From: Bacteroidia bacterium
GTDB lineage: Bacteria; Bacteroidota; Bacteroidia; AKYH767-A; OLB10
NCBI GenBank assembly: GCA_020847635.1
Contig: JADLBQ010000049.1
Span: forward strand, 1 to 64,000
Length of the DNA: 64,000 nucleotides
Direction of reading: 5' to 3'
Part shown: positions 1-64,000 of the stretch, piece after piece
How the letters are laid out: each line of letters starts with the position of its first letter
How positions within the stretch are numbered: position 1 is the stretch's first letter
The notes under the pieces: generated by a model
Database searches by the model: none
The model's input: the letters and a program-made list of their open reading frames with translations, nothing else
What the model was told of the DNA's origin: nothing
Made by a program: the position numbers and the translations under genes

Positions 1-322
<322 letters not shown>

Positions 323-375
323 TCTTCCTTAAAGATATTTATTGCTTTCTCTTTCATATTTGTCATTAAGAAATT

Positions 376-486
<111 letters not shown>

Positions 487-492
487 AAATAA

Positions 493-518
493 AAAGCCTC
501 CTTTTAGGAGGCTTTTTT
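493..518 (+). terminator. Rho-independent terminator of the rRNA operon
   Basis: aagcctcc-tttta-ggaggctt hairpin followed by a T-rich tract, directly after 5S. Confidence 0.9.
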
Positions 519-550
519 ATTTTCGGCTTTTGTTTAAATACTTGGGTTTC

Positions 551-2341
551 GTGAAGAGAATCTTGAATCAAGTTGTAGTGCTCGTAACTATTACCGTATT
601 CCCCTATTTAGCCAAAGGTCAGGAGGATGTTTATCAATTTGATGAATTATCATATGATTTTATTGGTCTTTCATTGTCTGGCTATTTCAACCGGACTTAT
701 CAAGATTCTGGTACTATTGTTCTGAATGACATTGAATTCAAAACAGAAAGGCTAAGGTTTTTTAATCCTAAATACAAGTCATCCTTTAACAGTGCTAATC
801 GAATCGGACAAGAAGATTTTACACGCATCAATTATTTTGTAGGTTCAAAAGCTACACAGGGATTAAATATTATGCATGATCAGAAGATTTTTTCCGGTCT
901 GAGACTTACAATTGACTTTGAGACCAACTCTACTCAGGGCTATTATTTATTTCAAAAGAGTTCGTTTCGGAAATTTAAACCTGAATTATCCAAATCTTTT
1001 TTTAATAAGGTCTATTCTTTCAATTTAGGCTATCAGTCTTACCGTTCAAATGAACAAGAGAACGGGGGACTTGCAGATGTACAATCGTTTATAAATGGTC
1101 AGAATAGTGATGCAAAGACAGCTCCGGTTAAAATGAATGGAGCTTCCTTCATGAATCGGGATAAGAAGTTGTATCTGACTCAGCGGGCCGGCTGGTCTTA
1201 CATACCAGATTCAACAGATCTAATAAATTATCAGGATAGTATCTTAATAAGTAACTGTATCGAATATGGCAGCCAATCAAGAAAATTTCAGACGGACAGA
1301 TTTTATTCTAGTCTATTTGAGAATGCTTATCTTGATACACTTAGCACCCATGATTCAATTTTTCAAAGAGATTTGTATATACAAACGGAAGCATCCGTTG
1401 ACCTGAACGGGCTATTAAGTATGAGAACCAGGTCGGGAAAATTAAGATTATCTTTAGTCAATACCTATCAGCGGTTAACTGTTGATCAGAATCATCTTGT
1501 CAGTGAGTCTTATTATTTAACCCAACTTGGCCCTGCGGTTGGTTTTATCAAGGATCAGTTCCGGACAACGTTTCTCTACTTAACTGTGCTAAGCAGCAGC
1601 ATCGATAAAGGTTATTTTGGTGAAGCAAACATGCAATATTCAACCAGGAGATCATTGTTTCAGGCTGATGTCAGCATAGCAGCTTCATCAGCTCCTTTAT
1701 TTTATTTTCATCTTTTAACGAACCATTATTTTTGGAAAAGAGATTTTCAGTTGACCAGGATACAGAAGGCAGGGGCGAGTTATCAGTATAAAAATAATAA
1801 AATGGAGACTGGAATTGCTGTTGTTTATCAAGGCAGTAAAAATGTCTGGTATCTTAATTCGGAATCTGAACCAGAGATTTCAAATCATGGTTACAGGTTG
1901 TTAATTACAGCTCTGAGATTTGGGTACCGGTTGGGGGGGAGATTCAGTCTGACAGCGAATATGCGTATCACTGATAATACAAATGAGAATATTATCTGGC
2001 TCTCTTCTTTTACACCTGCTGTGAAGTTGATCTATTCAGATTCTGTATTTCATTCCCATGCCTTATTCTATGTGAGCGCTGATATTAGTTATGTATCAGG
2101 ATTCAGGCTGCCGTCCTTTAATCCTGCTATTCAGGAATATTATAATGGGAAGCATGAGCAACTGAGTGGCTTTTATAAGCTTGATTTTACAGCGGGGCTT
2201 GACATTCAGAAAGCAAAAATATTTTTAAGAACAGAGCATCTTAATGCTGACTGGGGGCCTAAAACATATTTCTTAGTTGAAGATTATCCCTTGCCCGGCC
2301 GAGTAATCAAATTGGGTGTGAGCTGGATGTTAGAGCACTAG
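551..2341 (+). CDS. Putative outer-membrane beta-barrel porin (Bacteroidota putative porin-like)
   Basis: The ORF track starts at 461, inside the 5S gene. A GTG at 551 in frame gives a signal peptide (VKRILNQVVVLVTITVFPYLAKGQ). The rest is aromatic-rich alternating strands ending in a C-terminal beta-barrel-like strand. Confidence 0.7.
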   Translation: MKRILNQVVVLVTITVFPYLAKGQEDVYQFDELSYDFIGLSLSGYFNRTYQDSGTIVLNDIEFKTERLRFFNPKYKSSFNSANRIGQEDFTRINYFVGSKATQGLNIMHDQKIFSGLRLTIDFETNSTQGYYLFQKSSFRKFKPELSKSFFNKVYSFNLGYQSYRSNEQENGGLADVQSFINGQNSDAKTAPVKMNGASFMNRDKKLYLTQRAGWSYIPDSTDLINYQDSILISNCIEYGSQSRKFQTDRFYSSLFENAYLDTLSTHDSIFQRDLYIQTEASVDLNGLLSMRTRSGKLRLSLVNTYQRLTVDQNHLVSESYYLTQLGPAVGFIKDQFRTTFLYLTVLSSSIDKGYFGEANMQYSTRRSLFQADVSIAASSAPLFYFHLLTNHYFWKRDFQLTRIQKAGASYQYKNNKMETGIAVVYQGSKNVWYLNSESEPEISNHGYRLLITALRFGYRLGGRFSLTANMRITDNTNENIIWLSSFTPAVKLIYSDSVFHSHALFYVSADISYVSGFRLPSFNPAIQEYYNGKHEQLSGFYKLDFTAGLDIQKAKIFLRTEHLNADWGPKTYFLVEDYPLPGRVIKLGVSWMLEH

Positions 2342-2400
2342 CTGAGCAGGATTTCTTTGTGTTAAAACGAGTTAATTTCATTTGATGATGGATTACCAAT

Positions 2401-2793
2401 TTGAATGGTTCTACAATGGAGAAAATAGCCTTTAGTTTTATTTTGGATTATCTCTACCCGCTGGAAATCCGGGTCAGTCCGATGTTTGGATGCCATGCCC
2501 TTTATAATCATGAAAAAATATTATTAATAGTAAGAGATCGGCCGGAGCATAACGAGTCAAACGGAATATGGATAGCCACCACCTTTGAACATCATGCAAG
2601 CCTGGAGCAAGATATCACCTGCCTTCATTCGGTATCCATTCTGAATGACAGGAAACGAGAAACTGCCTGGCGAATGATTCGGTCAACAGATCAGGATTTT
2701 GAAAAGAATGCTTTAAAAATCTGTGAGTTAATTAAGAATGGAGATATACGGATTGGAAAATTTCCAAAGGCAAGGAAAAAGAAGCTACACTAA
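2401..2793 (+). CDS. Conserved hypothetical protein, possibly TfoX N-terminal-like
   Basis: 130-aa ORF with RVSPMFGCHALY...ILLIVRDRP...GIWIATTFEHHASL. Start is TTG at 2401 or ATG at 2416. Confidence 0.6.
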   Translation: MNGSTMEKIAFSFILDYLYPLEIRVSPMFGCHALYNHEKILLIVRDRPEHNESNGIWIATTFEHHASLEQDITCLHSVSILNDRKRETAWRMIRSTDQDFEKNALKICELIKNGDIRIGKFPKARKKKLH

Positions 2794-4272
2794 GTCAGAA
2801 GAAATAAACTCCAGGGCGGTCTTTATGTCATAATATAAAATCCGGTCTTCACGGATAAAGGGAGAAACTTTTCTCCAATCAGCAATTAAGGATTCAAGTG
2901 AGGGAGAAGTCTTTAAAGGTCTTCTGAATTCAATTGCCTGGGCAGCACAAAGAAGCTCAATAGCCAAAATAGTTTCTGTATTTTTAATCACCTGATATAA
3001 TTTTACTGCAGCATTAGCACCCATGCTGACATGATCTTCCTGACCGTTTGATGAGACAATGGAGTCAACCGATGAAGGGGTACACAATTGTTTATTTTGC
3101 GAAACAAGAGAGGCAGCAGTATATTGAGGAATCATCAAGCCGGAATGAAGGCCGGGATTTGCAATCAGGAAAGGCGGGAGTTCCCGTTGCCCGGAAATCA
3201 GCTGAAAAGTTCTGCGTTCGGAGATGTTGCCCAATTCAGAAATGGCAATTGCCATAAAATCCAAAGTAAGTGCAAGAGGCTGACCATGAAAATTACCGGC
3301 AGAAATAATCAGATCCTGGTTCGGAAAAACGGTAGGGTTATCGGTTACTGAATTAATTTCAGTACTTATAACAGATTGACTATAACGAAGAGCATCTTTT
3401 GAAGCACCATGAACCTGGGGGATACACCTGAAAGAATACGGATCCTGAACATGGAGCTTTTTTTGATTTAAGATTTCACTTCCTTCGAGTAATTGATTGA
3501 TCTGAGTTGCAGTTTCAATCTGACCTTTATGAGGACGGATCTGATGAATAAGCTGATGGAAAGGTTCGATCCGGCAATTGAAGGCATCCATTGAAAGGGC
3601 GGCAATTTTATCAGCCCATTTGATCAGTTTCTTTGAATTTAGCACCGCCCAGCAGGCGTAGCTGCTCATAAACTGAGTTCCGTTTAAAAGAGCAAGACCT
3701 TCTTTTGATTTCAGTTTAACTGGATTCCAACTGAACTTTCTGAGGATCTCAGCAGCAGGTTGCTTTTGACCCTGGAAAGAAATTTCCCCTTCGCCAATCA
3801 GTGGGAGGGAAAGGTGGGCTAAAGGAGCCAGGTCGCCAGATGCGCCTAAAGAGCCCTGTTCATAAACAACAGGCAGAATATCGTTATTGTAAAAGTCAAT
3901 CAGCCGCTGAACGGTTTCAAGCTGAACACCGGAATTTCCATGGCTCAGTCCTTTTATTTTCAAAAGGAGCATCAGCCTGATAATTTCTGAAGGAACTTCC
4001 TGACCGGTACCACAGGCATGTGAGCGAACCAAATTTACCTGGAGTTGCTCAAGTTGTTCTGAGGGGATTGATTTATCATACAACGATCCGAAACCAGTGT
4101 TTATACCATAATAAGCAGCTAAACTCCTGGCTATTTTTCTATCAAGGTAATTCCTGCATTCATTTATGTGAGTTATTGTTTCCTCAGCAAGTTCAAGTTT
4201 TGTTTCTGAATCAGTAATTGATTTCAGTGTTTCAAAGTCAATCGGAGCAGAGGATATGGTATATGTTTTCAT
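2785..4272 (-). CDS. hutH: Histidine ammonia-lyase
   Basis: MIO-forming Ala-Ser-Gly in GSLGASGDLAPLAHLSLPLIGEG. Family signature NTGFGSL and QVNLVRSHACGTG. 'SH' at the selectivity position fits histidine rather than Tyr/Phe. Confidence 0.92.
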   Translation of the reverse strand: MKTYTISSAPIDFETLKSITDSETKLELAEETITHINECRNYLDRKIARSLAAYYGINTGFGSLYDKSIPSEQLEQLQVNLVRSHACGTGQEVPSEIIRLMLLLKIKGLSHGNSGVQLETVQRLIDFYNNDILPVVYEQGSLGASGDLAPLAHLSLPLIGEGEISFQGQKQPAAEILRKFSWNPVKLKSKEGLALLNGTQFMSSYACWAVLNSKKLIKWADKIAALSMDAFNCRIEPFHQLIHQIRPHKGQIETATQINQLLEGSEILNQKKLHVQDPYSFRCIPQVHGASKDALRYSQSVISTEINSVTDNPTVFPNQDLIISAGNFHGQPLALTLDFMAIAISELGNISERRTFQLISGQRELPPFLIANPGLHSGLMIPQYTAASLVSQNKQLCTPSSVDSIVSSNGQEDHVSMGANAAVKLYQVIKNTETILAIELLCAAQAIEFRRPLKTSPSLESLIADWRKVSPFIREDRILYYDIKTALEFISSDLV

Positions 4273-5615
4273 TCGGTTAAGCGTTTAATAAAATCGTCAA
4301 GGCTTAATTTCTCCTGCACACCGGTCAGCATTGTTTTGACTGTTAATAATCCAGATTGAATTTCCTCACTGCCAATTAAGACCACATAAGGAATCCGGTT
4401 AGCATCGGCATAGCCGATTTGCTTTTTCATTTTAGCTGGATCCGGATACAGTTCGGCATGGACACCTTTCTTCCGGATGTGGGAAAGAAGCTGCAGACAA
4501 TGGCATGCTTCCTTCTCTCCGAAGTTAACAAATAGGACCTGGGTCGAAGAGGTAGTATAAGGGATCTGATCAAACAAATTCAACTCCTCCATTACATCAT
4601 AAATGCGGTCAATTCCAAAAGAGATACCAACACCACTTACTGATGGGAGTCCAAAAATACCGGTTAGATCATCGTATCGCCCGCCTCCCAAAAGGCTTCC
4701 TGGAAAAGCAGACCGGGGATCATTAAGTTTTACTTCAAAGATTGCTCCGGTATAGTAATTTAATCCACGGGCAAGGGTAAGTTCAAGTTTCAATAATTCA
4801 GAGCTAACACCCAGTTCGGCCAATGTCCTGAATAGGGTTTCAATCTCTTCAATTCCCTTTCTGCCAGTTTCTGATCCGGATAAAAATGAATTCAGGAAAT
4901 GAATTTTAGAGTTAAGACTTTCATCAACTTTAAATAGCGGAAGCAGCTTTTGAACTGAACCGGGGGAAAAGCCTTTTGATGTTAACTCATCTACCACTTT
5001 ATCAGTACCCGTTTTGTCAAGTTTATCGAGAGCTACGGTAAGGTCAGTTATTTTATCCGGTTGATCAATTGCTTCGGCAATTGCAGAAAGGATTTTCCGG
5101 TTATTGACCAGCAATTTAATTTTGAAGCCGAATTGAGCAAACACCTCATTAATCATCAATACCATTTCCACTTCATTCAACAAGGAATCACTTCCGATCA
5201 CATCTGCATCACATTGAACAAACTCCCTGTATCTTCCTTTTTGAGGGCGATCGGCACGCCAAACCGGTTGAATCTGAAAGCGTTTAAAAGGGAACATGAT
5301 TTCATGCCTGTGCATGACCACATACCGGGCAAACGGAACGGTTAAATCATAGCGGAGCCCTTTTTCGGCTATATCGCTGATTTTGACTGAATGCTGAACA
5401 TTCTTCAGGCCGGAATTGAGAATCCGAAAGAGTAACTGGTCACCTTCATCACCATACTTACCTTCAAGAGTAGCGAGGTTTTCCATTGCCGGAGTTTCAA
5501 TCTGGCGGTAACCGTAGCTGTTATAGACTGACCGGATGACATCAATAATAAAATTTCGTTTTGCCATTTCAGCTGGCGAAAAGTCGCGGGTACCTTTTGG
5601 AATGGCCGGTTTCAC
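4269..5615 (-). CDS. hisS: Histidine--tRNA ligase
   Basis: KPAIPKGTRDFSP, class II motif 2 (QIQPVWRADRPQKGRYREFVQCDADVIG) and ARGLNYYTGAIFEV. GTG start. Confidence 0.96.
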   Translation of the reverse strand: MKPAIPKGTRDFSPAEMAKRNFIIDVIRSVYNSYGYRQIETPAMENLATLEGKYGDEGDQLLFRILNSGLKNVQHSVKISDIAEKGLRYDLTVPFARYVVMHRHEIMFPFKRFQIQPVWRADRPQKGRYREFVQCDADVIGSDSLLNEVEMVLMINEVFAQFGFKIKLLVNNRKILSAIAEAIDQPDKITDLTVALDKLDKTGTDKVVDELTSKGFSPGSVQKLLPLFKVDESLNSKIHFLNSFLSGSETGRKGIEEIETLFRTLAELGVSSELLKLELTLARGLNYYTGAIFEVKLNDPRSAFPGSLLGGGRYDDLTGIFGLPSVSGVGISFGIDRIYDVMEELNLFDQIPYTTSSTQVLFVNFGEKEACHCLQLLSHIRKKGVHAELYPDPAKMKKQIGYADANRIPYVVLIGSEEIQSGLLTVKTMLTGVQEKLSLDDFIKRLTE

Positions 5616-7297
5616 TTAACTAAACTTTTATATCTGATTCTGTGAGGCTGGATATCACCCAGTCTTTTTTTCTTATTTTCTTCATATTCGGAATAACCGC
5701 CTTCAAAATAATAAACCTGTGAGTTTCCTTCAAAAGCCAGAATATGGGTACAAACACGATCCAGGAACCATCTGTCGTGACTAATGATTACAGCACACCC
5801 TGCAAAATTATCAAGTGCTTCTTCGAGGGCACGCAGGGTATTAATATCAATATCATTGGTTGGTTCGTCAAGGAGCAAAACATTAGCTTCACTTTTAAGT
5901 GTAAGGGCAAGGTGAAGCCTGTTTCGTTCACCACCTGACAGAACATCACATTTCTTACCCTGGTCGGCACCACTGAAATTAAAGCGAGCTACGTAAGCTC
6001 TTGAATTAACTTGTTTGCCACCTAGTTCAATAAACTCCAGTCCTCCGGAAATGACTTCCCAGACAGTTTTTTCGGGGTCAATGGCTTTATGGGTCTGGTC
6101 GACATATCCGATCCGCACAGTACTTCCAATTTTAAACTCACCGCTGTCTGGTTTTTCCTGGTTGAGGATCATTCTGAAAATGGTTGTTTTGCCAGCCCCA
6201 TTAGGGCCAATAATTCCGACAATACCATTAGGCGGAAGACGAAAATTCAAATTATCATAGAGTAACTTGTCACCATAGGCTTTAGCCACATGGATTGCTT
6301 CAATAACCTGATTGCCAAGACGAGGACCGTTCGGAATAAAAATCTCCAGTTTTTCTTCTTTTTGTTTCACATCTTCATTGAGGAGATTTTCATAGGCAGT
6401 CAATCTTGCCTTACCTTTTGACTGTCGGGCTTTCGGGCTCATCCGAACCCAGTCAAGTTCTCTCTGCAGTGTTTTTTGCCGTTTGCTTTCCGACTTTTCT
6501 TCCTGGGCGAGTCGTTTTGATTTCTGGTCGAGCCAAGAGGAGTAGTTTCCTTTCCAGGGAATACCTTCTCCGCGATCGAGTTCGAGTATCCATCCGGCAA
6601 CATTGTCAAGGAAATACCGATCGTGGGTAACCGCAATTACGGTTCCTGCATATTGTTTCAGGTGCTGTTCGAGCCAGTCAACAGATTCAGCATCCAGGTG
6701 GTTGGTTGGTTCGTCAAGCAACAGGATATCCGGCTGCTGAAGCAAAAGCCGGCAGAGTGCTATTCTTCTTCTTTCGCCACCAGAGAGGTTTGAAACCAGG
6801 GCCTCTTCATCCGGGCAACGGAGAGCATCCATAGCAATCTCAATTTTATTATCCAGATTCCAGGCATCCGCCTGTTCAATTTTTTCTTGGAGAGAGGCTT
6901 GCCGGTTCATCAACTTTTCCATCTTATCGGGATCGTTCATGTATTCATCTTCACCAAAGAGGTTATTAACTTGATCATATTCTTTCAGAAGATTCACTAC
7001 CGGCTGAACGCCCTCCATGACAATTTCTTTTGCTGTTTTATTTTCATCCAGAAAAGGTTCCTGTTCAAGATAACCTACTGAATAGCCGGGAGAAAAGACG
7101 ACTTCACCATTGAAAGATTTATCTATACCTGCAATGATTTTCAGCAGTGTTGATTTACCAGCACCGTTTAATCCGAGGATTCCGATTTTCGCTCCATAAT
7201 AGAAGGAGAGATAAATGTTTTTCAGAATTTCCCGCTGAGGAGCAACCGTTTTACTGACTCCGACCATTGAGAAAATAATTTTTTTATCTTCAGACAT
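5612..7297 (-). CDS. ettA: Energy-dependent translational throttle protein EttA (ABC-F ATPase)
   Basis: Two ABC domains with Walker A GLNGAGKST and GPNGAGKTT, signatures NLSGGERRR and VLSGGERNR. EttA-specific GWILELDRGEGIPWKGNYSSWL and C-terminal RIRYKSL. Confidence 0.95.
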   Translation of the reverse strand: MSEDKKIIFSMVGVSKTVAPQREILKNIYLSFYYGAKIGILGLNGAGKSTLLKIIAGIDKSFNGEVVFSPGYSVGYLEQEPFLDENKTAKEIVMEGVQPVVNLLKEYDQVNNLFGEDEYMNDPDKMEKLMNRQASLQEKIEQADAWNLDNKIEIAMDALRCPDEEALVSNLSGGERRRIALCRLLLQQPDILLLDEPTNHLDAESVDWLEQHLKQYAGTVIAVTHDRYFLDNVAGWILELDRGEGIPWKGNYSSWLDQKSKRLAQEEKSESKRQKTLQRELDWVRMSPKARQSKGKARLTAYENLLNEDVKQKEEKLEIFIPNGPRLGNQVIEAIHVAKAYGDKLLYDNLNFRLPPNGIVGIIGPNGAGKTTIFRMILNQEKPDSGEFKIGSTVRIGYVDQTHKAIDPEKTVWEVISGGLEFIELGGKQVNSRAYVARFNFSGADQGKKCDVLSGGERNRLHLALTLKSEANVLLLDEPTNDIDINTLRALEEALDNFAGCAVIISHDRWFLDRVCTHILAFEGNSQVYYFEGGYSEYEENKKKRLGDIQPHRIRYKSLVK

Positions 7298-7379
7298 GAC
7301 TCAACTTAATAAGAAATAATAAGTGTGCAAACTTATTCTTTTTAAGAGGAAGAAACCGTTATGAGATTCAATAAAAGGA

Positions 7380-7757
7380 TTACTGACTCCGGATTCCCAA
7401 GCTGTCAAGTTCTGCCGGAGTTAAAGAAGGTGGGTTTATTTGGTTTTTCATTTTATAGGAGACCAGCCTGGCGGCTTCTTCGGCATCACCTTCTGTAAGA
7501 AAGCCTTTGTTGCCGCTTATGGCAGGGATAATGGGTTGATAGATATGAAGCCGGCCGTTTATAAAGATCATATAACCATATCCACTGGCTTCCGGCAGTT
7601 CGAAGGTATCATTCTTAAAAACCTGGAATTCGATTTCTGGGGCAGTTGTCATTTGCTCGCGGGGTTCTGATGGAATGGTTTCCGTTTTTTCTTTTTGATG
7701 CTGACAGGAAAACAGGCAGAGATACAACAGTGAAATCAATCGTAGCCGGTAGTTCAT
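7380..7757 (-). CDS. Putative lipoprotein, DUF4907-like
   Basis: Lipobox-like LYLCLFSC; GYGYMIFINGRLHIYQPIIPAISGNKGF...AARLVSYKMKN...PPSLTPAELDSLGI resembles DUF4907. Confidence 0.65.
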   Translation of the reverse strand: MNYRLRLISLLYLCLFSCQHQKEKTETIPSEPREQMTTAPEIEFQVFKNDTFELPEASGYGYMIFINGRLHIYQPIIPAISGNKGFLTEGDAEEAARLVSYKMKNQINPPSLTPAELDSLGIRSQ

Positions 7758-8809
7758 AGGGTGGGATAAATGAGTTTTTCGGTGAGCAGAAGGAGCTTGT
7801 TTTTTCTGAGTGACATTGGATAGTTGCGGCAGATGCGGTTACGGGCTTCCGATCCGGTAAAGTTATTTGTTTTCAGCATCCGGGTAATCAGATTTTTGAG
7901 TTCGGAATCACTCCGGTTACGGAGTAAATAGCCGGTATCTCCAATGATTTCAGGAATTGAATTAACGGCTGACCCGACCGGGATGCATTCACACAGCATG
8001 GCTTCGCACAGGGCATTGGGAAATCCCTCACTCATCGAGAGTTGAAGATAAAACCGGTGTTGACGATACAGTTCTATCAATTGTTTCTGATCGTGGATAT
8101 GAATCCAGCTGACATTTGCCGGACTGTCCGGAGGTGAATAAGTTTCGGGGCAGCCGGCAATTGTAAATACTGAATCCGGGAAATCAGCTGCAATTTTCAG
8201 GATCAGATCAATTCCTTTAAGCGGGATGGTGAAAGGAACTTCAATGCCTGCAGCCACTGTCAGAAATGAGTTTATTAGTTTTTCACCAGACGGTGTAAAT
8301 TCGTTTTCATCATAACCGTTAAAGATGACAGAATAGGGGGTTTTACAGTCCGGAACAAAAGCCAGGATTCCCTGATGGGAAGGCTGGGTCGTATCATATT
8401 CATAGTTGTATTCAAGCAGGGTTGAGTGTTTTAAAGCAAGATGTGAACAAGATTTTATTGAGAAGGCAGTAAACCAGCCAAGTAATTTTTTATGGAAGTT
8501 ACCATATCGGATAGACGGGAATGAAACACTTTCTGTTCCGCCACTAATGATCAGAACCGGGATACGGAAGATTTTCCCGAATAAGACCGGCAGGAAAGAA
8601 TGATAACCTGCAAATTGACAAATGATCAGGTGATAGCGGAAGATTGAAACTAGCAGAATAACCGAATGCCGGATCAGCTCAAAGGGAGCTTTCCATTTCG
8701 GAGAAGAGTGAAACAGCAGTAATTGAACCGGATATTTTTCTTTCAGTGCGCGGATGTCGCGAAGAATAAAGCTTGAAGGGGAAGTTGCTACAAACAGAAT
8801 GCGTGACAT
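7754..8809 (-). CDS. Glycosyltransferase, GT4-like
   Basis: C-terminal GT-B features: FTIAGCPETY..., LQLSMSEGFPNALCEAMLCECIPVGSAVNSIPEIIGDTGYLL. Confidence 0.85.
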   Translation of the reverse strand: MSRILFVATSPSSFILRDIRALKEKYPVQLLLFHSSPKWKAPFELIRHSVILLVSIFRYHLIICQFAGYHSFLPVLFGKIFRIPVLIISGGTESVSFPSIRYGNFHKKLLGWFTAFSIKSCSHLALKHSTLLEYNYEYDTTQPSHQGILAFVPDCKTPYSVIFNGYDENEFTPSGEKLINSFLTVAAGIEVPFTIPLKGIDLILKIAADFPDSVFTIAGCPETYSPPDSPANVSWIHIHDQKQLIELYRQHRFYLQLSMSEGFPNALCEAMLCECIPVGSAVNSIPEIIGDTGYLLRNRSDSELKNLITRMLKTNNFTGSEARNRICRNYPMSLRKNKLLLLTEKLIYPTL

Positions 8810-8835
8810 GGTGCGAGTGGTGATGGCGGAACGGC

Positions 8836-8853
8836 ACCGGCAGGAATGCCGGT
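8836..8853 (-). other. Perfect 7-bp stem intergenic hairpin between lysC stop and the glycosyltransferase start
   Basis: + strand ACCGGCA-GGAA-TGCCGGT, immediately after the lysC stop. No T-tract follows on the minus strand. Confidence 0.5.
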
Positions 8854-10134
8854 TCAGGTGTTTGCTTCTCTGATAACCAGCTGAGCTGTATTGCGACTGC
8901 GTTGTTCAAGCAGGATATCTTTTTCTTTATAGAAACTTTCAATTGTAACAGGATAGTAATTCCGGATGGTGTACAAACTCAGGTTCTCATTAAACAGAAT
9001 GGAATAGTCATTTTTTAGATCATCAACCAGGAGCGGAATTTTCATGGGATCGTTGTCTGTACAAACGGTAAAGCTAATGGCTGAGTTTTGCATCAGGTTA
9101 ATTTTGACTTTATGTTTTGCAAAGAGGGCAAAAAGCTGGCTTAGGTTATTTTCGGCAATAAAAGAAAAATCTTTGGCCGAGATACTGATCAGTATCTGAG
9201 CAGGTTTTAAAATAAATGAAGGTACTTTTGGGTGGGTTGTTGCACCGGCAGCAATCTGTGTTCCTTTTGATTCAGGATTTCTAAATGATTTTACAAACAG
9301 CGGGATGCGTTTGTTTTCAAGTGGTTTTATTGTTTTGGGATGGATGATCGAGGCACCGTAATAGGTTAGCTCAATTGCATCATGGTAGCTGATCTCATCA
9401 AAGCGGAGGGATTCTGAAAAATAGCGGGGGTCAGCACTAAGCACCCCTGAAACATCTTTCCAGAAAACAACTTTTTCAGCATTTAGGCAATGGGCCAGAA
9501 TAGCAGCTGTATAATCCGATCCTTCCCTGCCTAAGGTCGTTGATTTGTGATCATCGGTTGAACCGATAAATCCCTGGGTTAAAAAAACAGATTTTCCTGA
9601 ACGGAAACATTGATCTGCTGCACCGGAAACGGCAGGACAAGTATGCTCCCAGCTGAGGGTTGCATTTCGCCATGACTGGTCGGTTTTTATAAAGTTACGG
9701 GCATCGGCCCATTGACTGGCAATACCGGTTTCGCGAAGCCAATAATCCACAATCAGGGTTGAGACAAGTTCACCGACCGGAACAACCTGGTCGTAAGTAA
9801 AATTGTAATCAGACCGGGCAGAAGCAACAAGTTGCTGAAGAGCGGTATCAAAAAAAAACTGAATACGTTCCTTCAGTTCCGGTTTCCCGGAAGGAAAGAG
9901 TTCGTCAGCAATTTTCAGGTGGCTGGCTTGAATCTCATCCAGCAGCGAACGGTAAGCAGGGTCTTTGCTGAAGAAAGATCCAACAACTTTTTCAAGTGCA
10001 TTGGTTGTTTTGCCCATTGCACTAACGACAATAACCGACTGCTTTTCATTCAGATGAGTAATAACCGAAGCAACATTTCTGACTGAATCCGCATCTTTAA
10101 CAGAGGCACCACCAAATTTGTGAACAGTGAGCAT
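8854..10134 (-). CDS. lysC: Aspartate kinase
   Basis: VHKFGGASVKDADSVRNV N-terminus; TTLGREGSDYTAAILA; FDEISYHDAIELTYYGASIIHPKTIKPL; C-terminal ACT-like region. Confidence 0.92.
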   Translation of the reverse strand: MLTVHKFGGASVKDADSVRNVASVITHLNEKQSVIVVSAMGKTTNALEKVVGSFFSKDPAYRSLLDEIQASHLKIADELFPSGKPELKERIQFFFDTALQQLVASARSDYNFTYDQVVPVGELVSTLIVDYWLRETGIASQWADARNFIKTDQSWRNATLSWEHTCPAVSGAADQCFRSGKSVFLTQGFIGSTDDHKSTTLGREGSDYTAAILAHCLNAEKVVFWKDVSGVLSADPRYFSESLRFDEISYHDAIELTYYGASIIHPKTIKPLENKRIPLFVKSFRNPESKGTQIAAGATTHPKVPSFILKPAQILISISAKDFSFIAENNLSQLFALFAKHKVKINLMQNSAISFTVCTDNDPMKIPLLVDDLKNDYSILFNENLSLYTIRNYYPVTIESFYKEKDILLEQRSRNTAQLVIREANT

Positions 10135-10793
10135 TAATCAATAACCATTTCGGGGATTTCACCTTCAATAATAAGTTTTCCGGTTGTTGCCCTTTTAATC
10201 TGATCAACAGATACTCCCGGAGCGCGCTCAATCAGTTTAAAACCACCCTGGGGTAAAATATCAACCACCGCCAGTTCGGTTACAATCCGTTTCACGCATT
10301 TTTTACCGGTTAGGGGAAGGGTACAGGCCGGCAGCAATTTTGATTCTCCGGCTTTATTGACATGCTGCATTGCCACTATGATATTCTTGGCAGAAGCAAC
10401 AAGATCCATGGCACCTCCCATACCTTTGACCAGTTTACCGGGAATTTTCCAGTTGGCAATATCTCCGTTTTCACTCACTTCCATTCCACCAAGGATGGTG
10501 AGGTCAACCTTTTGAGCACGGATCATTCCAAAACTCAGAGCTGAATCAAATATTGCCGCACCCGGAAGTAAGGTAACCGTTTGTTTTCCGGCATTAATCA
10601 GATCGGCATCTTCTTCGCCTTCAAAAGGGAATGGTCCCATGTTGAGGATTCCGTTTTCTGACTGAAGAACAACATTGATGTTTTTAGGGATATAGTTGGC
10701 TACAAGAGTCGGAATTCCGATTCCAAGATTTACATACATCCCGTTTTTAACCTCTTTAGCAATTCGTTTAGCGATTCCGTTTTTATCAAGCAT
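10134..10793 (-). CDS. scoB: 3-oxoacid CoA-transferase subunit B
   Basis: NLGIGIPTLVANYIP, QSENGILNMGPFP (active-site Glu motif SENG), LTILGGMEVSENGDIANWKIPGKLVKGMGGAMDL. Confidence 0.92.
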   Translation of the reverse strand: MLDKNGIAKRIAKEVKNGMYVNLGIGIPTLVANYIPKNINVVLQSENGILNMGPFPFEGEEDADLINAGKQTVTLLPGAAIFDSALSFGMIRAQKVDLTILGGMEVSENGDIANWKIPGKLVKGMGGAMDLVASAKNIIVAMQHVNKAGESKLLPACTLPLTGKKCVKRIVTELAVVDILPQGGFKLIERAPGVSVDQIKRATTGKLIIEGEIPEMVID

Positions 10794-10820
10794 GGTAAAA
10801 TAAATTTTAGAATTAAAGAA

Positions 10821-11531
10821 TCAGGTTTTTTTTCTGACTGTTAACTGCTCAATCCGTTTTTCATAGTTAGTACCCTGGAAAATCCGGTGGACATAAATAC
10901 CGGGAACATGAATTTCGTTTGGGTTAAGCTCACCGGGTTCGACCAGGTATTCAACTTCGGCAATGGTAATTTTTCCTGCCATTGCAACAACCGGGCTGAA
11001 ATTTCTGGCGGTAAGCCGGAAAATAAGGTTCCCCGTTGAATCGCCTTTCCAGGCTTTTACAATTGAAAAATCGGGTTCGAGGGCATATTCAAGCAGGTAT
11101 TCTTTTTCCACCCCGTTAAATGTAAATTTTCTAACTTCTTTTCCCTGAGCTACTTCTGTACCCACTCCAGCCGGAGTAAAGATGGCAGGCATTCCATAAC
11201 CGGCAGCCATCAGCCGGGTTGCCAGTGTTCCTTGCGGAATTAAATTCACTTCCATTTCACCGCTGAGTGTGAGCCGTTCAAATTCGGCATTTTCACCTAC
11301 ATAGGATGCAATCATTTTTTTGATTTGCTTTTTCTTTAACAGCAGGCCAAGGCCAAAGTCATCCACACCGGCATTGTTGCTGATGCAGGTAAGGTTTTTA
11401 ACTCCTTTTTCAACTAAAGCCGAAATACAGTTTTCAGGAATTCCGCAAAGACCAAATCCTCCGGCAGCAAGCGTAACGCCATCCTTAATGTCATGAATTG
11501 CCTCACTGGCATTTTTTACAGTTTTATTCAT
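10821..11531 (-). CDS. scoA: 3-oxoacid CoA-transferase subunit A
   Basis: [77 protein letters not shown]. Confidence 0.92.
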
Positions 11532-11543
11532 GGTTCAAATTAA

Positions 11544-13757
11544 TTAAAATCCAAAATTTTCCTGTGTATTTGATTGATTATTTTTATATTTATTGCAATC
11601 GAGTTCGATTGTAATTTTACCTTCGGGTTTTTCAAAATCACCCTGATAAATATTCAGCTCTTTATCTGCATAAAGTTTTTTCATATACAAAGCCCAGACC
11701 GGTAAAGCCATGTTGGCACCCTGGCCGAGACTGGTCGAACGAAAGTGGACCGACCGATCTTCACATCCGACCCAAACACCGGAAACCAGTTCGGGAGTTA
11801 TTCCCATGTACCATCCATCACTCTGGTTTTGGGTTGTTCCTGTTTTCCCAGCCATTGGCTGGGTCAGCCCGTATTTATAGCGAAGCCTGACACTGGTTCC
11901 AAATTGAACGGCTCCCATCATCATGTTAATCATTACATAAGCTGTTTGTTCACTGATTGCTTCAATTTTTTTGGGAATAAATTCCTGGAGAACGACCCCG
12001 TTTTTATCTTCAATCCGGGTTAAGTACACGGGTTGAGTCCACACTCCTTTGTTGGCAAAGGTACTGTAAGTTCCAACCAATTCGAACACGGAAAGGTCAA
12101 CCGTACCCAGGCAGATGGAAGGAACTTTCTCCATTTCACTCTGGATCCCCAGTTTATGAGCCATTTCAACAGTTGCATAAGGGCCAAATTGTTTCATCAG
12201 GTAAGCCGAAATGGTATTAACCGATTCGGCTAATGCTTCTTTGAGCATCAGCATTCCACCATATTTATTATCGGAGTTCTTGGGTGTCCATGGCTGGCCG
12301 GCTTCGGTAATAATGGTAACAGGGGTATTGGGAACCTTGAAGCAGGGCGAATAACCTTCCTGGACTGCTAAGGTGTAGAGAATGGGTTTAAATGCCGAGC
12401 CAACCTGGCGTTTTCCTTCTTTCACATGATCGTATTTAAAGTGCTCGAAATTATCACCGCCAACCCAGGCTTTAACAAAACCCGTATGCGGCTCCATGCT
12501 CATCATGCCAGTCTGCAATATCATTTTGTAATATTTGATTGAGTCAAGCGGTGACATAACGGTGTCAATATCACCATTCCAGCTGAAGATTGTCATCCGT
12601 GTTTTGGCTGCAAAGTTCTTTTGAATCGAATCTTCACTTACTCCTTCGGCTTTCAGCCCGGCATAACGGGCAGAGCGTTTGATGCCCTGATCCAGGACAC
12701 CTAGAGATTCATTAAATGGGTTCCTGTTTTTCCAGTGTTCAAAAAAAGTTTTCTGTAAGGCTGACAGGTGCTCTTTCACCGCTTCTTCGGCATAGCGCTG
12801 CATACGCGAATCAAGGGTAGTATAAATTTTAAGGCCATCCCTGTAAATGTTGTAAGGTGTTCCGTCAGCTTTTTTATGTTCTTTACACCAGTCATTCATT
12901 TCCAGCCTGAGCATTTCCCGGAAATAGGTAGCCAGTCCCTGATTATGATCATCCGCTTTATATTTGAGCGTAATCGGGGTTGCTTTCAGTGAATCAAAAT
13001 CATGCTTTGACAGAAAGCCATATTTGGTCATCTGAGCAAGGACGGTGTTTCGCCTAATGGTGGAGTTGGCAGGATTCCGGACAGGAGAATAAATGGTAGG
13101 CCCTTTAAGAAGCCCGACTAGGACAGCCGATTCGGCAACATTCAGTTCGGAGGGTGATTTTTGAAAAAAGGTACGGCTGGCCGACTTAATGCCAAAAGCA
13201 TTTTGACCAAACTCTACCGTATTCAGATACATAGTCAGAATTTCTTCTTTGGTATAGCTTTTTTCCAGGCGGACCGCAATAATCCATTCTTTCACTTTTC
13301 TGATGATGAGGCCGGTTGTGGTCATCTTTTCACGAGGGAACAGGTTCTTGGCAAGCTGCTGAGTCAATGTACTTCCTCCACCTGCATCCTGCCTGGTGAG
13401 AATGGTTTTGAAAAGCACCCGCAAGAGTCCTTTAATATCAATTCCGGAATGATTTTCAAACCGGATATCTTCAGTTGCGATTAAGGCTTTAACCAAGACG
13501 GGTGATAATTCATTAAATGAGGTGTTGGAGCGGTTTTGAATAAAATACTTTCCCAGTAATTGCCCATCGGATGAAATGACTTCACTGGCAAGATTGGATT
13601 TTGGATTTTCAAGTTCTTCAAATGAAGGCAGTTCACCAAACACACCCTTGGATACGGAAAAAACAAACAGGCACAATGCCAGTACGGGTGCCAAGGCCAC
13701 AAACCAAACCGCTAATGAAATTTTCAGTGAGGAACTTTTTTTCTTCTTTTTTTTCAC
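11544..13757 (-). CDS. Penicillin-binding protein 1A family (glycosyltransferase GT51 + transpeptidase)
   Basis: GT51 motifs ATEDIRFENHSGID and GGGSTLTQQLAKNLF; transpeptidase motifs and KTGTTQNQSDGWYMG. The track starts at 13799; an in-frame GTG at 13757 (VKKKKKKSSSLKI + TM) seems more plausible. Confidence 0.9.
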   Translation of the reverse strand: MKKKKKKSSSLKISLAVWFVALAPVLALCLFVFSVSKGVFGELPSFEELENPKSNLASEVISSDGQLLGKYFIQNRSNTSFNELSPVLVKALIATEDIRFENHSGIDIKGLLRVLFKTILTRQDAGGGSTLTQQLAKNLFPREKMTTTGLIIRKVKEWIIAVRLEKSYTKEEILTMYLNTVEFGQNAFGIKSASRTFFQKSPSELNVAESAVLVGLLKGPTIYSPVRNPANSTIRRNTVLAQMTKYGFLSKHDFDSLKATPITLKYKADDHNQGLATYFREMLRLEMNDWCKEHKKADGTPYNIYRDGLKIYTTLDSRMQRYAEEAVKEHLSALQKTFFEHWKNRNPFNESLGVLDQGIKRSARYAGLKAEGVSEDSIQKNFAAKTRMTIFSWNGDIDTVMSPLDSIKYYKMILQTGMMSMEPHTGFVKAWVGGDNFEHFKYDHVKEGKRQVGSAFKPILYTLAVQEGYSPCFKVPNTPVTIITEAGQPWTPKNSDNKYGGMLMLKEALAESVNTISAYLMKQFGPYATVEMAHKLGIQSEMEKVPSICLGTVDLSVFELVGTYSTFANKGVWTQPVYLTRIEDKNGVVLQEFIPKKIEAISEQTAYVMINMMMGAVQFGTSVRLRYKYGLTQPMAGKTGTTQNQSDGWYMGITPELVSGVWVGCEDRSVHFRSTSLGQGANMALPVWALYMKKLYADKELNIYQGDFEKPEGKITIELDCNKYKNNQSNTQENFGF

Positions 13758-13840
13758 GTTCTGTTCTGCATGGAAGCCTGCTAAAATAATTAAATGCAAG
13801 AGGGAGGGTAATTATTTTGCCTGAACAGGCCTGCAACAAA

Positions 13841-13870
13841 AAAAATCCCTTCCTAATGGAAGGGATTTTA
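13841..13870 (-). terminator. Rho-independent terminator downstream of the T9SS-type secreted protein gene
   Basis: Stem aaaatcccttcc/ggaagggatttt with loop taat. A run of A on + (T on the minus transcript) follows in the minus direction. Confidence 0.85.
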
Positions 13871-13886
13871 ACACACATTAGAAAAA

Positions 13887-16800
13887 TTAACGAGTAAATT
13901 TATAGCTTGTCCGGTCAGTCTCATTGAAGATGATGATAGAGTAAATACCGGAAGCAAGGTTCAGATTTATGTCAAGCTGATTCATACCTTCAGTTGCCGG
14001 CATGCCATCAGCACTTGAAATAATGCGGCCTGCCACATCAATGAGTTTATAACTGAAAGGCTTATTGCTGTTGTAATTAAAGATCACGCTGAAATTGTTT
14101 TCTGAATGATCAGCAACTGTAATAATTTTCAGTTCTTTTGAGATGTTAACCGGCACCAACGGGTATGACTTTTCTTCACCGTTAATATCCACTTCAGTCA
14201 GGCGGTAGTATTGCAAACCAGTTAACGGATTTTCATCATACATTGTATAGATGCTGTTGGTAGTGCGGTTACCCATACTTTCTTTCCTGCCGATAAAAGT
14301 AAATTCATGGCCATCTTTTGTCCGGTCAATCATATAATGGCTGCAGTTAAATTCAGAAGCAGTAATCCATTCTAATTTAACCTGTTTCCCTTCAGGAGTT
14401 GCTCTGAAGCTGAGCAATTCAATCGGTAATGGCTGTGGTTCGAGGGTAAGTGCCCAGGCATGATTCAAATCCACCAGGCCGGGTGATAAGTTGGAAGTTG
14501 CTGTCGGATTGGACTGGCCTGCGGTGTAAGGTCTCCATTTCTCAAGAACCGGATCAAACCGCTGAGAACGGTAAGCACCTGCACCGGCAGATTCGGCCGG
14601 AGCAAAGGTAAAGGTAATATTAGCCTGCGGGTTGACTCCGGTGTTGTTAATATACCAGTAACGTTTCACCATATTCGCTGCATTGTTCAAACCCGTCCAG
14701 GCATTATTCGCACTGTTAACTCCTAACGGGAGGGGTGTATTAGTCGGCAAAATGGTTGGATAGGTACTTACAGTCAGGTCGTGGGTACCTGCTGTTGGAA
14801 CATAGGTAAATGGAATATACACACCACCGGCAGTAATGAACGGGAACAAGCGGGAGTTTAAGTCCGAACCGATCTTCCAGCGGATGCGGCTATAGCTCAA
14901 CGAATCATTGACTTCACTTTGCAGATAACCGTTGGCAGCACGGGTTAAGGCTGACACATCACTCCAGTTCAGGGTAACCAGATTACTGTCAATTTTAAGC
15001 CGTCCGCTCATCAGATAAAGCACACTATCAACCACAATGTCCTGATCGAGCCGAACATGCCCGGAAATATTGTTAACAGTAAGGCGGTTAAATGTTGTAT
15101 TGCTGGAGCCGAAGATTTTTTGTTCCATGTTTCCATTAAACATCACCTGGCTGTTGCCGGCAATGAATGAGCCGTTATTTTGCCAGAAGCCGGCACCCGA
15201 ACCATTTCCTATTTTAATGAGAACCGGTTCGTAGGTCCGGTAAAAATGAAACTGGAAATTAGGACGAATGTCAGATGACTGCCGCTGGTAGGGTCCGCTC
15301 AATGGCATCGGGTTAAATGTACAACCGCTTGCACCTCCGCCAATTCCTCTTGTAACAACGTATTTCCTGTTTGAAACCGGTGTATTTACCGACTGTGTTC
15401 CATAAAGTTTATCGTCATTCGATGCATTATTAGTGGCGTTGCCATAACAGATGACAAAGACGATATCCCTGCCAAGCGGATTAAAATCAATCGGAGTAGA
15501 CAAGGGCAGGTAAAGCATTCCACCGGTTGGCGGAAGGTAGAATGGGCCGGGAGCACTTAAATTAAGATTTCCAGTGAAAACTGTAACCGGAGCTGCCGGA
15601 AGGCCATTAACCGGTGGCCAGGTAGTTGGCGGGCTTGAAGCAAAATAATTGGCATTTGTGTAATAATAGCTTAATGTAAATCCATTATACGGAACGGTGG
15701 TCGAGCGGGTGTAAAACTCAAAAGCAATAGTATCAATCCGGTCACCATTCATCAGCCCTTCGGCATACATTTCACTTGCCAGAAACCAAGTAGCTGTTCG
15801 CTGCCTGAAACCGGGGTTACGCAGTGAAAACGCTTCAAAAGCAAGGGTGAGTTTTCCATTATACAATTTGGCGGAATCCTGATGATGATCAATTACTTTG
15901 ATTTCACTGTTTGTTGAAATAGTAAGTGAATCGGCAGCCGTAAACGACCGGTTGTTCTTACCATTTATGGTTAAAGAAGAATTTCCTTCAATTCTGAATT
16001 TTCTAGTTGTGGCATTCACACCCAACCGGATCACCGGCTGGTAGGTTGGTGCCTGAATTCCCGGGGTAGTCCCATCAATATCTTCAAGCACGGCTGCATC
16101 TGATGAGATGGTAGGCACACCGCCACACCAGTTCATTATGTTATTCCAGTCGTCATCAAAACCACCCAGCCATACCCTCCAGCCCGGCAGGATGGCACAG
16201 TCGGGAATGATAGTTATAGTATAATCTTCTGTTTCGCCCCAGGTATAGGTAGCACAGGGATCAATATTAGAAGCTGCATAAACTTCGCGAACGCGTAAGG
16301 TAGTAGCACCCAGGTTAGCTGTTGCCGGTACGGTAAAGTTTGCAGTGTAAGTGCCATTAGAAGCTAAATTGGGGGATTGCATTATTTTTTCAGCAACTTC
16401 AAATATTCCGTTGTAATTATAATCAATCCAGGCTGCCAGGTAGTTTGATGAATACCAGGTTCCGACCTGGGCAGTTAATGCATAATTTTTACTTACCATC
16501 AGGGTTGTGGTCTTCCCGGGAACTGCAGGGAATCGTTCATAATCAGGTGGGTGGATAGAAAATGGACAAGGACCTCCGGTGCATCCTCCGGCATTCGGCC
16601 CCACGCTATTCATGTAGTTATCTATTATCGGATAGCCGGTTTCACCCGGAAGATTTACATGGGCAATATAATCGTTATTGGTATAACCGGCCCAACTGGT
16701 TCCTGCCGTATAAAGCGGCAGGCAATAGCTCACATCAATTTTACGGGCACCGACTAAGGTAACAGGATTCGGGGAGGTGTATTTAATACCATTTGCTCCA

Positions 16801-17903
16801 TAGCTAATAAACTCACCATCAACATAATTTCCGGGTGTAGCTGACGGAGGGATATTATAAACAAGCCAGAAGAAATTATCTCCGTTATAGAGATTAAATG
16901 CCAGAGACGGAATAAACCTCAGGTTTGTGGTTCCTCCAAAGGGATTGTTAATCTGGGTTCCAATCTGGGTTGCAACAACAATGTCGAAAATGGGAGTACC
17001 GGCAGTCCAGTATAACCGGGCCGAGGAAATATCGGTCATGTAATTGGTTGTTGAACCCAGCAGGTTAAAAACAAGAGAATCAATGGTAAGCGGATTGGCT
17101 GCACCGGCAACTTTCAGATTGGCTGCTACAACCCACTGCCCGGTTGTATTTACATTAACGCCAGCGGTATTCTGGTAAGCAAGTCCATACGAAATAACAC
17201 TTTGGTTGCTGGGGTAGGTTTCAATCTGAAAGGAATCAATCCAGATATCATTTCCGGTGTACTGGGCGCTTTCACTTTTCCCGACAATGATTACATAAAG
17301 TGTAGAAACCGAATAAAGCGCACCGGCAGGAATGGTGTAGAAATATTGATACCAGTTATTAGGAGTCATTACTGTAGGTGCATTATTAAAATACCGGTGA
17401 ATCTGCGGAGCAGCATTTACATTATCGCTCAGAAGGAGTGCATTTGGACCCGTAATATCGGGGGCGGTATTTATATAAACGGCTACATTATCGAGGGTAT
17501 TGCCGTTATTATCCCGGTACATATAGAATGCAAAGGTTGAAGGAGTAACAGGACCACGGGCAGAGAGGTCAAAAGGTCTTGAAATAAGCAGTGAGCCTTC
17601 AACCGGTACAGGAGGAACACTTAATAAATTGGGAGCTCCTACCATGTAAGAACGGAAACCCATCATTCCGTTTCCGGCATGGGTACCATGAAGCGGATTG
17701 GTAAGGGATGTGTTATTGCGAATCCAATAGTTCTCTGCCGGGTAGTTAGTTGGCAACACCATTTCCTGAGACCAGCCTAAAGCAGGAAACTGGGAAGGCA
17801 TACCACCAACCAGATCAAAAGTCTCATAGACCATTGTCTGAGAAAATACCGGAGCAGCAGACAGCAGAAAAAAAACAACCAGGTGAAGTATTATTTTTTT
17901 CAT
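13887..17903 (-). CDS. Large secreted multidomain protein with GEVED-like domain and C-terminal T9SS type A-like sorting domain
   Basis: Signal peptide MKKIILHLVVFFLLSAAPVFSQ. GEVED-like region AAWIDYNYNGIFEVAEKI...LRVREVYAASNIDPCATYTWGETEDYTITI. C-terminal SYKLIDVAGRIISSADG...NLASGIYSIIIFNETDRTSYKFTR. Confidence 0.85.
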   Translation of the reverse strand: MKKIILHLVVFFLLSAAPVFSQTMVYETFDLVGGMPSQFPALGWSQEMVLPTNYPAENYWIRNNTSLTNPLHGTHAGNGMMGFRSYMVGAPNLLSVPPVPVEGSLLISRPFDLSARGPVTPSTFAFYMYRDNNGNTLDNVAVYINTAPDITGPNALLLSDNVNAAPQIHRYFNNAPTVMTPNNWYQYFYTIPAGALYSVSTLYVIIVGKSESAQYTGNDIWIDSFQIETYPSNQSVISYGLAYQNTAGVNVNTTGQWVVAANLKVAGAANPLTIDSLVFNLLGSTTNYMTDISSARLYWTAGTPIFDIVVATQIGTQINNPFGGTTNLRFIPSLAFNLYNGDNFFWLVYNIPPSATPGNYVDGEFISYGANGIKYTSPNPVTLVGARKIDVSYCLPLYTAGTSWAGYTNNDYIAHVNLPGETGYPIIDNYMNSVGPNAGGCTGGPCPFSIHPPDYERFPAVPGKTTTLMVSKNYALTAQVGTWYSSNYLAAWIDYNYNGIFEVAEKIMQSPNLASNGTYTANFTVPATANLGATTLRVREVYAASNIDPCATYTWGETEDYTITIIPDCAILPGWRVWLGGFDDDWNNIMNWCGGVPTISSDAAVLEDIDGTTPGIQAPTYQPVIRLGVNATTRKFRIEGNSSLTINGKNNRSFTAADSLTISTNSEIKVIDHHQDSAKLYNGKLTLAFEAFSLRNPGFRQRTATWFLASEMYAEGLMNGDRIDTIAFEFYTRSTTVPYNGFTLSYYYTNANYFASSPPTTWPPVNGLPAAPVTVFTGNLNLSAPGPFYLPPTGGMLYLPLSTPIDFNPLGRDIVFVICYGNATNNASNDDKLYGTQSVNTPVSNRKYVVTRGIGGGASGCTFNPMPLSGPYQRQSSDIRPNFQFHFYRTYEPVLIKIGNGSGAGFWQNNGSFIAGNSQVMFNGNMEQKIFGSSNTTFNRLTVNNISGHVRLDQDIVVDSVLYLMSGRLKIDSNLVTLNWSDVSALTRAANGYLQSEVNDSLSYSRIRWKIGSDLNSRLFPFITAGGVYIPFTYVPTAGTHDLTVSTYPTILPTNTPLPLGVNSANNAWTGLNNAANMVKRYWYINNTGVNPQANITFTFAPAESAGAGAYRSQRFDPVLEKWRPYTAGQSNPTATSNLSPGLVDLNHAWALTLEPQPLPIELLSFRATPEGKQVKLEWITASEFNCSHYMIDRTKDGHEFTFIGRKESMGNRTTNSIYTMYDENPLTGLQYYRLTEVDINGEEKSYPLVPVNISKELKIITVADHSENNFSVIFNYNSNKPFSYKLIDVAGRIISSADGMPATEGMNQLDINLNLASGIYSIIIFNETDRTSYKFTR

Positions 17904-18188
17904 AATTGTGTGTGTTAAAATAGAATTATACTCGTTTAAATGATTTTAAGTTTAGAAACTAACCGGGAACAATTTCTTGTCAACCGGAAATTCGCCTCTA
18001 ATTTCATAAATCTCAAAAGGAAAAACAAATTATTTTCAGACTTTTGTTAATAAAAAACAGAACTGTTAATTTTCTGACTGTGAAGTTAATACAAAAGTAT
18101 TATAAGGACCGGTAACTGAGCAGCAATACAAAATTTTTAACCTTTGCTCTTCTTCCATTTTACCTCTGGTATAAATTGTTAAAATGAT

Positions 18189-20252
18189 ATGAAAAAAATC
18201 CTGGCAATTCTTCTGACCCTGACTTTACTGAAAACATTCACGGCAACCTCACAGACAGTATATACGCCTGAACTGTTATGGAAACTAAAACGGATTTCAG
18301 ATCACTCCTTATCACCGGATGGCAGCAAAGTGGTTTATACTGTCAGAAGTTTTGACCTGGCAGCTAATAAAGGCAACACAGACATCCGGCTGCTGGATAT
18401 CAAAACAGGTAAGACCACTTCGCTGGCCAATGAGCATGCCGTAGATGAAACATCGCCACGGTGGCTATCCGATTATCTCATTGTTTATATGGCTGCCGAT
18501 TCGGATGGGAACAACCAGTTATGGATGATTCAGGCAGACGGTACAGGTAAAAAACAAATTTCCTTTTTTGAGCCAGCGTTTTCAATCAGCAATTACGGAT
18601 TCTGCCGGAGTGCACAACAATTCTGGTTTACCTCAGAAGTAAAGATGCTCAATGTATTCGGAAAAGAATTTTTCAAAGATCTTCCGGAAAACTCAGCCCG
18701 CATTTATGATGACCTGATGTATCGCCACTGGAATGCATGGGATGACGGAAGCCGGACACATGTCTTCACTGCCCGGTTTGATGGAACCAGACTGGGAGCA
18801 GCAACCGATATCATGAAAGACGAACCTTTTGATTCGCCTTTGAAACCAAATGGCGGAGCCGGGCAAATTGATATCAGTGCAGACGGAAAATGGATTGCTT
18901 ATACCTGTAAAAAACTAAACGGAAAAGCGTATGCCGTTTCAACCAACAGCGATATTTTCCTGTATGAAATTGCAAGCGGTAAGACTGTGAACCTGACCGA
19001 AGGAATGCAGGGGTATGATGTGGCACCCCGGTTTTCGCCTGATGGCAGTCAGCTCTTATGGCTGAGCATGGAAACACCGGGATATGAAGCAGACCGCAAC
19101 CGGATTATGATTATTGATCTTAAAACCAAACAAAAAAGAGAAGTAACCCAACATTTTGATTATTCGGTTGATGATGCCAGATGGAGTTCAGACGGATTAC
19201 AGATTTATTTTGGCTGCATGATCCAGGCAACGGGCCAGATCTGGGTTTATGACTCTAGGCTGAGAAGTGCTTATCCGTTCCGGCAAATCACTCACGATAC
19301 CGGTGACCATACCGGTTTTTCCATAGCCGGTTCAGGAAATTCAACGGTGATGGTATCTTCCATGATGAGTATGAGTTATCCGGCTGAGCTGTTTAGGATA
19401 AACCTGAAGAGCGGCCGTTCGCAGCAGATCACTTTCGAGAATCAGGAAATTCTGCAAAGAGTTGCAACCGGGAAAGTAGAAAAGCGGATGGTTAAAACAA
19501 CCGACCAAAAAGACATGCTGGTTTGGGTTATCTATCCACCGGGTTTTGATCCGGCCCGGAAGTATCCGGCACTGCTCTATTGCCAGGGCGGTCCACAGAG
19601 TACGGTCAGCCAATTTTTCTCCTACCGTTGGAATTTTCAACTCATGGCAGCCAATGGGTATATTGTGGTAGCACCCAACAGACGTGGTCTTCCGTCTTTC
19701 GGAACGGAATGGAATCGCGAGATTTCGGGAGACTGGGGTGGGCAGTGTATGAAAGATTATCTGTCGGCTATAGATGACGTTAGTAAGGAATCGTATGTAG
19801 ATAAAGACAAGATGGGAGCGGTAGGGGCCAGTTTTGGAGGATACAGTGTTTACTGGCTGGCCGGCCATCACCAGAAACGGTTTAAAGCATTTATTGCTCA
19901 TTGCGGGGTATTCAATCTGGAGAGCATGTACGGAACAACCGAAGAACTATGGTTTACAAATTTTGACCTGGGAGGGCCATACTGGCAAACTCCTCAGCCT
20001 AAATCTTACCGGGAATTTTCACCTCATGATTTTGTAAATGACTGGGATACCCCGATTCTGATCATTCACAATCAGAACGATTTTAGGGTACCGCTGGGCC
20101 AGGGAATGGACGCATTTACAGCCGCCCGGTTAAAAAACATTCCAGCACGTTTTCTGTATTTTCCGGATGAATACCACTGGGTTACCCGGCCGCAGAACAG
20201 TGTTGTTTGGCAGCGGGTTTTTTTCAGCTGGCTTGACCGCTACCTGAAATAG
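18189..20252 (+). CDS. S9 family peptidase (prolyl oligopeptidase / dipeptidyl-peptidase 5-like)
   Basis: Signal peptide, beta-propeller-like N-terminal half, catalytic GASFGGYSVYWLAGH, HNQNDFRVPLGQG and DEYHWV. Confidence 0.9.
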   Translation: MKKILAILLTLTLLKTFTATSQTVYTPELLWKLKRISDHSLSPDGSKVVYTVRSFDLAANKGNTDIRLLDIKTGKTTSLANEHAVDETSPRWLSDYLIVYMAADSDGNNQLWMIQADGTGKKQISFFEPAFSISNYGFCRSAQQFWFTSEVKMLNVFGKEFFKDLPENSARIYDDLMYRHWNAWDDGSRTHVFTARFDGTRLGAATDIMKDEPFDSPLKPNGGAGQIDISADGKWIAYTCKKLNGKAYAVSTNSDIFLYEIASGKTVNLTEGMQGYDVAPRFSPDGSQLLWLSMETPGYEADRNRIMIIDLKTKQKREVTQHFDYSVDDARWSSDGLQIYFGCMIQATGQIWVYDSRLRSAYPFRQITHDTGDHTGFSIAGSGNSTVMVSSMMSMSYPAELFRINLKSGRSQQITFENQEILQRVATGKVEKRMVKTTDQKDMLVWVIYPPGFDPARKYPALLYCQGGPQSTVSQFFSYRWNFQLMAANGYIVVAPNRRGLPSFGTEWNREISGDWGGQCMKDYLSAIDDVSKESYVDKDKMGAVGASFGGYSVYWLAGHHQKRFKAFIAHCGVFNLESMYGTTEELWFTNFDLGGPYWQTPQPKSYREFSPHDFVNDWDTPILIIHNQNDFRVPLGQGMDAFTAARLKNIPARFLYFPDEYHWVTRPQNSVVWQRVFFSWLDRYLK

Positions 20253-20266
20253 CAGCAGAAAGTGGT

Positions 20267-21664
20267 TCAGGTTTTAATGACTTCTTTAATATCCAGAATA
20301 ATTTTCTGAGCAAGGTTGTCGGCAGTTGCGGCATTGCTGCTTTCGGCATAGATCCGGATAATGGGTTCGGTATTTGATTTACGCAGGTGCACCCATTCAC
20401 TTTCAAATTCAATTTTAACTCCGTCAATGGTAATAACCGGGTAGTGTTTGTACCGTTCACGGATTTTTTCCAGGGCTTCATCCACATTAATTTCAGGGCG
20501 GAGTTCAATTTTATTTTTTGAAATGTAATAATCTGGAAACCGGCTGCGGAATAATGAAGTACTTTGAGCCGATTCGGCCAATGCCGACAGGAACAGGGCA
20601 ATTCCGGCCAGCGCATCCCGTCCGTAATGCAGGGCAGGATAAATAATGCCTCCATTTCCTTCACCACCAATCACTGCTTTAACTTCTTTCATCTTTTCCA
20701 CCACATTCACTTCGCCAACAGCAGAATAATAATAATGGCAGCCATGCGATTCGGTTACATCACGTAAAGCACGGGTAGATGAGAGGTTAGATACCGTATC
20801 TCCTTTCTGGCTTCTCAGAATGTAGTCAGCCACAGCAACCAAGGTATATTCTTCACCGAACATTTCACCATCTTCACAAATCAGTGCTAGGCGGTCCACA
20901 TCAGGATCTACCACAATTCCCAGATGAGCTTTTTGTTTTTTGACTTCATCAGCAATCCCAGTCAGATGTTCGGGCAGCGGTTCAGGATTGTGAGCAAAAT
21001 TTCCGTTGGGTTCACAGTTGAGCAGAATCATCTGATTTACACCTAATGCTTTCAGCAGGGCGGGGACGGCAATTCCACCTACCGAATTCACAGCATCAAC
21101 CACCACCTTGAATCCGGCATTTCGGACAGCCTCTTTTTTTACCAATGGTAAATTAAGAATGGCTTCAATGTGGTGGGCTAAGGCATCCTTGTCTTCCGAA
21201 AGATTGCCCAGGTCATTAATGGTTGCGTAGGCTGAATCGGACCGGTTGCTCAGTTCCAGGATTTCAATTCCACTGGCTGCCGATACGAATTCACCTTTTT
21301 CATTGAGCAGTTTTAATGCATTCCACTGGCGGGGATTATGGCTTGCAGTAAGAATAATTCCGCCCCGAGCTTTATGGTGAACTACAGCCATTTCAACAGT
21401 AGGGGTTGTAGCCATACCCAAGTCAATCACATCAATACCCATACTGATTAAAACGGCAGAAACCAGCCGGTGAACAAGCGGCCCTGAAGGACGGGCATCT
21501 CTGCCAATAACCACAGCAGGCCTGGAGTTAAGCCGGTTACTCTTTTTAAGTACCCAGGCAGCATAGCCGGTGGTGAAGCGGACAATGTCAGGTGGGGTAA
21601 ATCCTTCACCTTGTTTTCCTCCAATTGTACCCCTGATTCCGGAAATAGATTTGATTAATGTCAC
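20267..21664 (-). CDS. glmM: Phosphoglucosamine mutase / phosphohexomutase
   Basis: SISGIRGTIGG N-terminus, phosphoserine loop ILTASHNPRQWNALK, metal loop VVDPDVDRLALI, GGEGNGGIIYP. In-frame GTG at 21664 fits better than the track start 21712. Confidence 0.85.
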   Translation of the reverse strand: MTLIKSISGIRGTIGGKQGEGFTPPDIVRFTTGYAAWVLKKSNRLNSRPAVVIGRDARPSGPLVHRLVSAVLISMGIDVIDLGMATTPTVEMAVVHHKARGGIILTASHNPRQWNALKLLNEKGEFVSAASGIEILELSNRSDSAYATINDLGNLSEDKDALAHHIEAILNLPLVKKEAVRNAGFKVVVDAVNSVGGIAVPALLKALGVNQMILLNCEPNGNFAHNPEPLPEHLTGIADEVKKQKAHLGIVVDPDVDRLALICEDGEMFGEEYTLVAVADYILRSQKGDTVSNLSSTRALRDVTESHGCHYYYSAVGEVNVVEKMKEVKAVIGGEGNGGIIYPALHYGRDALAGIALFLSALAESAQSTSLFRSRFPDYYISKNKIELRPEINVDEALEKIRERYKHYPVITIDGVKIEFESEWVHLRKSNTEPIIRIYAESSNAATADNLAQKIILDIKEVIKT

Positions 21665-21739
21665 AGAAAAAATAGTTGGCAGGCAAATATAAGTTGCCGG
21701 CAGCCATAGCACCAGAATTACCTGGTTCGAAAGGGGTTT

Positions 21740-21772
21740 TTGTTATCAACCCCTAAGTTTTACATACATTTG
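21740..21772 (+). promoter_or_regulatory. Bacteroidota-type promoter (TTG-N22-TAcaTTTG)
   Basis: TTG at 21740-21742 and TACATTTG at 21765-21772, upstream of the ATG at 21793. Confidence 0.6.
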
Positions 21773-21792
21773 CGCTCCTTAATAAATAATCT

Positions 21793-22473
21793 ATGAGTAA
21801 GAAACACGAAAGCCAGCCTTTTGATTTAGAGGGTAGTATTTCAAAATCAGAGGAATTTATAAAACAGAATCAGAAAAGCCTCTTAGTCATAGCAGCAGCG
21901 GTACTGGTCATTGTAGGGGGTTATTTTGCCTATCAGCAGTTTTGGGTTAAACCCCAGGAAGACAATGCCCGTAAGGAGATGTTTATGGCCGAGCGGTACT
22001 ATGACAATGATTCGCTGAACCTAGCTTTAAACGGAGACGGGAACTATCCGGGGTTTTTGCAGATTATTGGGAACTACGGATCCTCCAAATCGGCCAATCT
22101 GGCTTATTATTATGCCGGGACCGCTTACCTGCGGTCAGGTGAATACGACAAAGCTATCGAGTACCTGAAAAAGTATGATGGCGAAGATGATATTACCGGA
22201 GCGATTGCATTAGGCTGTATCGGTGATGCTTACCTTGAGAAGGATAACCGGGATGAGGCTTTAGCATATTATCGCAAAGCGTATGAATGGGATGATAACC
22301 AGTTTACAGCCAGTATTTACATGATGAAGGCAGCTATGGTTTATGAATTGAAGGATGATTGGAAGCAGGCACTTTCTCTTTATGAAAAAATTAAGAAGGA
22401 ATATCCTAACAGTACCGAAGCCCGTGATGTTGAGAAGTACATAGCAAGGGCCAGAGTCAGATCTAATACCTGA
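21793..22473 (+). CDS. Membrane-anchored TPR protein (YfgM-like)
   Basis: Single TM LLVIAAAVLVIVGGYFAYQQFW followed by TPR units (YYYAGTAYLRSGEYDKAIEYLKKY..., IGDAYLEKDNRDEALAYYRKAYE). Confidence 0.8.
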   Translation: MSKKHESQPFDLEGSISKSEEFIKQNQKSLLVIAAAVLVIVGGYFAYQQFWVKPQEDNARKEMFMAERYYDNDSLNLALNGDGNYPGFLQIIGNYGSSKSANLAYYYAGTAYLRSGEYDKAIEYLKKYDGEDDITGAIALGCIGDAYLEKDNRDEALAYYRKAYEWDDNQFTASIYMMKAAMVYELKDDWKQALSLYEKIKKEYPNSTEARDVEKYIARARVRSNT

Positions 22474-22477
22474 TAAA

Positions 22478-22987
22478 ATGGCAAGCAGTGGCAACCCGGC
22501 TGATAAGCAACTAAGGGCTGATCCTTCCTTCCGGTTTGGAATTGTAACAGCTGAATGGCACAGAGATGTAACAACTGCACTTGAGCAAGGTGCTCGCGAA
22601 ACATTATTGAATCACGGGGTTAGCGAAGCGAATATTGTTTCAATCAGGGTGCCGGGCAGTTTTGAATTACTGGCAGGAGCGCGATTCCTGGTAGATCATG
22701 AGAAGTTCAATGCTGTCATCTGCCTGGGCTGCATTATCCAGGGTGAAACCCGCCATTTTGAATTTATCAGCCAGAGTGTAGCCAATGCACTGGCTGTGAT
22801 GTCTGCTCAACTATCTTTTCCGTTTATTTTTGGAGTACTGACAACCGATACCAAAAGTCAGGCATTAGACAGGGTAGGTGGCAGGCACGGCAATAAAGGG
22901 GTAGATGCTGCCCTGGCAGCGCTTGAAATGGCAGCACTCAAACACTCGTTTAAGAAGGCTAAGGGAATCGGCTTTGGCAGAAGCTAA
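22478..22987 (+). CDS. ribH: 6,7-dimethyl-8-ribityllumazine synthase
   Basis: FGIVTAEWHRDVT, VPGSFELLAGARFL, ICLGCIIQGETRHFEFI, PFIFGVLTTDTKSQALDR. Confidence 0.95.
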   Translation: MASSGNPADKQLRADPSFRFGIVTAEWHRDVTTALEQGARETLLNHGVSEANIVSIRVPGSFELLAGARFLVDHEKFNAVICLGCIIQGETRHFEFISQSVANALAVMSAQLSFPFIFGVLTTDTKSQALDRVGGRHGNKGVDAALAALEMAALKHSFKKAKGIGFGRS

Positions 22988-24301
22988 TCAGTCAACCGGA
23001 ACAGCAAACAGGTCAAACGCTTCGGCACCGGTTATTTTAGCAGTTATAAAATCACCCGGTTTGAGGTGGTTGTTTTCCGATTCAATCCAGACGTCATTAT
23101 CAACTTCAGGCGAGTCAAATTCTGTACGGCCCGAAAAATAACGGCCATCTTTCCGGTCAATCACTACTTTTAATTTGCTACCAATCCGGGATGCATTGAT
23201 TTGTTCTGAAATCTGTTGCTGAATTTTCATCAGTTTAGCCGCCCGCTGCTGCTTAAGTTTGATTGGAATATTATCAGTGAGTTCAAAGGCACGAGTATTT
23301 TCTTCATGAGAATAGGTGAACACACCCATCCGGTCAAAACGCATTTCAGAAATAAATTCACAGAGTTGATTGAAGTCATCTTCGGTTTCACCTGGATAAC
23401 CAGTAATCAGGGTTGTACGGATTGCCACTCCGGGAATTTTCCTGCGGATGGTCTGAATCAGCTCTTGAGTTTTTGTCCGGGTTGTACCCCTTCTCATAGA
23501 AGCCAGGATCTTGTCGGACGCATGCTGTAATGGGATGTCAATGTAGCGGCAGATATTTTTTCTTTCAGCAATCACATCCAGGACATCCAGCGGGAAACCA
23601 GAAGGGAACAGGTAATGAAGCCGCAGCCATTCTATTCCATCAATCTGGGCGAGCTGACCCAGGAGTTCAGCCAGATTTCTTTTCTTGTACAGGTCAAGGC
23701 CGTAATAAGTTGAATCCTGGGCAATGAGGATAATCTCGCGGGAACCTTTTGCAACCAGTGACTTTGCTTCTTCAATGATTCGTTCCATTGGTTTAGAAGT
23801 ATGTTGACCCCTCATTAAGGGGATAGCACAGAAAGAGCAGGTTCGGTCACAGCCTTCAGAAATTTTCAGGTAAGCATAATGAGAGGGGGTTGTTAAGAGG
23901 CGTTCTCCGACAAGCTCATGCTGATAGTCAGCACCTAGGGTTTTAAGCAGGCGGGGTAATTCATTCGTTCCGAAAAAATGGTCCACATCCGGAATTTCTT
24001 TTTCAAGATCATGTTTATACCGTTGAGAGAGGCATCCTGTTACAATCAGTTTTTCAATGATTCCCTGCTGTTTTAGTTTGACAAAATACAGAATCATGTC
24101 AATGGATTGCTGTTTTGCATTATCAATAAATCCGCAGGTATTAATAATTACAATCCGGGCATCAGTAGATTCATTCTCGTATTCAACATCAAACTGATTA
24201 GCCCGCAACTGGCCCATCATCACTTCGGAATCAACCACATTTTTTGAGCAACCCAGGGTCACGATATTAACTTTATTTTTTTTAAGGGATTTTGATCTCA
24301 T
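22988..24301 (-). CDS. rimO: Ribosomal protein S12 methylthiotransferase
   Basis: NIVTLGCSKNVVDSE, radical-SAM motif EGCDRTCSFCAIPLMRG, IPLQHASDKIL, C-terminal TRAM-like region. Internal ATG at 24301 preferred over the track start 24361. Confidence 0.93.
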   Translation of the reverse strand: MRSKSLKKNKVNIVTLGCSKNVVDSEVMMGQLRANQFDVEYENESTDARIVIINTCGFIDNAKQQSIDMILYFVKLKQQGIIEKLIVTGCLSQRYKHDLEKEIPDVDHFFGTNELPRLLKTLGADYQHELVGERLLTTPSHYAYLKISEGCDRTCSFCAIPLMRGQHTSKPMERIIEEAKSLVAKGSREIILIAQDSTYYGLDLYKKRNLAELLGQLAQIDGIEWLRLHYLFPSGFPLDVLDVIAERKNICRYIDIPLQHASDKILASMRRGTTRTKTQELIQTIRRKIPGVAIRTTLITGYPGETEDDFNQLCEFISEMRFDRMGVFTYSHEENTRAFELTDNIPIKLKQQRAAKLMKIQQQISEQINASRIGSKLKVVIDRKDGRYFSGRTEFDSPEVDNDVWIESENNHLKPGDFITAKITGAEAFDLFAVPVD

Positions 24302-24353
24302 TGCCGGAGTTAAGATAGCAAAAACACAAGCCTGAGTTTTTCGTGTTAATAAA

Positions 24354-24380
24354 AACGACACGCCAGGCAGGCGTGTCGTT
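24354..24380 (-). terminator. Strong Rho-independent terminator after the small acidic exported protein gene
   Basis: Perfect 11-bp stem aacgacacgcc/ggcgtgtcgtt with 5-nt loop; T-rich tract on the minus strand. Confidence 0.85.
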
Positions 24381-24410
24381 CTGATTTATTATTGAAATAT
24401 TGAAACTATG

Positions 24411-24728
24411 TTATCTGGTTTTCGGATCAGGATTTACAATGTTATTCCCGTCATGCTTACCGGAATAAATGTAAATTTTGGTATTCGATTCCTGCCGTTC
24501 GGTTCCTGAGTCATCCGATGCATCCGTGTTACGGCTATTGGTGTTTTCACCGGCAATAGTAACCCGTTCGGGACTTTCGCTGTACTCTTCTTCTGAAGAA
24601 TCGCTTTCTTCACTCTGAAGCTGTTCCTGGCTCTGTTCCTGTGTTGAATTGGTTTGAGCTGATGCAACATTGGCTGCAACAACAGACAGCAGCGAGAGTA
24701 TTCCACCGAAAATGATTTTTTTGTTCAT
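24411..24728 (-). CDS. Small exported acidic Ser/Glu/Gln-rich protein of unknown function
   Basis: Signal peptide MNKKIIFGGILSLLSVVAANVASAQ, then a low-complexity acidic region (QEQSQEQLQSEESDSSEEEYSESPE). Own promoter and terminator. Confidence 0.75.
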   Translation of the reverse strand: MNKKIIFGGILSLLSVVAANVASAQTNSTQEQSQEQLQSEESDSSEEEYSESPERVTIAGENTNSRNTDASDDSGTERQESNTKIYIYSGKHDGNNIVNPDPKTR

Positions 24729-24756
24729 TGTTTTTTTGATTGTTTAATTTGACAGG

Positions 24757-24786
24757 CAAAGTTAATTCAAAATAACAGCAGGTCAA
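24757..24786 (-). promoter_or_regulatory. Bacteroidota-type promoter (TTG-N19-TAacTTTG) on the minus strand
   Basis: + strand CAAAGTTA (24757-24764) and CAA (24784-24786); spacing 19 nt. About 30 nt upstream of the start at 24728. Confidence 0.7.
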
Positions 24787-24828
24787 GACCAGTTAAAAAT
24801 AATTCTTACAACGGATTTCAGTTTAAAA

Positions 24829-26208
24829 CTAACTGGCAGCGTAATTCCGGTAAAAGAGCGGAATGGTTTCGATTCCTTTAAAAAAGTTAAAGAGTCCGAA
24901 GTGTTCATTTGGAGAGTGAATCAGGTCGCTGTCAAGGCCAAAACCCATTAACACGGATTTTAAACCCAGTTCCTGTTCAAACATGGCTACAATAGGAATA
25001 CTGCCACCTCCGCGGGTAGGAATGGGCTTTTTACCAAAGGTTTCTTCCATTGCAGCAGCAGCAGCCCGATAAGCAGGGCTATCGGTAGGCGTAACAACCG
25101 GTTCACCACCGTGATGCGGGGTAATTCTTACCTTAACAGATTTGGGTGCAATGGAAGTAAAATAATCGGTAAACAATTGAGTGATTTTTTCACTTTTCTG
25201 CTGTGGGACCAGTCGCATTGAAATTTTGGCAAATGCTTTTGAGGGGAGTACGGTTTTCGCACCTTCACCGGTATAACCGCCCAAGATTCCGTTCAATTCG
25301 AAGGTTGGCCTGATTCCGGTTCGTTCCAGGGTGGTATAACCGGATTCACCGGCAAGTTCTTCCACGCCTAATTCTTTTTTATATTCTTTTTCATTGTAAG
25401 GGGCTTTGTTAAGTTCCCCTCGTTCGCGGTCGGAAAGAACCATGACATCATCATAAAATCCGGGAATAGTAATGTGATTATTATGGTCTTTCATTTTTGT
25501 AATCATTTCACAAAGAATCTGAATCGGGTTAGCCACAGCACCACCATAAACTCCGGAATGCAGGTCATGATTCGGGCCGGTAACTTCAACTTCTACATAG
25601 CTCAGTCCCCTTAATCCTACATCAATGGAAGGGGTATCGTTGGCAATAATTGCTGTATCCGAAATCAGGATAACATCGGCTTTGAGTTTTTCCTTATGCT
25701 GCCTGGTAAAATTAGCCAGGTTGTCAGAGCCTACTTCTTCTTCTCCTTCAATAAGAAACTTGATATTACAGGGAGGCCCACCGGTGCTGATCATCACTTC
25801 CAGAGCTTTGATGTGCATAAATACCTGTCCTTTATCATCACAGGAACCACGGGCATAAATTTTTTCATCTCTGATCTGGGGTTCGAATGGCGGAGTTTTC
25901 CAAAGCTCAAGCGGGTCGGGTGGCTGAACATCATAGTGGCCATAGACCAGCACTGTTTTCAGTTTGGGGTCCACAATCTTTTCTGCGTAAACTACCGGAT
26001 GTCCGGGAGTGGGGTAGATTTCAGCTTTGTCAACACCGGCCTGTTCGAGGCTTGTCTTCACATATTCAGCAGCTCGTGCCACTTCTGTCTTATATTTAGA
26101 ATCAGCACTCACCGAAGGAATTCTCAATAATTCAAATAATTCATCAAGAAAGCGCTTTTTATTTGATTCAATGTAACTGGTAACGGATGCTTTTGCGGTT
26201 AAACTCAT
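24829..26208 (-). CDS. M20 family dipeptidase
   Basis: VLVYGHYDVQPPDPLELWKTPPFEP, ARGSCDDKGQVFMH, LIEGEEEVGSDNL, PTRGGGSIPIVAMF, NEHFGLFNFFKGI. Confidence 0.93.
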   Translation of the reverse strand: MSLTAKASVTSYIESNKKRFLDELFELLRIPSVSADSKYKTEVARAAEYVKTSLEQAGVDKAEIYPTPGHPVVYAEKIVDPKLKTVLVYGHYDVQPPDPLELWKTPPFEPQIRDEKIYARGSCDDKGQVFMHIKALEVMISTGGPPCNIKFLIEGEEEVGSDNLANFTRQHKEKLKADVILISDTAIIANDTPSIDVGLRGLSYVEVEVTGPNHDLHSGVYGGAVANPIQILCEMITKMKDHNNHITIPGFYDDVMVLSDRERGELNKAPYNEKEYKKELGVEELAGESGYTTLERTGIRPTFELNGILGGYTGEGAKTVLPSKAFAKISMRLVPQQKSEKITQLFTDYFTSIAPKSVKVRITPHHGGEPVVTPTDSPAYRAAAAAMEETFGKKPIPTRGGGSIPIVAMFEQELGLKSVLMGFGLDSDLIHSPNEHFGLFNFFKGIETIPLFYRNYAAS

Positions 26209-26219
26209 AATTTAAAAGA

Positions 26220-27092
26220 TTAAATAATTTGAACCTGCCGGTTTATTTTTTTCACAAGCCCCTGCAACACTTTTCCCGGTCCTGTTTCTGCAAATATAGT
26301 TGCTCCGTCTTTAATCATTCCTTCAATAGTTTGAGACCATCTCACCGGACTGGTAAGCTGAGCAATCAGTTTTTTTCTGATAACAGCTGGATCAGAAGCA
26401 GGCATTGCATCGAAGTTCTGATAAACTGGGCAAACCGGAGGTTTAATGATTGTTTTTTCAATTGCGGAGGCCAGTCGTTCGCGGGCGGGCTCCATCAGAG
26501 GTGAATGAAACGCACCACCTACAACAAGCAGAATGGCACGCTTAGCTCCGGCTGCAAGTAGTTGCTCACAGGCTGCTTTAACAGCCTCTGTTTCACCGGA
26601 AATGACTATCTGCCCGGGACTGTTATAATTAGCCGGAACTACTATTCCTTCCGTTGACTTGCAAATCTCTTCAACTTTTTCATTCTCTAATCCGAGGATT
26701 GCAGCCATTGAGGAAGGTTTTAGTTCACAAGCATATTGCATTGCATTAGCCCGTTCAACAACCAGCTTCAGTCCTTCTTCAAAGCTAAAGGCACTGCAGG
26801 CGGTTAATGCACTGAATTCACCCAGAGAATGACCGGCTGCCATATCGGGTTTGAATTGTTCACCGAGGCAGCGGGCTGCAACAACCGAATGGATAAAAAT
26901 GGATGGCTGGGTAACTTTGGTTTGTTTTAGTTCTTCTTCACTCCCGGAAAACATCAGCCCGGTAATGTCAAATCCTGTAATGCGGTTGGCCGTTTCAAAT
27001 AATTTCTTAGCTATTGCAAACTGGTCATACAGGTCTTTTCCCATACCGGTAAACTGCGAGCCCTGACCCGGAAACAAATAGGCTGTTTTCAT
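26220..27092 (-). CDS. fabD: Malonyl-CoA:ACP transacylase
   Basis: AYLFPGQGSQFTGMGKDLY, active-site AAGHSLGEFSALTA, GGAFHSPLMEPAR. Confidence 0.95.
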   Translation of the reverse strand: MKTAYLFPGQGSQFTGMGKDLYDQFAIAKKLFETANRITGFDITGLMFSGSEEELKQTKVTQPSIFIHSVVAARCLGEQFKPDMAAGHSLGEFSALTACSAFSFEEGLKLVVERANAMQYACELKPSSMAAILGLENEKVEEICKSTEGIVVPANYNSPGQIVISGETEAVKAACEQLLAAGAKRAILLVVGGAFHSPLMEPARERLASAIEKTIIKPPVCPVYQNFDAMPASDPAVIRKKLIAQLTSPVRWSQTIEGMIKDGATIFAETGPGKVLQGLVKKINRQVQII

Positions 27093-27253
27093 CTTGGTTT
27101 GTTTTAGATTTTTATAGTCAATTCATCAGGTTAAACACTGCAGCAATACTGTATGTTTACTTTTATTTCAGTGCGAAAGTAATACCTGCGGCTGATAAAG
27201 CTCCGAATCTGTACGGATGTATTTCAGTTGCTTTTTCCTTATTTTGCAAGATT

Positions 27254-27397
27254 ATGTTTATGGTTAAGTTTAATCCCGGAGATGATTACCTGACTTCAGC
27301 AGGCTGTCTTGTTGTTGCCAAAACAGGTATGCTCAGGCAGGAATCTGATACCAAAGCAACTTTCTTCTGGGCACTTATCTTGGAAGCGGACAAATAA
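27254..27397 (+). CDS. Possible unannotated small ORF (47 aa)
   Basis: ATG...TAA open frame: MFMVKFNPGDDYLTSAGCLVVAKTGMLRQESDTKATFFWALILEADK, in a 370-nt intergenic region and below the ORF-track size cutoff. No homology evidence. Confidence 0.25.
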   Translation: MFMVKFNPGDDYLTSAGCLVVAKTGMLRQESDTKATFFWALILEADK

Positions 27398-27461
27398 TTA
27401 AGAAATAATCGCAATTTCGTTCAGCAATCAAAGCCAGAGAAAATGATCAGGTAAGAACAAC

Positions 27462-28361
27462 ATGAATCAATCAGCAACCGGTGAACAACAGGCACTCATA
27501 AGACTTCTTGATGATACCGATCCGGCAATTTTTCAACTAATCCGTGAAAAAATTATTTCTATCGGCAGTCCTATCATTCCGTTGCTTGAAGAAGAATGGA
27601 CACAAACTTTCAATCCTTTGGTTCAGCACCGGATCGAGCGAATCGTTCATATAATTCAGTTTAATTCCGTAAAGGAATTATTTATCAATTGGCGCGATAG
27701 CCTGATGCATGATCTGTTAGACGGACTTATTCTGGCAGCGCGCATTAATTATCCTGACCTAGATCAAAACTGGGTTAAAGACCAGATGGCTGAAATCTAT
27801 GAAGCAGCCCGGATTGAAACCTCACCGGCAAGAACGCCACATGAGAAAATACTGGCACTCAACCGGGCCATCTTTGAGCGGAATGGGTTTCGCGGCAACA
27901 CGGCTAACTTTCATTCTCCACAAAACTCTTTCATCAATACCGTCCTGGAAACCAGAAAGGGGAACCCGTTGTTGCTTGGTTCTATTTACTCACTTGCCGC
28001 TCAGCATTGCGATATTCCGGTATTTGGCGTAAACCTTCCCGAGCATTTTATTCTTGCTTACCAGGAACATAATCCGGTTCAGCTTTACGGGTATGCTTAT
28101 CCGGATGCCGATATTCTTTTTTATATCAATCCATTTTCACAAGGTGCTGTATTTGGTAAGGAAGCAGTTGACGATTTTCTTGCGAAACTGAAAATTCAGC
28201 CACAAGCTTCCTATTTTATTCCATGTAGCAACTTTGATATTCTGATCCGCTGCCTTCGTAACATCTCCCTGTCGTTTCAGAAAAGCGGTGACTATGAAAA
28301 GCAAAACGAAGTTAACCAGCTCATTCAAATCATGAACAGTTCATCAACAGCTGCTGATTAG
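27462..28361 (+). CDS. SirB1-family transglutaminase-like protein
   Basis: NRAIFERNGFRGNTANFHSPQNSFINTVLETRKGNPLLLGSIYSLAAQHCDIPVFGVNLPEHFILAY is the SirB1/transglutaminase-like core. Confidence 0.85.
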   Translation: MNQSATGEQQALIRLLDDTDPAIFQLIREKIISIGSPIIPLLEEEWTQTFNPLVQHRIERIVHIIQFNSVKELFINWRDSLMHDLLDGLILAARINYPDLDQNWVKDQMAEIYEAARIETSPARTPHEKILALNRAIFERNGFRGNTANFHSPQNSFINTVLETRKGNPLLLGSIYSLAAQHCDIPVFGVNLPEHFILAYQEHNPVQLYGYAYPDADILFYINPFSQGAVFGKEAVDDFLAKLKIQPQASYFIPCSNFDILIRCLRNISLSFQKSGDYEKQNEVNQLIQIMNSSSTAAD

Positions 28362-28405
28362 AAGACGGCTAACTGGGTTGAGGGATAAGCTTATTCGGCA
28401 GCGGG

Positions 28406-28981
28406 TTACTCAGGCTGCTGGTTTTCAGGTGTTTCTTCATTGGCCTGACCTGAAGTCTCGGAAGCAGCAGCTTCTGCTTCTTTAGCTGCTTCTTTGGCAG
28501 CCTGGGCAATGGCTTCACTTTCAGCAACTCTTTTAGCAGCTATTTTTTCCCGAACCTTTTCCCGAACTTTCGATTCGAGCGCCAGATGTGATTTTTCGTC
28601 ATCCTTCATTTTATTAATGATTCCCTGGCGGTGCTGCGAGATTTTAAGATTTTTTTCCTCTTGCCAGGCCGTGAATTTGGCATTAGCTGTATCCTGTGTT
28701 ATCACTCCGCGTTTAACTCCTTCATCGAGGTACTTTTTATACAGTACGCCTTTGTATGAGAGAATGGCGCGGCAAGTATCTGAAGGCTGCGCTCCTTTAT
28801 TTAACCAGTCAAGAGCTTTTTGCTGGTCGATTTCAATGGTAGCTGGTCGCGTTCTGGGGTTATAAACTCCAATCTTCTCGATGTACTTTCCGTCTCTCGG
28901 AGCACGCGAATCTGCCACCACAATATGGTAAAAAGGCTGTAGCTTTTTACCCCTTCTTGCTAATCTGATTTTAACGGGCAT
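28406..28981 (-). CDS. rpsP: 30S ribosomal protein S16 with long charged/Ala-rich C-terminal extension
   Basis: VKIRLARRGKKLQPFYHIVVADSRAPRDGKYIEKIGVYNPRT...ALDWLNKGAQPSDT. The extension is KIAAKRVAESEAIAQAAKEAAKEAEAAASETSG. Confidence 0.95.
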   Translation of the reverse strand: MPVKIRLARRGKKLQPFYHIVVADSRAPRDGKYIEKIGVYNPRTRPATIEIDQQKALDWLNKGAQPSDTCRAILSYKGVLYKKYLDEGVKRGVITQDTANAKFTAWQEEKNLKISQHRQGIINKMKDDEKSHLALESKVREKVREKIAAKRVAESEAIAQAAKEAAKEAEAAASETSGQANEETPENQQPE

Positions 28982-29427
28982 TTTTATATAATTTTAATTG
29001 TTTTGAAAGCCCTGCCGGTCTCCGCACCAGCAGTGGGGGTGCAAGTATAATAAAACACTTTCAGTTACAAAGTAAAAAAGCATTAAAAGAAAGCAGGCCG
29101 GGATGTAACTTACAGTCCGGGAAATCAGGTTGCTTCTGCTTGCGAAATACAGCCTGAAGAGCCCCGGTCGTCTTTTAATTATATTGTGAAATAACAGGTA
29201 ATTTTTCAAATGGATGTATCATGCGGGATTTCTTAAAAATTAATAAGCATAGAAGTTAAGATCTGTGGCTAACTCAGTTAAGCCGATATCCCCTGTCAGC
29301 TTTGATGAATAGCTGTTCATTCTGTTCGGGAGCGGTTCATTCTTACCAAAGCCAAAGGATTTTCAGAACTTCATAACAATTACCTTTGAGCGGCCGGATA
29401 TTTGCCTCAATTGACAACATGCAAGCT

Positions 29428-30234
29428 ATGAGAAATAAAAGTTTAATCTGTTTCATATCGGTCTTGCTGATTGTGGCCTGTTCAAGGGTTCCTATCACCA
29501 ACCGCAAACAACTGAATCTATTGTCTGAAAGCACAATGATCGGCATGGCACTTACCAGTTACAGTGATTTTCTGAAAACCAACCCTCCACTGCCGGCTTC
29601 AAATCCGGAAGCTGAAATGGTGAATCGAGTGGGCATGCGGGTATCCAATGCCGTTACGGAGTACATGAAGATAAATAAAATGGCTGATCGCTTAAAGGGT
29701 TATAAATGGGAATTTAACACCGTCAATAGCAAAGAAATGAATGCCTGGTGCATGCCGGGAGGTAAGATTGTGGTTTATACGGGACTTCTTCCGGTTACCC
29801 AAAATGAAGCCGGCCTTGCGTTTGTGATGGGTCATGAAATTGCACATGCTATTGCCCGTCATGGTAATGAGCGGATGAGCCAGATGCTTGTTATGGCAAT
29901 GGGTGAGATTGCACTGGAAGTAGCTTTAGCTGACAAACCCCAGCAAACCCGTGAACTCTTCATGACTGCTTATGGAGTTGGTACAACAGTTGGCGGTATT
30001 CTCCCGTTTTCAAGATTGCACGAATCAGAAGCTGATAAAATGGGTTTAATTTTTATGGCAATGGCCGGTTATCACCCATCCGAAGCAGTTGAACTCTGGC
30101 AACGGTTTGCTAAAGCAACCGGTGGTAGCAAAATGCCCGAGTTCTTAAGTACACACCCCAGTGACCAGACCCGGATTCATGACCTGAAGGCATATCTGCC
30201 AAAAGCATTAAAATATTATCAGCCGAAGGATTAG
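29428..30234 (+). CDS. M48 family metallopeptidase lipoprotein
   Basis: Lipobox-like LLIVACS, zinc motif GHEIAHAIARHGNERMSQ, ESEADKMGLIFMAMAGYHP. ATG at 29428 preferred over TTG at 29386. Confidence 0.9.
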   Translation: MRNKSLICFISVLLIVACSRVPITNRKQLNLLSESTMIGMALTSYSDFLKTNPPLPASNPEAEMVNRVGMRVSNAVTEYMKINKMADRLKGYKWEFNTVNSKEMNAWCMPGGKIVVYTGLLPVTQNEAGLAFVMGHEIAHAIARHGNERMSQMLVMAMGEIALEVALADKPQQTRELFMTAYGVGTTVGGILPFSRLHESEADKMGLIFMAMAGYHPSEAVELWQRFAKATGGSKMPEFLSTHPSDQTRIHDLKAYLPKALKYYQPKD

Positions 30235-30662
30235 TCATAGTCAAAATCAGCAGGATTTTCAGGTTGCTGCTTCAGGTGTTGCTGAAGAGATTCAGCTTCA
30301 TCATTCTGTTCACGAAGGGTCCAATTATCGGTAGCTGATGTTTCCAGCCAGACCTTGCCGGATTTCCGGAATACCTGGGCATGAAAGCCGGTTTTCTGAA
30401 GTATTGTTCGTTCTAAGGTTTTTACTGTTAATATATCTGAAAATTCAATTGCTATAGCTTTCGGTCCGAATCCTAAAGAAGCCAGTGAAGCTGAGCCGGG
30501 AAAAATATTTTTCGATACATCCTTATCTCCTAAAAAATGGGGAGTTTTATAGAATTCGATTTTCAACAATGGGAAAACAGAAGAAAACTGTTTCTGAATT
30601 TCTTTTAAAGTCTTTTCTCTTTCAAAAAGAAGCACGTGTTTATCTGAGGCCATTACTTTCAT
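30231..30662 (-). CDS. Conserved hypothetical protein
   Basis: 143-aa ORF between genes of the opposite strand. Coding-like composition; family not recognised. Confidence 0.65.
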   Translation of the reverse strand: MKVMASDKHVLLFEREKTLKEIQKQFSSVFPLLKIEFYKTPHFLGDKDVSKNIFPGSASLASLGFGPKAIAIEFSDILTVKTLERTILQKTGFHAQVFRKSGKVWLETSATDNWTLREQNDEAESLQQHLKQQPENPADFDYD

Positions 30663-30707
30663 AATAATAAAATAATATTCAAATTAACGAATTTAGGTTG
30701 CCTGATT

Positions 30708-31451
30708 ATGCATAGTTATGTTAGTTTGCAGGGTGATATTAGTCAGTATTCTGCAGTGAATCCCTATCAGCACCTTTTCTTTGATCTTGACCATACGTTA
30801 TGGGATTTTGAAGCAAACTCAAATGCTGTTCTTAGTCTGCTGTATGATGAATACCAGCTTCAGATCCGGGCTGGCTTCACCAAGGAACAGTTTATCCTGG
30901 TTTACAAGCGGATTAACGGGGCCATGTGGGATGCTTTCCACCGGGGCGAGATTTCAAGAGAAGAATTGCGGTATTCCCGTTTTGGAAAAACATTCAGGCA
31001 ACTGGATTTTACATCTGCTGAACTGGAAGAACAGTTTCCGATCCGTTATCTTGAGTTGCTTCCTTCTCAGAAGCGGGTTTTCCCGGATGCTTTCCGGGTG
31101 TTAGCCTATCTGAAATCAAAATATAAACTGCACCTGATTACCAATGGTTTTGCAATTGTTCAGCGGACTAAACTCTCAGAGTCAGGACTGGGAACTTATT
31201 TTGATGTAATTGTTATTTCGGAACTCACCGGATTTAAAAAGCCTGATCGCGAGATTTTTGAGTATGCATTGGATCATGCGCAGGCTACTGCCGGAACCAG
31301 TCTTATGATTGGAGATGATCCGCTGGCCGATATCCGCGGAGCACTTGACTTTGGAATGAAAGCTGTATTCTTTAATCCCCATAAAGACAAACTGGTTCCT
31401 GAAGGAGCCATTGAAATCAATGAATTAAAGCAGCTGATGGACCTGCTCTAA
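30708..31451 (+). CDS. HAD-superfamily nucleotidase, YjjG-like
   Basis: FFDLDHTLWDFEANS (HAD motif I), LITNGFAIVQRTKL (motif II), GFKKPDREIFEYAL, IGDDPLADIRGALDFGM (motif IV). Confidence 0.9.
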   Translation: MHSYVSLQGDISQYSAVNPYQHLFFDLDHTLWDFEANSNAVLSLLYDEYQLQIRAGFTKEQFILVYKRINGAMWDAFHRGEISREELRYSRFGKTFRQLDFTSAELEEQFPIRYLELLPSQKRVFPDAFRVLAYLKSKYKLHLITNGFAIVQRTKLSESGLGTYFDVIVISELTGFKKPDREIFEYALDHAQATAGTSLMIGDDPLADIRGALDFGMKAVFFNPHKDKLVPEGAIEINELKQLMDLL

Positions 31452-33074
31452 TCAGAAGCCGATATTTAGCCCGGCAGTGAGTGTTGTGGTTTTACCTCTC
31501 CATACGGAAGGGGTATAAGCCTGAGTATAGTCGGGATTACCACTCACATGGGATGATTCTATTCCAGCAAAGACAAAAGCATCATTTACGATTTCATACC
31601 GGAATAGAAGAGAAAGTGATTGCTGCTTCCACATGGTTTGACTTATAAACTGAAGACCCAGTCCGCTGCCACCAGTACCTAAATAGTCATAATCGGGGCC
31701 TTTACGTGCAGATGTGAAAGATGCATACAAACTAAACTGCCGGAAGGGCCTGCACCGGATTCCGAAATAAATTTCTTCGGCATTATCTCTCAGATAATGA
31801 CCCATGTTATAGTGGTTTGACTCAAAGGTGGTCGTATTTACAAAATGTTTGTAGGTAGCAGGGTTTGTTCGTGTATATTCAGCAATCAGGGTTGAGTTAA
31901 AGAGAACAGGATGGGAAAGTGCTCCGCCAAGTTTTAAACTGATAAAATTGGATGCTTTATCTGAATTAAAACGCTCTTTTGAAAACTCATCAATAAACAC
32001 TGAAGCATAGAGGTGGAGGTATTTAATATTTCTTGAACTTACCGTTAGATACATCTGGGAATTCTGCCCGGTAAAATTTCCAGAAGTGTTTGATGTGGTG
32101 TGATCAATGGATTTGAAAAAATAGACTGGAATCAGATAGCCTAATTGAAATTCATCTGAGTAAACAATTGAGTTACCAATACCAATTTGAAGATTTTTAA
32201 CGGGTTCGACTGTAAACATATTGGCAGCCAGGAATTTTTGAACAAATACTGAACGGTTCTTAACACCAGCCACATAGCTACGGGTTGTATCCAGTACATC
32301 TGAGACTAGAAAAGCATGGACATAATCAAAATACAGCCATTTTACCGGATGCATATAAAGTTTCAGACAGGGAAATGAAGGAGTTTTACCTGAAAAGATG
32401 TTAGCTCCGTGGTAGTTGGGTCCCCAGATAAAGTGATCTTTCTGAATTGAAGTATACCCCCACTTCCAGGAATAGGTAATTCCTCCTCGGGATTCGCTGT
32501 ATTCACCCTTCGGGCTGAATGGGTTCTCTTTGTATGCAGCACCCGTACGCATGTTCAGATATCCGGGCTTTTCTAACTGATAGTTTTCAAAATTATCCCT
32601 GAGGCTACCATAGATACCGATATGCGGACCTATGGTTGCAAAAAATTCTGCCCCATTCCAGCGGTGAAAAAAATTTTGATTTTCATTAGTCCAATATTGA
32701 TAACCTAATACCGGATTTAAGGTAAGGTTAAATAAGCTGTCAGAGTAATAAAGAAGGTCAAGGCGTTTTTTAAAGGCTCCCTTGGTACGGATAAGTTCCT
32801 TATTATAATCAGTTAGGTAAAAATCAAGTTCTTTTAGCTGGCGGATATTTAATAATGACCGGCTTTCATCAGCCTGTTTCAGCCAGGCGGCAATCTGCCT
32901 TCGTGAATAGGGTTTAACAGAAGTATTAATCTCTGAAATTACTTGTTGATTGGCTAGTTCATCAATAAATTCATAAACCGAAGTATTAGATACATGCACA
33001 AATACATCCTGGGCACAAAGGGGGCGGATCAGGAAAATTAAACAGAAGATTATACTGCAAGCGACAAATTTCAT
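31452..33074 (-). CDS. Capsule assembly Wzi-like outer-membrane protein
   Basis: Signal peptide MKFVACSIIFCLIFLIRPLCAQ, N-terminal VYEFIDELANQQVI...YSRRQIAAWLKQA and an aromatic-rich beta-barrel, typical of Bacteroidota Wzi-like proteins. ATG at 33074 preferred. Confidence 0.75.
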   Translation of the reverse strand: MKFVACSIIFCLIFLIRPLCAQDVFVHVSNTSVYEFIDELANQQVISEINTSVKPYSRRQIAAWLKQADESRSLLNIRQLKELDFYLTDYNKELIRTKGAFKKRLDLLYYSDSLFNLTLNPVLGYQYWTNENQNFFHRWNGAEFFATIGPHIGIYGSLRDNFENYQLEKPGYLNMRTGAAYKENPFSPKGEYSESRGGITYSWKWGYTSIQKDHFIWGPNYHGANIFSGKTPSFPCLKLYMHPVKWLYFDYVHAFLVSDVLDTTRSYVAGVKNRSVFVQKFLAANMFTVEPVKNLQIGIGNSIVYSDEFQLGYLIPVYFFKSIDHTTSNTSGNFTGQNSQMYLTVSSRNIKYLHLYASVFIDEFSKERFNSDKASNFISLKLGGALSHPVLFNSTLIAEYTRTNPATYKHFVNTTTFESNHYNMGHYLRDNAEEIYFGIRCRPFRQFSLYASFTSARKGPDYDYLGTGGSGLGLQFISQTMWKQQSLSLLFRYEIVNDAFVFAGIESSHVSGNPDYTQAYTPSVWRGKTTTLTAGLNIGF

Positions 33075-33101
33075 AAGCACTGAGTTGGTCGCCTGCAAAT
33101 A

Positions 33102-34211
33102 TCAGTTACTTCTTGCGCTTTTGATGATGATGTTTTTCAGGGCTTTAAAAAAGTATTTCACATCGGTTGTAAAAGGAGCTTTTTCATAAAGCCTGAGGTA
33201 TTTCATTTCCGAATTCATAATTTCATCAAGGGTTTTCGGAAGGTCAGCATAAAAGGGAGGAATGAGTCCGGGTTTAAACTTAGATCGTTTTTTCCGTAGC
33301 TCGGAGGAATAAAGACTAAGGTACTGCCTGCTCAGCGGCCTGACACCTACAATTTTCAAATCACCTTTGATCAGGTTATAGATCATCGGCAACTCATCAA
33401 TCCAGTATTTTCTGAATAACTTTCCTACAGTTGAAACCCTGAAATCATTTTTAAATTTTCCACCTTCCTGAAGGGAATGATGTTCGTAGACATATTGCTG
33501 CAAGTGGTCAGCAAAAGCATGCATGGTACGGAGTTTATACACATGAATGATTTTACCGTCTTTACCAATTCGCTTCATTTTGTAAATTGGACCGTAAGTG
33601 GGTTCAGGTTCAAAAGTTGGTTCATCTTTTTTCTGAGCAACAAAAAACAACCTGTTGTTAATCATTTTCTCATCCAGGATGGTAAAGCCGCATGCATAAA
33701 GGCGTCCCAGCGTTTCGGTACGTGACAACACCCGGTTTCTGCCGGCTGTAAGTTTGAAATAAATTTTACGGGTTACCGGTAGCTTTGGGAATACTCTTTT
33801 TACAATAAAATCACCATAATAAATAAAGTGAGATATGACTTTGGGATATTTATTGAGAAGCCGGATTTTCCGGCTTCCTTTTGTTTCAACACATCCGATA
33901 AAACAGCCGCCTTTAGGAAGCCTGGCATTGACCATTTCAAAGAAATAATTAATACGGAGGATGTCATTAACTTTTCCAAGGTTTACAATACAACTGGTGT
34001 TTTCAGAAGCTAAGGCATTGATGTTAAATGCATTTCTAGTAGAGACAACCAGGGTTTCAGGATCATCAATAAGGGTGTACCGATTAATAAATTTCAGGAC
34101 ATCAGCTCCAAAATGGGTCAGGATTGATTTTTTGGCATTTGTAAAAGGACTGACAGTCGGTTTACTTTTACTTTCTACAAAAACTGATTTCTGGTAAAAA
34201 TATTTAAGCAT
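33102..34211 (-). CDS. Sugar transferase (bacterial sugar phosphotransferase catalytic domain) with an unusual N-terminal domain
   Basis: KMKRIGKDGKIIHVYKLRTMH and STVGKLFRKYWIDELPMIYNLIKGDLKIVGVRPLSRQY match the phosphoglycosyltransferase core with the Asp-Glu dyad. No hydrophobic helix seen upstream. Confidence 0.82.
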   Translation of the reverse strand: MLKYFYQKSVFVESKSKPTVSPFTNAKKSILTHFGADVLKFINRYTLIDDPETLVVSTRNAFNINALASENTSCIVNLGKVNDILRINYFFEMVNARLPKGGCFIGCVETKGSRKIRLLNKYPKVISHFIYYGDFIVKRVFPKLPVTRKIYFKLTAGRNRVLSRTETLGRLYACGFTILDEKMINNRLFFVAQKKDEPTFEPEPTYGPIYKMKRIGKDGKIIHVYKLRTMHAFADHLQQYVYEHHSLQEGGKFKNDFRVSTVGKLFRKYWIDELPMIYNLIKGDLKIVGVRPLSRQYLSLYSSELRKKRSKFKPGLIPPFYADLPKTLDEIMNSEMKYLRLYEKAPFTTDVKYFFKALKNIIIKSARSN

Positions 34212-34301
34212 AGAAGGTTTCAGTCTGAATAGGTGTAGTCAGATTGGTAGAGCGGGTTAGTCAATTTTGCACTATACATCTAAAATAAGTCAGTAATTAG
34301 G

Positions 34302-34332
34302 CAAAAGTATTAAGTGTCGTGCAAAAAGTCAA
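34302..34332 (-). promoter_or_regulatory. Bacteroidota-type promoter (TTG-N20-TActTTTG) on the minus strand
   Basis: + strand CAAAAGTA (34302-34309) and CAA (34330-34332); minus reads TTGAC...N...TACTTTTG. Upstream of the sugar transferase/Wzi pair. Confidence 0.65.
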
Positions 34333-34338
34333 TTGATT

Positions 34339-35400
34339 TTAACAATTTGTCACAAAATCTTGAATAATACGGTTAAGATCTTCGGTTTGGCTGTACATTT
34401 TTTCTGCACGCGCCCGGTTAATGTGTTTAGAATCTGAATTGGTTAACTGTTTCCGTACTGATTCTAACAAGAATAGGGGTTTAGCAGTAGGGATCCCAGT
34501 CGTTAGATTGAATTTATGTTCAAGTTCCTCAAGATAGCTGATTTGCCCGACAAAGTCGTTAAACCTGATTGAAGGTGTACCCATCACTGCAGCTTCAGCG
34601 GCCATAGTCTGACTGTCGCCAATATATAAATCTGCAAAATACAATGCATGGTGAATTTCCTGCGGTGCAATCTGAATACGGTAAGGTTCGAACTCCGGTT
34701 CAAGCGGCCGTTCAGAGGTTATATAAACATTTCCGGCTGGAAGGAGAATTTCTAAGAGTTTATTGGCTAACTCATCATTGATTCCTTTTTTACCTTCATC
34801 ATGGTGTGCTCCGAGATGAGCAAATCGGAGAATGAAATACTTATCCCGGTTGGCTTTCAGTTTCCGACCAATGGCTGTATCAGGAGTGAAATAATCGGGA
34901 TGGAGGTAAGCCAGTTCATGGTAACCATGATAGCCGGACTTTTTCTTATTCCACCTGCCAGCATTGCAACAGTGAGGTGCCAATATTTTCCAGGCAAAGG
35001 GATAGGCCAGTTTTGCAAAGAGCGGAACAACTTCAGCATCATCTTCATTTACAACTACTGATTTTATTCGCATTAATCTGCCCACATGAGCAATTTCAGC
35101 AGAGGTGCCAAACATAATATCAGGCCTGAACTTTCTGCAGAACTGCCAGGTCTGGAAGTTGCGGTAAAGCAGTGCAAGTGCTATTGAGAACTTGTTGTCT
35201 TTTCTTCCTTTTGGATTTATGTTAACATAATCCCAACCGGTTGACTGGACCAGATTTTCAAGAACATCTTTCTTTTTAATCAGAATAGCAACCGGGTGTT
35301 TCTCTTCTTTTAAGATTTTGATACTGTTTTTAAACAGATGAAAGTGGGCCGGGTGACCCAAGTAAAAAAGAACTCTCTTTTTTTCATTCATAAGCAGCAA
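34339..35400 (-). CDS. DUF354-like protein (GT-B / UDP-GlcNAc 2-epimerase-like fold)
   Basis: RVLFYLGHPAHFHLFKNSIKIL, DIMFGTSAEIAHVGRLM, LYIGDSQTMAAEAAVMGTPSIRFNDFVG. Start at 35400 or an internal ATG. Confidence 0.8.
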   Translation of the reverse strand: MLLMNEKKRVLFYLGHPAHFHLFKNSIKILKEEKHPVAILIKKKDVLENLVQSTGWDYVNINPKGRKDNKFSIALALLYRNFQTWQFCRKFRPDIMFGTSAEIAHVGRLMRIKSVVVNEDDAEVVPLFAKLAYPFAWKILAPHCCNAGRWNKKKSGYHGYHELAYLHPDYFTPDTAIGRKLKANRDKYFILRFAHLGAHHDEGKKGINDELANKLLEILLPAGNVYITSERPLEPEFEPYRIQIAPQEIHHALYFADLYIGDSQTMAAEAAVMGTPSIRFNDFVGQISYLEELEHKFNLTTGIPTAKPLFLLESVRKQLTNSDSKHINRARAEKMYSQTEDLNRIIQDFVTNC

Positions 35401-36544
35401 GTGTAGCTAAAGCAGCAAACATCCATGCATCAGACCATCTCATAAAGGAAGTTTTTCTGATGGTGTGTTTAAACTTTCTGAAATAGAAATAGCCATCGGG
35501 GCTTTGCATTTGGGTAATGGTAAACCGGGCTACTTTAACAGCCAGCTCAGTTTTTTGGTTGGAAGTTAACGTGAGTATGGATTGGGCAGCTGCAGTACAA
35601 TCTGTTGGATACGGGTTTGAGTTATAAAACTTAGGCATTCCGTCAGCATGAAAGAAGTTCTTTTCATAAAAATCAAATCCTTTTCTGAAATGCTCCTTAA
35701 ATGTATCATCCTTACAAAGGCTGATATAACTTTTCAATCCGTCCAGTATATAACCGGTGTGGTAGTTATCAATCCAGGTACCTGCTTTAGAAGTGGAGTA
35801 AATCCAGGCTCCGTCAGGCCGTTGATGATTCATTACAAACGAAACAGCCAGATGAGCAATGTCTTTAAGTTCCTTCTTTCCATTCACTGAATAAACCTGG
35901 GAGAGGAGCCTGACTGCTTTCATGCTTGCATTAAAAACCACCTGTTTATCGAACGGAGAGTAGGAAAAGCAAACTGATCCATCCGGTCCGGTCGTTCTTT
36001 TCAGGTCCTGAAGAATAAAGTTTGTTGCTTCGGAGCATAAGGTCAATGATTGATTGTTTCCGGAGATCAGGTAAAAGTTAAACAGGGCATTAGTAATGAT
36101 GCCGGTTGCCACAATGGTGGGCTGAAAGGCAGGAATGGAGGCATAACGGGCTTCCCAGTCAAAATCATAACCCCAGCAAGGCCCGTGAAATCCCTCAGGG
36201 ATCAGCTTTTCAAGTTGAGAAATCAGCCAATCAATTTTAGCAGTCCATTCCTGCTTTCTTTCCGGAAAAACACGAATCAACTGAGTATAACCCTGGATGC
36301 ATAATCCGAGTGTAACCGGGTTAAGGCGTTTTTTAATTCCAAGTAATGGACGCAGGTTAACAGGAGAACGTTTGACCAGTTGCTGGGCCAGGAACCTAAC
36401 TGATTTATTGGACTTTAAAACAGGAAGTCGGAATAAGGGAGAGGTTAAACCATCATAAGGATCAAATCCTTTGTAATTTTCCTGTTCAATATGCCTGACA
36501 AGTTTTTCAAGTGACTGGATGATAAACCGGTCTTGCATGTTCAT
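35384..36544 (-). CDS. Alpha/alpha-toroid protein of a polysaccharide locus (function unknown)
   Basis: Repeated helical-hairpin pattern with HQRPDGAWIYSTSKAGTWIDNYHTGYILDGLKSY and MQSPDGYFYFRKF, prenyltransferase/squalene-oxidase-repeat-like. No catalytic motif recognised. Confidence 0.65.
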   Translation of the reverse strand: MNMQDRFIIQSLEKLVRHIEQENYKGFDPYDGLTSPLFRLPVLKSNKSVRFLAQQLVKRSPVNLRPLLGIKKRLNPVTLGLCIQGYTQLIRVFPERKQEWTAKIDWLISQLEKLIPEGFHGPCWGYDFDWEARYASIPAFQPTIVATGIITNALFNFYLISGNNQSLTLCSEATNFILQDLKRTTGPDGSVCFSYSPFDKQVVFNASMKAVRLLSQVYSVNGKKELKDIAHLAVSFVMNHQRPDGAWIYSTSKAGTWIDNYHTGYILDGLKSYISLCKDDTFKEHFRKGFDFYEKNFFHADGMPKFYNSNPYPTDCTAAAQSILTLTSNQKTELAVKVARFTITQMQSPDGYFYFRKFKHTIRKTSFMRWSDAWMFAALATLAAYE

Positions 36545-36556
36545 CTAAGGTATCAA

Positions 36557-38689
36557 TTATGGAAGGTCAATCTGAATCGAAGCTCCATTTGTACGGATGG
36601 ATTCGATAACTTTAAAAGTAACCAGGGTGCTGTGATAGATAGCATCAAACGACAGGGGTGCCGGTTCTCCGTTTTCAATAGATTTAATAAAGCGGGTTAT
36701 GGTGGCTTTGTGGCCTTTATCCTGGGTAGTTTTAACGTGAGTTTTTGATTTTCCGTAAATAGTCAGTTCCCTGAAATCATCCAGCACCGCCACATTACCA
36801 TAACCAAACACCTCAAGATATTCTTTATTCAGATTTTTATTTCCGTTCGAGAAGTAAGCAATCGTTGCAATGCTTCCATTGGCAAACTGCAGGTTGATTG
36901 TGAGTGTATCGTGCAGGTTATGTGGATCTTCCATGGCAGTTGCACTGAGATGAGTAACCCGGGATTCTGAAATAAAGCAGCATAAATCAATAAAATGACA
37001 GACCTCCCCGATGATTCTTCCGCCACCCGTTTCAGGATCATGAACCCAGTGATCAGAAGGTACGATTCCGGCATTGATGCGGTACAGGATTGAAACCGGA
37101 GTTGAGTTGATAAATGTATTTTTGATTTGTTCCATAATTGGAGCAAATCGCCTGTTGAAACCTAACATCAGCAAGGCTTTTGAGCCGGCATACGTGTTTT
37201 TAATAATTTCAAGTTCATGTTCGTTGAGGCACAAAGGCTTCTCTGTAAAAACATGTTTATCTTTTTCCAGTGCTTTAATTACATATTCAGCATGGGTATT
37301 ATGCCGGGTAGCAATAAAAATGGTATTCACCATTTCATTGTTAATTACTTCATCAGCATTACCGGTTGCCATAGCAAATCCGAATCTTGAGGCAATGTTA
37401 ATGGCATTGTTTGAACGTGCTGTAGCGACTGCTTCAAACTGAACTTGTCCCTTCAGGGAAGGGAGCATGAAATTTTGTCCGAAACTTCCGGCTCCTATCA
37501 GTCCGGCTTTAACCTTTGATTGAACAGGAATGTGATCTGTTAACTCAATATTTTTGTTCAGCTCTTTTTTGACATCGTATTCAAGAACAATTCCTCTGAA
37601 CCACTCGTTATTATCAAGAATCAGCTGATAAGCATTCTGAGCCTGCTCAAACGGGTAGCGATGGGTAATCAGGCTTTTAATATCTATTTTTTTCTGAGCT
37701 AACAATTCTGCAAATGATTGCATGTTACGGTTTTCGGTCCACCGTACATAACTATAAGGATAGTCAATTCCTTTTTCTTCGTATTCAGAATCGTAGCGGC
37801 CGGGTCCATACGAACTGGACATGCGCAAGTCAAGCTCTTTGATATAATAGTTTTTGCGTTCAAATCCTGTAGGTACAGCGCCCACAATAACTACTTTTCC
37901 TTTTTTGCGGGCTAACTGGCCGGCTAAATCAACAGGATCCGTTGAATTTGTTGCTGCTGTAATGATAATGGCATCTGCTCCATAGCCATTTGTAAACTGA
38001 AGAATGGAGTTTTCAAGACCAGGATTGTTACGGGAAAAAGCAGAACCGGGGAATAAACGGTTTGTATCGGTGACGGCTTTTTCGCTTACATCAATTCCCA
38101 CTACATGAACTCCGCCCGCTTTGAGCAACTGCATAGTCAGCTGGCCGATTAATCCAAGACCAATGACTACACTGTTCTCGCCAAGCCGCAGATCAGACTG
38201 TCTTATTCCCTGCATGGCAATAGCTCCAATGGTGGTGAAAGCGGCTTCATCAAGGGCTACCTCCTCTTTCAGTTTAACGCATAAATTAACAGGAACTGAA
38301 ATGACTTCTGAATGACAGGCCGAACTTCCGGCACAAGCAACCCGGTCGCCCGTTTTAAAGTCCTGAACATCACTTGCCAGGGCAATAATCTGGCCTGCTG
38401 AACTGTAACCCAGCGGGGAGGGGGTTTCAAGTTTATTCATGACCATCCGGTAGGTATCACGGATACCATAGGTACGAATTGCATCCATGACTTTTTTTAC
38501 TTCCTGCTTACGGGCCCGGGCTTTCCCGATGTATCCGAGCCGGGCATCTTTCACAGTTTTACCTTCGGTACCGGCACTAATTACTGAAAAATGATTTCTG
38601 ACCAGTACATGACCGGGGAGCAGTGCCGGAAAAGGAACTTCCCGGATCTGCATCGTTCCATCCTTCAGTAATTGAGTTAGTTGTTGCAT
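36557..38689 (-). CDS. Bi-domain oxidoreductase: zinc-type alcohol dehydrogenase fused to Gfo/Idh/MocA dehydrogenase
   Basis: N-terminal MDR domain (VIGLGLIGQLTMQLLKAGGVHVVGIDVSE); C-terminal GLIGAGSFGQNFMLPSLKG...HVFTEKPLCLNEHEL...GFNRRFAP. Confidence 0.9.
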   Translation of the reverse strand: MQQLTQLLKDGTMQIREVPFPALLPGHVLVRNHFSVISAGTEGKTVKDARLGYIGKARARKQEVKKVMDAIRTYGIRDTYRMVMNKLETPSPLGYSSAGQIIALASDVQDFKTGDRVACAGSSACHSEVISVPVNLCVKLKEEVALDEAAFTTIGAIAMQGIRQSDLRLGENSVVIGLGLIGQLTMQLLKAGGVHVVGIDVSEKAVTDTNRLFPGSAFSRNNPGLENSILQFTNGYGADAIIITAATNSTDPVDLAGQLARKKGKVVIVGAVPTGFERKNYYIKELDLRMSSSYGPGRYDSEYEEKGIDYPYSYVRWTENRNMQSFAELLAQKKIDIKSLITHRYPFEQAQNAYQLILDNNEWFRGIVLEYDVKKELNKNIELTDHIPVQSKVKAGLIGAGSFGQNFMLPSLKGQVQFEAVATARSNNAINIASRFGFAMATGNADEVINNEMVNTIFIATRHNTHAEYVIKALEKDKHVFTEKPLCLNEHELEIIKNTYAGSKALLMLGFNRRFAPIMEQIKNTFINSTPVSILYRINAGIVPSDHWVHDPETGGGRIIGEVCHFIDLCCFISESRVTHLSATAMEDPHNLHDTLTINLQFANGSIATIAYFSNGNKNLNKEYLEVFGYGNVAVLDDFRELTIYGKSKTHVKTTQDKGHKATITRFIKSIENGEPAPLSFDAIYHSTLVTFKVIESIRTNGASIQIDLP

Positions 38690-38790
38690 GCTGTTTTCTT
38701 CTTGTTGATTGGCAAAATTAGGAAAGCACGACAGAGCATAAAATAAAAAATGAATCCGGATGAAAACTCTTCTGCATTTCAGAATCCCGG

Positions 38791-39558
38791 TCAGATTTTT
38801 TGAACTGCCTCATTCCGGAGCCACCCTTCATGGCCATTCGGCAGCCGGATTCGTTTCCATTCGTTTAACTCATCAATTAACTGGACTTTGGCGCCTCCGT
38901 GCAGCATAAATAAGTTATTGCTGTTTTCATCAGGAGATGATTTTACATAAACATTAGTCTGAAAAATAATTCCTTCCTTACTGTTGTTCAGATAATGTTG
39001 CTGAGCATATGCTAATAAGAAAAGCCCAGTTGCAAAAGCCAGTGAAACCAAGCTTAATGAGAAGGCTATTTTCCGAATCCGGGCAGGCGGGATAAATAAC
39101 CAGGCTGCCACACAAATAAAACAAATCCAAAGAAGCAGGGAAGCTGCAAGAGCCCGTTTGAGAGCGGATGATTTCAGTATAAACGACTTCCACCATTTTT
39201 TATAAAAAACCTGAGGGATTGGTTCAATTTTATCAATGGTCAGACTATTCGCTAATTTGAGATTAAACTCAATATCAGGATCATCGGGCTTGAGCCGTAA
39301 AGCCCGTTCATAATTCAGGATTGAAGCCGGTATATCTGCTGTTTTATAATATGCATTACCAAGGTTAAAATAAATTTCAGCCGATACAAACCCTGATTGG
39401 ATCATTTGGTTATAGAGGGAAACAGCTTCTGAATATTTCTGGTGCTGGTAGAGCGTATTTGCACTGTCAAATAACATTTGCTGATTTGCTGCCCAAACAG
39501 GATGGGCCAGCACAATGACCAAAGAGGTTTGAATCAGGAGTTTACGAATTTGTTTCAT
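38791..39558 (-). CDS. batE: BatE-like protein: TPR + TM + SH3-like domain
   Basis: Signal peptide, TPR AEIYFNLGNAYYKTADIPASILNYERALRLKPDDPDIEFNL, two TM segments, C-terminal SH3b-like VYVKSSPDENSNNLFMLHGGAKVQLIDELNEWKRIRLPNGHEGWL. Follows batD. Confidence 0.8.
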   Translation of the reverse strand: MKQIRKLLIQTSLVIVLAHPVWAANQQMLFDSANTLYQHQKYSEAVSLYNQMIQSGFVSAEIYFNLGNAYYKTADIPASILNYERALRLKPDDPDIEFNLKLANSLTIDKIEPIPQVFYKKWWKSFILKSSALKRALAASLLLWICFICVAAWLFIPPARIRKIAFSLSLVSLAFATGLFLLAYAQQHYLNNSKEGIIFQTNVYVKSSPDENSNNLFMLHGGAKVQLIDELNEWKRIRLPNGHEGWLRNEAVQKI

Positions 39559-39562
39559 CGGA

Positions 39563-41413
39563 TCAGCTTTTTAGCGTTTGTTGAAGTGCGGTCAGAACCC
39601 CTGAAGCCCGGTTATACATTTCAGCGGCTGAATGCGAGTTGTAGCCTCCGGCAAACCGTGCCATTTCACATTGGTCAATGGCTTCATTAAATTGATGAAT
39701 GATTTCAACTGCTGTATGCTTTTGCTTCAACGCATCATTGACCGAGTCTTTTGAGAGATCAGCATGAGAAATCCGGAGTTTACCGGAAACAAATTCCCAT
39801 AAGGCTTTGGAGACTTCATTGTAGAACAATTCATGTTCGTTCTTATCCAGATGCTTTTTCGCAGCAGCCAGTTTCTGACGGGCAATGGAGGTTGCCTTCC
39901 GGCTTCTGACATCTGCAGCATCGGAATTAAGTTTACTGATCCGGTCTTTCAGAATGAGCAAGGCGGTAATAAACAACAACGGCAGAACGGAAGCAATTAA
40001 CCATTTAGGATTGCGCAGAAAGGACTCTCGGGTAGAGATAAAATTTACAGGCCCTGTTTTAATAAACCGGATATCCTGACTTAGGATTTGAACCTCACTG
40101 CGGGAAGGAGTCATTGCAGACATAGAACCACCACCTACTCCTTTGTTTACTTTAAGCCTGAATGGACCGGAAGTAAATGACTCATAGCTTTTTTTATCTA
40201 AGTCGAAATAAGAGAAAGTAACAGCCGGGATTTCATAATTTCCTTCATTTCTGGGAATGAGCAGGTAGTCATACATTCTTGAACCGCTAACACCACCTGA
40301 ATTTACAGTAGTGTTATCAGTCAGTTTTGGTTCATAAGATTCAATTCCGGGGGGTACTTCAATAGCAGGTGCATTGAACAGACGAATATTTCCCTTTCCA
40401 TTCAGTTTAATACGTAAGGAGATGGCATCGTTGGCATTTGCTTCATTGCGGTCAAGAGTTGCTTCAAATGAAAATTTTCCAACCATGCCCTTGAATGATG
40501 CAGGTGCTCCGGGAGGGAGATTCTTCACCGTAATTTTAACCGGGTGGCTTGCCAGTGCAATCTTCACATCACGGAATCCGCGATTAAAAAACGGGTCATT
40601 AAAAAACGGATCATTAAAAACATCAAACGGATCATTAGGGTTTCTTTTTCGCTGTGTTCTGACCCGTGCAATGCACTCGCCTTCCATTGCATCAATGGTA
40701 AGGGTACCGCTTTGTTGGGGAAAGGCAATTGATTTTCTGATATCACCGTAGTTATACTGCACACCATTTACTGTTTCAACTTTACTGATATCAAGCTGCC
40801 CGGGCATAGGAATATCAACAGAGTAAAATCCGTTTAACGAGGCTGTTTTTGTTAATGCATAGTTAACCAGCTGAACACGGGTATATAGCCTGAAAGTTAC
40901 AGATACCCCTTCACCGCGATATACATTGGTTTTATCAACAATGGCACGGATAAAAACATCCTCGGCAGAAACTCCTTCGCTACCTGGCTGCTGCGGTTGC
41001 TGATTTCCCTGCTGACTTTGCAGCTGGCCTTTTACAACAGAAATAGTGAATGGAGGAGATTCCAGTTTTTTCCCGTTACAGACAATAGAAGCAGAACCAA
41101 TTTTAAACTGGCCTTCAGTTTTTGCCTGGAGGTAATAGGTAAAGGAGAGTGACTGGGTGATGTTCCCGTTAATAATCTGAACACTTGATGACTGGTTTGG
41201 CCCGCTCAGAACAGAGAATTCACTGAATGAAGGACCTTCAAATGCCGAACCGGAAGCATTCAGCGTAAAGGTTACCTGAAACTGTTCACCGGTGGTAACT
41301 GGATTTCTTGATATGGAAGCAGACAATGACTGGGCAGTTAACTGAGTGCAGGCAATCAGTAGCCCGATAACAGCTGATACTATTCCTTTAAGCATAAATT
41401 CCTCCCTTACCAT
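39563..41413 (-). CDS. batD: BatD-like protein
   Basis: Signal peptide, ASISRNPVTTGEQFQVTFTLNASGS, DVFIRAIVDKTNVYRGEGVSVTFRLY, NDPFFNDPFF repeats, late TM helix. Position in the bat operon. Confidence 0.88.
   Translation of the reverse strand: MVREEFMLKGIVSAVIGLLIACTQLTAQSLSASISRNPVTTGEQFQVTFTLNASGSAFEGPSFSEFSVLSGPNQSSSVQIINGNITQSLSFTYYLQAKTEGQFKIGSASIVCNGKKLESPPFTISVVKGQLQSQQGNQQPQQPGSEGVSAEDVFIRAIVDKTNVYRGEGVSVTFRLYTRVQLVNYALTKTASLNGFYSVDIPMPGQLDISKVETVNGVQYNYGDIRKSIAFPQQSGTLTIDAMEGECIARVRTQRKRNPNDPFDVFNDPFFNDPFFNRGFRDVKIALASHPVKITVKNLPPGAPASFKGMVGKFSFEATLDRNEANANDAISLRIKLNGKGNIRLFNAPAIEVPPGIESYEPKLTDNTTVNSGGVSGSRMYDYLLIPRNEGNYEIPAVTFSYFDLDKKSYESFTSGPFRLKVNKGVGGGSMSAMTPSRSEVQILSQDIRFIKTGPVNFISTRESFLRNPKWLIASVLPLLFITALLILKDRISKLNSDAADVRSRKATSIARQKLAAAKKHLDKNEHELFYNEVSKALWEFVSGKLRISHADLSKDSVNDALKQKHTAVEIIHQFNEAIDQCEMARFAGGYNSHSAAEMYNRASGVLTALQQTLKS
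40591..40620 (-). repeat. Tandem 15-nt repeat within batD encoding FFNDP units
   Basis: ACGGGTCATTAAAAA then ACGGATCATTAAAAA (one mismatch), flanked by partial copies. Protein reads NDPFDVFNDPFFNDPFFNRGF. Confidence 0.8.
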
Positions 41414-42165
41414 TGCTTTTCTACTTCTATTCGTTGTCCTTCTTTTTTATTCAGTTTTTTCTGAATCTCTTTTTCATTATTCTTCAGTGCTTCCAGGATC
41501 TGTTCAGCTTCTTCTTTAGAAATTTTCTGGTCTGGTTTCCGGGCATCGCCTGATTGATCTTTTGGTTGTTGCTGATTTTGCTGTTGCTGGTTTTGTTGTT
41601 CTTGCTCCTTCTGATTCTGGTCGTTTTTCTTGTTATCCTGCTGATCTTTATTTTTCTCGTTTTGCTGATTTTGTTCCTGCTCTTTCAGAATTTTCTGAGC
41701 ATATGCCAGGTTGTAGCGCGTGTCATCATCTTTCGGATTAAGCCTAAGCGCATTTTTGTAAGCTTCAATACATTCATTAAATTTTTGCATTTTGAAGTAA
41801 GCATTACCGAGGTTGTGATAATCGTGTGCAGTTAAACTTTTTTCAGTTGAGAGAGTTGAAGCTCCATTAAACTGTCTGGCAGCCTCTTCAAATTTTTCTT
41901 GTTTGTATAAAGCGTTTCCAAGATTAAAAGTTGCATTAAAAGAAGTTTCGTTTTTTTCAAGGCCTTTCCGGTATTTAATTTCAGCCTCTGAGTAATTTCC
42001 TTTCTCATAGGCACCATTACCGCTTCTGACCATTTTTCTTTCGGGTTGTGCATTAGCCCATTGAGCCAGCAGGATCATCATACTAAGGAACAGTATGGAT
42101 TTAACAAAACTGTTATTCCTGATCAGGCTAACCTGTATAGGTGTTTTTACAATTTCAGGCATCAA
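41407..42165 (-). CDS. batC: BatC-like TPR protein with Gln/Asn/Lys-rich low-complexity region
   Basis: TPR units (NLGNALYKQEKFEEAARQFNGAS, HNLGNAYFKMQKFNECIEAYKNALRLNPKDDDTRYNL), then QNQQNEKNKDQQDNKKNDQNQKEQEQQNQQQQNQQQ. Confidence 0.85.
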   Translation of the reverse strand: MMPEIVKTPIQVSLIRNNSFVKSILFLSMMILLAQWANAQPERKMVRSGNGAYEKGNYSEAEIKYRKGLEKNETSFNATFNLGNALYKQEKFEEAARQFNGASTLSTEKSLTAHDYHNLGNAYFKMQKFNECIEAYKNALRLNPKDDDTRYNLAYAQKILKEQEQNQQNEKNKDQQDNKKNDQNQKEQEQQNQQQQNQQQPKDQSGDARKPDQKISKEEAEQILEALKNNEKEIQKKLNKKEGQRIEVEKQW

Positions 42166-43207
42166 GTTGTTTTTTTTGTTCAGCGAATGATTTCAGTTTT
42201 TCAATCCATCTGCTTTTGCGCTCATTCATCAAAAATTCGCTTATCATTAGAACTAGGGCTGCCAGCAGAAAGTATTGATATTGTTCTTCATAATCGGTAT
42301 AAAGAAACGTTCCGATTTCTCTTTTTTCCATTTCATTGACTTGTTTAAGGATGATATCCAGACCGTCATCACTGTTTGAAGCCTGAACAAATTTTCCTTT
42401 CCCGGCATCCGCAATTTCAGATAAAACTTCAGGGTTAAGCCGGGTAATAACAGTTTTACCAGACTGATCCTGCATAAATCCGGTTCGGATTCCGTTTCGG
42501 TAAATCGGAATGGGAGCTCCTTCGGGAGATCCCATTCCGATGGTATGAATTACAATTCCTTTTGCAGCAGCAGCTTTAGCACTGGCAACAGCATCATCTT
42601 CATGATTCTCACCATCCGTAATAATGATAAAAGAAGTATTCTTTGAAATGGAATCATCAATGCTTTGCATAGCCAGGTTAATGGCTGCTCCGATTGCTGT
42701 TCCCTGTGTAGGAACCATATCTGTATTAATGGTTGAAAGAAAAAGCCTGGCAGCATTATAATCGGTTGTAATTGGAAGCTGAACATAGGCCTGGCCGGCA
42801 AAAACGATTAATCCGATCCGGTCTCCTTTAAGCTTATCCAGCAACCGGTAAATCGCCTGTTTGCTTCGTTCAAGCCGCGTTGGCCGGATGTCTTCAGCAT
42901 TCATCGAATTGCTTACATCTAGGCAAATCATAATATCGGAGCCTTTACGTTTTACCTCTTCCATTTTAGTTCCGATTTGAGGCCTGGCCATTGCCAGAAT
43001 CACACAGGCTGCAGCAGCCATCAGCAAACTGAATTTTATAACTGGCTTAACAGAAGATTTAGCAGGGATCAGTACCTGAAGAAGTTCGGAATCACTCCAA
43101 CGCTTCAAAGCTTTTTTTCGCCACCATAGCATACTTAAGAATAGGATTACCAGTACGGGAATCAAAGCCAGTAACCATAACAATTCAGGCTGAGCAAATC
43201 GGATCAT
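42155..43207 (-). CDS. batB: BatB-like membrane VWA-domain protein
   Basis: MIDAS motif DVSNSMNAEDIRPTRLERSK, IVFAGQAYVQLPITTDYNAAR, IIITDGENHEDDA; flanking TM helices. Confidence 0.88.
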   Translation of the reverse strand: MIRFAQPELLWLLALIPVLVILFLSMLWWRKKALKRWSDSELLQVLIPAKSSVKPVIKFSLLMAAAACVILAMARPQIGTKMEEVKRKGSDIMICLDVSNSMNAEDIRPTRLERSKQAIYRLLDKLKGDRIGLIVFAGQAYVQLPITTDYNAARLFLSTINTDMVPTQGTAIGAAINLAMQSIDDSISKNTSFIIITDGENHEDDAVASAKAAAAKGIVIHTIGMGSPEGAPIPIYRNGIRTGFMQDQSGKTVITRLNPEVLSEIADAGKGKFVQASNSDDGLDIILKQVNEMEKREIGTFLYTDYEEQYQYFLLAALVLMISEFLMNERKSRWIEKLKSFAEQKKQLDA

Positions 43208-44199
43208 GGTAATGTTTTTAATATACTGTAACGAAGCAACAACTCAATTCCGAAAATTAAAGCAGCAGCAAAAAGCCAGGGCAGGAATTCTTCACTGTAC
43301 CGTTTAAATTCAGATACTTCCACCTTTGTTTTTTCCAGCTGATCAATCTCTTCATAAATACGTTTCAGGCTTTTCGAGTCGGTAGCCCGAAAATACCGGC
43401 CATCCGTTGAGGATGAAATTTCTTTAAGGACATCTTCGTCAATCTGAACTTCCTGATTAATATATTGAATTCCGAAAGGGGTTTTAACGGGATAGGGAGC
43501 CATACCTTTTGTGCCTACTCCAATGGTATATACCCTGATACCAAATGTTCTGGCAATCTCACCGGCTGTCACCGGAGCAACTGAACCCATGTTGTTAACC
43601 CCGTCAGTAAGCAGAATGATTACTTTACTTTTTGCCGGACTATCTTTAATTCTGGCTATGGCTGTTGCCAATCCTTCACCCAGTGCGGTACCATCTATTA
43701 GCATTCCGCTATGCATTTCCTTAATAAGGTTTTTTACCATTGCATGGTCTGAAGTCAGCGGACATTGAGAAAAACTTTCACCGCTGAATACTACCAGGCC
43801 AATCAAATCATTCTTGCGAGCATCAACAAATTCCAGAGCGGTTTTTTTAGCTGCTTCAATCCGGTTCGGTTTTAAATCTTCAGCTAGCATTGAACCGGAA
43901 AGGTCCATTGCCAGGATGATTGCAATTCCTTCAGAAGTTACATTTGAACTTTTGGAAGAAGATTGTGGCCGGGCCAGAGCAATGATGATCATGGTAATGG
44001 CAACAGAACGAAGAATAAAAGGAGCTTGGAGTAATCGTTCTCTGAATGTAACCGGCTTCTTTTGGAAGGATTCAAATCCGGAATACATGATCTGTGGTTT
44101 TTTCTTTCTGCCGATGAATAATTCGAAAACAATCAGTGCAGGAACCAGCAGCAACAGCCAGAAGTATGTCGGCTGACTGAAATCAATATGCTGCATCAT
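43204..44199 (-). CDS. batA: BatA-like membrane VWA-domain protein
   Basis: MIDAS DLSGSMLAEDLKPNRIEAAK, VVFSGESFSQCPLTSDHAM, ILLTDGVNNMGSV; TM helices at both ends. Confidence 0.88.
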   Translation of the reverse strand: MMQHIDFSQPTYFWLLLLVPALIVFELFIGRKKKPQIMYSGFESFQKKPVTFRERLLQAPFILRSVAITMIIIALARPQSSSKSSNVTSEGIAIILAMDLSGSMLAEDLKPNRIEAAKKTALEFVDARKNDLIGLVVFSGESFSQCPLTSDHAMVKNLIKEMHSGMLIDGTALGEGLATAIARIKDSPAKSKVIILLTDGVNNMGSVAPVTAGEIARTFGIRVYTIGVGTKGMAPYPVKTPFGIQYINQEVQIDEDVLKEISSSTDGRYFRATDSKSLKRIYEEIDQLEKTKVEVSEFKRYSEEFLPWLFAAALIFGIELLLRYSILKTLP

Positions 44200-45155
44200 A
44201 GTACTACCTCTTCTTTCTTTTCGGTTATTTCATTGGTAAGAATCCGTGCTGCAGTTGCATTTACAAAATCATAGGCACTTAGCATGCATTGTTCATTTTC
44301 ATGAGCAACGGTAACCATTTTTGCAAACTTGACCAGGTCAGCAATAGATAAGATGTAACGAAGTTTATTTTTTACAATATCATCAAGTTTAAACACTACT
44401 GGGTATTTCATAATTTCGTCAGAGGTCATTTCCATTGCATTCATCTGCCATCGGTAGTCAAGGTAATTGCGAAGAATATCGGTTAGCTCGGTATAATAAT
44501 TTTTAATCTGACCCTGTTGCCAGAGCTTTTTTGATTCAAGTGCTGCCAGAGCAGTTAAGGCAATTTCATGAGCCGGCAGAGCAGGAATTTTGCGTTCGAT
44601 GAGTACCGGTTTCTTTTTATATTTTCTGTAAACCAGAATTCCTGCAATGGACAAGGTTGCCAATCCCAGTACCATGGCTGCATACGGCAGCAAATCTTTC
44701 CAGCTTAGGGGCAGTGCCACAATGGGTTTTATGTCTTTAATAGCTGCTGAAGTATCTACTTCAACGGTGTGGACAGCAAGCAGCAGTGGCTCGGTTTCAA
44801 TGAAATTGTTCAATGAGTCAGGATTAGACTGGTCAATAAACCTAAATGGTGGGATGGCATAATAGCCAGAATCAAAGCTGGTAATCAGGATGGACTGACG
44901 AATGATAAGGTTATTATCCTCAATAGCCGTGTCAGGAAGTGAACGGTTCAGGATTTCAATTTTTGTAATGCTGTCGGGAAGCACAGGCCAGCTAAAAGTT
45001 TTCCCTTTTTCACTAATGAGTTGAAGATGGAGGTTAATCTGCTGACCGATGAGGATTTCAGAAGAATCAAGACTGGCAGTTGCCTTCTGGGCATACACTT
45101 TTCCACTCATTAACAGCATGAGCAGAAGGAAGATTTTACTGCTGTGTGCTTTCAT
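44196..45155 (-). CDS. Bat-operon membrane protein of unknown function (signal peptide, Ig-like region, TM, cytoplasmic helical domain)
   Basis: ASLDSSEILIGQQINLHLQLISEKGKTFSWP resembles the BatD N-terminus. One TM (LLPYAAMVLGLATLSIAGILVYRKY). DUF4381-like by position and layout. Confidence 0.7.
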   Translation of the reverse strand: MKAHSSKIFLLLMLLMSGKVYAQKATASLDSSEILIGQQINLHLQLISEKGKTFSWPVLPDSITKIEILNRSLPDTAIEDNNLIIRQSILITSFDSGYYAIPPFRFIDQSNPDSLNNFIETEPLLLAVHTVEVDTSAAIKDIKPIVALPLSWKDLLPYAAMVLGLATLSIAGILVYRKYKKKPVLIERKIPALPAHEIALTALAALESKKLWQQGQIKNYYTELTDILRNYLDYRWQMNAMEMTSDEIMKYPVVFKLDDIVKNKLRYILSIADLVKFAKMVTVAHENEQCMLSAYDFVNATAARILTNEITEKKEEVVL

Positions 45156-45156
45156 G

Positions 45157-46032
45157 TCAGAATCTCCGTTCTCTTGATTTAAAAAGATTAATCAGCGGGT
45201 TAACATAATCCATTCCTGTTTCAATTTGTGTGTGGTCAACACCGCTTCGGTTAAACAGGTTTTCAAGCCGGGTATTATGCGATTTGTTCCATTCTGCAAA
45301 TTTTTTCTGCACTGCGTGGCTTGAAGTATCAACCCATTTGCAGGCTCCTGATTCTGTATCCTGGAATCTGACCAGGCCAATATCAGGCAGGGTATTTTCA
45401 TGCCTGTCAACAACCCGGATTGCGACTGTGTCATGTTTCCGAGAAGCAATCCTAAGTGCATCATCAAAACCTTCACTTCTGAAATCGGAAATGACAAATG
45501 CAATACTCTTCTTTTTAATCATGTTATTAAAATAGCGCAATGCAAGACCGATATCCGTTTTGCCGGACTGAGGTTTAAGATTTATCAGTTCACGGATAAT
45601 TCTGAGAATGTGGGTTTTCCCTTTTTTTGGTGGAATAAACGATTCAATCCGGTCACTGAAGAAAATAACACCGGCTTTATCATTATTCTGAATGGCTGAA
45701 AAAGAAAGGACAGCACAGAGTTCTGTAATCAGGTCACGTTTGAGTTGTTTTTTGGTTCCGAAGTGGCCAGAGCCGCTGACATCAATGAGCAACATAACGG
45801 TCAGCTCACGCTCTTCTTCAAAAACTTTAACAAAAGGATGGTTAAATCGTGCTGTTACATTCCAGTCAATGCTTCGGATATCATCACCGGGCATATACTC
45901 GCGAACTTCACTAAATGCCATTCCTCTTCCTTTAAATGCAGTATGATATTCACCGGAGAAGATCTGGCTTGATAATCCTCTTGTTTTAATTTCAATTTTC
46001 CGGACTTTTTTCAGCAGTTCAGTCGTTTCCAT
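45157..46032 (-). CDS. DUF58 domain-containing protein
   Basis: GEYHTAFKGRGMAFSEVREYMPGDDIRSIDWNVTARFNHPFVKVFEEERELTVMLLIDVSGSGHFG. Confidence 0.92.
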   Translation of the reverse strand: METTELLKKVRKIEIKTRGLSSQIFSGEYHTAFKGRGMAFSEVREYMPGDDIRSIDWNVTARFNHPFVKVFEEERELTVMLLIDVSGSGHFGTKKQLKRDLITELCAVLSFSAIQNNDKAGVIFFSDRIESFIPPKKGKTHILRIIRELINLKPQSGKTDIGLALRYFNNMIKKKSIAFVISDFRSEGFDDALRIASRKHDTVAIRVVDRHENTLPDIGLVRFQDTESGACKWVDTSSHAVQKKFAEWNKSHNTRLENLFNRSGVDHTQIETGMDYVNPLINLFKSRERRF

Positions 46033-46069
46033 CAGCTCGTTATTAAAGACTGTTTAGCATTCAATCAGA

Positions 46070-47083
46070 TTAGGGAACTTCAACAGCATTCAGGATTTCA
46101 CTGATGATGTTTTCCTGAGTAATGTTTTCTGCTTCTGCTTCATAGGTTAGTCCCAAGCGATGGCGGAGTACATCATGAGCTATTGCTCTGACATCTTCAG
46201 GGATGACATACCCTCTTCGCTTAATAAAGGCATACGCTTTTGAAGCTAAAGCCAGACTGATGCTGGCCCGGGGAGAACCTCCATATGAAATCATATTCTT
46301 GATCTTGCCAAGCTTATGCTCTTCGGGATTCCGTGTTGCAAAGACAATATCCAGGATATACTGTTCAATCTTTTCATCCATGTAAACATCATGCAGTGAT
46401 TTACGTGCTCTGAGCACATCATCCTTTTTCAGCACAGCATTGATTGTTAATTCCTGGTTTTTGAGGTTTTGCCTGATAATTTGTTTTTCTTCTTCTTTGT
46501 TAGGATAGCCGATAACAACTTTCAGCATAAACCGGTCGAGCTGTGCTTCAGGCAGGGGATAGGTTCCTTCCTGTTCAATCGGATTCTGAGTTGCCAGTAC
46601 CAGAAAGGGTTCTTGCAAGTGGAATGATTCTTCACCAATGGTAACCTGCTTTTCCTGCATTGCTTCCAGCAGTGCACTCTGAACCTTGGCTGGGGCACGG
46701 TTGATTTCATCAGCAAGAATGAAGTTGGCGAAGATGGGTCCTTTTCTCACAGTGAACTCTTCCTTCCGCTGGTTGTAAATCATAGTTCCGATTAAGTCAG
46801 CCGGTAATAAATCAGGTGTAAACTGGATTCTGCTGAACCGGGCATCAATTGCAGATGCAAGCGATTTAATGGCCAGTGTTTTGGCAAGTCCCGGAACGCC
46901 TTCAAGCAGCAAATGGCCGTTGGCAAGCAATCCGATCAGCAGCCGGTCAAGCATATAACGTTGACCAATAATCTTTTTGCCTACTTCGAGATGTAGAATT
47001 TCGGTGAACGCGCTTTCCTGATGGATGCGCTCGTTAATTTCTTTGATATCTGTCATGCCGGTTTTATTTTCAGTTGCAAACAT
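46070..47083 (-). CDS. MoxR-family AAA+ ATPase
   Basis: LLEGVPGLAKTLAIKSLA, FTPDLLPADLIGT, FILADEINRAPAKVQSALLEAMQE, LATQNPIEQEGTYPLPEAQLDRFMLK. Confidence 0.95.
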   Translation of the reverse strand: MFATENKTGMTDIKEINERIHQESAFTEILHLEVGKKIIGQRYMLDRLLIGLLANGHLLLEGVPGLAKTLAIKSLASAIDARFSRIQFTPDLLPADLIGTMIYNQRKEEFTVRKGPIFANFILADEINRAPAKVQSALLEAMQEKQVTIGEESFHLQEPFLVLATQNPIEQEGTYPLPEAQLDRFMLKVVIGYPNKEEEKQIIRQNLKNQELTINAVLKKDDVLRARKSLHDVYMDEKIEQYILDIVFATRNPEEHKLGKIKNMISYGGSPRASISLALASKAYAFIKRRGYVIPEDVRAIAHDVLRHRLGLTYEAEAENITQENIISEILNAVEVP

Positions 47084-47148
47084 GGGATTGAAATAATGAA
47101 AAGGTTTTTAAATAATGCGATAACTATTTGTTAAAGTAGCTTGGTGGC

Positions 47149-47175
47149 CAAATGTACGTTTGGCTTGACAGGCAA
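47149..47175 (-). promoter_or_regulatory. Possible Bacteroidota-type promoter (TTG-N16-TAcaTTTG) for the moxR-bat operon
   Basis: + strand CAAATGTA (47149-47156) and CAA (47173-47175); spacing is shorter than the usual ~19 nt. Confidence 0.4.
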
Positions 47176-47259
47176 GTAGTTAAAGATGTGTTAAAGCAGT
47201 GCCGGGGCAACAAATAAAGCCGGAATTAACCGGTCTGATCTGATTGAAGAGCGGGATGA

Positions 47260-48420
<1,161 letters not shown>

Positions 48421-48924
48421 TTATTTACCAACAATCACTTTTGCATGCCGGATGACTTTTTCATTGAGGTAGTATCCTCTTTCAATTTCTTCAATCACTC
48501 TTCCAGAATTTTCTTTATCGGTTTCCATTTGTGAAATGGCATCGTGTAATTCAGGATCAAAATCAGTGTTTAATGATTCCATAACTTTTAATCCCTTTTG
48601 CTGGAGAATGGAATACATTTTCTGATTGATAAGCCTGAAGCCTTCATTATCGGGTTCTGCCTTGATGGCTCTTTCAAAATCATCAAGAATAGGCAGCAGG
48701 GTGAGAATCACATCTTCACTGGCGTTTTTTAAAAGTTCAAACCGTTCACGCATGATGCGCTTTTTGAAATTATCGAACTCGGCAAAAATCCGCAGGTATT
48801 TATCCTTTTCTGCTGCTAGCTCTTCTTCCAGTATTGACAGCTTGTCAGTTGATTCCTGCTGCAATTCCTGTGTTTGTGGCTCATTTTCGGGTTGTAAGGA
48901 ACCTTTTTCTTCTTGTTCGGTCAT
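48421..48924 (-). CDS. grpE: Nucleotide exchange factor GrpE
   Basis: AAEKDKYLRIFAEFDNFKKRIMRERFELLKNASEDVILTLLPILDDFERAIK ... VIEEIERGYYLNEKVIRHAKVIVGK. Confidence 0.95.
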   Translation of the reverse strand: MTEQEEKGSLQPENEPQTQELQQESTDKLSILEEELAAEKDKYLRIFAEFDNFKKRIMRERFELLKNASEDVILTLLPILDDFERAIKAEPDNEGFRLINQKMYSILQQKGLKVMESLNTDFDPELHDAISQMETDKENSGRVIEEIERGYYLNEKVIRHAKVIVGK

Positions 48925-49016
48925 ATCTTTCAGTAAAATTGATTTAGGATACTAATTTTCAAACTTTTTGCCAATTAATTTATTGAAGCCAAATTGGCAG
49001 ATAGCAAAAATTAAAA

Positions 49017-49036
49017 AGCCGGCTAAAAAGCCGGCT
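49017..49036 (-). terminator. Rho-independent terminator downstream of the TlpA-like gene
   Basis: 8-bp stem agccggct/agccggct with A-rich loop on +; minus transcript reads AGCCGGCTTTTTAGCCGGCTTTTTAA. Confidence 0.8.
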
Positions 49037-49055
49037 GCAAATGTATCTTAAAACT

Positions 49056-49601
49056 TTACTTTTTATCGGCAAGTAAGCCTTCAAGGGCAGTGATAAGTGA
49101 CTGACCTCTCAGGTTTTTGGCAATAATAACTCCGTTTTCATCCAGCAGGTAACTCATGGGGATGGCATTTACACCATAAATTGCAGCAGGTCTTGAATTC
49201 CACCCGCCCAGATCACTCACATGGTTCTTCCAGATCAGACCATCTTTTGCAATTGCTTTTAACCAGGCTTCACGGTTTTGATCGAGTGAAACGCTGTAAA
49301 CTGTAAAGCCTTTTGCCTTTTTGAATTTGGCATCTTTATATTTATTATAGGCAGCTACAACATTCGGATTTTCAAACCGACATGGTCCGCACCAAGAAGC
49401 CCAGAAGTCGAGCAACACAATATTCCCTCTCAGGGATGACAGGGCCAGGGTCTTTCCTTCTGGTGTAGTAAATGCAAGGTCAATTGCTTTTTCACCGATA
49501 TTGGTACCGGGCTTGTTAGCCTGGTAAATAAATCCGAATGCAAGTGTTGAGATTCCAACAATCAGTAAGATGAGATTTAATCTTTTGAACATATCTTTCA
49601 T
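49056..49601 (-). CDS. TlpA/ResA-like thiol-disulfide oxidoreductase
   Basis: LLDFWASWCGPCRFENPNVVAAYNKYK (thioredoxin-like WCGPC), N-terminal TM anchor. Confidence 0.92.
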   Translation of the reverse strand: MKDMFKRLNLILLIVGISTLAFGFIYQANKPGTNIGEKAIDLAFTTPEGKTLALSSLRGNIVLLDFWASWCGPCRFENPNVVAAYNKYKDAKFKKAKGFTVYSVSLDQNREAWLKAIAKDGLIWKNHVSDLGGWNSRPAAIYGVNAIPMSYLLDENGVIIAKNLRGQSLITALEGLLADKK

Positions 49602-49670
49602 TTTTTCAGAACTTGGATGACAAATATAATACCATGCTTATTAATTGTTTGAAGTAATTATGAACAATGG

Positions 49671-50441
49671 CTATTTGAATTCTATTCTAACAATATCACC
49701 TTCATACAAGCCAAGCATAGAAGAAGCTGTTGCCCGGTTGAGAGCAATTTCCAGATATCCTGAAGAATTAAATCTGGCTAGGACCTCGTAATTATCAACT
49801 TCGCTGTAATCTTCCGATATTCTTTCAATCCGGTAATTTCCTCTTGAGCGGAGAATGATTTCAAAATTATTTTCTTTTATGGCATTACTGAAAAAGTCAC
49901 GGGTAATATTCGTAATAGCATTCTCATACTTGTCAATATAAATGACCCTTCCTTTAATCTGGTGTTGTTCAACAATTGGTTTAAACAGGTTCTTTTTTTC
50001 AGCTACCGGTAGTTCATCACCGGTTTTGGTAATAGGTGTCTGGTTGACTAATTGCACAGCAACGTCAGCCATTTTGTTCAGCATGGCGTTGTAATTGCCT
50101 TCATAGTTAATTTTAAAAACAGGGAATGGCATTGCATCAAAAATGAGAGCCAGCAAACCATCATTAAAGCCAATAAAAAAATGATCATCTTTTTCAACTG
50201 CAATCATCTGAAGCCTACCGTTTACCGGAATGCCAAAACAAATAAGATGAACCGTGCCAGCGGGAAAATGAGACCAGGTGTTTCCGATTATGTAGGCTGC
50301 TTTTACCTGGTCATGAAGCGGGATTTCATGGCAAAGATCAACAATGGTCAATTGGGTGAGCCGGCTCAGTAGTTTCCCTTTCATTACGGCAACCGAGCCA
50401 TCAGCCGTCCCCCAGTCGCTTGTTAAGGTTACAATTCCCAT
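49671..50441 (-). CDS. SAM hydroxide adenosyltransferase / S-adenosylmethionine hydrolase family (formerly DUF62)
   Basis: IVTLTSDWGTADGSVAVMKGKLL...IVDLCHEIPLHDQVKAAYIIGNTWSHFPAGTVHLI; FIGFNDGLLALIF; VIYIDKYENAITNI. Confidence 0.88.
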   Translation of the reverse strand: MGIVTLTSDWGTADGSVAVMKGKLLSRLTQLTIVDLCHEIPLHDQVKAAYIIGNTWSHFPAGTVHLICFGIPVNGRLQMIAVEKDDHFFIGFNDGLLALIFDAMPFPVFKINYEGNYNAMLNKMADVAVQLVNQTPITKTGDELPVAEKKNLFKPIVEQHQIKGRVIYIDKYENAITNITRDFFSNAIKENNFEIILRSRGNYRIERISEDYSEVDNYEVLARFNSSGYLEIALNRATASSMLGLYEGDIVRIEFK

Positions 50442-50544
50442 TGATAAGTTAAAGGCGTAAAGCTACTTGTCAGTTTAAATTTAAGTGGCCTGTATCTGAA
50501 GGAAGATCAATTGCTTTTTAACAGGCATTTTTTAATAATGCGTG

Positions 50545-51267
50545 TTAAAACAACAAGGCTGCAGTTATACCTCCGGCAAGAACTGTAATAATTTTAATCA
50601 GGTTAAAACGATGATTCTTATTAGATTCAAATAGAATTGTAGTACTGATATGCAGAAAGATTCCGATTACCACAGCCATGATATAATCAAAAAAGTGAAT
50701 ATCCAGGTTAACCTCCATTGCGGTTAACATGAGACTGGTCAGAGCACCTAAAGGGGCCATTGAAGCAAACACAGCAAGCCAGCAAATCGCTTTGGCTTTT
50801 GATAAACCGGCACCCAGCAACATACTCATTAAAGCCAGCGCTACTGGTATATGATGGAGAACAATACCGGTCAGCAGCACCTGCTCATGAGCATGATCAT
50901 CACCAAAGTTGCCTTCCAGGGGCATACCTTCCAGGAACGAATGGAGACTTAATCCGACCATCATTGTAACCGGAAATGATTTTTCGTTTAACACATGCTG
51001 ATGGGTATGACCGTGTTCTATTCCTTCAGAAAAAAACTCAATGATGATTTGAATAAAAAATCCGGCAAGAATAAAATAGCCTGCTTTTGCACCGGTATGA
51101 ATAAACAGGGACGGAACCAGGTGGATAATACTGATTGTAAACAAAAATGCTCCTGAGAAAGCAAGTGACAGGGTTAGTACGATTTCACTCTTCTTTTCTA
51201 TAAAAATAAAAGCAAGACCACTGGCTAAGATTACAGAAAACAGGATCAAATATTCAAAAACAGTCAT
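50545..51267 (-). CDS. ZIP-family metal transporter
   Basis: Multiple TM helices, GHTHQHV His-rich loop, LSLHSFLEGMPLEGNFG and VLHHIPVALALMSMLL metal-site helices. Confidence 0.88.
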   Translation of the reverse strand: MTVFEYLILFSVILASGLAFIFIEKKSEIVLTLSLAFSGAFLFTISIIHLVPSLFIHTGAKAGYFILAGFFIQIIIEFFSEGIEHGHTHQHVLNEKSFPVTMMVGLSLHSFLEGMPLEGNFGDDHAHEQVLLTGIVLHHIPVALALMSMLLGAGLSKAKAICWLAVFASMAPLGALTSLMLTAMEVNLDIHFFDYIMAVVIGIFLHISTTILFESNKNHRFNLIKIITVLAGGITAALLF

Positions 51268-51392
51268 TCGGTACTAATGAAACGGCAAATGTAATTTTCA
51301 CAAACTGAAAGAAAGAATGGTTGATTAAATGTAACTGGGTAAACATATTGTAACTGATTAACTCTTTTCTTTGTAACCTGAAAGGTAAAGTT

Positions 51393-52034
51393 ATGGAAGA
51401 CAATTACAGGCAACAGGGGCTGAGACGTAAATTGATTGAAGAAATAAAGAGTAAGGGAATTGATGATCAGAAAGTTCTCAATGCAATTGATGAAGTTCCG
51501 CGACATTTGTTTATGGATAAGGCTTTTCTTGAATTTGCATATTCAGATAAAGCATTTCCGATTGAAGCAGGACAAACCATATCACAACCTTATACTGTTG
51601 CCTTTCAGACTCATTTGCTAGACGTTTATAAAGGAGCTAAAGTGCTTGAAGTCGGAACCGGCTCAGGATACCAGGCTGCAGTACTTGAGAAATTGGGTGC
51701 CTGGGTGTTTAGTATAGAACGTCATAAAGTACTGTATGAAAAGACAAGGAAACTCTTGAACAAGCTTGGTTACAGTGTTAATTGTTTTTATGGAGATGGA
51801 TTTAAAGGGCTTCCTCCGTTTGCACCCTTTGACAGGATTCTGATTACCTGCGGAGCTCCTGAGATTCCACATGAGTTACTTAATCAATTAAAAACAGGGG
51901 GTATTATGGTGGTACCTGTTGGAGCAGGAGATGTTCAACAAATGACAACAATCCTAAAAAAGGGTGATAAAGATTATGAGATTCATCAGTCAGGAAAGTT
52001 TAGATTTGTGCCGATGCTTCAGGAAAAGGTCTGA
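51393..52034 (+). CDS. pcm: Protein-L-isoaspartate O-methyltransferase
   Basis: VPRHLFMDKAFLEFAYSDKAFPIEAGQTISQPYTVAFQTHLL, VLEVGTGSGYQAAVLEKLG, DRILITCGAPEIPHELLNQLKTGGIMVVPVG. Confidence 0.95.
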   Translation: MEDNYRQQGLRRKLIEEIKSKGIDDQKVLNAIDEVPRHLFMDKAFLEFAYSDKAFPIEAGQTISQPYTVAFQTHLLDVYKGAKVLEVGTGSGYQAAVLEKLGAWVFSIERHKVLYEKTRKLLNKLGYSVNCFYGDGFKGLPPFAPFDRILITCGAPEIPHELLNQLKTGGIMVVPVGAGDVQQMTTILKKGDKDYEIHQSGKFRFVPMLQEKV

Positions 52035-52077
52035 TTCAGAATTCACAGAAGTATGTTAAAAACTGAAAAATAATAAT

Positions 52078-52107
52078 TTGTTAGCTTAAAGTATAAAGCT
52101 ACCTTTG
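52078..52107 (+). promoter_or_regulatory. Bacteroidota consensus promoter (TTTG-N19-TAccTTTG)
   Basis: TTG at 52078-52080 and TACCTTTG at 52100-52107, about 45 nt upstream of the ATG at 52151. Confidence 0.75.
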
Positions 52108-52150
52108 CTCGCATAACAATAATAACTTTAAACACAAAAACAAAATAAAC

Positions 52151-53008
52151 ATGAAAAAATCACTTATTGTTTTGGCATTAGCAGTATTTACAACAACTGC
52201 TTTCGCACAAGAGGTTATGACCTCTAAAAAAGGTACACCCATTCTTCCAGAGGCCGGAGACTGGGCTATCGGGGTGGATGCAACTCCTTTTATTGAATTC
52301 TTCGGAAATGTAATGAACAATTCTAATAATATTGGTGCTCCATCTTGGACGTCTCCATTTTCGAGTTTAAGCAGTAGTAGTGCCCCGATTCTTTATGCAA
52401 AATACGTTAAAGACCAAACTACTCATTATCGTGCTATGGTAAGGCTGGGTTTTGGTTCTTCTAAGGAAAATTTTGTTATTCAGAAAGATTCTACCGATGG
52501 GAGTTCTTTTACACCAGCTCAATACGGAAGTGATGAATCAAAAACTTCCGGAAACGGAATTACCCTTGGAGCCGGTATTGAAAAACGTAAGGGAAAAGGA
52601 CGGATTCAGGGCTTCTATGGGGCAATGGCTATGATTGGCTTTGGCTCAGAAAAGACAACAAACACGTTTGCTAATGCAATAACTACAGATAATCCAACCC
52701 CTTCTACAACGTATAATATGCAAGGTGGTTTATATCGCATAAAAGAAGTTAAAGAAGGTGGTATCTTTAACTTAGGAATCCGCGGATTCATTGGTGTTGA
52801 ATATTTCTTTATGGCAAAAGCTTCACTCGGAGCTGAATTCGGATGGGGTTTAAGTATGAGTTCAAAAGGTGAAGGCGAAACCACTTCAGAAGGCTGGAAC
52901 GGAACTGCAGTTGAAACTCAGAAAGTTCCCGGACCTGGTAAGACCTCTTCGTTTGGAATTGATACGGATAATGGTTATGCTTCTATTAATCTGCTTTTCT
53001 ATTTCTAA
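52151..53008 (+). CDS. Exported outer-membrane beta-barrel-like protein of unknown function
   Basis: Signal peptide MKKSLIVLALAVFTTTAFAQ; Gly/aromatic alternating pattern ending in ASINLLFYF, a beta-barrel-like terminal strand. Confidence 0.75.
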   Translation: MKKSLIVLALAVFTTTAFAQEVMTSKKGTPILPEAGDWAIGVDATPFIEFFGNVMNNSNNIGAPSWTSPFSSLSSSSAPILYAKYVKDQTTHYRAMVRLGFGSSKENFVIQKDSTDGSSFTPAQYGSDESKTSGNGITLGAGIEKRKGKGRIQGFYGAMAMIGFGSEKTTNTFANAITTDNPTPSTTYNMQGGLYRIKEVKEGGIFNLGIRGFIGVEYFFMAKASLGAEFGWGLSMSSKGEGETTSEGWNGTAVETQKVPGPGKTSSFGIDTDNGYASINLLFYF

Positions 53009-53028
53009 AATCAAAGATTACTATTAGA

Positions 53029-53062
53029 TAAGGCTGCTTCAAAAGAGCAGCCTTATTTTTTA
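53029..53062 (+). terminator. Rho-independent terminator
   Basis: taaggctgct/agcagcctta stem with short loop, followed by ttttttt; directly downstream of the OMP gene. Confidence 0.9.
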
Positions 53063-53123
53063 AGCATGATTTTCCTGATTAATTATTTCAGCCGGGCAAC
53101 CCGGAGATGCTGACTTTTCGGAC

Positions 53124-54902
53124 TCACTCATTAATTCCGTTACCATATATTTTGTCAACATAGGACTTGAAATTTTCAAGAATAATTTTTCTTTTCAGGC
53201 TGAGCTTTGGAGTCATTTCACCATTTTCAATACTAAAATCTCTCGGCAGGAGCTCAAATTTTTTAATGGTTTCAAAATGACCCAGTGTTTTGTTAACAAG
53301 TTCAACTTCCTCCCTGATGCGGTTGCGAACATCTTTACTATTTGCAATTTCTTCATTAGAAGATAACGTAAGCCCTTCTTTTGCTGCCCAGTCTTTTAAG
53401 AATGAAAAAGCAGGAACAATTAATGCGGAAGCAAATTTTCGATTCTCACCAATAACCATAATTTGTTCAATAAAGCGCGATTCTTTCAGCCTGTTTTCAA
53501 TCATCTGAGGAACAATATATTTTCCACCCGATGTTTTGAAAATTTCTTTTTTACGGTCAGTAATCTTCAAAAAGCGGTTGTCAATAAATTCACCAATATC
53601 TCCAGTATGAAGCCATCCCTGAGCATCAATAACTGCATGTGTTTGCTGCTCATCCTTGTAATATCCGAGCATCACATTGGGTCCTTTACATAGAATTTCA
53701 CCATCGTCTGCAATTTTAACCTGAACACCGTCAATTACAGGTCCTACGGTTCCGAAATAAATGGAGTTGGGTTGAAAATTATTAACGGCAATTACCGGTG
53801 AGGTTTCAGTAAGGCCATAACCTTCGAGTACCGGAATTCGTGCAGCATGAAAGACTCTGGCCAAACGGGGTTGCAGTGCAGCACCTCCCGAAGCAATTGC
53901 AACAATATTACCACCCAATGCTTCCCTCCATTTTTGGAAAACCAGTGCATTGGCAACTTTCAGCTGCATCTCGTACCACCAGCCGTTTACACCATTGAGT
54001 TCGTAACGTAAACCCAAATTCAATGACCAGAAGAACAATGCTTTCTTCAGCCCGCTTAACTCACTTCCCGTACTGACAATCTTCTCATACACTTTCTCTA
54101 GAAGCCTTGGTACAGTTACAAAAATCATGGGTTTGACCTCTTTCAGATTCTCTCCGATTGATTCAATACTTTCTGCATAATACACGGAAATTCCGTAATA
54201 CCTGTACAGGTACGAAAGCATTCTTTCATAAACGTGATTCAGTGGCAGAAAGCTTAATGCTTTCCAGGAATAGTGGAATGGACAGAGCTTTTCGGTTGCC
54301 TTACAATTACTCAGTAGGTTATGGTGTGATAACATCACCCCTTTTGGGAAACCGGTTGTTCCTGAAGTATAGATCAAAGTAGCCATGTCATCTGGCAAAA
54401 TACTGTCTCGGATTGCATTGACTTTATCCGTCATTTGATTCTTTTGACCCAGGTTGGTTATCTCTGACCAATGAGGATACTTACCGGTTTGGTCAAAAGT
54501 GAAGACACCCTTAAAGTCTTTGAGTTCATGTAAAATAGAATACACTTTTTCATATAACTCTGCTGAAGAGACAAAAACCACTTTTACTTCGGCATGCTGT
54601 AAAATATATTTCAGGTCATTCACGGAAATTGTCGGATAGATCGGAACGGAGATAATTCCGGTCTGCAGGGTACCCTGGTCTATAAAGTTCCATTCTGGTC
54701 TGTTGTTTGAAATCAATCCGACCTTATCACCTTTATTTAAGCCCGAAGCCAGCAGTCCATAACTAACAAGATCTGAATATTCTTTTACTTTCTGTGAGCT
54801 GTATTTTATCCATCTTCCATTTTCTTTCATTGCCAGCGAATCTTCCTTAGGGAAAGAAGTCAGTTGTCGGTCTAGCAATTCAAATAGCCTGGTAGGTTCC
54901 AT
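53124..54902 (-). CDS. Long-chain fatty acid--CoA ligase (AMP-forming)
   Basis: ATLIYTSGTTGFPKGVMLSHHNLLSN, LEGYGLTETSPVIAVN, GWLHTGDIGEFIDNRFLKITDRKKEIFKTSGGKYIVP. Confidence 0.94.
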   Translation of the reverse strand: MEPTRLFELLDRQLTSFPKEDSLAMKENGRWIKYSSQKVKEYSDLVSYGLLASGLNKGDKVGLISNNRPEWNFIDQGTLQTGIISVPIYPTISVNDLKYILQHAEVKVVFVSSAELYEKVYSILHELKDFKGVFTFDQTGKYPHWSEITNLGQKNQMTDKVNAIRDSILPDDMATLIYTSGTTGFPKGVMLSHHNLLSNCKATEKLCPFHYSWKALSFLPLNHVYERMLSYLYRYYGISVYYAESIESIGENLKEVKPMIFVTVPRLLEKVYEKIVSTGSELSGLKKALFFWSLNLGLRYELNGVNGWWYEMQLKVANALVFQKWREALGGNIVAIASGGAALQPRLARVFHAARIPVLEGYGLTETSPVIAVNNFQPNSIYFGTVGPVIDGVQVKIADDGEILCKGPNVMLGYYKDEQQTHAVIDAQGWLHTGDIGEFIDNRFLKITDRKKEIFKTSGGKYIVPQMIENRLKESRFIEQIMVIGENRKFASALIVPAFSFLKDWAAKEGLTLSSNEEIANSKDVRNRIREEVELVNKTLGHFETIKKFELLPRDFSIENGEMTPKLSLKRKIILENFKSYVDKIYGNGINE

Positions 54903-55002
54903 TTTTCAGATTAATCAGGAACAAAAGAATGAAATAAAATGTTTATTTAGCCAGTTCGATTCTGCGAAGTGGTAATTCTATCTGACTGGTTAAATTAGCT
55001 GC

Positions 55003-56019
55003 ATGAATTTTAATACTGAATTTACCACTCTTACCAACGTCAGGTTTCCGGTGATTATGGCTCCGATGTTTCTGGTATCAAATCGTGAAATGATTCAATC
55101 TGCCATCCGGAATGGAATCATGGGTGTTTTTCCCAGTCTGAATTTCAGGGAAAACAATGCACTCGAAGGGGTGCTTCAATCGTTGAATGCCTATCTCAAA
55201 CAGCAACACGAAACAACTGGTGGCAGTTATGGAGTAAACCTGATTGTTCAACGGAGTAACCCATTGTATGCAGGCCATCTGAAATTATGTGTTACGCATA
55301 AAGTCCCGTTTTATATTACATCATTAGGAAATCCATCGGAAGTGATCAAGGCTGCTCATGATTATGGAGCTAAAGTGTTTTGTGATGTAACCAATCTCTT
55401 TCATGCTGAAAAGGTTGTCAGATCGGGATGTGACGGTATTATTGCCGTAGGTCAGGGAGCAGGCGGACATGGCGGCCCGTTTCCATTGCAGTTATTAATT
55501 CCTGCATTAAAAAAACGATTCCCCCAAATACCGGTTGTAGCAGCTGGCGGAATAGCAACCGGGGCTGGAGTAATCTCCTCGATGGCATTAGGAGCTTCGG
55601 CAGTGAGTATCGGGACCCGGTTTATTGCTACACATGAGGCTAAAGTTAGCAATGAATATAAGAATGCTGTTGTGAATGCTGGTATGGATGATATTGTAAT
55701 GACCGAACGCATATCGGGTACACCCTGTGCGGTTATCAATACGCCTTTCGTACAAAAAATCGGACTGCAGCAGAATTTTATTGAACGCTGGATGAATAAT
55801 AATCCAAGGGTTAAAAGAAAATTTAAAATGATGGTTCAGAAGCGTGGGAATACATTGCATGAAAAGGCAATCCGACCGGGTAACTATAAAAACATCTGGT
55901 GTGCAGGTCAGTCGGTAGAATTAATAGACAACATCCTTAGTTGTGATGAGGTGTTGTACAGGATTAAAAATGAAATGCAACAATCAATGGGCAAGCTGTG
56001 TGAAAAAGTAAAATCCTGA
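55003..56019 (+). CDS. NAD(P)H-dependent flavin oxidoreductase / nitronate monooxygenase family
   Basis: FPVIMAPMFLVSNREMIQSAIRNGIMGVFPSLN, GQGAGGHGGPFPLQLLIPAL, PVVAAGGIATGAGVISSMALGASAVSIGTRFIATHEA. Confidence 0.9.
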   Translation: MNFNTEFTTLTNVRFPVIMAPMFLVSNREMIQSAIRNGIMGVFPSLNFRENNALEGVLQSLNAYLKQQHETTGGSYGVNLIVQRSNPLYAGHLKLCVTHKVPFYITSLGNPSEVIKAAHDYGAKVFCDVTNLFHAEKVVRSGCDGIIAVGQGAGGHGGPFPLQLLIPALKKRFPQIPVVAAGGIATGAGVISSMALGASAVSIGTRFIATHEAKVSNEYKNAVVNAGMDDIVMTERISGTPCAVINTPFVQKIGLQQNFIERWMNNNPRVKRKFKMMVQKRGNTLHEKAIRPGNYKNIWCAGQSVELIDNILSCDEVLYRIKNEMQQSMGKLCEKVKS

Positions 56020-56026
56020 TACGATT

Positions 56027-56920
56027 TTAGGATACTTCTGCTTTTAACAGGCGGAGCTGGGTGGCTATTTCCTCCATCAGCCACATGGGTGTAGAGGTAG
56101 CACCACAGATACCAACTGTTTCAGCTTCCAGGAACCATTCAGGATTTACTTCCTCCAGATTTGAAACAAAATAGCTTCGTGGATTCGTTTCTTTACAAAC
56201 GCCAAAGAGTGCTTTACCGTTTGAGCTTTTCTTACCACTGACAAAAACAATCACGTCCTGGGCAGTTGCAAACTTTCTCAGATGGGGTTCACGGTTTGAA
56301 ACCTGCCTGCAGAGTGTATCATTTGCTACCAAATCACCTTCTTCAAGGCTCCCTTTAAACTGAAGAATTCGTTTTTCAATCATCCGTTGCATTTTAAAAA
56401 ATCCCGATGTGCTTTTAGTGGTTTGAGAAAAAAGATGTATCGGTTTAGCATAATCGAGCGCATCCAGGTCGTCTTCGTTCATTACTACAATTGCTTTACC
56501 GTTAGTCTGGCCAACCAGGCCATTGACTTCAGCATGTCCTTCCTGACCATAGATAACAACCTGAACCTGGCCATGATGCTCTTCGTTTTCAAAACTGCTT
56601 TTAACCCGGTTCTGAAGTTTTAACACTACCGGACAGGATGCATCAATCAACTCAATGTTATTACAAGTTGCAACCTGATAGGTTGAAGGAGGTTCGCCAT
56701 GAGCACGGATGAGGAGCTTACAGTTATAAAGCCGTTTAAGATCCTCATGATTTATGATAATAAGACCTTTAGACTTAAGCCTCTCAATTTCCATGTTATT
56801 ATGAACAATATCAACGAGGCAGTACAAACTCCCGGTTTGATCAAGTTCATACTCAGCCATTTCGATGGCATAAGTAACACCAAAGCAGAATCCAGAACCA
56901 CGATCAACTGTAACTTTCAT
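56027..56920 (-). CDS. ispH: 4-hydroxy-3-methylbut-2-enyl diphosphate reductase
   Basis: SGFCFGVTYAIEMAE, VDIVHNNMEIERLKSKGL, IRAHGEPPSTY, IDASCPVVLKLQ, SQTTKSTSGF, NDTLCRQVSNREPHLRKFA. Confidence 0.95.
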   Translation of the reverse strand: MKVTVDRGSGFCFGVTYAIEMAEYELDQTGSLYCLVDIVHNNMEIERLKSKGLIIINHEDLKRLYNCKLLIRAHGEPPSTYQVATCNNIELIDASCPVVLKLQNRVKSSFENEEHHGQVQVVIYGQEGHAEVNGLVGQTNGKAIVVMNEDDLDALDYAKPIHLFSQTTKSTSGFFKMQRMIEKRILQFKGSLEEGDLVANDTLCRQVSNREPHLRKFATAQDVIVFVSGKKSSNGKALFGVCKETNPRSYFVSNLEEVNPEWFLEAETVGICGATSTPMWLMEEIATQLRLLKAEVS

Positions 56921-57017
56921 TCTGCAAAGGTAAGGTATCTCCCACCCAGGTTAAATTTTGTTTTGGTAATTATTCACTTTGGTTTTTTCCTTTTCTTGCG
57001 GAACTTCTGAAACAGGT

Positions 57018-57944
57018 ATGAATCAGGCAATAACTACTGAACAATGGTTTTACTTTATAAGCTTTTTGTCACTAATGCTTATTCTGGACTTATTTGTGTT
57101 TAACCGTAAAGCTCATACGGTTTCATACAAGGAATCCTTTCTGTGGGTTTCAATATGGGTTTTACTGGCAGTAGGGTTTGCATTTTATGTATCCTATGAA
57201 TTTGGGAAGGAAGCCAGTAATCAGTTTATAGCAGCTTATGTTGTTGAACTTACGCTGAGTGTTGATAACCTGTTTGCTTTTATTTTAATTTTCACCTACT
57301 TTAATGTGCCGTCAAAATACCATCATAAAATCCTGTTTTATGGAATTGTGGGTGCATTAGTCTTGCGGTTGGGATTTATCATTGCAGGTGTGGCATTGCT
57401 TGAAAAAATTCACTGGATGATTTATATTTTCGGAGGGATTCTTTTTGTAAGTGGCATTAAAATGCTGAAACAGGAGAATAAAACCATAAACCCCGACCGG
57501 AATATTGTAATTCGGTTTGTCAGAAAAACCATTCCTGTTCTTAACAGGTATGAAGAAGATAAATTCTTTGTTAAAGAAAACGGAAGATGGGCAGCTACCT
57601 TGCTGTTTGTAGTCCTGCTTATGATTGAACTCACAGATGTCATTTTTGCTGTTGACAGCGTTCCGGCAGTCTTATCCATATCAAAAAATACGTTTATTGT
57701 TTTTACTTCTAATGCATTTGCCATTTTAGGACTCCGGTCTCTTTACTTTGCTCTGGCCGGGCTTATCAGTTTATTTAGGTTTTTGCACTATGGGCTTTCA
57801 GTCATTCTGATTTTTGTCGGATTAAAGATGGTCTTGTCCGAGTTTTATGAGATTAGCAGTGTAACCTCCCTTTATGTTGTTCTGTCAATACTGTGTTTAA
57901 GCATATTATTTTCTGTAATGATTCCAAAAAAACAAAGCAACTGA
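57018..57944 (+). CDS. TerC-family membrane protein
   Basis: Multi-TM; VVELTLSVDNLFAFILIFTYFNVP and MIELTDVIFAVDSVPAVLSISKNTFIVFTSNAFAILGLRSLYF. ATG at 57018 preferred over the track start 56979. Confidence 0.94.
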   Translation: MNQAITTEQWFYFISFLSLMLILDLFVFNRKAHTVSYKESFLWVSIWVLLAVGFAFYVSYEFGKEASNQFIAAYVVELTLSVDNLFAFILIFTYFNVPSKYHHKILFYGIVGALVLRLGFIIAGVALLEKIHWMIYIFGGILFVSGIKMLKQENKTINPDRNIVIRFVRKTIPVLNRYEEDKFFVKENGRWAATLLFVVLLMIELTDVIFAVDSVPAVLSISKNTFIVFTSNAFAILGLRSLYFALAGLISLFRFLHYGLSVILIFVGLKMVLSEFYEISSVTSLYVVLSILCLSILFSVMIPKKQSN

Positions 57945-57951
57945 TTGCCTT

Positions 57952-58773
57952 ATGAAAATAATTGTAACAACCGATTATTCAGGAAACTCAAAATCCGGCA
58001 TCCGGATGGCCGTAAGCTTGGCTTCCCAACTTCAGGCTGATCTTCACTTTCTGAATATTGCCTATATCCCCGGCAGGGCTGGTGAGTCAGCTCAGCAGTA
58101 TCAGAAGCGGCTCAGAAAGGAGATTGCTGAAAAAAAAACAGAGCTTACTTCTTTTATAAGACCTTTTATAAAGGGAATTGTGAACAAAAAGAAGATTGTT
58201 TACCAGGTCGAACATTCATTCATTCCGGAAACGGGAATTGTCAATTATCAAAAGAAAATAAAAGCAGACTTGATTTGTATCTCAACCCGCGGAGCCGGGA
58301 GAATGCCCAAACTTTTCGGAACGACTGCAGGTAATCTCATTACTTATTTAACAACGCCTTTGCTGGTTGTACCTTCAGGCTATTCAGTAAAACCGGTAAC
58401 TACTATCGTATGTTTCAATGATCTTGAAAACCCGGTTAATGAACTGAACCAGCTTGCTCATTTTAGTGACCTGTTGACAGCCCGGCTTAAACTCGTGTAT
58501 TTTGCCAAATCATCACAGATCACGGAAATCTCTGAAAACATAAAAAGGAAGCTAAAAAGAGCCGGTCTCACCACCAGCTATGAAGTGTTAAAACGCGGCA
58601 GAGGCTCAATTGTCAGCAATTTATTAAAGTATTCAGAAAATAAAAAACCTTCTTTAATTGTGCTGTTTTCAAGACAACGCAAGTCTTTTATACAACGGCT
58701 GTTTAATTCCAGCCGGACTATGGAATTGGCTTTTCATACCCGGTATCCATTGTTGGTATTCCATAAAAAATAG
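57952..58773 (+). CDS. Universal stress protein, tandem-domain
   Basis: IIVTTDYSGNSKSGIRMAVSLASQL..., ICISTRGAGRMPKLFGTTAGNLITYLTTPLLVVPSG, plus a second Usp-like half. Confidence 0.88.
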   Translation: MKIIVTTDYSGNSKSGIRMAVSLASQLQADLHFLNIAYIPGRAGESAQQYQKRLRKEIAEKKTELTSFIRPFIKGIVNKKKIVYQVEHSFIPETGIVNYQKKIKADLICISTRGAGRMPKLFGTTAGNLITYLTTPLLVVPSGYSVKPVTTIVCFNDLENPVNELNQLAHFSDLLTARLKLVYFAKSSQITEISENIKRKLKRAGLTTSYEVLKRGRGSIVSNLLKYSENKKPSLIVLFSRQRKSFIQRLFNSSRTMELAFHTRYPLLVFHKK

Positions 58774-58845
58774 CCTCAATAACTGTTTTTTCAAAAATGG
58801 GTTAACAGTAAGCTGAGATTATTGTTAATAAGAAAAACACAACAG

Positions 58846-59328
58846 ATGAGTCAGAATCATTCCATTTATGACATTAAAGTAAAAACAATTGATGATCAGG
58901 AAACAACCCTGGCAGCCTACAAAGGCAGAAAAATGCTGATCGTAAATGTTGCTTCCCGATGTGGCAATACTCCTCAGTACACAGATCTGGAAAAGTTATA
59001 TAAACTTCATGGTGATAAGGTAACTGTATTAGGATTCCCGGCAAATAACTTTCTGGGGCAGGAGCCCGGCAGCAATAAACAAATCAAAGAGTTTTGTACC
59101 CTCAAGTACGGAGTTACTTTCCCGATGTTCAGTAAAATTTCGGTGAAAGGGAAAGATCAGTCTCCCCTGTATCAATGGTTAACAGACCCAGTAAAAAATG
59201 GATGGAATGACAAACAACCTGATTGGAATTTTGCCAAATATCTGGTAGATGAAAACGGAAAACTGACCGATTTCTTTCCGGCAAAGACTCAACCAATGGA
59301 TGAGGTAATTCTCTTAAAGATTAGCTGA
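58846..59328 (+). CDS. Glutathione peroxidase family (thiol peroxidase)
   Basis: MLIVNVASRCGNTPQYTDLEKLYKLHGDKVTVLGFPANNFLGQEPGSNKQIKEFC...PDWNFAKYLVDENG. ATG at 58846 likely. Confidence 0.92.
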   Translation: MSQNHSIYDIKVKTIDDQETTLAAYKGRKMLIVNVASRCGNTPQYTDLEKLYKLHGDKVTVLGFPANNFLGQEPGSNKQIKEFCTLKYGVTFPMFSKISVKGKDQSPLYQWLTDPVKNGWNDKQPDWNFAKYLVDENGKLTDFFPAKTQPMDEVILLKIS

Positions 59329-59454
59329 TTCCTTTAACATTCCCGGTTAAAAGGCCAAAAAGCTTAAAACACCTTTTGTAATTTTACAATCTCAACTGCA
59401 GTGTTTATTGAACCTGCAGGTTACTGATGATTAAAGAATAATCCGGTTTCAGTT

Positions 59455-60774
59455 ATGACTCTATTAATTTATATTTTGGTTGCCGTAACAGCTTCGCTGC
59501 TTACGCTTGTTTATTATTCAACGGTGAGTCGTTCCAAAAAAGCAGAACTCACCCACAGGCTGACACAGGCAGAGCATGACCGGGCCCTGGCGGAGCATGC
59601 AAGGGAATTTGCTGAACAACAGGTGTCAGAAACCCGGATGGAACTGAGGAATGAACGGGATGAAAAGGAACGAATGGGTAGGGAACTGGCTTCATTGCAA
59701 TCAACTTTAAACTATTCTAATGAAAAGCTGCAGCTTCAAAAGCAGGAACTTGAATCATTACATGAACGATTCTCCAAAGAGTTTGAAAACCTTGCAAACC
59801 GTATTCTTGAAGAAAAAACCGGGAAATTCACCGAACAAAACCGTGTAAACCTGGATTTGATCCTCAATCCGCTTAAAGAAAAAATTAAAGCATTTGAAGA
59901 CAAAGTCGAGCAGACTTATAAAGCAGAAGCTGCGGAGCGTAATTCATTGAAAGGAGAAATCAGGAACCTGGTTGATTTGAATAAAAAAATCAGTGATGAA
60001 GCCAATCAACTGGCAATAGCACTGAAAGGAGATAACAAACAGCAAGGCGACTGGGGCGAAATTGTGCTTGAACGGTTACTTGAACACTCAGGACTTGAAA
60101 AGGGACGGGAATACGAGCTTCAGTATGTTACCAATAACAGCAACGGTGATAAAATTAAACCCGATGCGGTGATTTTTCTGCCAGATAAAAAACACCTGAT
60201 AATTGATGCAAAAGTTTCACTAAAATCCTACCATGATTTTATTTCAGCAAATGAAGATCAGAATCGTGAATCTGCATTGAAAATGCACATTGCTTCGGTA
60301 AAAAATCATATTAAACTGTTAAGTGAAAAATACTATCAGACAGCAAGAGAACTCAACTCACCTGATTTTATTCTGATGTTTATCCCGACCGAATCATCTT
60401 TCAGCTCTGCTTTAAAAGCAGATGAAGAAATATTCAGCTATGCCTGGGACCGGAAGATAGTCGTAGTAAGTCCAACCACCTTACTTGCAACATTGCGAAC
60501 CATAGCCTCAATCTGGAAGCAGGAAAGACAAACACGCAATGCATTACTGATTGCTGAAGAAGGAGGAAAGATGTATGATAAACTGGTAGGATTTATGGAG
60601 GATCTGATTAAGGTAGGAAGAAAGATCAATGATTCAAAAGATGAATACACTTCAGCAATGAATAAATTGTTTGAAGGAAGCGGTAACCTGATTAAAAGAG
60701 CAGAAAAAATGAAAGAGCTGGGAGCTAAAGTATCCAAGTCAATTTCTCAACAACTAATTGAAAGGGCTGAATGA
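59455..60774 (+). CDS. rmuC: RmuC-family DNA recombination protein
   Basis: N-terminal TM and coiled coil; GDNKQQGDWGEIVLERLLEHSGLEKGREY, PDAVIFLPDKKHLIIDAKVSLKSY, VSPTTLLATLRTIASIWKQE. Confidence 0.93.
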   Translation: MTLLIYILVAVTASLLTLVYYSTVSRSKKAELTHRLTQAEHDRALAEHAREFAEQQVSETRMELRNERDEKERMGRELASLQSTLNYSNEKLQLQKQELESLHERFSKEFENLANRILEEKTGKFTEQNRVNLDLILNPLKEKIKAFEDKVEQTYKAEAAERNSLKGEIRNLVDLNKKISDEANQLAIALKGDNKQQGDWGEIVLERLLEHSGLEKGREYELQYVTNNSNGDKIKPDAVIFLPDKKHLIIDAKVSLKSYHDFISANEDQNRESALKMHIASVKNHIKLLSEKYYQTARELNSPDFILMFIPTESSFSSALKADEEIFSYAWDRKIVVVSPTTLLATLRTIASIWKQERQTRNALLIAEEGGKMYDKLVGFMEDLIKVGRKINDSKDEYTSAMNKLFEGSGNLIKRAEKMKELGAKVSKSISQQLIERAE

Positions 60775-62009
60775 GAATCCTAACGGTTGCAATGGTACTG
60801 TTTTTAGCAGCTTGCAAAGGTCCGGCAAAAATCTCTGATTTGAATTTTTCTAACCAGTATTCAGTGACCGGATTACAGCCGGCTGCTTCTGTTTATCATG
60901 ACCAGGATCAAAGTTCATTGCTACAGGTCTCGGTTGATCGTAATGAGTTATTGTATAAAAAGGAAAATGATTCTCTTACTTATTGTCGTGTGAAAATTGC
61001 ATATAGGTTATATTCCTCAGTTAAAAGCCCTGTCATCTTAGACAGTAGTTCGGTGATTATTAGTGATGGAAATCAAGGGTCAGCCAATCCGATTTTTGCA
61101 ACATTGCAGATGAAAACGGTGCTTTTGCAGGAATATGCCTGTCTGGTGATCGTGACTGACCTGAATCGGCAGCTTGTTGCCAGAATCTGGTTGTGGTTTG
61201 ATAAAAGCAAAGCTCAATCAAGGGAGTTCTATCAGCTGATTGATTTTCCGTCCGGAAGAATCAAAACAACGCCTTTTCTGAATGAAACAGATACTGTTAC
61301 CGTTAACTTCAAAGGGCAGGGAGGTCAGGCTTTCATCAGGTGTTATCTCCGGGATTTTCCGATAGCATCACCTCCGTTTGCTGAAAAAATACCGGTTCAG
61401 TTTAATTATGCAGCAGACAGCATTTATAAAATTGATTTCTATCCGGGAGTTCAGCTTAACTTTCCGCGGAATGGATTTTACCATATTCAGTTTGATACGC
61501 TGAAAAAAGCCGGATTGACCTTATTCCGTTTTGATGAAGACTATCCCCATTTAACAAATGCCGGCCAGTTAATTGAAGTACTGAGGTACATTACAAATAA
61601 GAATGAGTATGATAAAATGAAGTTGGCCATTGACAAGAAACGGGCTGTTGACTTGTTCTGGATTGAATTAAGCGGAAGTACAGAACGTGCCCGTACACTG
61701 ATTAAAAAATATTATTCACGAGTAGAACGGGCCAATAGTTTGTTCAGTACGCACCAGCAAGGATGGAAAACAGACCGTGGAATGATTTATCTGATTTTTG
61801 GGAAGCCGGCTTCAGTTTATGTTTATGAAGACATGGAAGAATGGAGCTATGGTTCATACGGTTATTCGGGCACATTGTCTTTTGTATTTGAAAAGATTGC
61901 AAATCCGTTTTCTGACAGTGATTATATTCTTAGAAGGAATCCATTTTATGAACAGCCCTGGTACAGGGCAGTTAGCCGGTGGCGCGAAGGAGTTGCTGAA
62001 AACGACTAA
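60771..62009 (+). CDS. GWxTD domain-containing lipoprotein
   Basis: Lipobox-like VLFLAACKG; C-terminal QQGWKTDRGMIYLIFGKPASVYVYEDMEEWSYG (GWxTD motif). Start overlaps the rmuC stop (ATGA). Confidence 0.85.
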   Translation: MRILTVAMVLFLAACKGPAKISDLNFSNQYSVTGLQPAASVYHDQDQSSLLQVSVDRNELLYKKENDSLTYCRVKIAYRLYSSVKSPVILDSSSVIISDGNQGSANPIFATLQMKTVLLQEYACLVIVTDLNRQLVARIWLWFDKSKAQSREFYQLIDFPSGRIKTTPFLNETDTVTVNFKGQGGQAFIRCYLRDFPIASPPFAEKIPVQFNYAADSIYKIDFYPGVQLNFPRNGFYHIQFDTLKKAGLTLFRFDEDYPHLTNAGQLIEVLRYITNKNEYDKMKLAIDKKRAVDLFWIELSGSTERARTLIKKYYSRVERANSLFSTHQQGWKTDRGMIYLIFGKPASVYVYEDMEEWSYGSYGYSGTLSFVFEKIANPFSDSDYILRRNPFYEQPWYRAVSRWREGVAEND

Positions 62010-62019
62010 CAGGATTAGT

Positions 62020-64000
62020 TTAGGATCTCATTCTTACCATGGTCAGAATGGTTGCAATTGCAACGGTATCACCGGTTGAAAAATCAAGTTCGTACTGGTC
62101 GCGGATTTCCTGTGGACTGGCATCATAAACATCAACAATCCATTTTACAATGCCTTTGGGGATGTCATCCTCACTTCTTTTTTCCTGGGCAATTTTTTCC
62201 TTGCAGGTAAATCGTACACCGATCGTCATTCCTGGGTAAACCGGTTTAGTAAACCGGCACTCATCAATTCCATAATTCAGCAATACAGGGCCTTTTGGCG
62301 GATCAACAAATAACCCCGCTGCCCTGCTCAGAATAAAATAACCATGAGCCACCGTTCTTTTAAAAATCGTATCCTGTAATGAAGCCGGGTCTAAGTGAGC
62401 ATAGAATCTATCTCCTGAAAGGTTGGCAAAGTCAATGATATCCTCTTCAGTCACCGTATACTTTTCGGTGAAAAGGGTTTCACCGATTTGAAGTTCTTCA
62501 AAATATTTTCTGAACGGGTGAATTCCGGTTTGAATATATTCAGCTCCGTATTGATAAGTATTGGATATAAGGGTAAGAGTAGTAGGCGATCCTTGTATAG
62601 CAACACGCTGTAGGTAATGGAAAACTCCGCGTTTACCACCCATTTCTTCACCGCCACCGGCTCGACCGGGTCCGCCATGAACCAGCATCGGCAAAGGTGA
62701 GCCATGACCAGTACTTTCTCCGGCACATTGCCGGTTCAAAATCAGAATCCGGCCATGCATACAGGCAGCTCCCAAAGTAAATTGTTTAGCCTCCTTCTCA
62801 TTTTGAGTAATGATTGAGCTGACTAAAGAGCCTTTTCCCAATTTTGATATTTCAACGGCTTCTTCAAGATTCCTGTAAGGCATAAGGGTACTTACCGGCC
62901 CGAAAGCTTCAATATGATGACAATCGGTATTGCTTAACGGTTTTTCGTTCAGAAACAATACCGGAGGCATAAAAGCACCTTTGTCTTTATCTGCACCAAT
63001 CACTTCAAACTGATTGGGGTTTCCAAAAATAATCTTCTGGGTCTTCTTTAACAGGTTAACTCGTTCCAGAACTTCTTTAAGCTGTGTTCTTCCTGCAAGA
63101 GCACCCATTCTTACACCTTCCATTTTGGGGTTGCCAACAGTTGAAGAAGCCAGTCGTTTTGCTAAAGCAATCTGAACATCTTCGACCTGATTTTCATGAA
63201 CAAGAATCCTTCTTACGGCTGTACATTTCTGACCTGCTTTTGTTGTAATTTCACGCTGAACTTCTTTAATAAAAATATCAAATTCAGGGTCTGACGTTTT
63301 TACCGACTCTCCCAGTACACAACAGTTCAGCGAATCGGCTTCAAGATTAAACGGAACAGATTCATCAATTAGCCGAGGATGAGCTTTGAGTTTTTTACCT
63401 GTTGAAGCTGAACCAGTGAATGTGACTACATCCTGATTCATAACATGATCCAGAATGCCGTTAGCAGGTCCGCAAATCAGCTGTAAAGCACCCTCGGGAA
63501 GAATTCCTGAGCTGATGATCTCCTGAACAACAGCTTCAGTCAGAAAGGAAGTTATACTTGCTGGCTTTACTATAGAAGGAACACCGGCAAACCAGTTCAC
63601 AGCACATTTTTCAAGCATTCCCCAAACCGGAAAGTTAAATGCATTGATATGGATGGCGACTCCTTCTTTTGGAACACAAAAATGATGTCCGATGAATGAG
63701 CCACGCTTAGAAAGTTTGACCGGATCCCCTTCCAGGCAGAATGATTCATCCGGGAATTGTCTTCTTAAAGATGAATAAGAAAATAAATTCCCGATTCCTC
63801 CTTCAATATCTACCCAACTATCGGCTTTTGTTGCACCGGTTGCCCAGCTTATTTCATAGAAGGTATCTTTTCTTGACAGAAGATGCAATGCCAGGGCTTT
63901 GAGCATTCTTCCTCTTTGGTGAAAAGTCATTTTTCTCAAGGCTGGCCCGCCTTTGGTTCGTCCGTAATGCAGAACTTCTTCAAAGTCCATCGTTCCGGAG
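62020..64000 (-). CDS. paaZ: PaaZ-like bifunctional protein (aldehyde dehydrogenase + MaoC-type hydratase), 5' end beyond the right window edge
   Basis: GAPALR-type N-terminal region (GGPALRKMTFHQRGRMLKALALHLLSRKD), AFNFPVWGMLEKCAVNW, FTGSASTGKKL, TKAGQKCTAVRRI, then MaoC-like GDRFYAHLDPASLQDTIFKRTVAHGYFILS. Frame stays open to 64000. Confidence 0.88.
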   Translation of the reverse strand, partial: SGTMDFEEVLHYGRTKGGPALRKMTFHQRGRMLKALALHLLSRKDTFYEISWATGATKADSWVDIEGGIGNLFSYSSLRRQFPDESFCLEGDPVKLSKRGSFIGHHFCVPKEGVAIHINAFNFPVWGMLEKCAVNWFAGVPSIVKPASITSFLTEAVVQEIISSGILPEGALQLICGPANGILDHVMNQDVVTFTGSASTGKKLKAHPRLIDESVPFNLEADSLNCCVLGESVKTSDPEFDIFIKEVQREITTKAGQKCTAVRRILVHENQVEDVQIALAKRLASSTVGNPKMEGVRMGALAGRTQLKEVLERVNLLKKTQKIIFGNPNQFEVIGADKDKGAFMPPVLFLNEKPLSNTDCHHIEAFGPVSTLMPYRNLEEAVEISKLGKGSLVSSIITQNEKEAKQFTLGAACMHGRILILNRQCAGESTGHGSPLPMLVHGGPGRAGGGEEMGGKRGVFHYLQRVAIQGSPTTLTLISNTYQYGAEYIQTGIHPFRKYFEELQIGETLFTEKYTVTEEDIIDFANLSGDRFYAHLDPASLQDTIFKRTVAHGYFILSRAAGLFVDPPKGPVLLNYGIDECRFTKPVYPGMTIGVRFTCKEKIAQEKRSEDDIPKGIVKWIVDVYDASPQEIRDQYELDFSTGDTVAIATILTMVRMRS

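Follow-up and report, generated by a model that had tools for sequence, protein, structure and literature searches.

A predicted half-methyltransferase domain in place of the re-entrant membrane helix in a family of monotopic phosphoglycosyltransferase homologs from Bacteroidota

Introduction

All members of the monotopic phosphoglycosyltransferase (PGT) superfamily are stated to include a re-entrant membrane helix (RMH) and an Asp-Glu dyad (PMC10519829). In PglC, the small monotopic PGT of Campylobacter, the RMH has been described as essential to structure and function, and polyprenol phosphate is reported to be bound through it (PMC6133551). Published analyses define the superfamily by this helix and treat it as indispensable to structure, to anchoring in the membrane, and to the binding of polyprenol phosphate (PMC10519829, PMC6133551). 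The role of Arg88 of PglC has also been described, and Arg145 is important for undecaprenyl phosphate (PMC10519829). The large PGTs carry a bundle of four transmembrane (TM) helices and a DUF, PF13727, which in WbaP mediates dimerization and binds uridine nucleotides (PMC10942596). In the bifunctional monoPGTs (Bi-PGTs), functional domains are described as having been appended to the catalytic domain of a monoPGT (PMC10942596).

Here, we describe a gene found in a stretch of 64,000 nucleotides (referred to as the window) from a Bacteroidia bacterium, the product of which combines a PGT core with a different N-terminal domain and has no RMH. In the literature searched, which did not extend to the superfamily network paper (O'Toole 2021b), we found no description of a monotopic PGT without this helix.

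Results

The gene (33102 to 34211, minus strand) is an uninterrupted open reading frame of 369 amino acids plus stop, and all the peptides quoted in a preliminary description of the sequence were found in it. The reading frame, the Pfam match, and the full-length orthologs characterize it as an RMH-less phosphoglycosyltransferase with a predicted half-methyltransferase N-terminal domain. Its sole Pfam match was Bac_transf (PF02397; E value of 4e-24; 85.6 bits with a cut-off of 27), with residues 208 to 362 aligned to profile positions 35 to 178 of 179, and a phmmer search of the PDB matched WbaP and PglC over the same part of the protein. In a Foldseek search with the structural model, this catalytic core (residues 206 to 369; 33105 to 33596, minus strand) matched PglC (8g1n; E value of 1.7e-9) and WbaP (8t53; 4.4e-5). 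Scores against the NCBIfam models TIGR03025, TIGR03022, and TIGR03023 (66.7 to 86.7 bits) were below their cut-offs (295 to 411).

The active site was conserved throughout the family. The catalytic dyad, Asp272-Glu273 (33393 to 33398, minus strand), aligns with the LDE of canonical PGTs and was invariant in 76 family sequences, as were K226, R228, D256, R258, P275, K286, G289, R291, P292, P314, and G315. R267, which by its position ahead of the dyad appears to be the equivalent of PglC Arg88, was kept in 75 of the 76. The GPRP motif of canonical PGTs is GVRP here (33336 to 33347, minus strand), with V290 in place of the proline in 72 of 76 members and the arginine of GxRP invariant, and the canonical GITGWAQV stretch has become GLIPPFY across the whole RMH-less family. 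PglC Arg145 has no obvious equivalent (K326 is present in only 57 of 76 sequences), although canonical PGTs also vary in this region. Toward its end, the core has a predicted amphipathic helix (residues 346 to 362; 33126 to 33176, minus strand; mean hydrophobic moment of 0.54). The preliminary description had proposed a PGT core with an intact Asp-Glu dyad and GVRP for GPRP, and had named the absence of essential catalytic residues as what would speak against it. The Pfam score, the PglC fold, and the family alignment bore out the proposal, and the residues were present in the 76 sequences.

In canonical enzymes, the first 34 positions of the PF02397 profile correspond to the KRxxD RMH. These positions are unmatched in the window protein, and since the match begins at position 35, the RMH is absent. 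In five divergent family members, the match began at positions 31 to 36. The other three strong Bac_transf matches in the window genome began at position 1, with the RMH present, and in a sample of 61 Bacteroidota genomes, nearly all strong matches began at positions 1 to 3. We ruled out an RMH hidden elsewhere in the window protein, given that none was found by the hydropathy scan or in the AlphaFold2 model. Its most hydrophobic 19-residue segment had a mean of 0.82 on the Kyte-Doolittle scale, whereas the three canonical PGTs encoded in this genome had RMHs scoring 2.65 to 2.91, and 14 RMHs in relatives scored at least 2.4. Among 40 family members, the half-methyltransferase domain reached a maximum of 1.48. 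The RMH was absent from all family architectures examined (short, four-TM, eight-TM, helix-turn-helix [HTH], tandem, and minimal).

The AlphaFold2 model of the window protein, built with 76 sequences, had a pLDDT of 90.2 and a pTM of 0.82, and in the Foldseek search with the full model, the matches to the PglC and WbaP cores were followed by class I methyltransferases. When the N-terminal domain was modeled alone (pLDDT of 92.3), all 50 of the 50 PDB matches listed, CmaA1 among them, were S-adenosylmethionine (SAM) methyltransferases or methyltransferase-like domains. The E values (3e-5 to 1e-3) and query TM-scores (0.37 to 0.58) were modest, as expected for a partial domain. Residues 24 to 205 (33597 to 34142, minus strand) are predicted to form an incomplete Rossmann-like fold with the order alphaB-beta3-beta4-beta5-beta6-beta7, in which beta6 and beta7 are antiparallel. 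The alignment with methyltransferases begins at alphaB, so that the missing part is beta1-alphaA-beta2 with the SAM loop, and no GxGxG motif I was found in residues 1 to 100 across the family.

By sequence, the methyltransferase homology of this domain was weak. The Pfam family CMAS (PF02353) was touched by 15 of 40 family members (best E value of 7.7e-4). The window member aligned with profile positions 129 to 237, beyond the SAM half, at 13.7 bits, short of the gathering score of 27 bits. With hhalign, P values were 8.6e-4 against a CFA-type alignment (0.049 for the reversed-query control) and 2.2e-3 against Methyltransf_23 (0.23 for the control). Together, the predicted fold and, weakly, the sequence identify the domain as the C-terminal part of a class I methyltransferase, the ancestor of which may have been of the CFA type or another methyltransferase, and SAM binding in the usual manner would not be expected. 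The preliminary description had suspected just this, a C-terminal methyltransferase half without the SAM loop, and had suggested structure prediction and Foldseek as a check, the outcome of which agrees with it. Two other identities were considered and rejected. A degenerate CoA_binding_3 domain gave no signal in hhalign (P of 0.1; 0.3 for the reversed control), and PF13727 had no Pfam match in the window protein. A stand-alone protein was dismissed because every strong match in relatives belonged to the fusion protein or a disrupted copy.

Conservation climbs toward the C-terminal part of the domain and is highest at the SxxExxGRLxxCGF motif (residues 161 to 176; 33684 to 33731, minus strand), which is kept in all divergent forms and has a mean entropy of 0.74 bits, versus 2.68 for residues 24 to 58. 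Residues 109 to 165 (33717 to 33887, minus strand) make up a conserved, aromatic, and basic segment (mean net charge of +10 across the family), modeled as helices at 111 to 121, 124 to 143, and 145 to 155, interrupted at P142-K-L-P145. No variation was seen at R139 or K143, and R114, R117, D134, Y151, F152, T155, G157, and R160 are nearly invariant. A minimal form of 322 amino acids (L192) has lost the beta3-beta5 part and retains both this segment and the core. The hydrophobicity of the helix-break-helix is only moderate (about 0.0 to 1.4 Kyte-Doolittle). From the model, the charge, and the conservation, we infer that the segment may lie in the plane of the membrane as a docking element for the lipid phosphate, taking over the docking and phosphate steering of the RMH; it could also simply provide a surface for the substrate or for oligomer formation.

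A search of the proteins of 61 related genomes recovered many full-length co-linear orthologs (39 to 67% identity), and since such orthologs occur in many genomes (38 to 67% identity over all searches), the architecture is not due to chance. Scanning of GTDB species genomes gave 80 named loci, some of them from Aquimarina and Nafulsella isolates and some from MAGs of Ignavibacteriota, so that the architecture is common to at least 80 relatives in these two phyla, Bacteroidota and Ignavibacteriota. The profile of the N-terminal domain matched 27 of 33 good genomes among close relatives and was sparse across a spread of 297 Bacteroidota genomes, 23 of which had a match. One of these, in G353 (E value of 4e-4), was set aside as spurious, since by eye it resembles a pyridine-nucleotide disulfide oxidoreductase. 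The lengths of the relatives were bimodal. Hydrophobic helices, usually four, preceded the common part in 44 of 80 (mostly about 480 to 560 amino acids; one of the 44 has a mis-set start), and most of the others had 344 to 390 amino acids and no N-terminal TM helices. A tree of 109 rows implied seven changes between long and short forms, at least four of them forced by well-supported branches, although a few "short" rows are perhaps truncated by contig ends or start choice. In all seven long forms tested, the TM helices aligned with approximately positions 1 to 120 of the WcaJ/EPS sugar transferase models TIGR03023 and TIGR03025, in matches that were individually weak (best E value per form of 9e-6 to 0.03) and shared the same register. 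The window protein has no such four-helix bundle by hydropathy. A search of its genome for the bundle as a separate gene, with the first 185 residues of a long form, returned nothing; this is a weak test, having no positive-control genome. Thus, of what the preliminary description had expected, a trait of the family in Bacteroidota was confirmed and extends to Ignavibacteriota. The lack of a membrane helix holds for the window protein, where neither hydropathy nor AlphaFold2 predicts the N-terminal re-entrant helix that would have told against it, and, as regards the RMH, for the whole family, but not for TM helices in general, which the long forms possess.

In the window, the transferase gene is flanked on the same strand by the gene of a predicted secreted beta-barrel protein downstream (31452 to 33098, minus strand; cluster c0) and a DUF354 gene (34339 to 35400, minus strand; cluster c1), followed by genes for a Pec_lyase-like protein (35384 to 36544, minus strand; cluster c7, 9 loci) and a fused Zn-dehydrogenase/GFO-IDH-MocA oxidoreductase (36557 to 38689, minus strand; cluster c5). 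The barrel is labeled Wzi-like from the Caps_assemb_Wzi match of one member (4.8e-7, just under the cut-off), the window copy being without a Pfam match. Across 81 loci, we counted the Wzi-like barrel in 42, DUF354 in 25, a polysaccharide deacetylase-like protein (labeled from a weak Pfam match and an HDVD motif) in 23, FemAB/GNAT in 20, glycosyltransferases in 18, the fused oxidoreductase in 15, and Wzc-like and Wza-like proteins in 9 and 7. No constant partner gene was found beside the RMH-less transferase in these loci. Redundancy with another clustered PGT was also rejected, since no second PGT was detected within 8 genes on either side in the 81 loci by a model that recovers every family member as a positive control; canonical PGTs do occur elsewhere in the window genome (three). 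In four loci (L038, L047, L049, and L058), the gene directly downstream of the transferase (+1) encodes a VanZ-like membrane protein (PF04892; E value of 5.8e-9 in L047). Upstream of the polysaccharide genes, the window has an aerotolerance (Bat)-type cluster (38791 to 43207) with BatD, BatA/VWA, and TPR proteins.

Discussion

Set against the published definition of monotopic PGTs, the family has the core and the dyad and lacks the RMH. It is homologous to these enzymes and very probably works like one, and the window gene probably encodes a sugar-1-phosphate transferase that starts a surface polysaccharide. The window protein shares with PglC the core fold (8g1n/8e37; E value of ca. 2e-9), the dyad, the putative Arg88 equivalent, and GxRP, but differs in the half-methyltransferase domain in front instead of an RMH, in GVRP for GPRP, and in KPGLIPPFY for RPGITGWAQ. 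With the large PGTs WbaP and WcaJ (TIGR03022, TIGR03023, and TIGR03025), the family has in common the core, similar gene neighborhoods, and, in the long siblings, a similar TM bundle, but the half-methyltransferase domain substitutes for CoA_binding_3 (PF13727) and the RMH as one block, and the window protein has no TM helices at all. The N-terminal domain resembles class I SAM methyltransferases (CmoA, Coq5/UbiE, and CmaA1/CFA synthase) in predicted fold, the beta6-beta7 hairpin, and motifs of the LPxGG and SxxExxxxxxxGF types, without their beta1-alphaA-beta2 and GxGxG SAM loop. Bi-PGTs also have an extra domain fused to the PGT core (PMC10942596); in the window family, however, this domain takes the place of the RMH and is itself incomplete.

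On balance, we consider it probable that an RMH-less PGT initiates the polysaccharide, with the half-methyltransferase domain replacing the RMH and the helix-break-helix doing the docking; support is strong for the architecture, and the docking mechanism is inferred. Synthesis would be started by normal PGT chemistry, after a C-terminal class I methyltransferase half had taken the place of the RMH and, in the long forms, of the CoA_binding_3 domain as well. Docking and acceptor delivery would be carried out by the helix-break-helix around residues 109 to 165 together with amphipathic helices of the core, all in the bilayer plane. In sibling proteins, the N-terminal TM helices, four or about eight in number, would act as extra tethers, while the window protein would contact the membrane by peripheral binding. 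A more specific version, tentative although plausible, is that a lineage of initiating PGTs swapped its RMH for a piece of a one-time lipid methyltransferase that docks to lipid, the short forms being peripheral, soluble-like enzymes and the family representing an independent solution for delivering polyprenyl phosphate to the active site.

The domain might instead serve mainly in dimerization or regulation, with membrane association provided by amphipathic core helices, of which the C-terminal one is retained, or by partner proteins of the pathway. Its location, that of the WbaP DUF, would fit, and the N-terminal segment of divergent L194 resembles, by eye only, an O-methyltransferase dimerization domain. 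We regard this as rather unlikely, since by profile the domain is not a CoA_binding_3 homolog, no constant partner adjoins the gene, and conservation peaks at the basic helices and SxxExxGRLxxCGF instead of being fold-wide, both elements surviving in L192 despite the loss of the central strands. A change of acceptor, whether to a different membrane lipid, a soluble molecule, or a protein, would explain the loss of a helix reported to bind polyprenol phosphate (PMC6133551) once that substrate was no longer used; it would also suit the family-wide GVRP and GLIPPFY replacements and the best scores of the N-terminal domain, which were against lipid-modifying CMAS/CFA methyltransferases. Nevertheless, the nearby glycosyltransferase, Wza-like, Wzc-like, and Wzi-like genes are those expected for a polyprenol-linked pathway, long forms keep a WcaJ-type TM bundle, and no other PGT is close by to make the lipid-linked precursor, even if canonical ones exist elsewhere in the genome, all of which makes a new acceptor improbable. 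Most improbable of all is that the protein has kept its fold but lost catalysis and acts as a scaffold or regulator, as might be supposed of a relative of PglC lacking a helix described as essential (PMC6133551), because the catalytic residues do not vary among 76 divergent members and this is the only PGT gene in the surveyed neighborhoods.

Being widespread and having an intact active site but no RMH, the family offers a natural test of the claim that this helix is essential. If a half-methyltransferase replaced the RMH as we favor, it would show the recruitment of an inactive-enzyme fragment as a docking or structural module. Annotation based on PF02397 conceals the RMH-less architecture under the label "sugar transferase," and expression of the short forms for PGT enzymology may prove unusually easy.

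Several family members depart from the common layouts. In L196, L199, and L200 (643 to 671 amino acids), the half-methyltransferase domain is preceded by about eight hydrophobic helices, which appear to form two 4-TM units. In L197 and L198, a transposase-type HTH (HTH_Tnp_1; E value of 3e-4 in L197) is fused to the N terminus of the RMH-less transferase, and L191 (positions 1906 to 4071) contains a tandem pair of RMH-less transferases, the second of which runs off the contig end. Outside the family, weak Bac_transf matches were also seen in three other genomes (G105, G079, and G064), in frames of 665 to 690 amino acids located 2 to 4 kb from a canonical PGT. The window genome itself encodes (L115, positions 97 to 1746; G000:C89, about 17686 to 19335) a GT2-type protein in which a KRIFD RMH-like segment precedes a Bac_transf remnant that lacks the catalytic dyad, which is the mirror image of the RMH-less PGT architecture.
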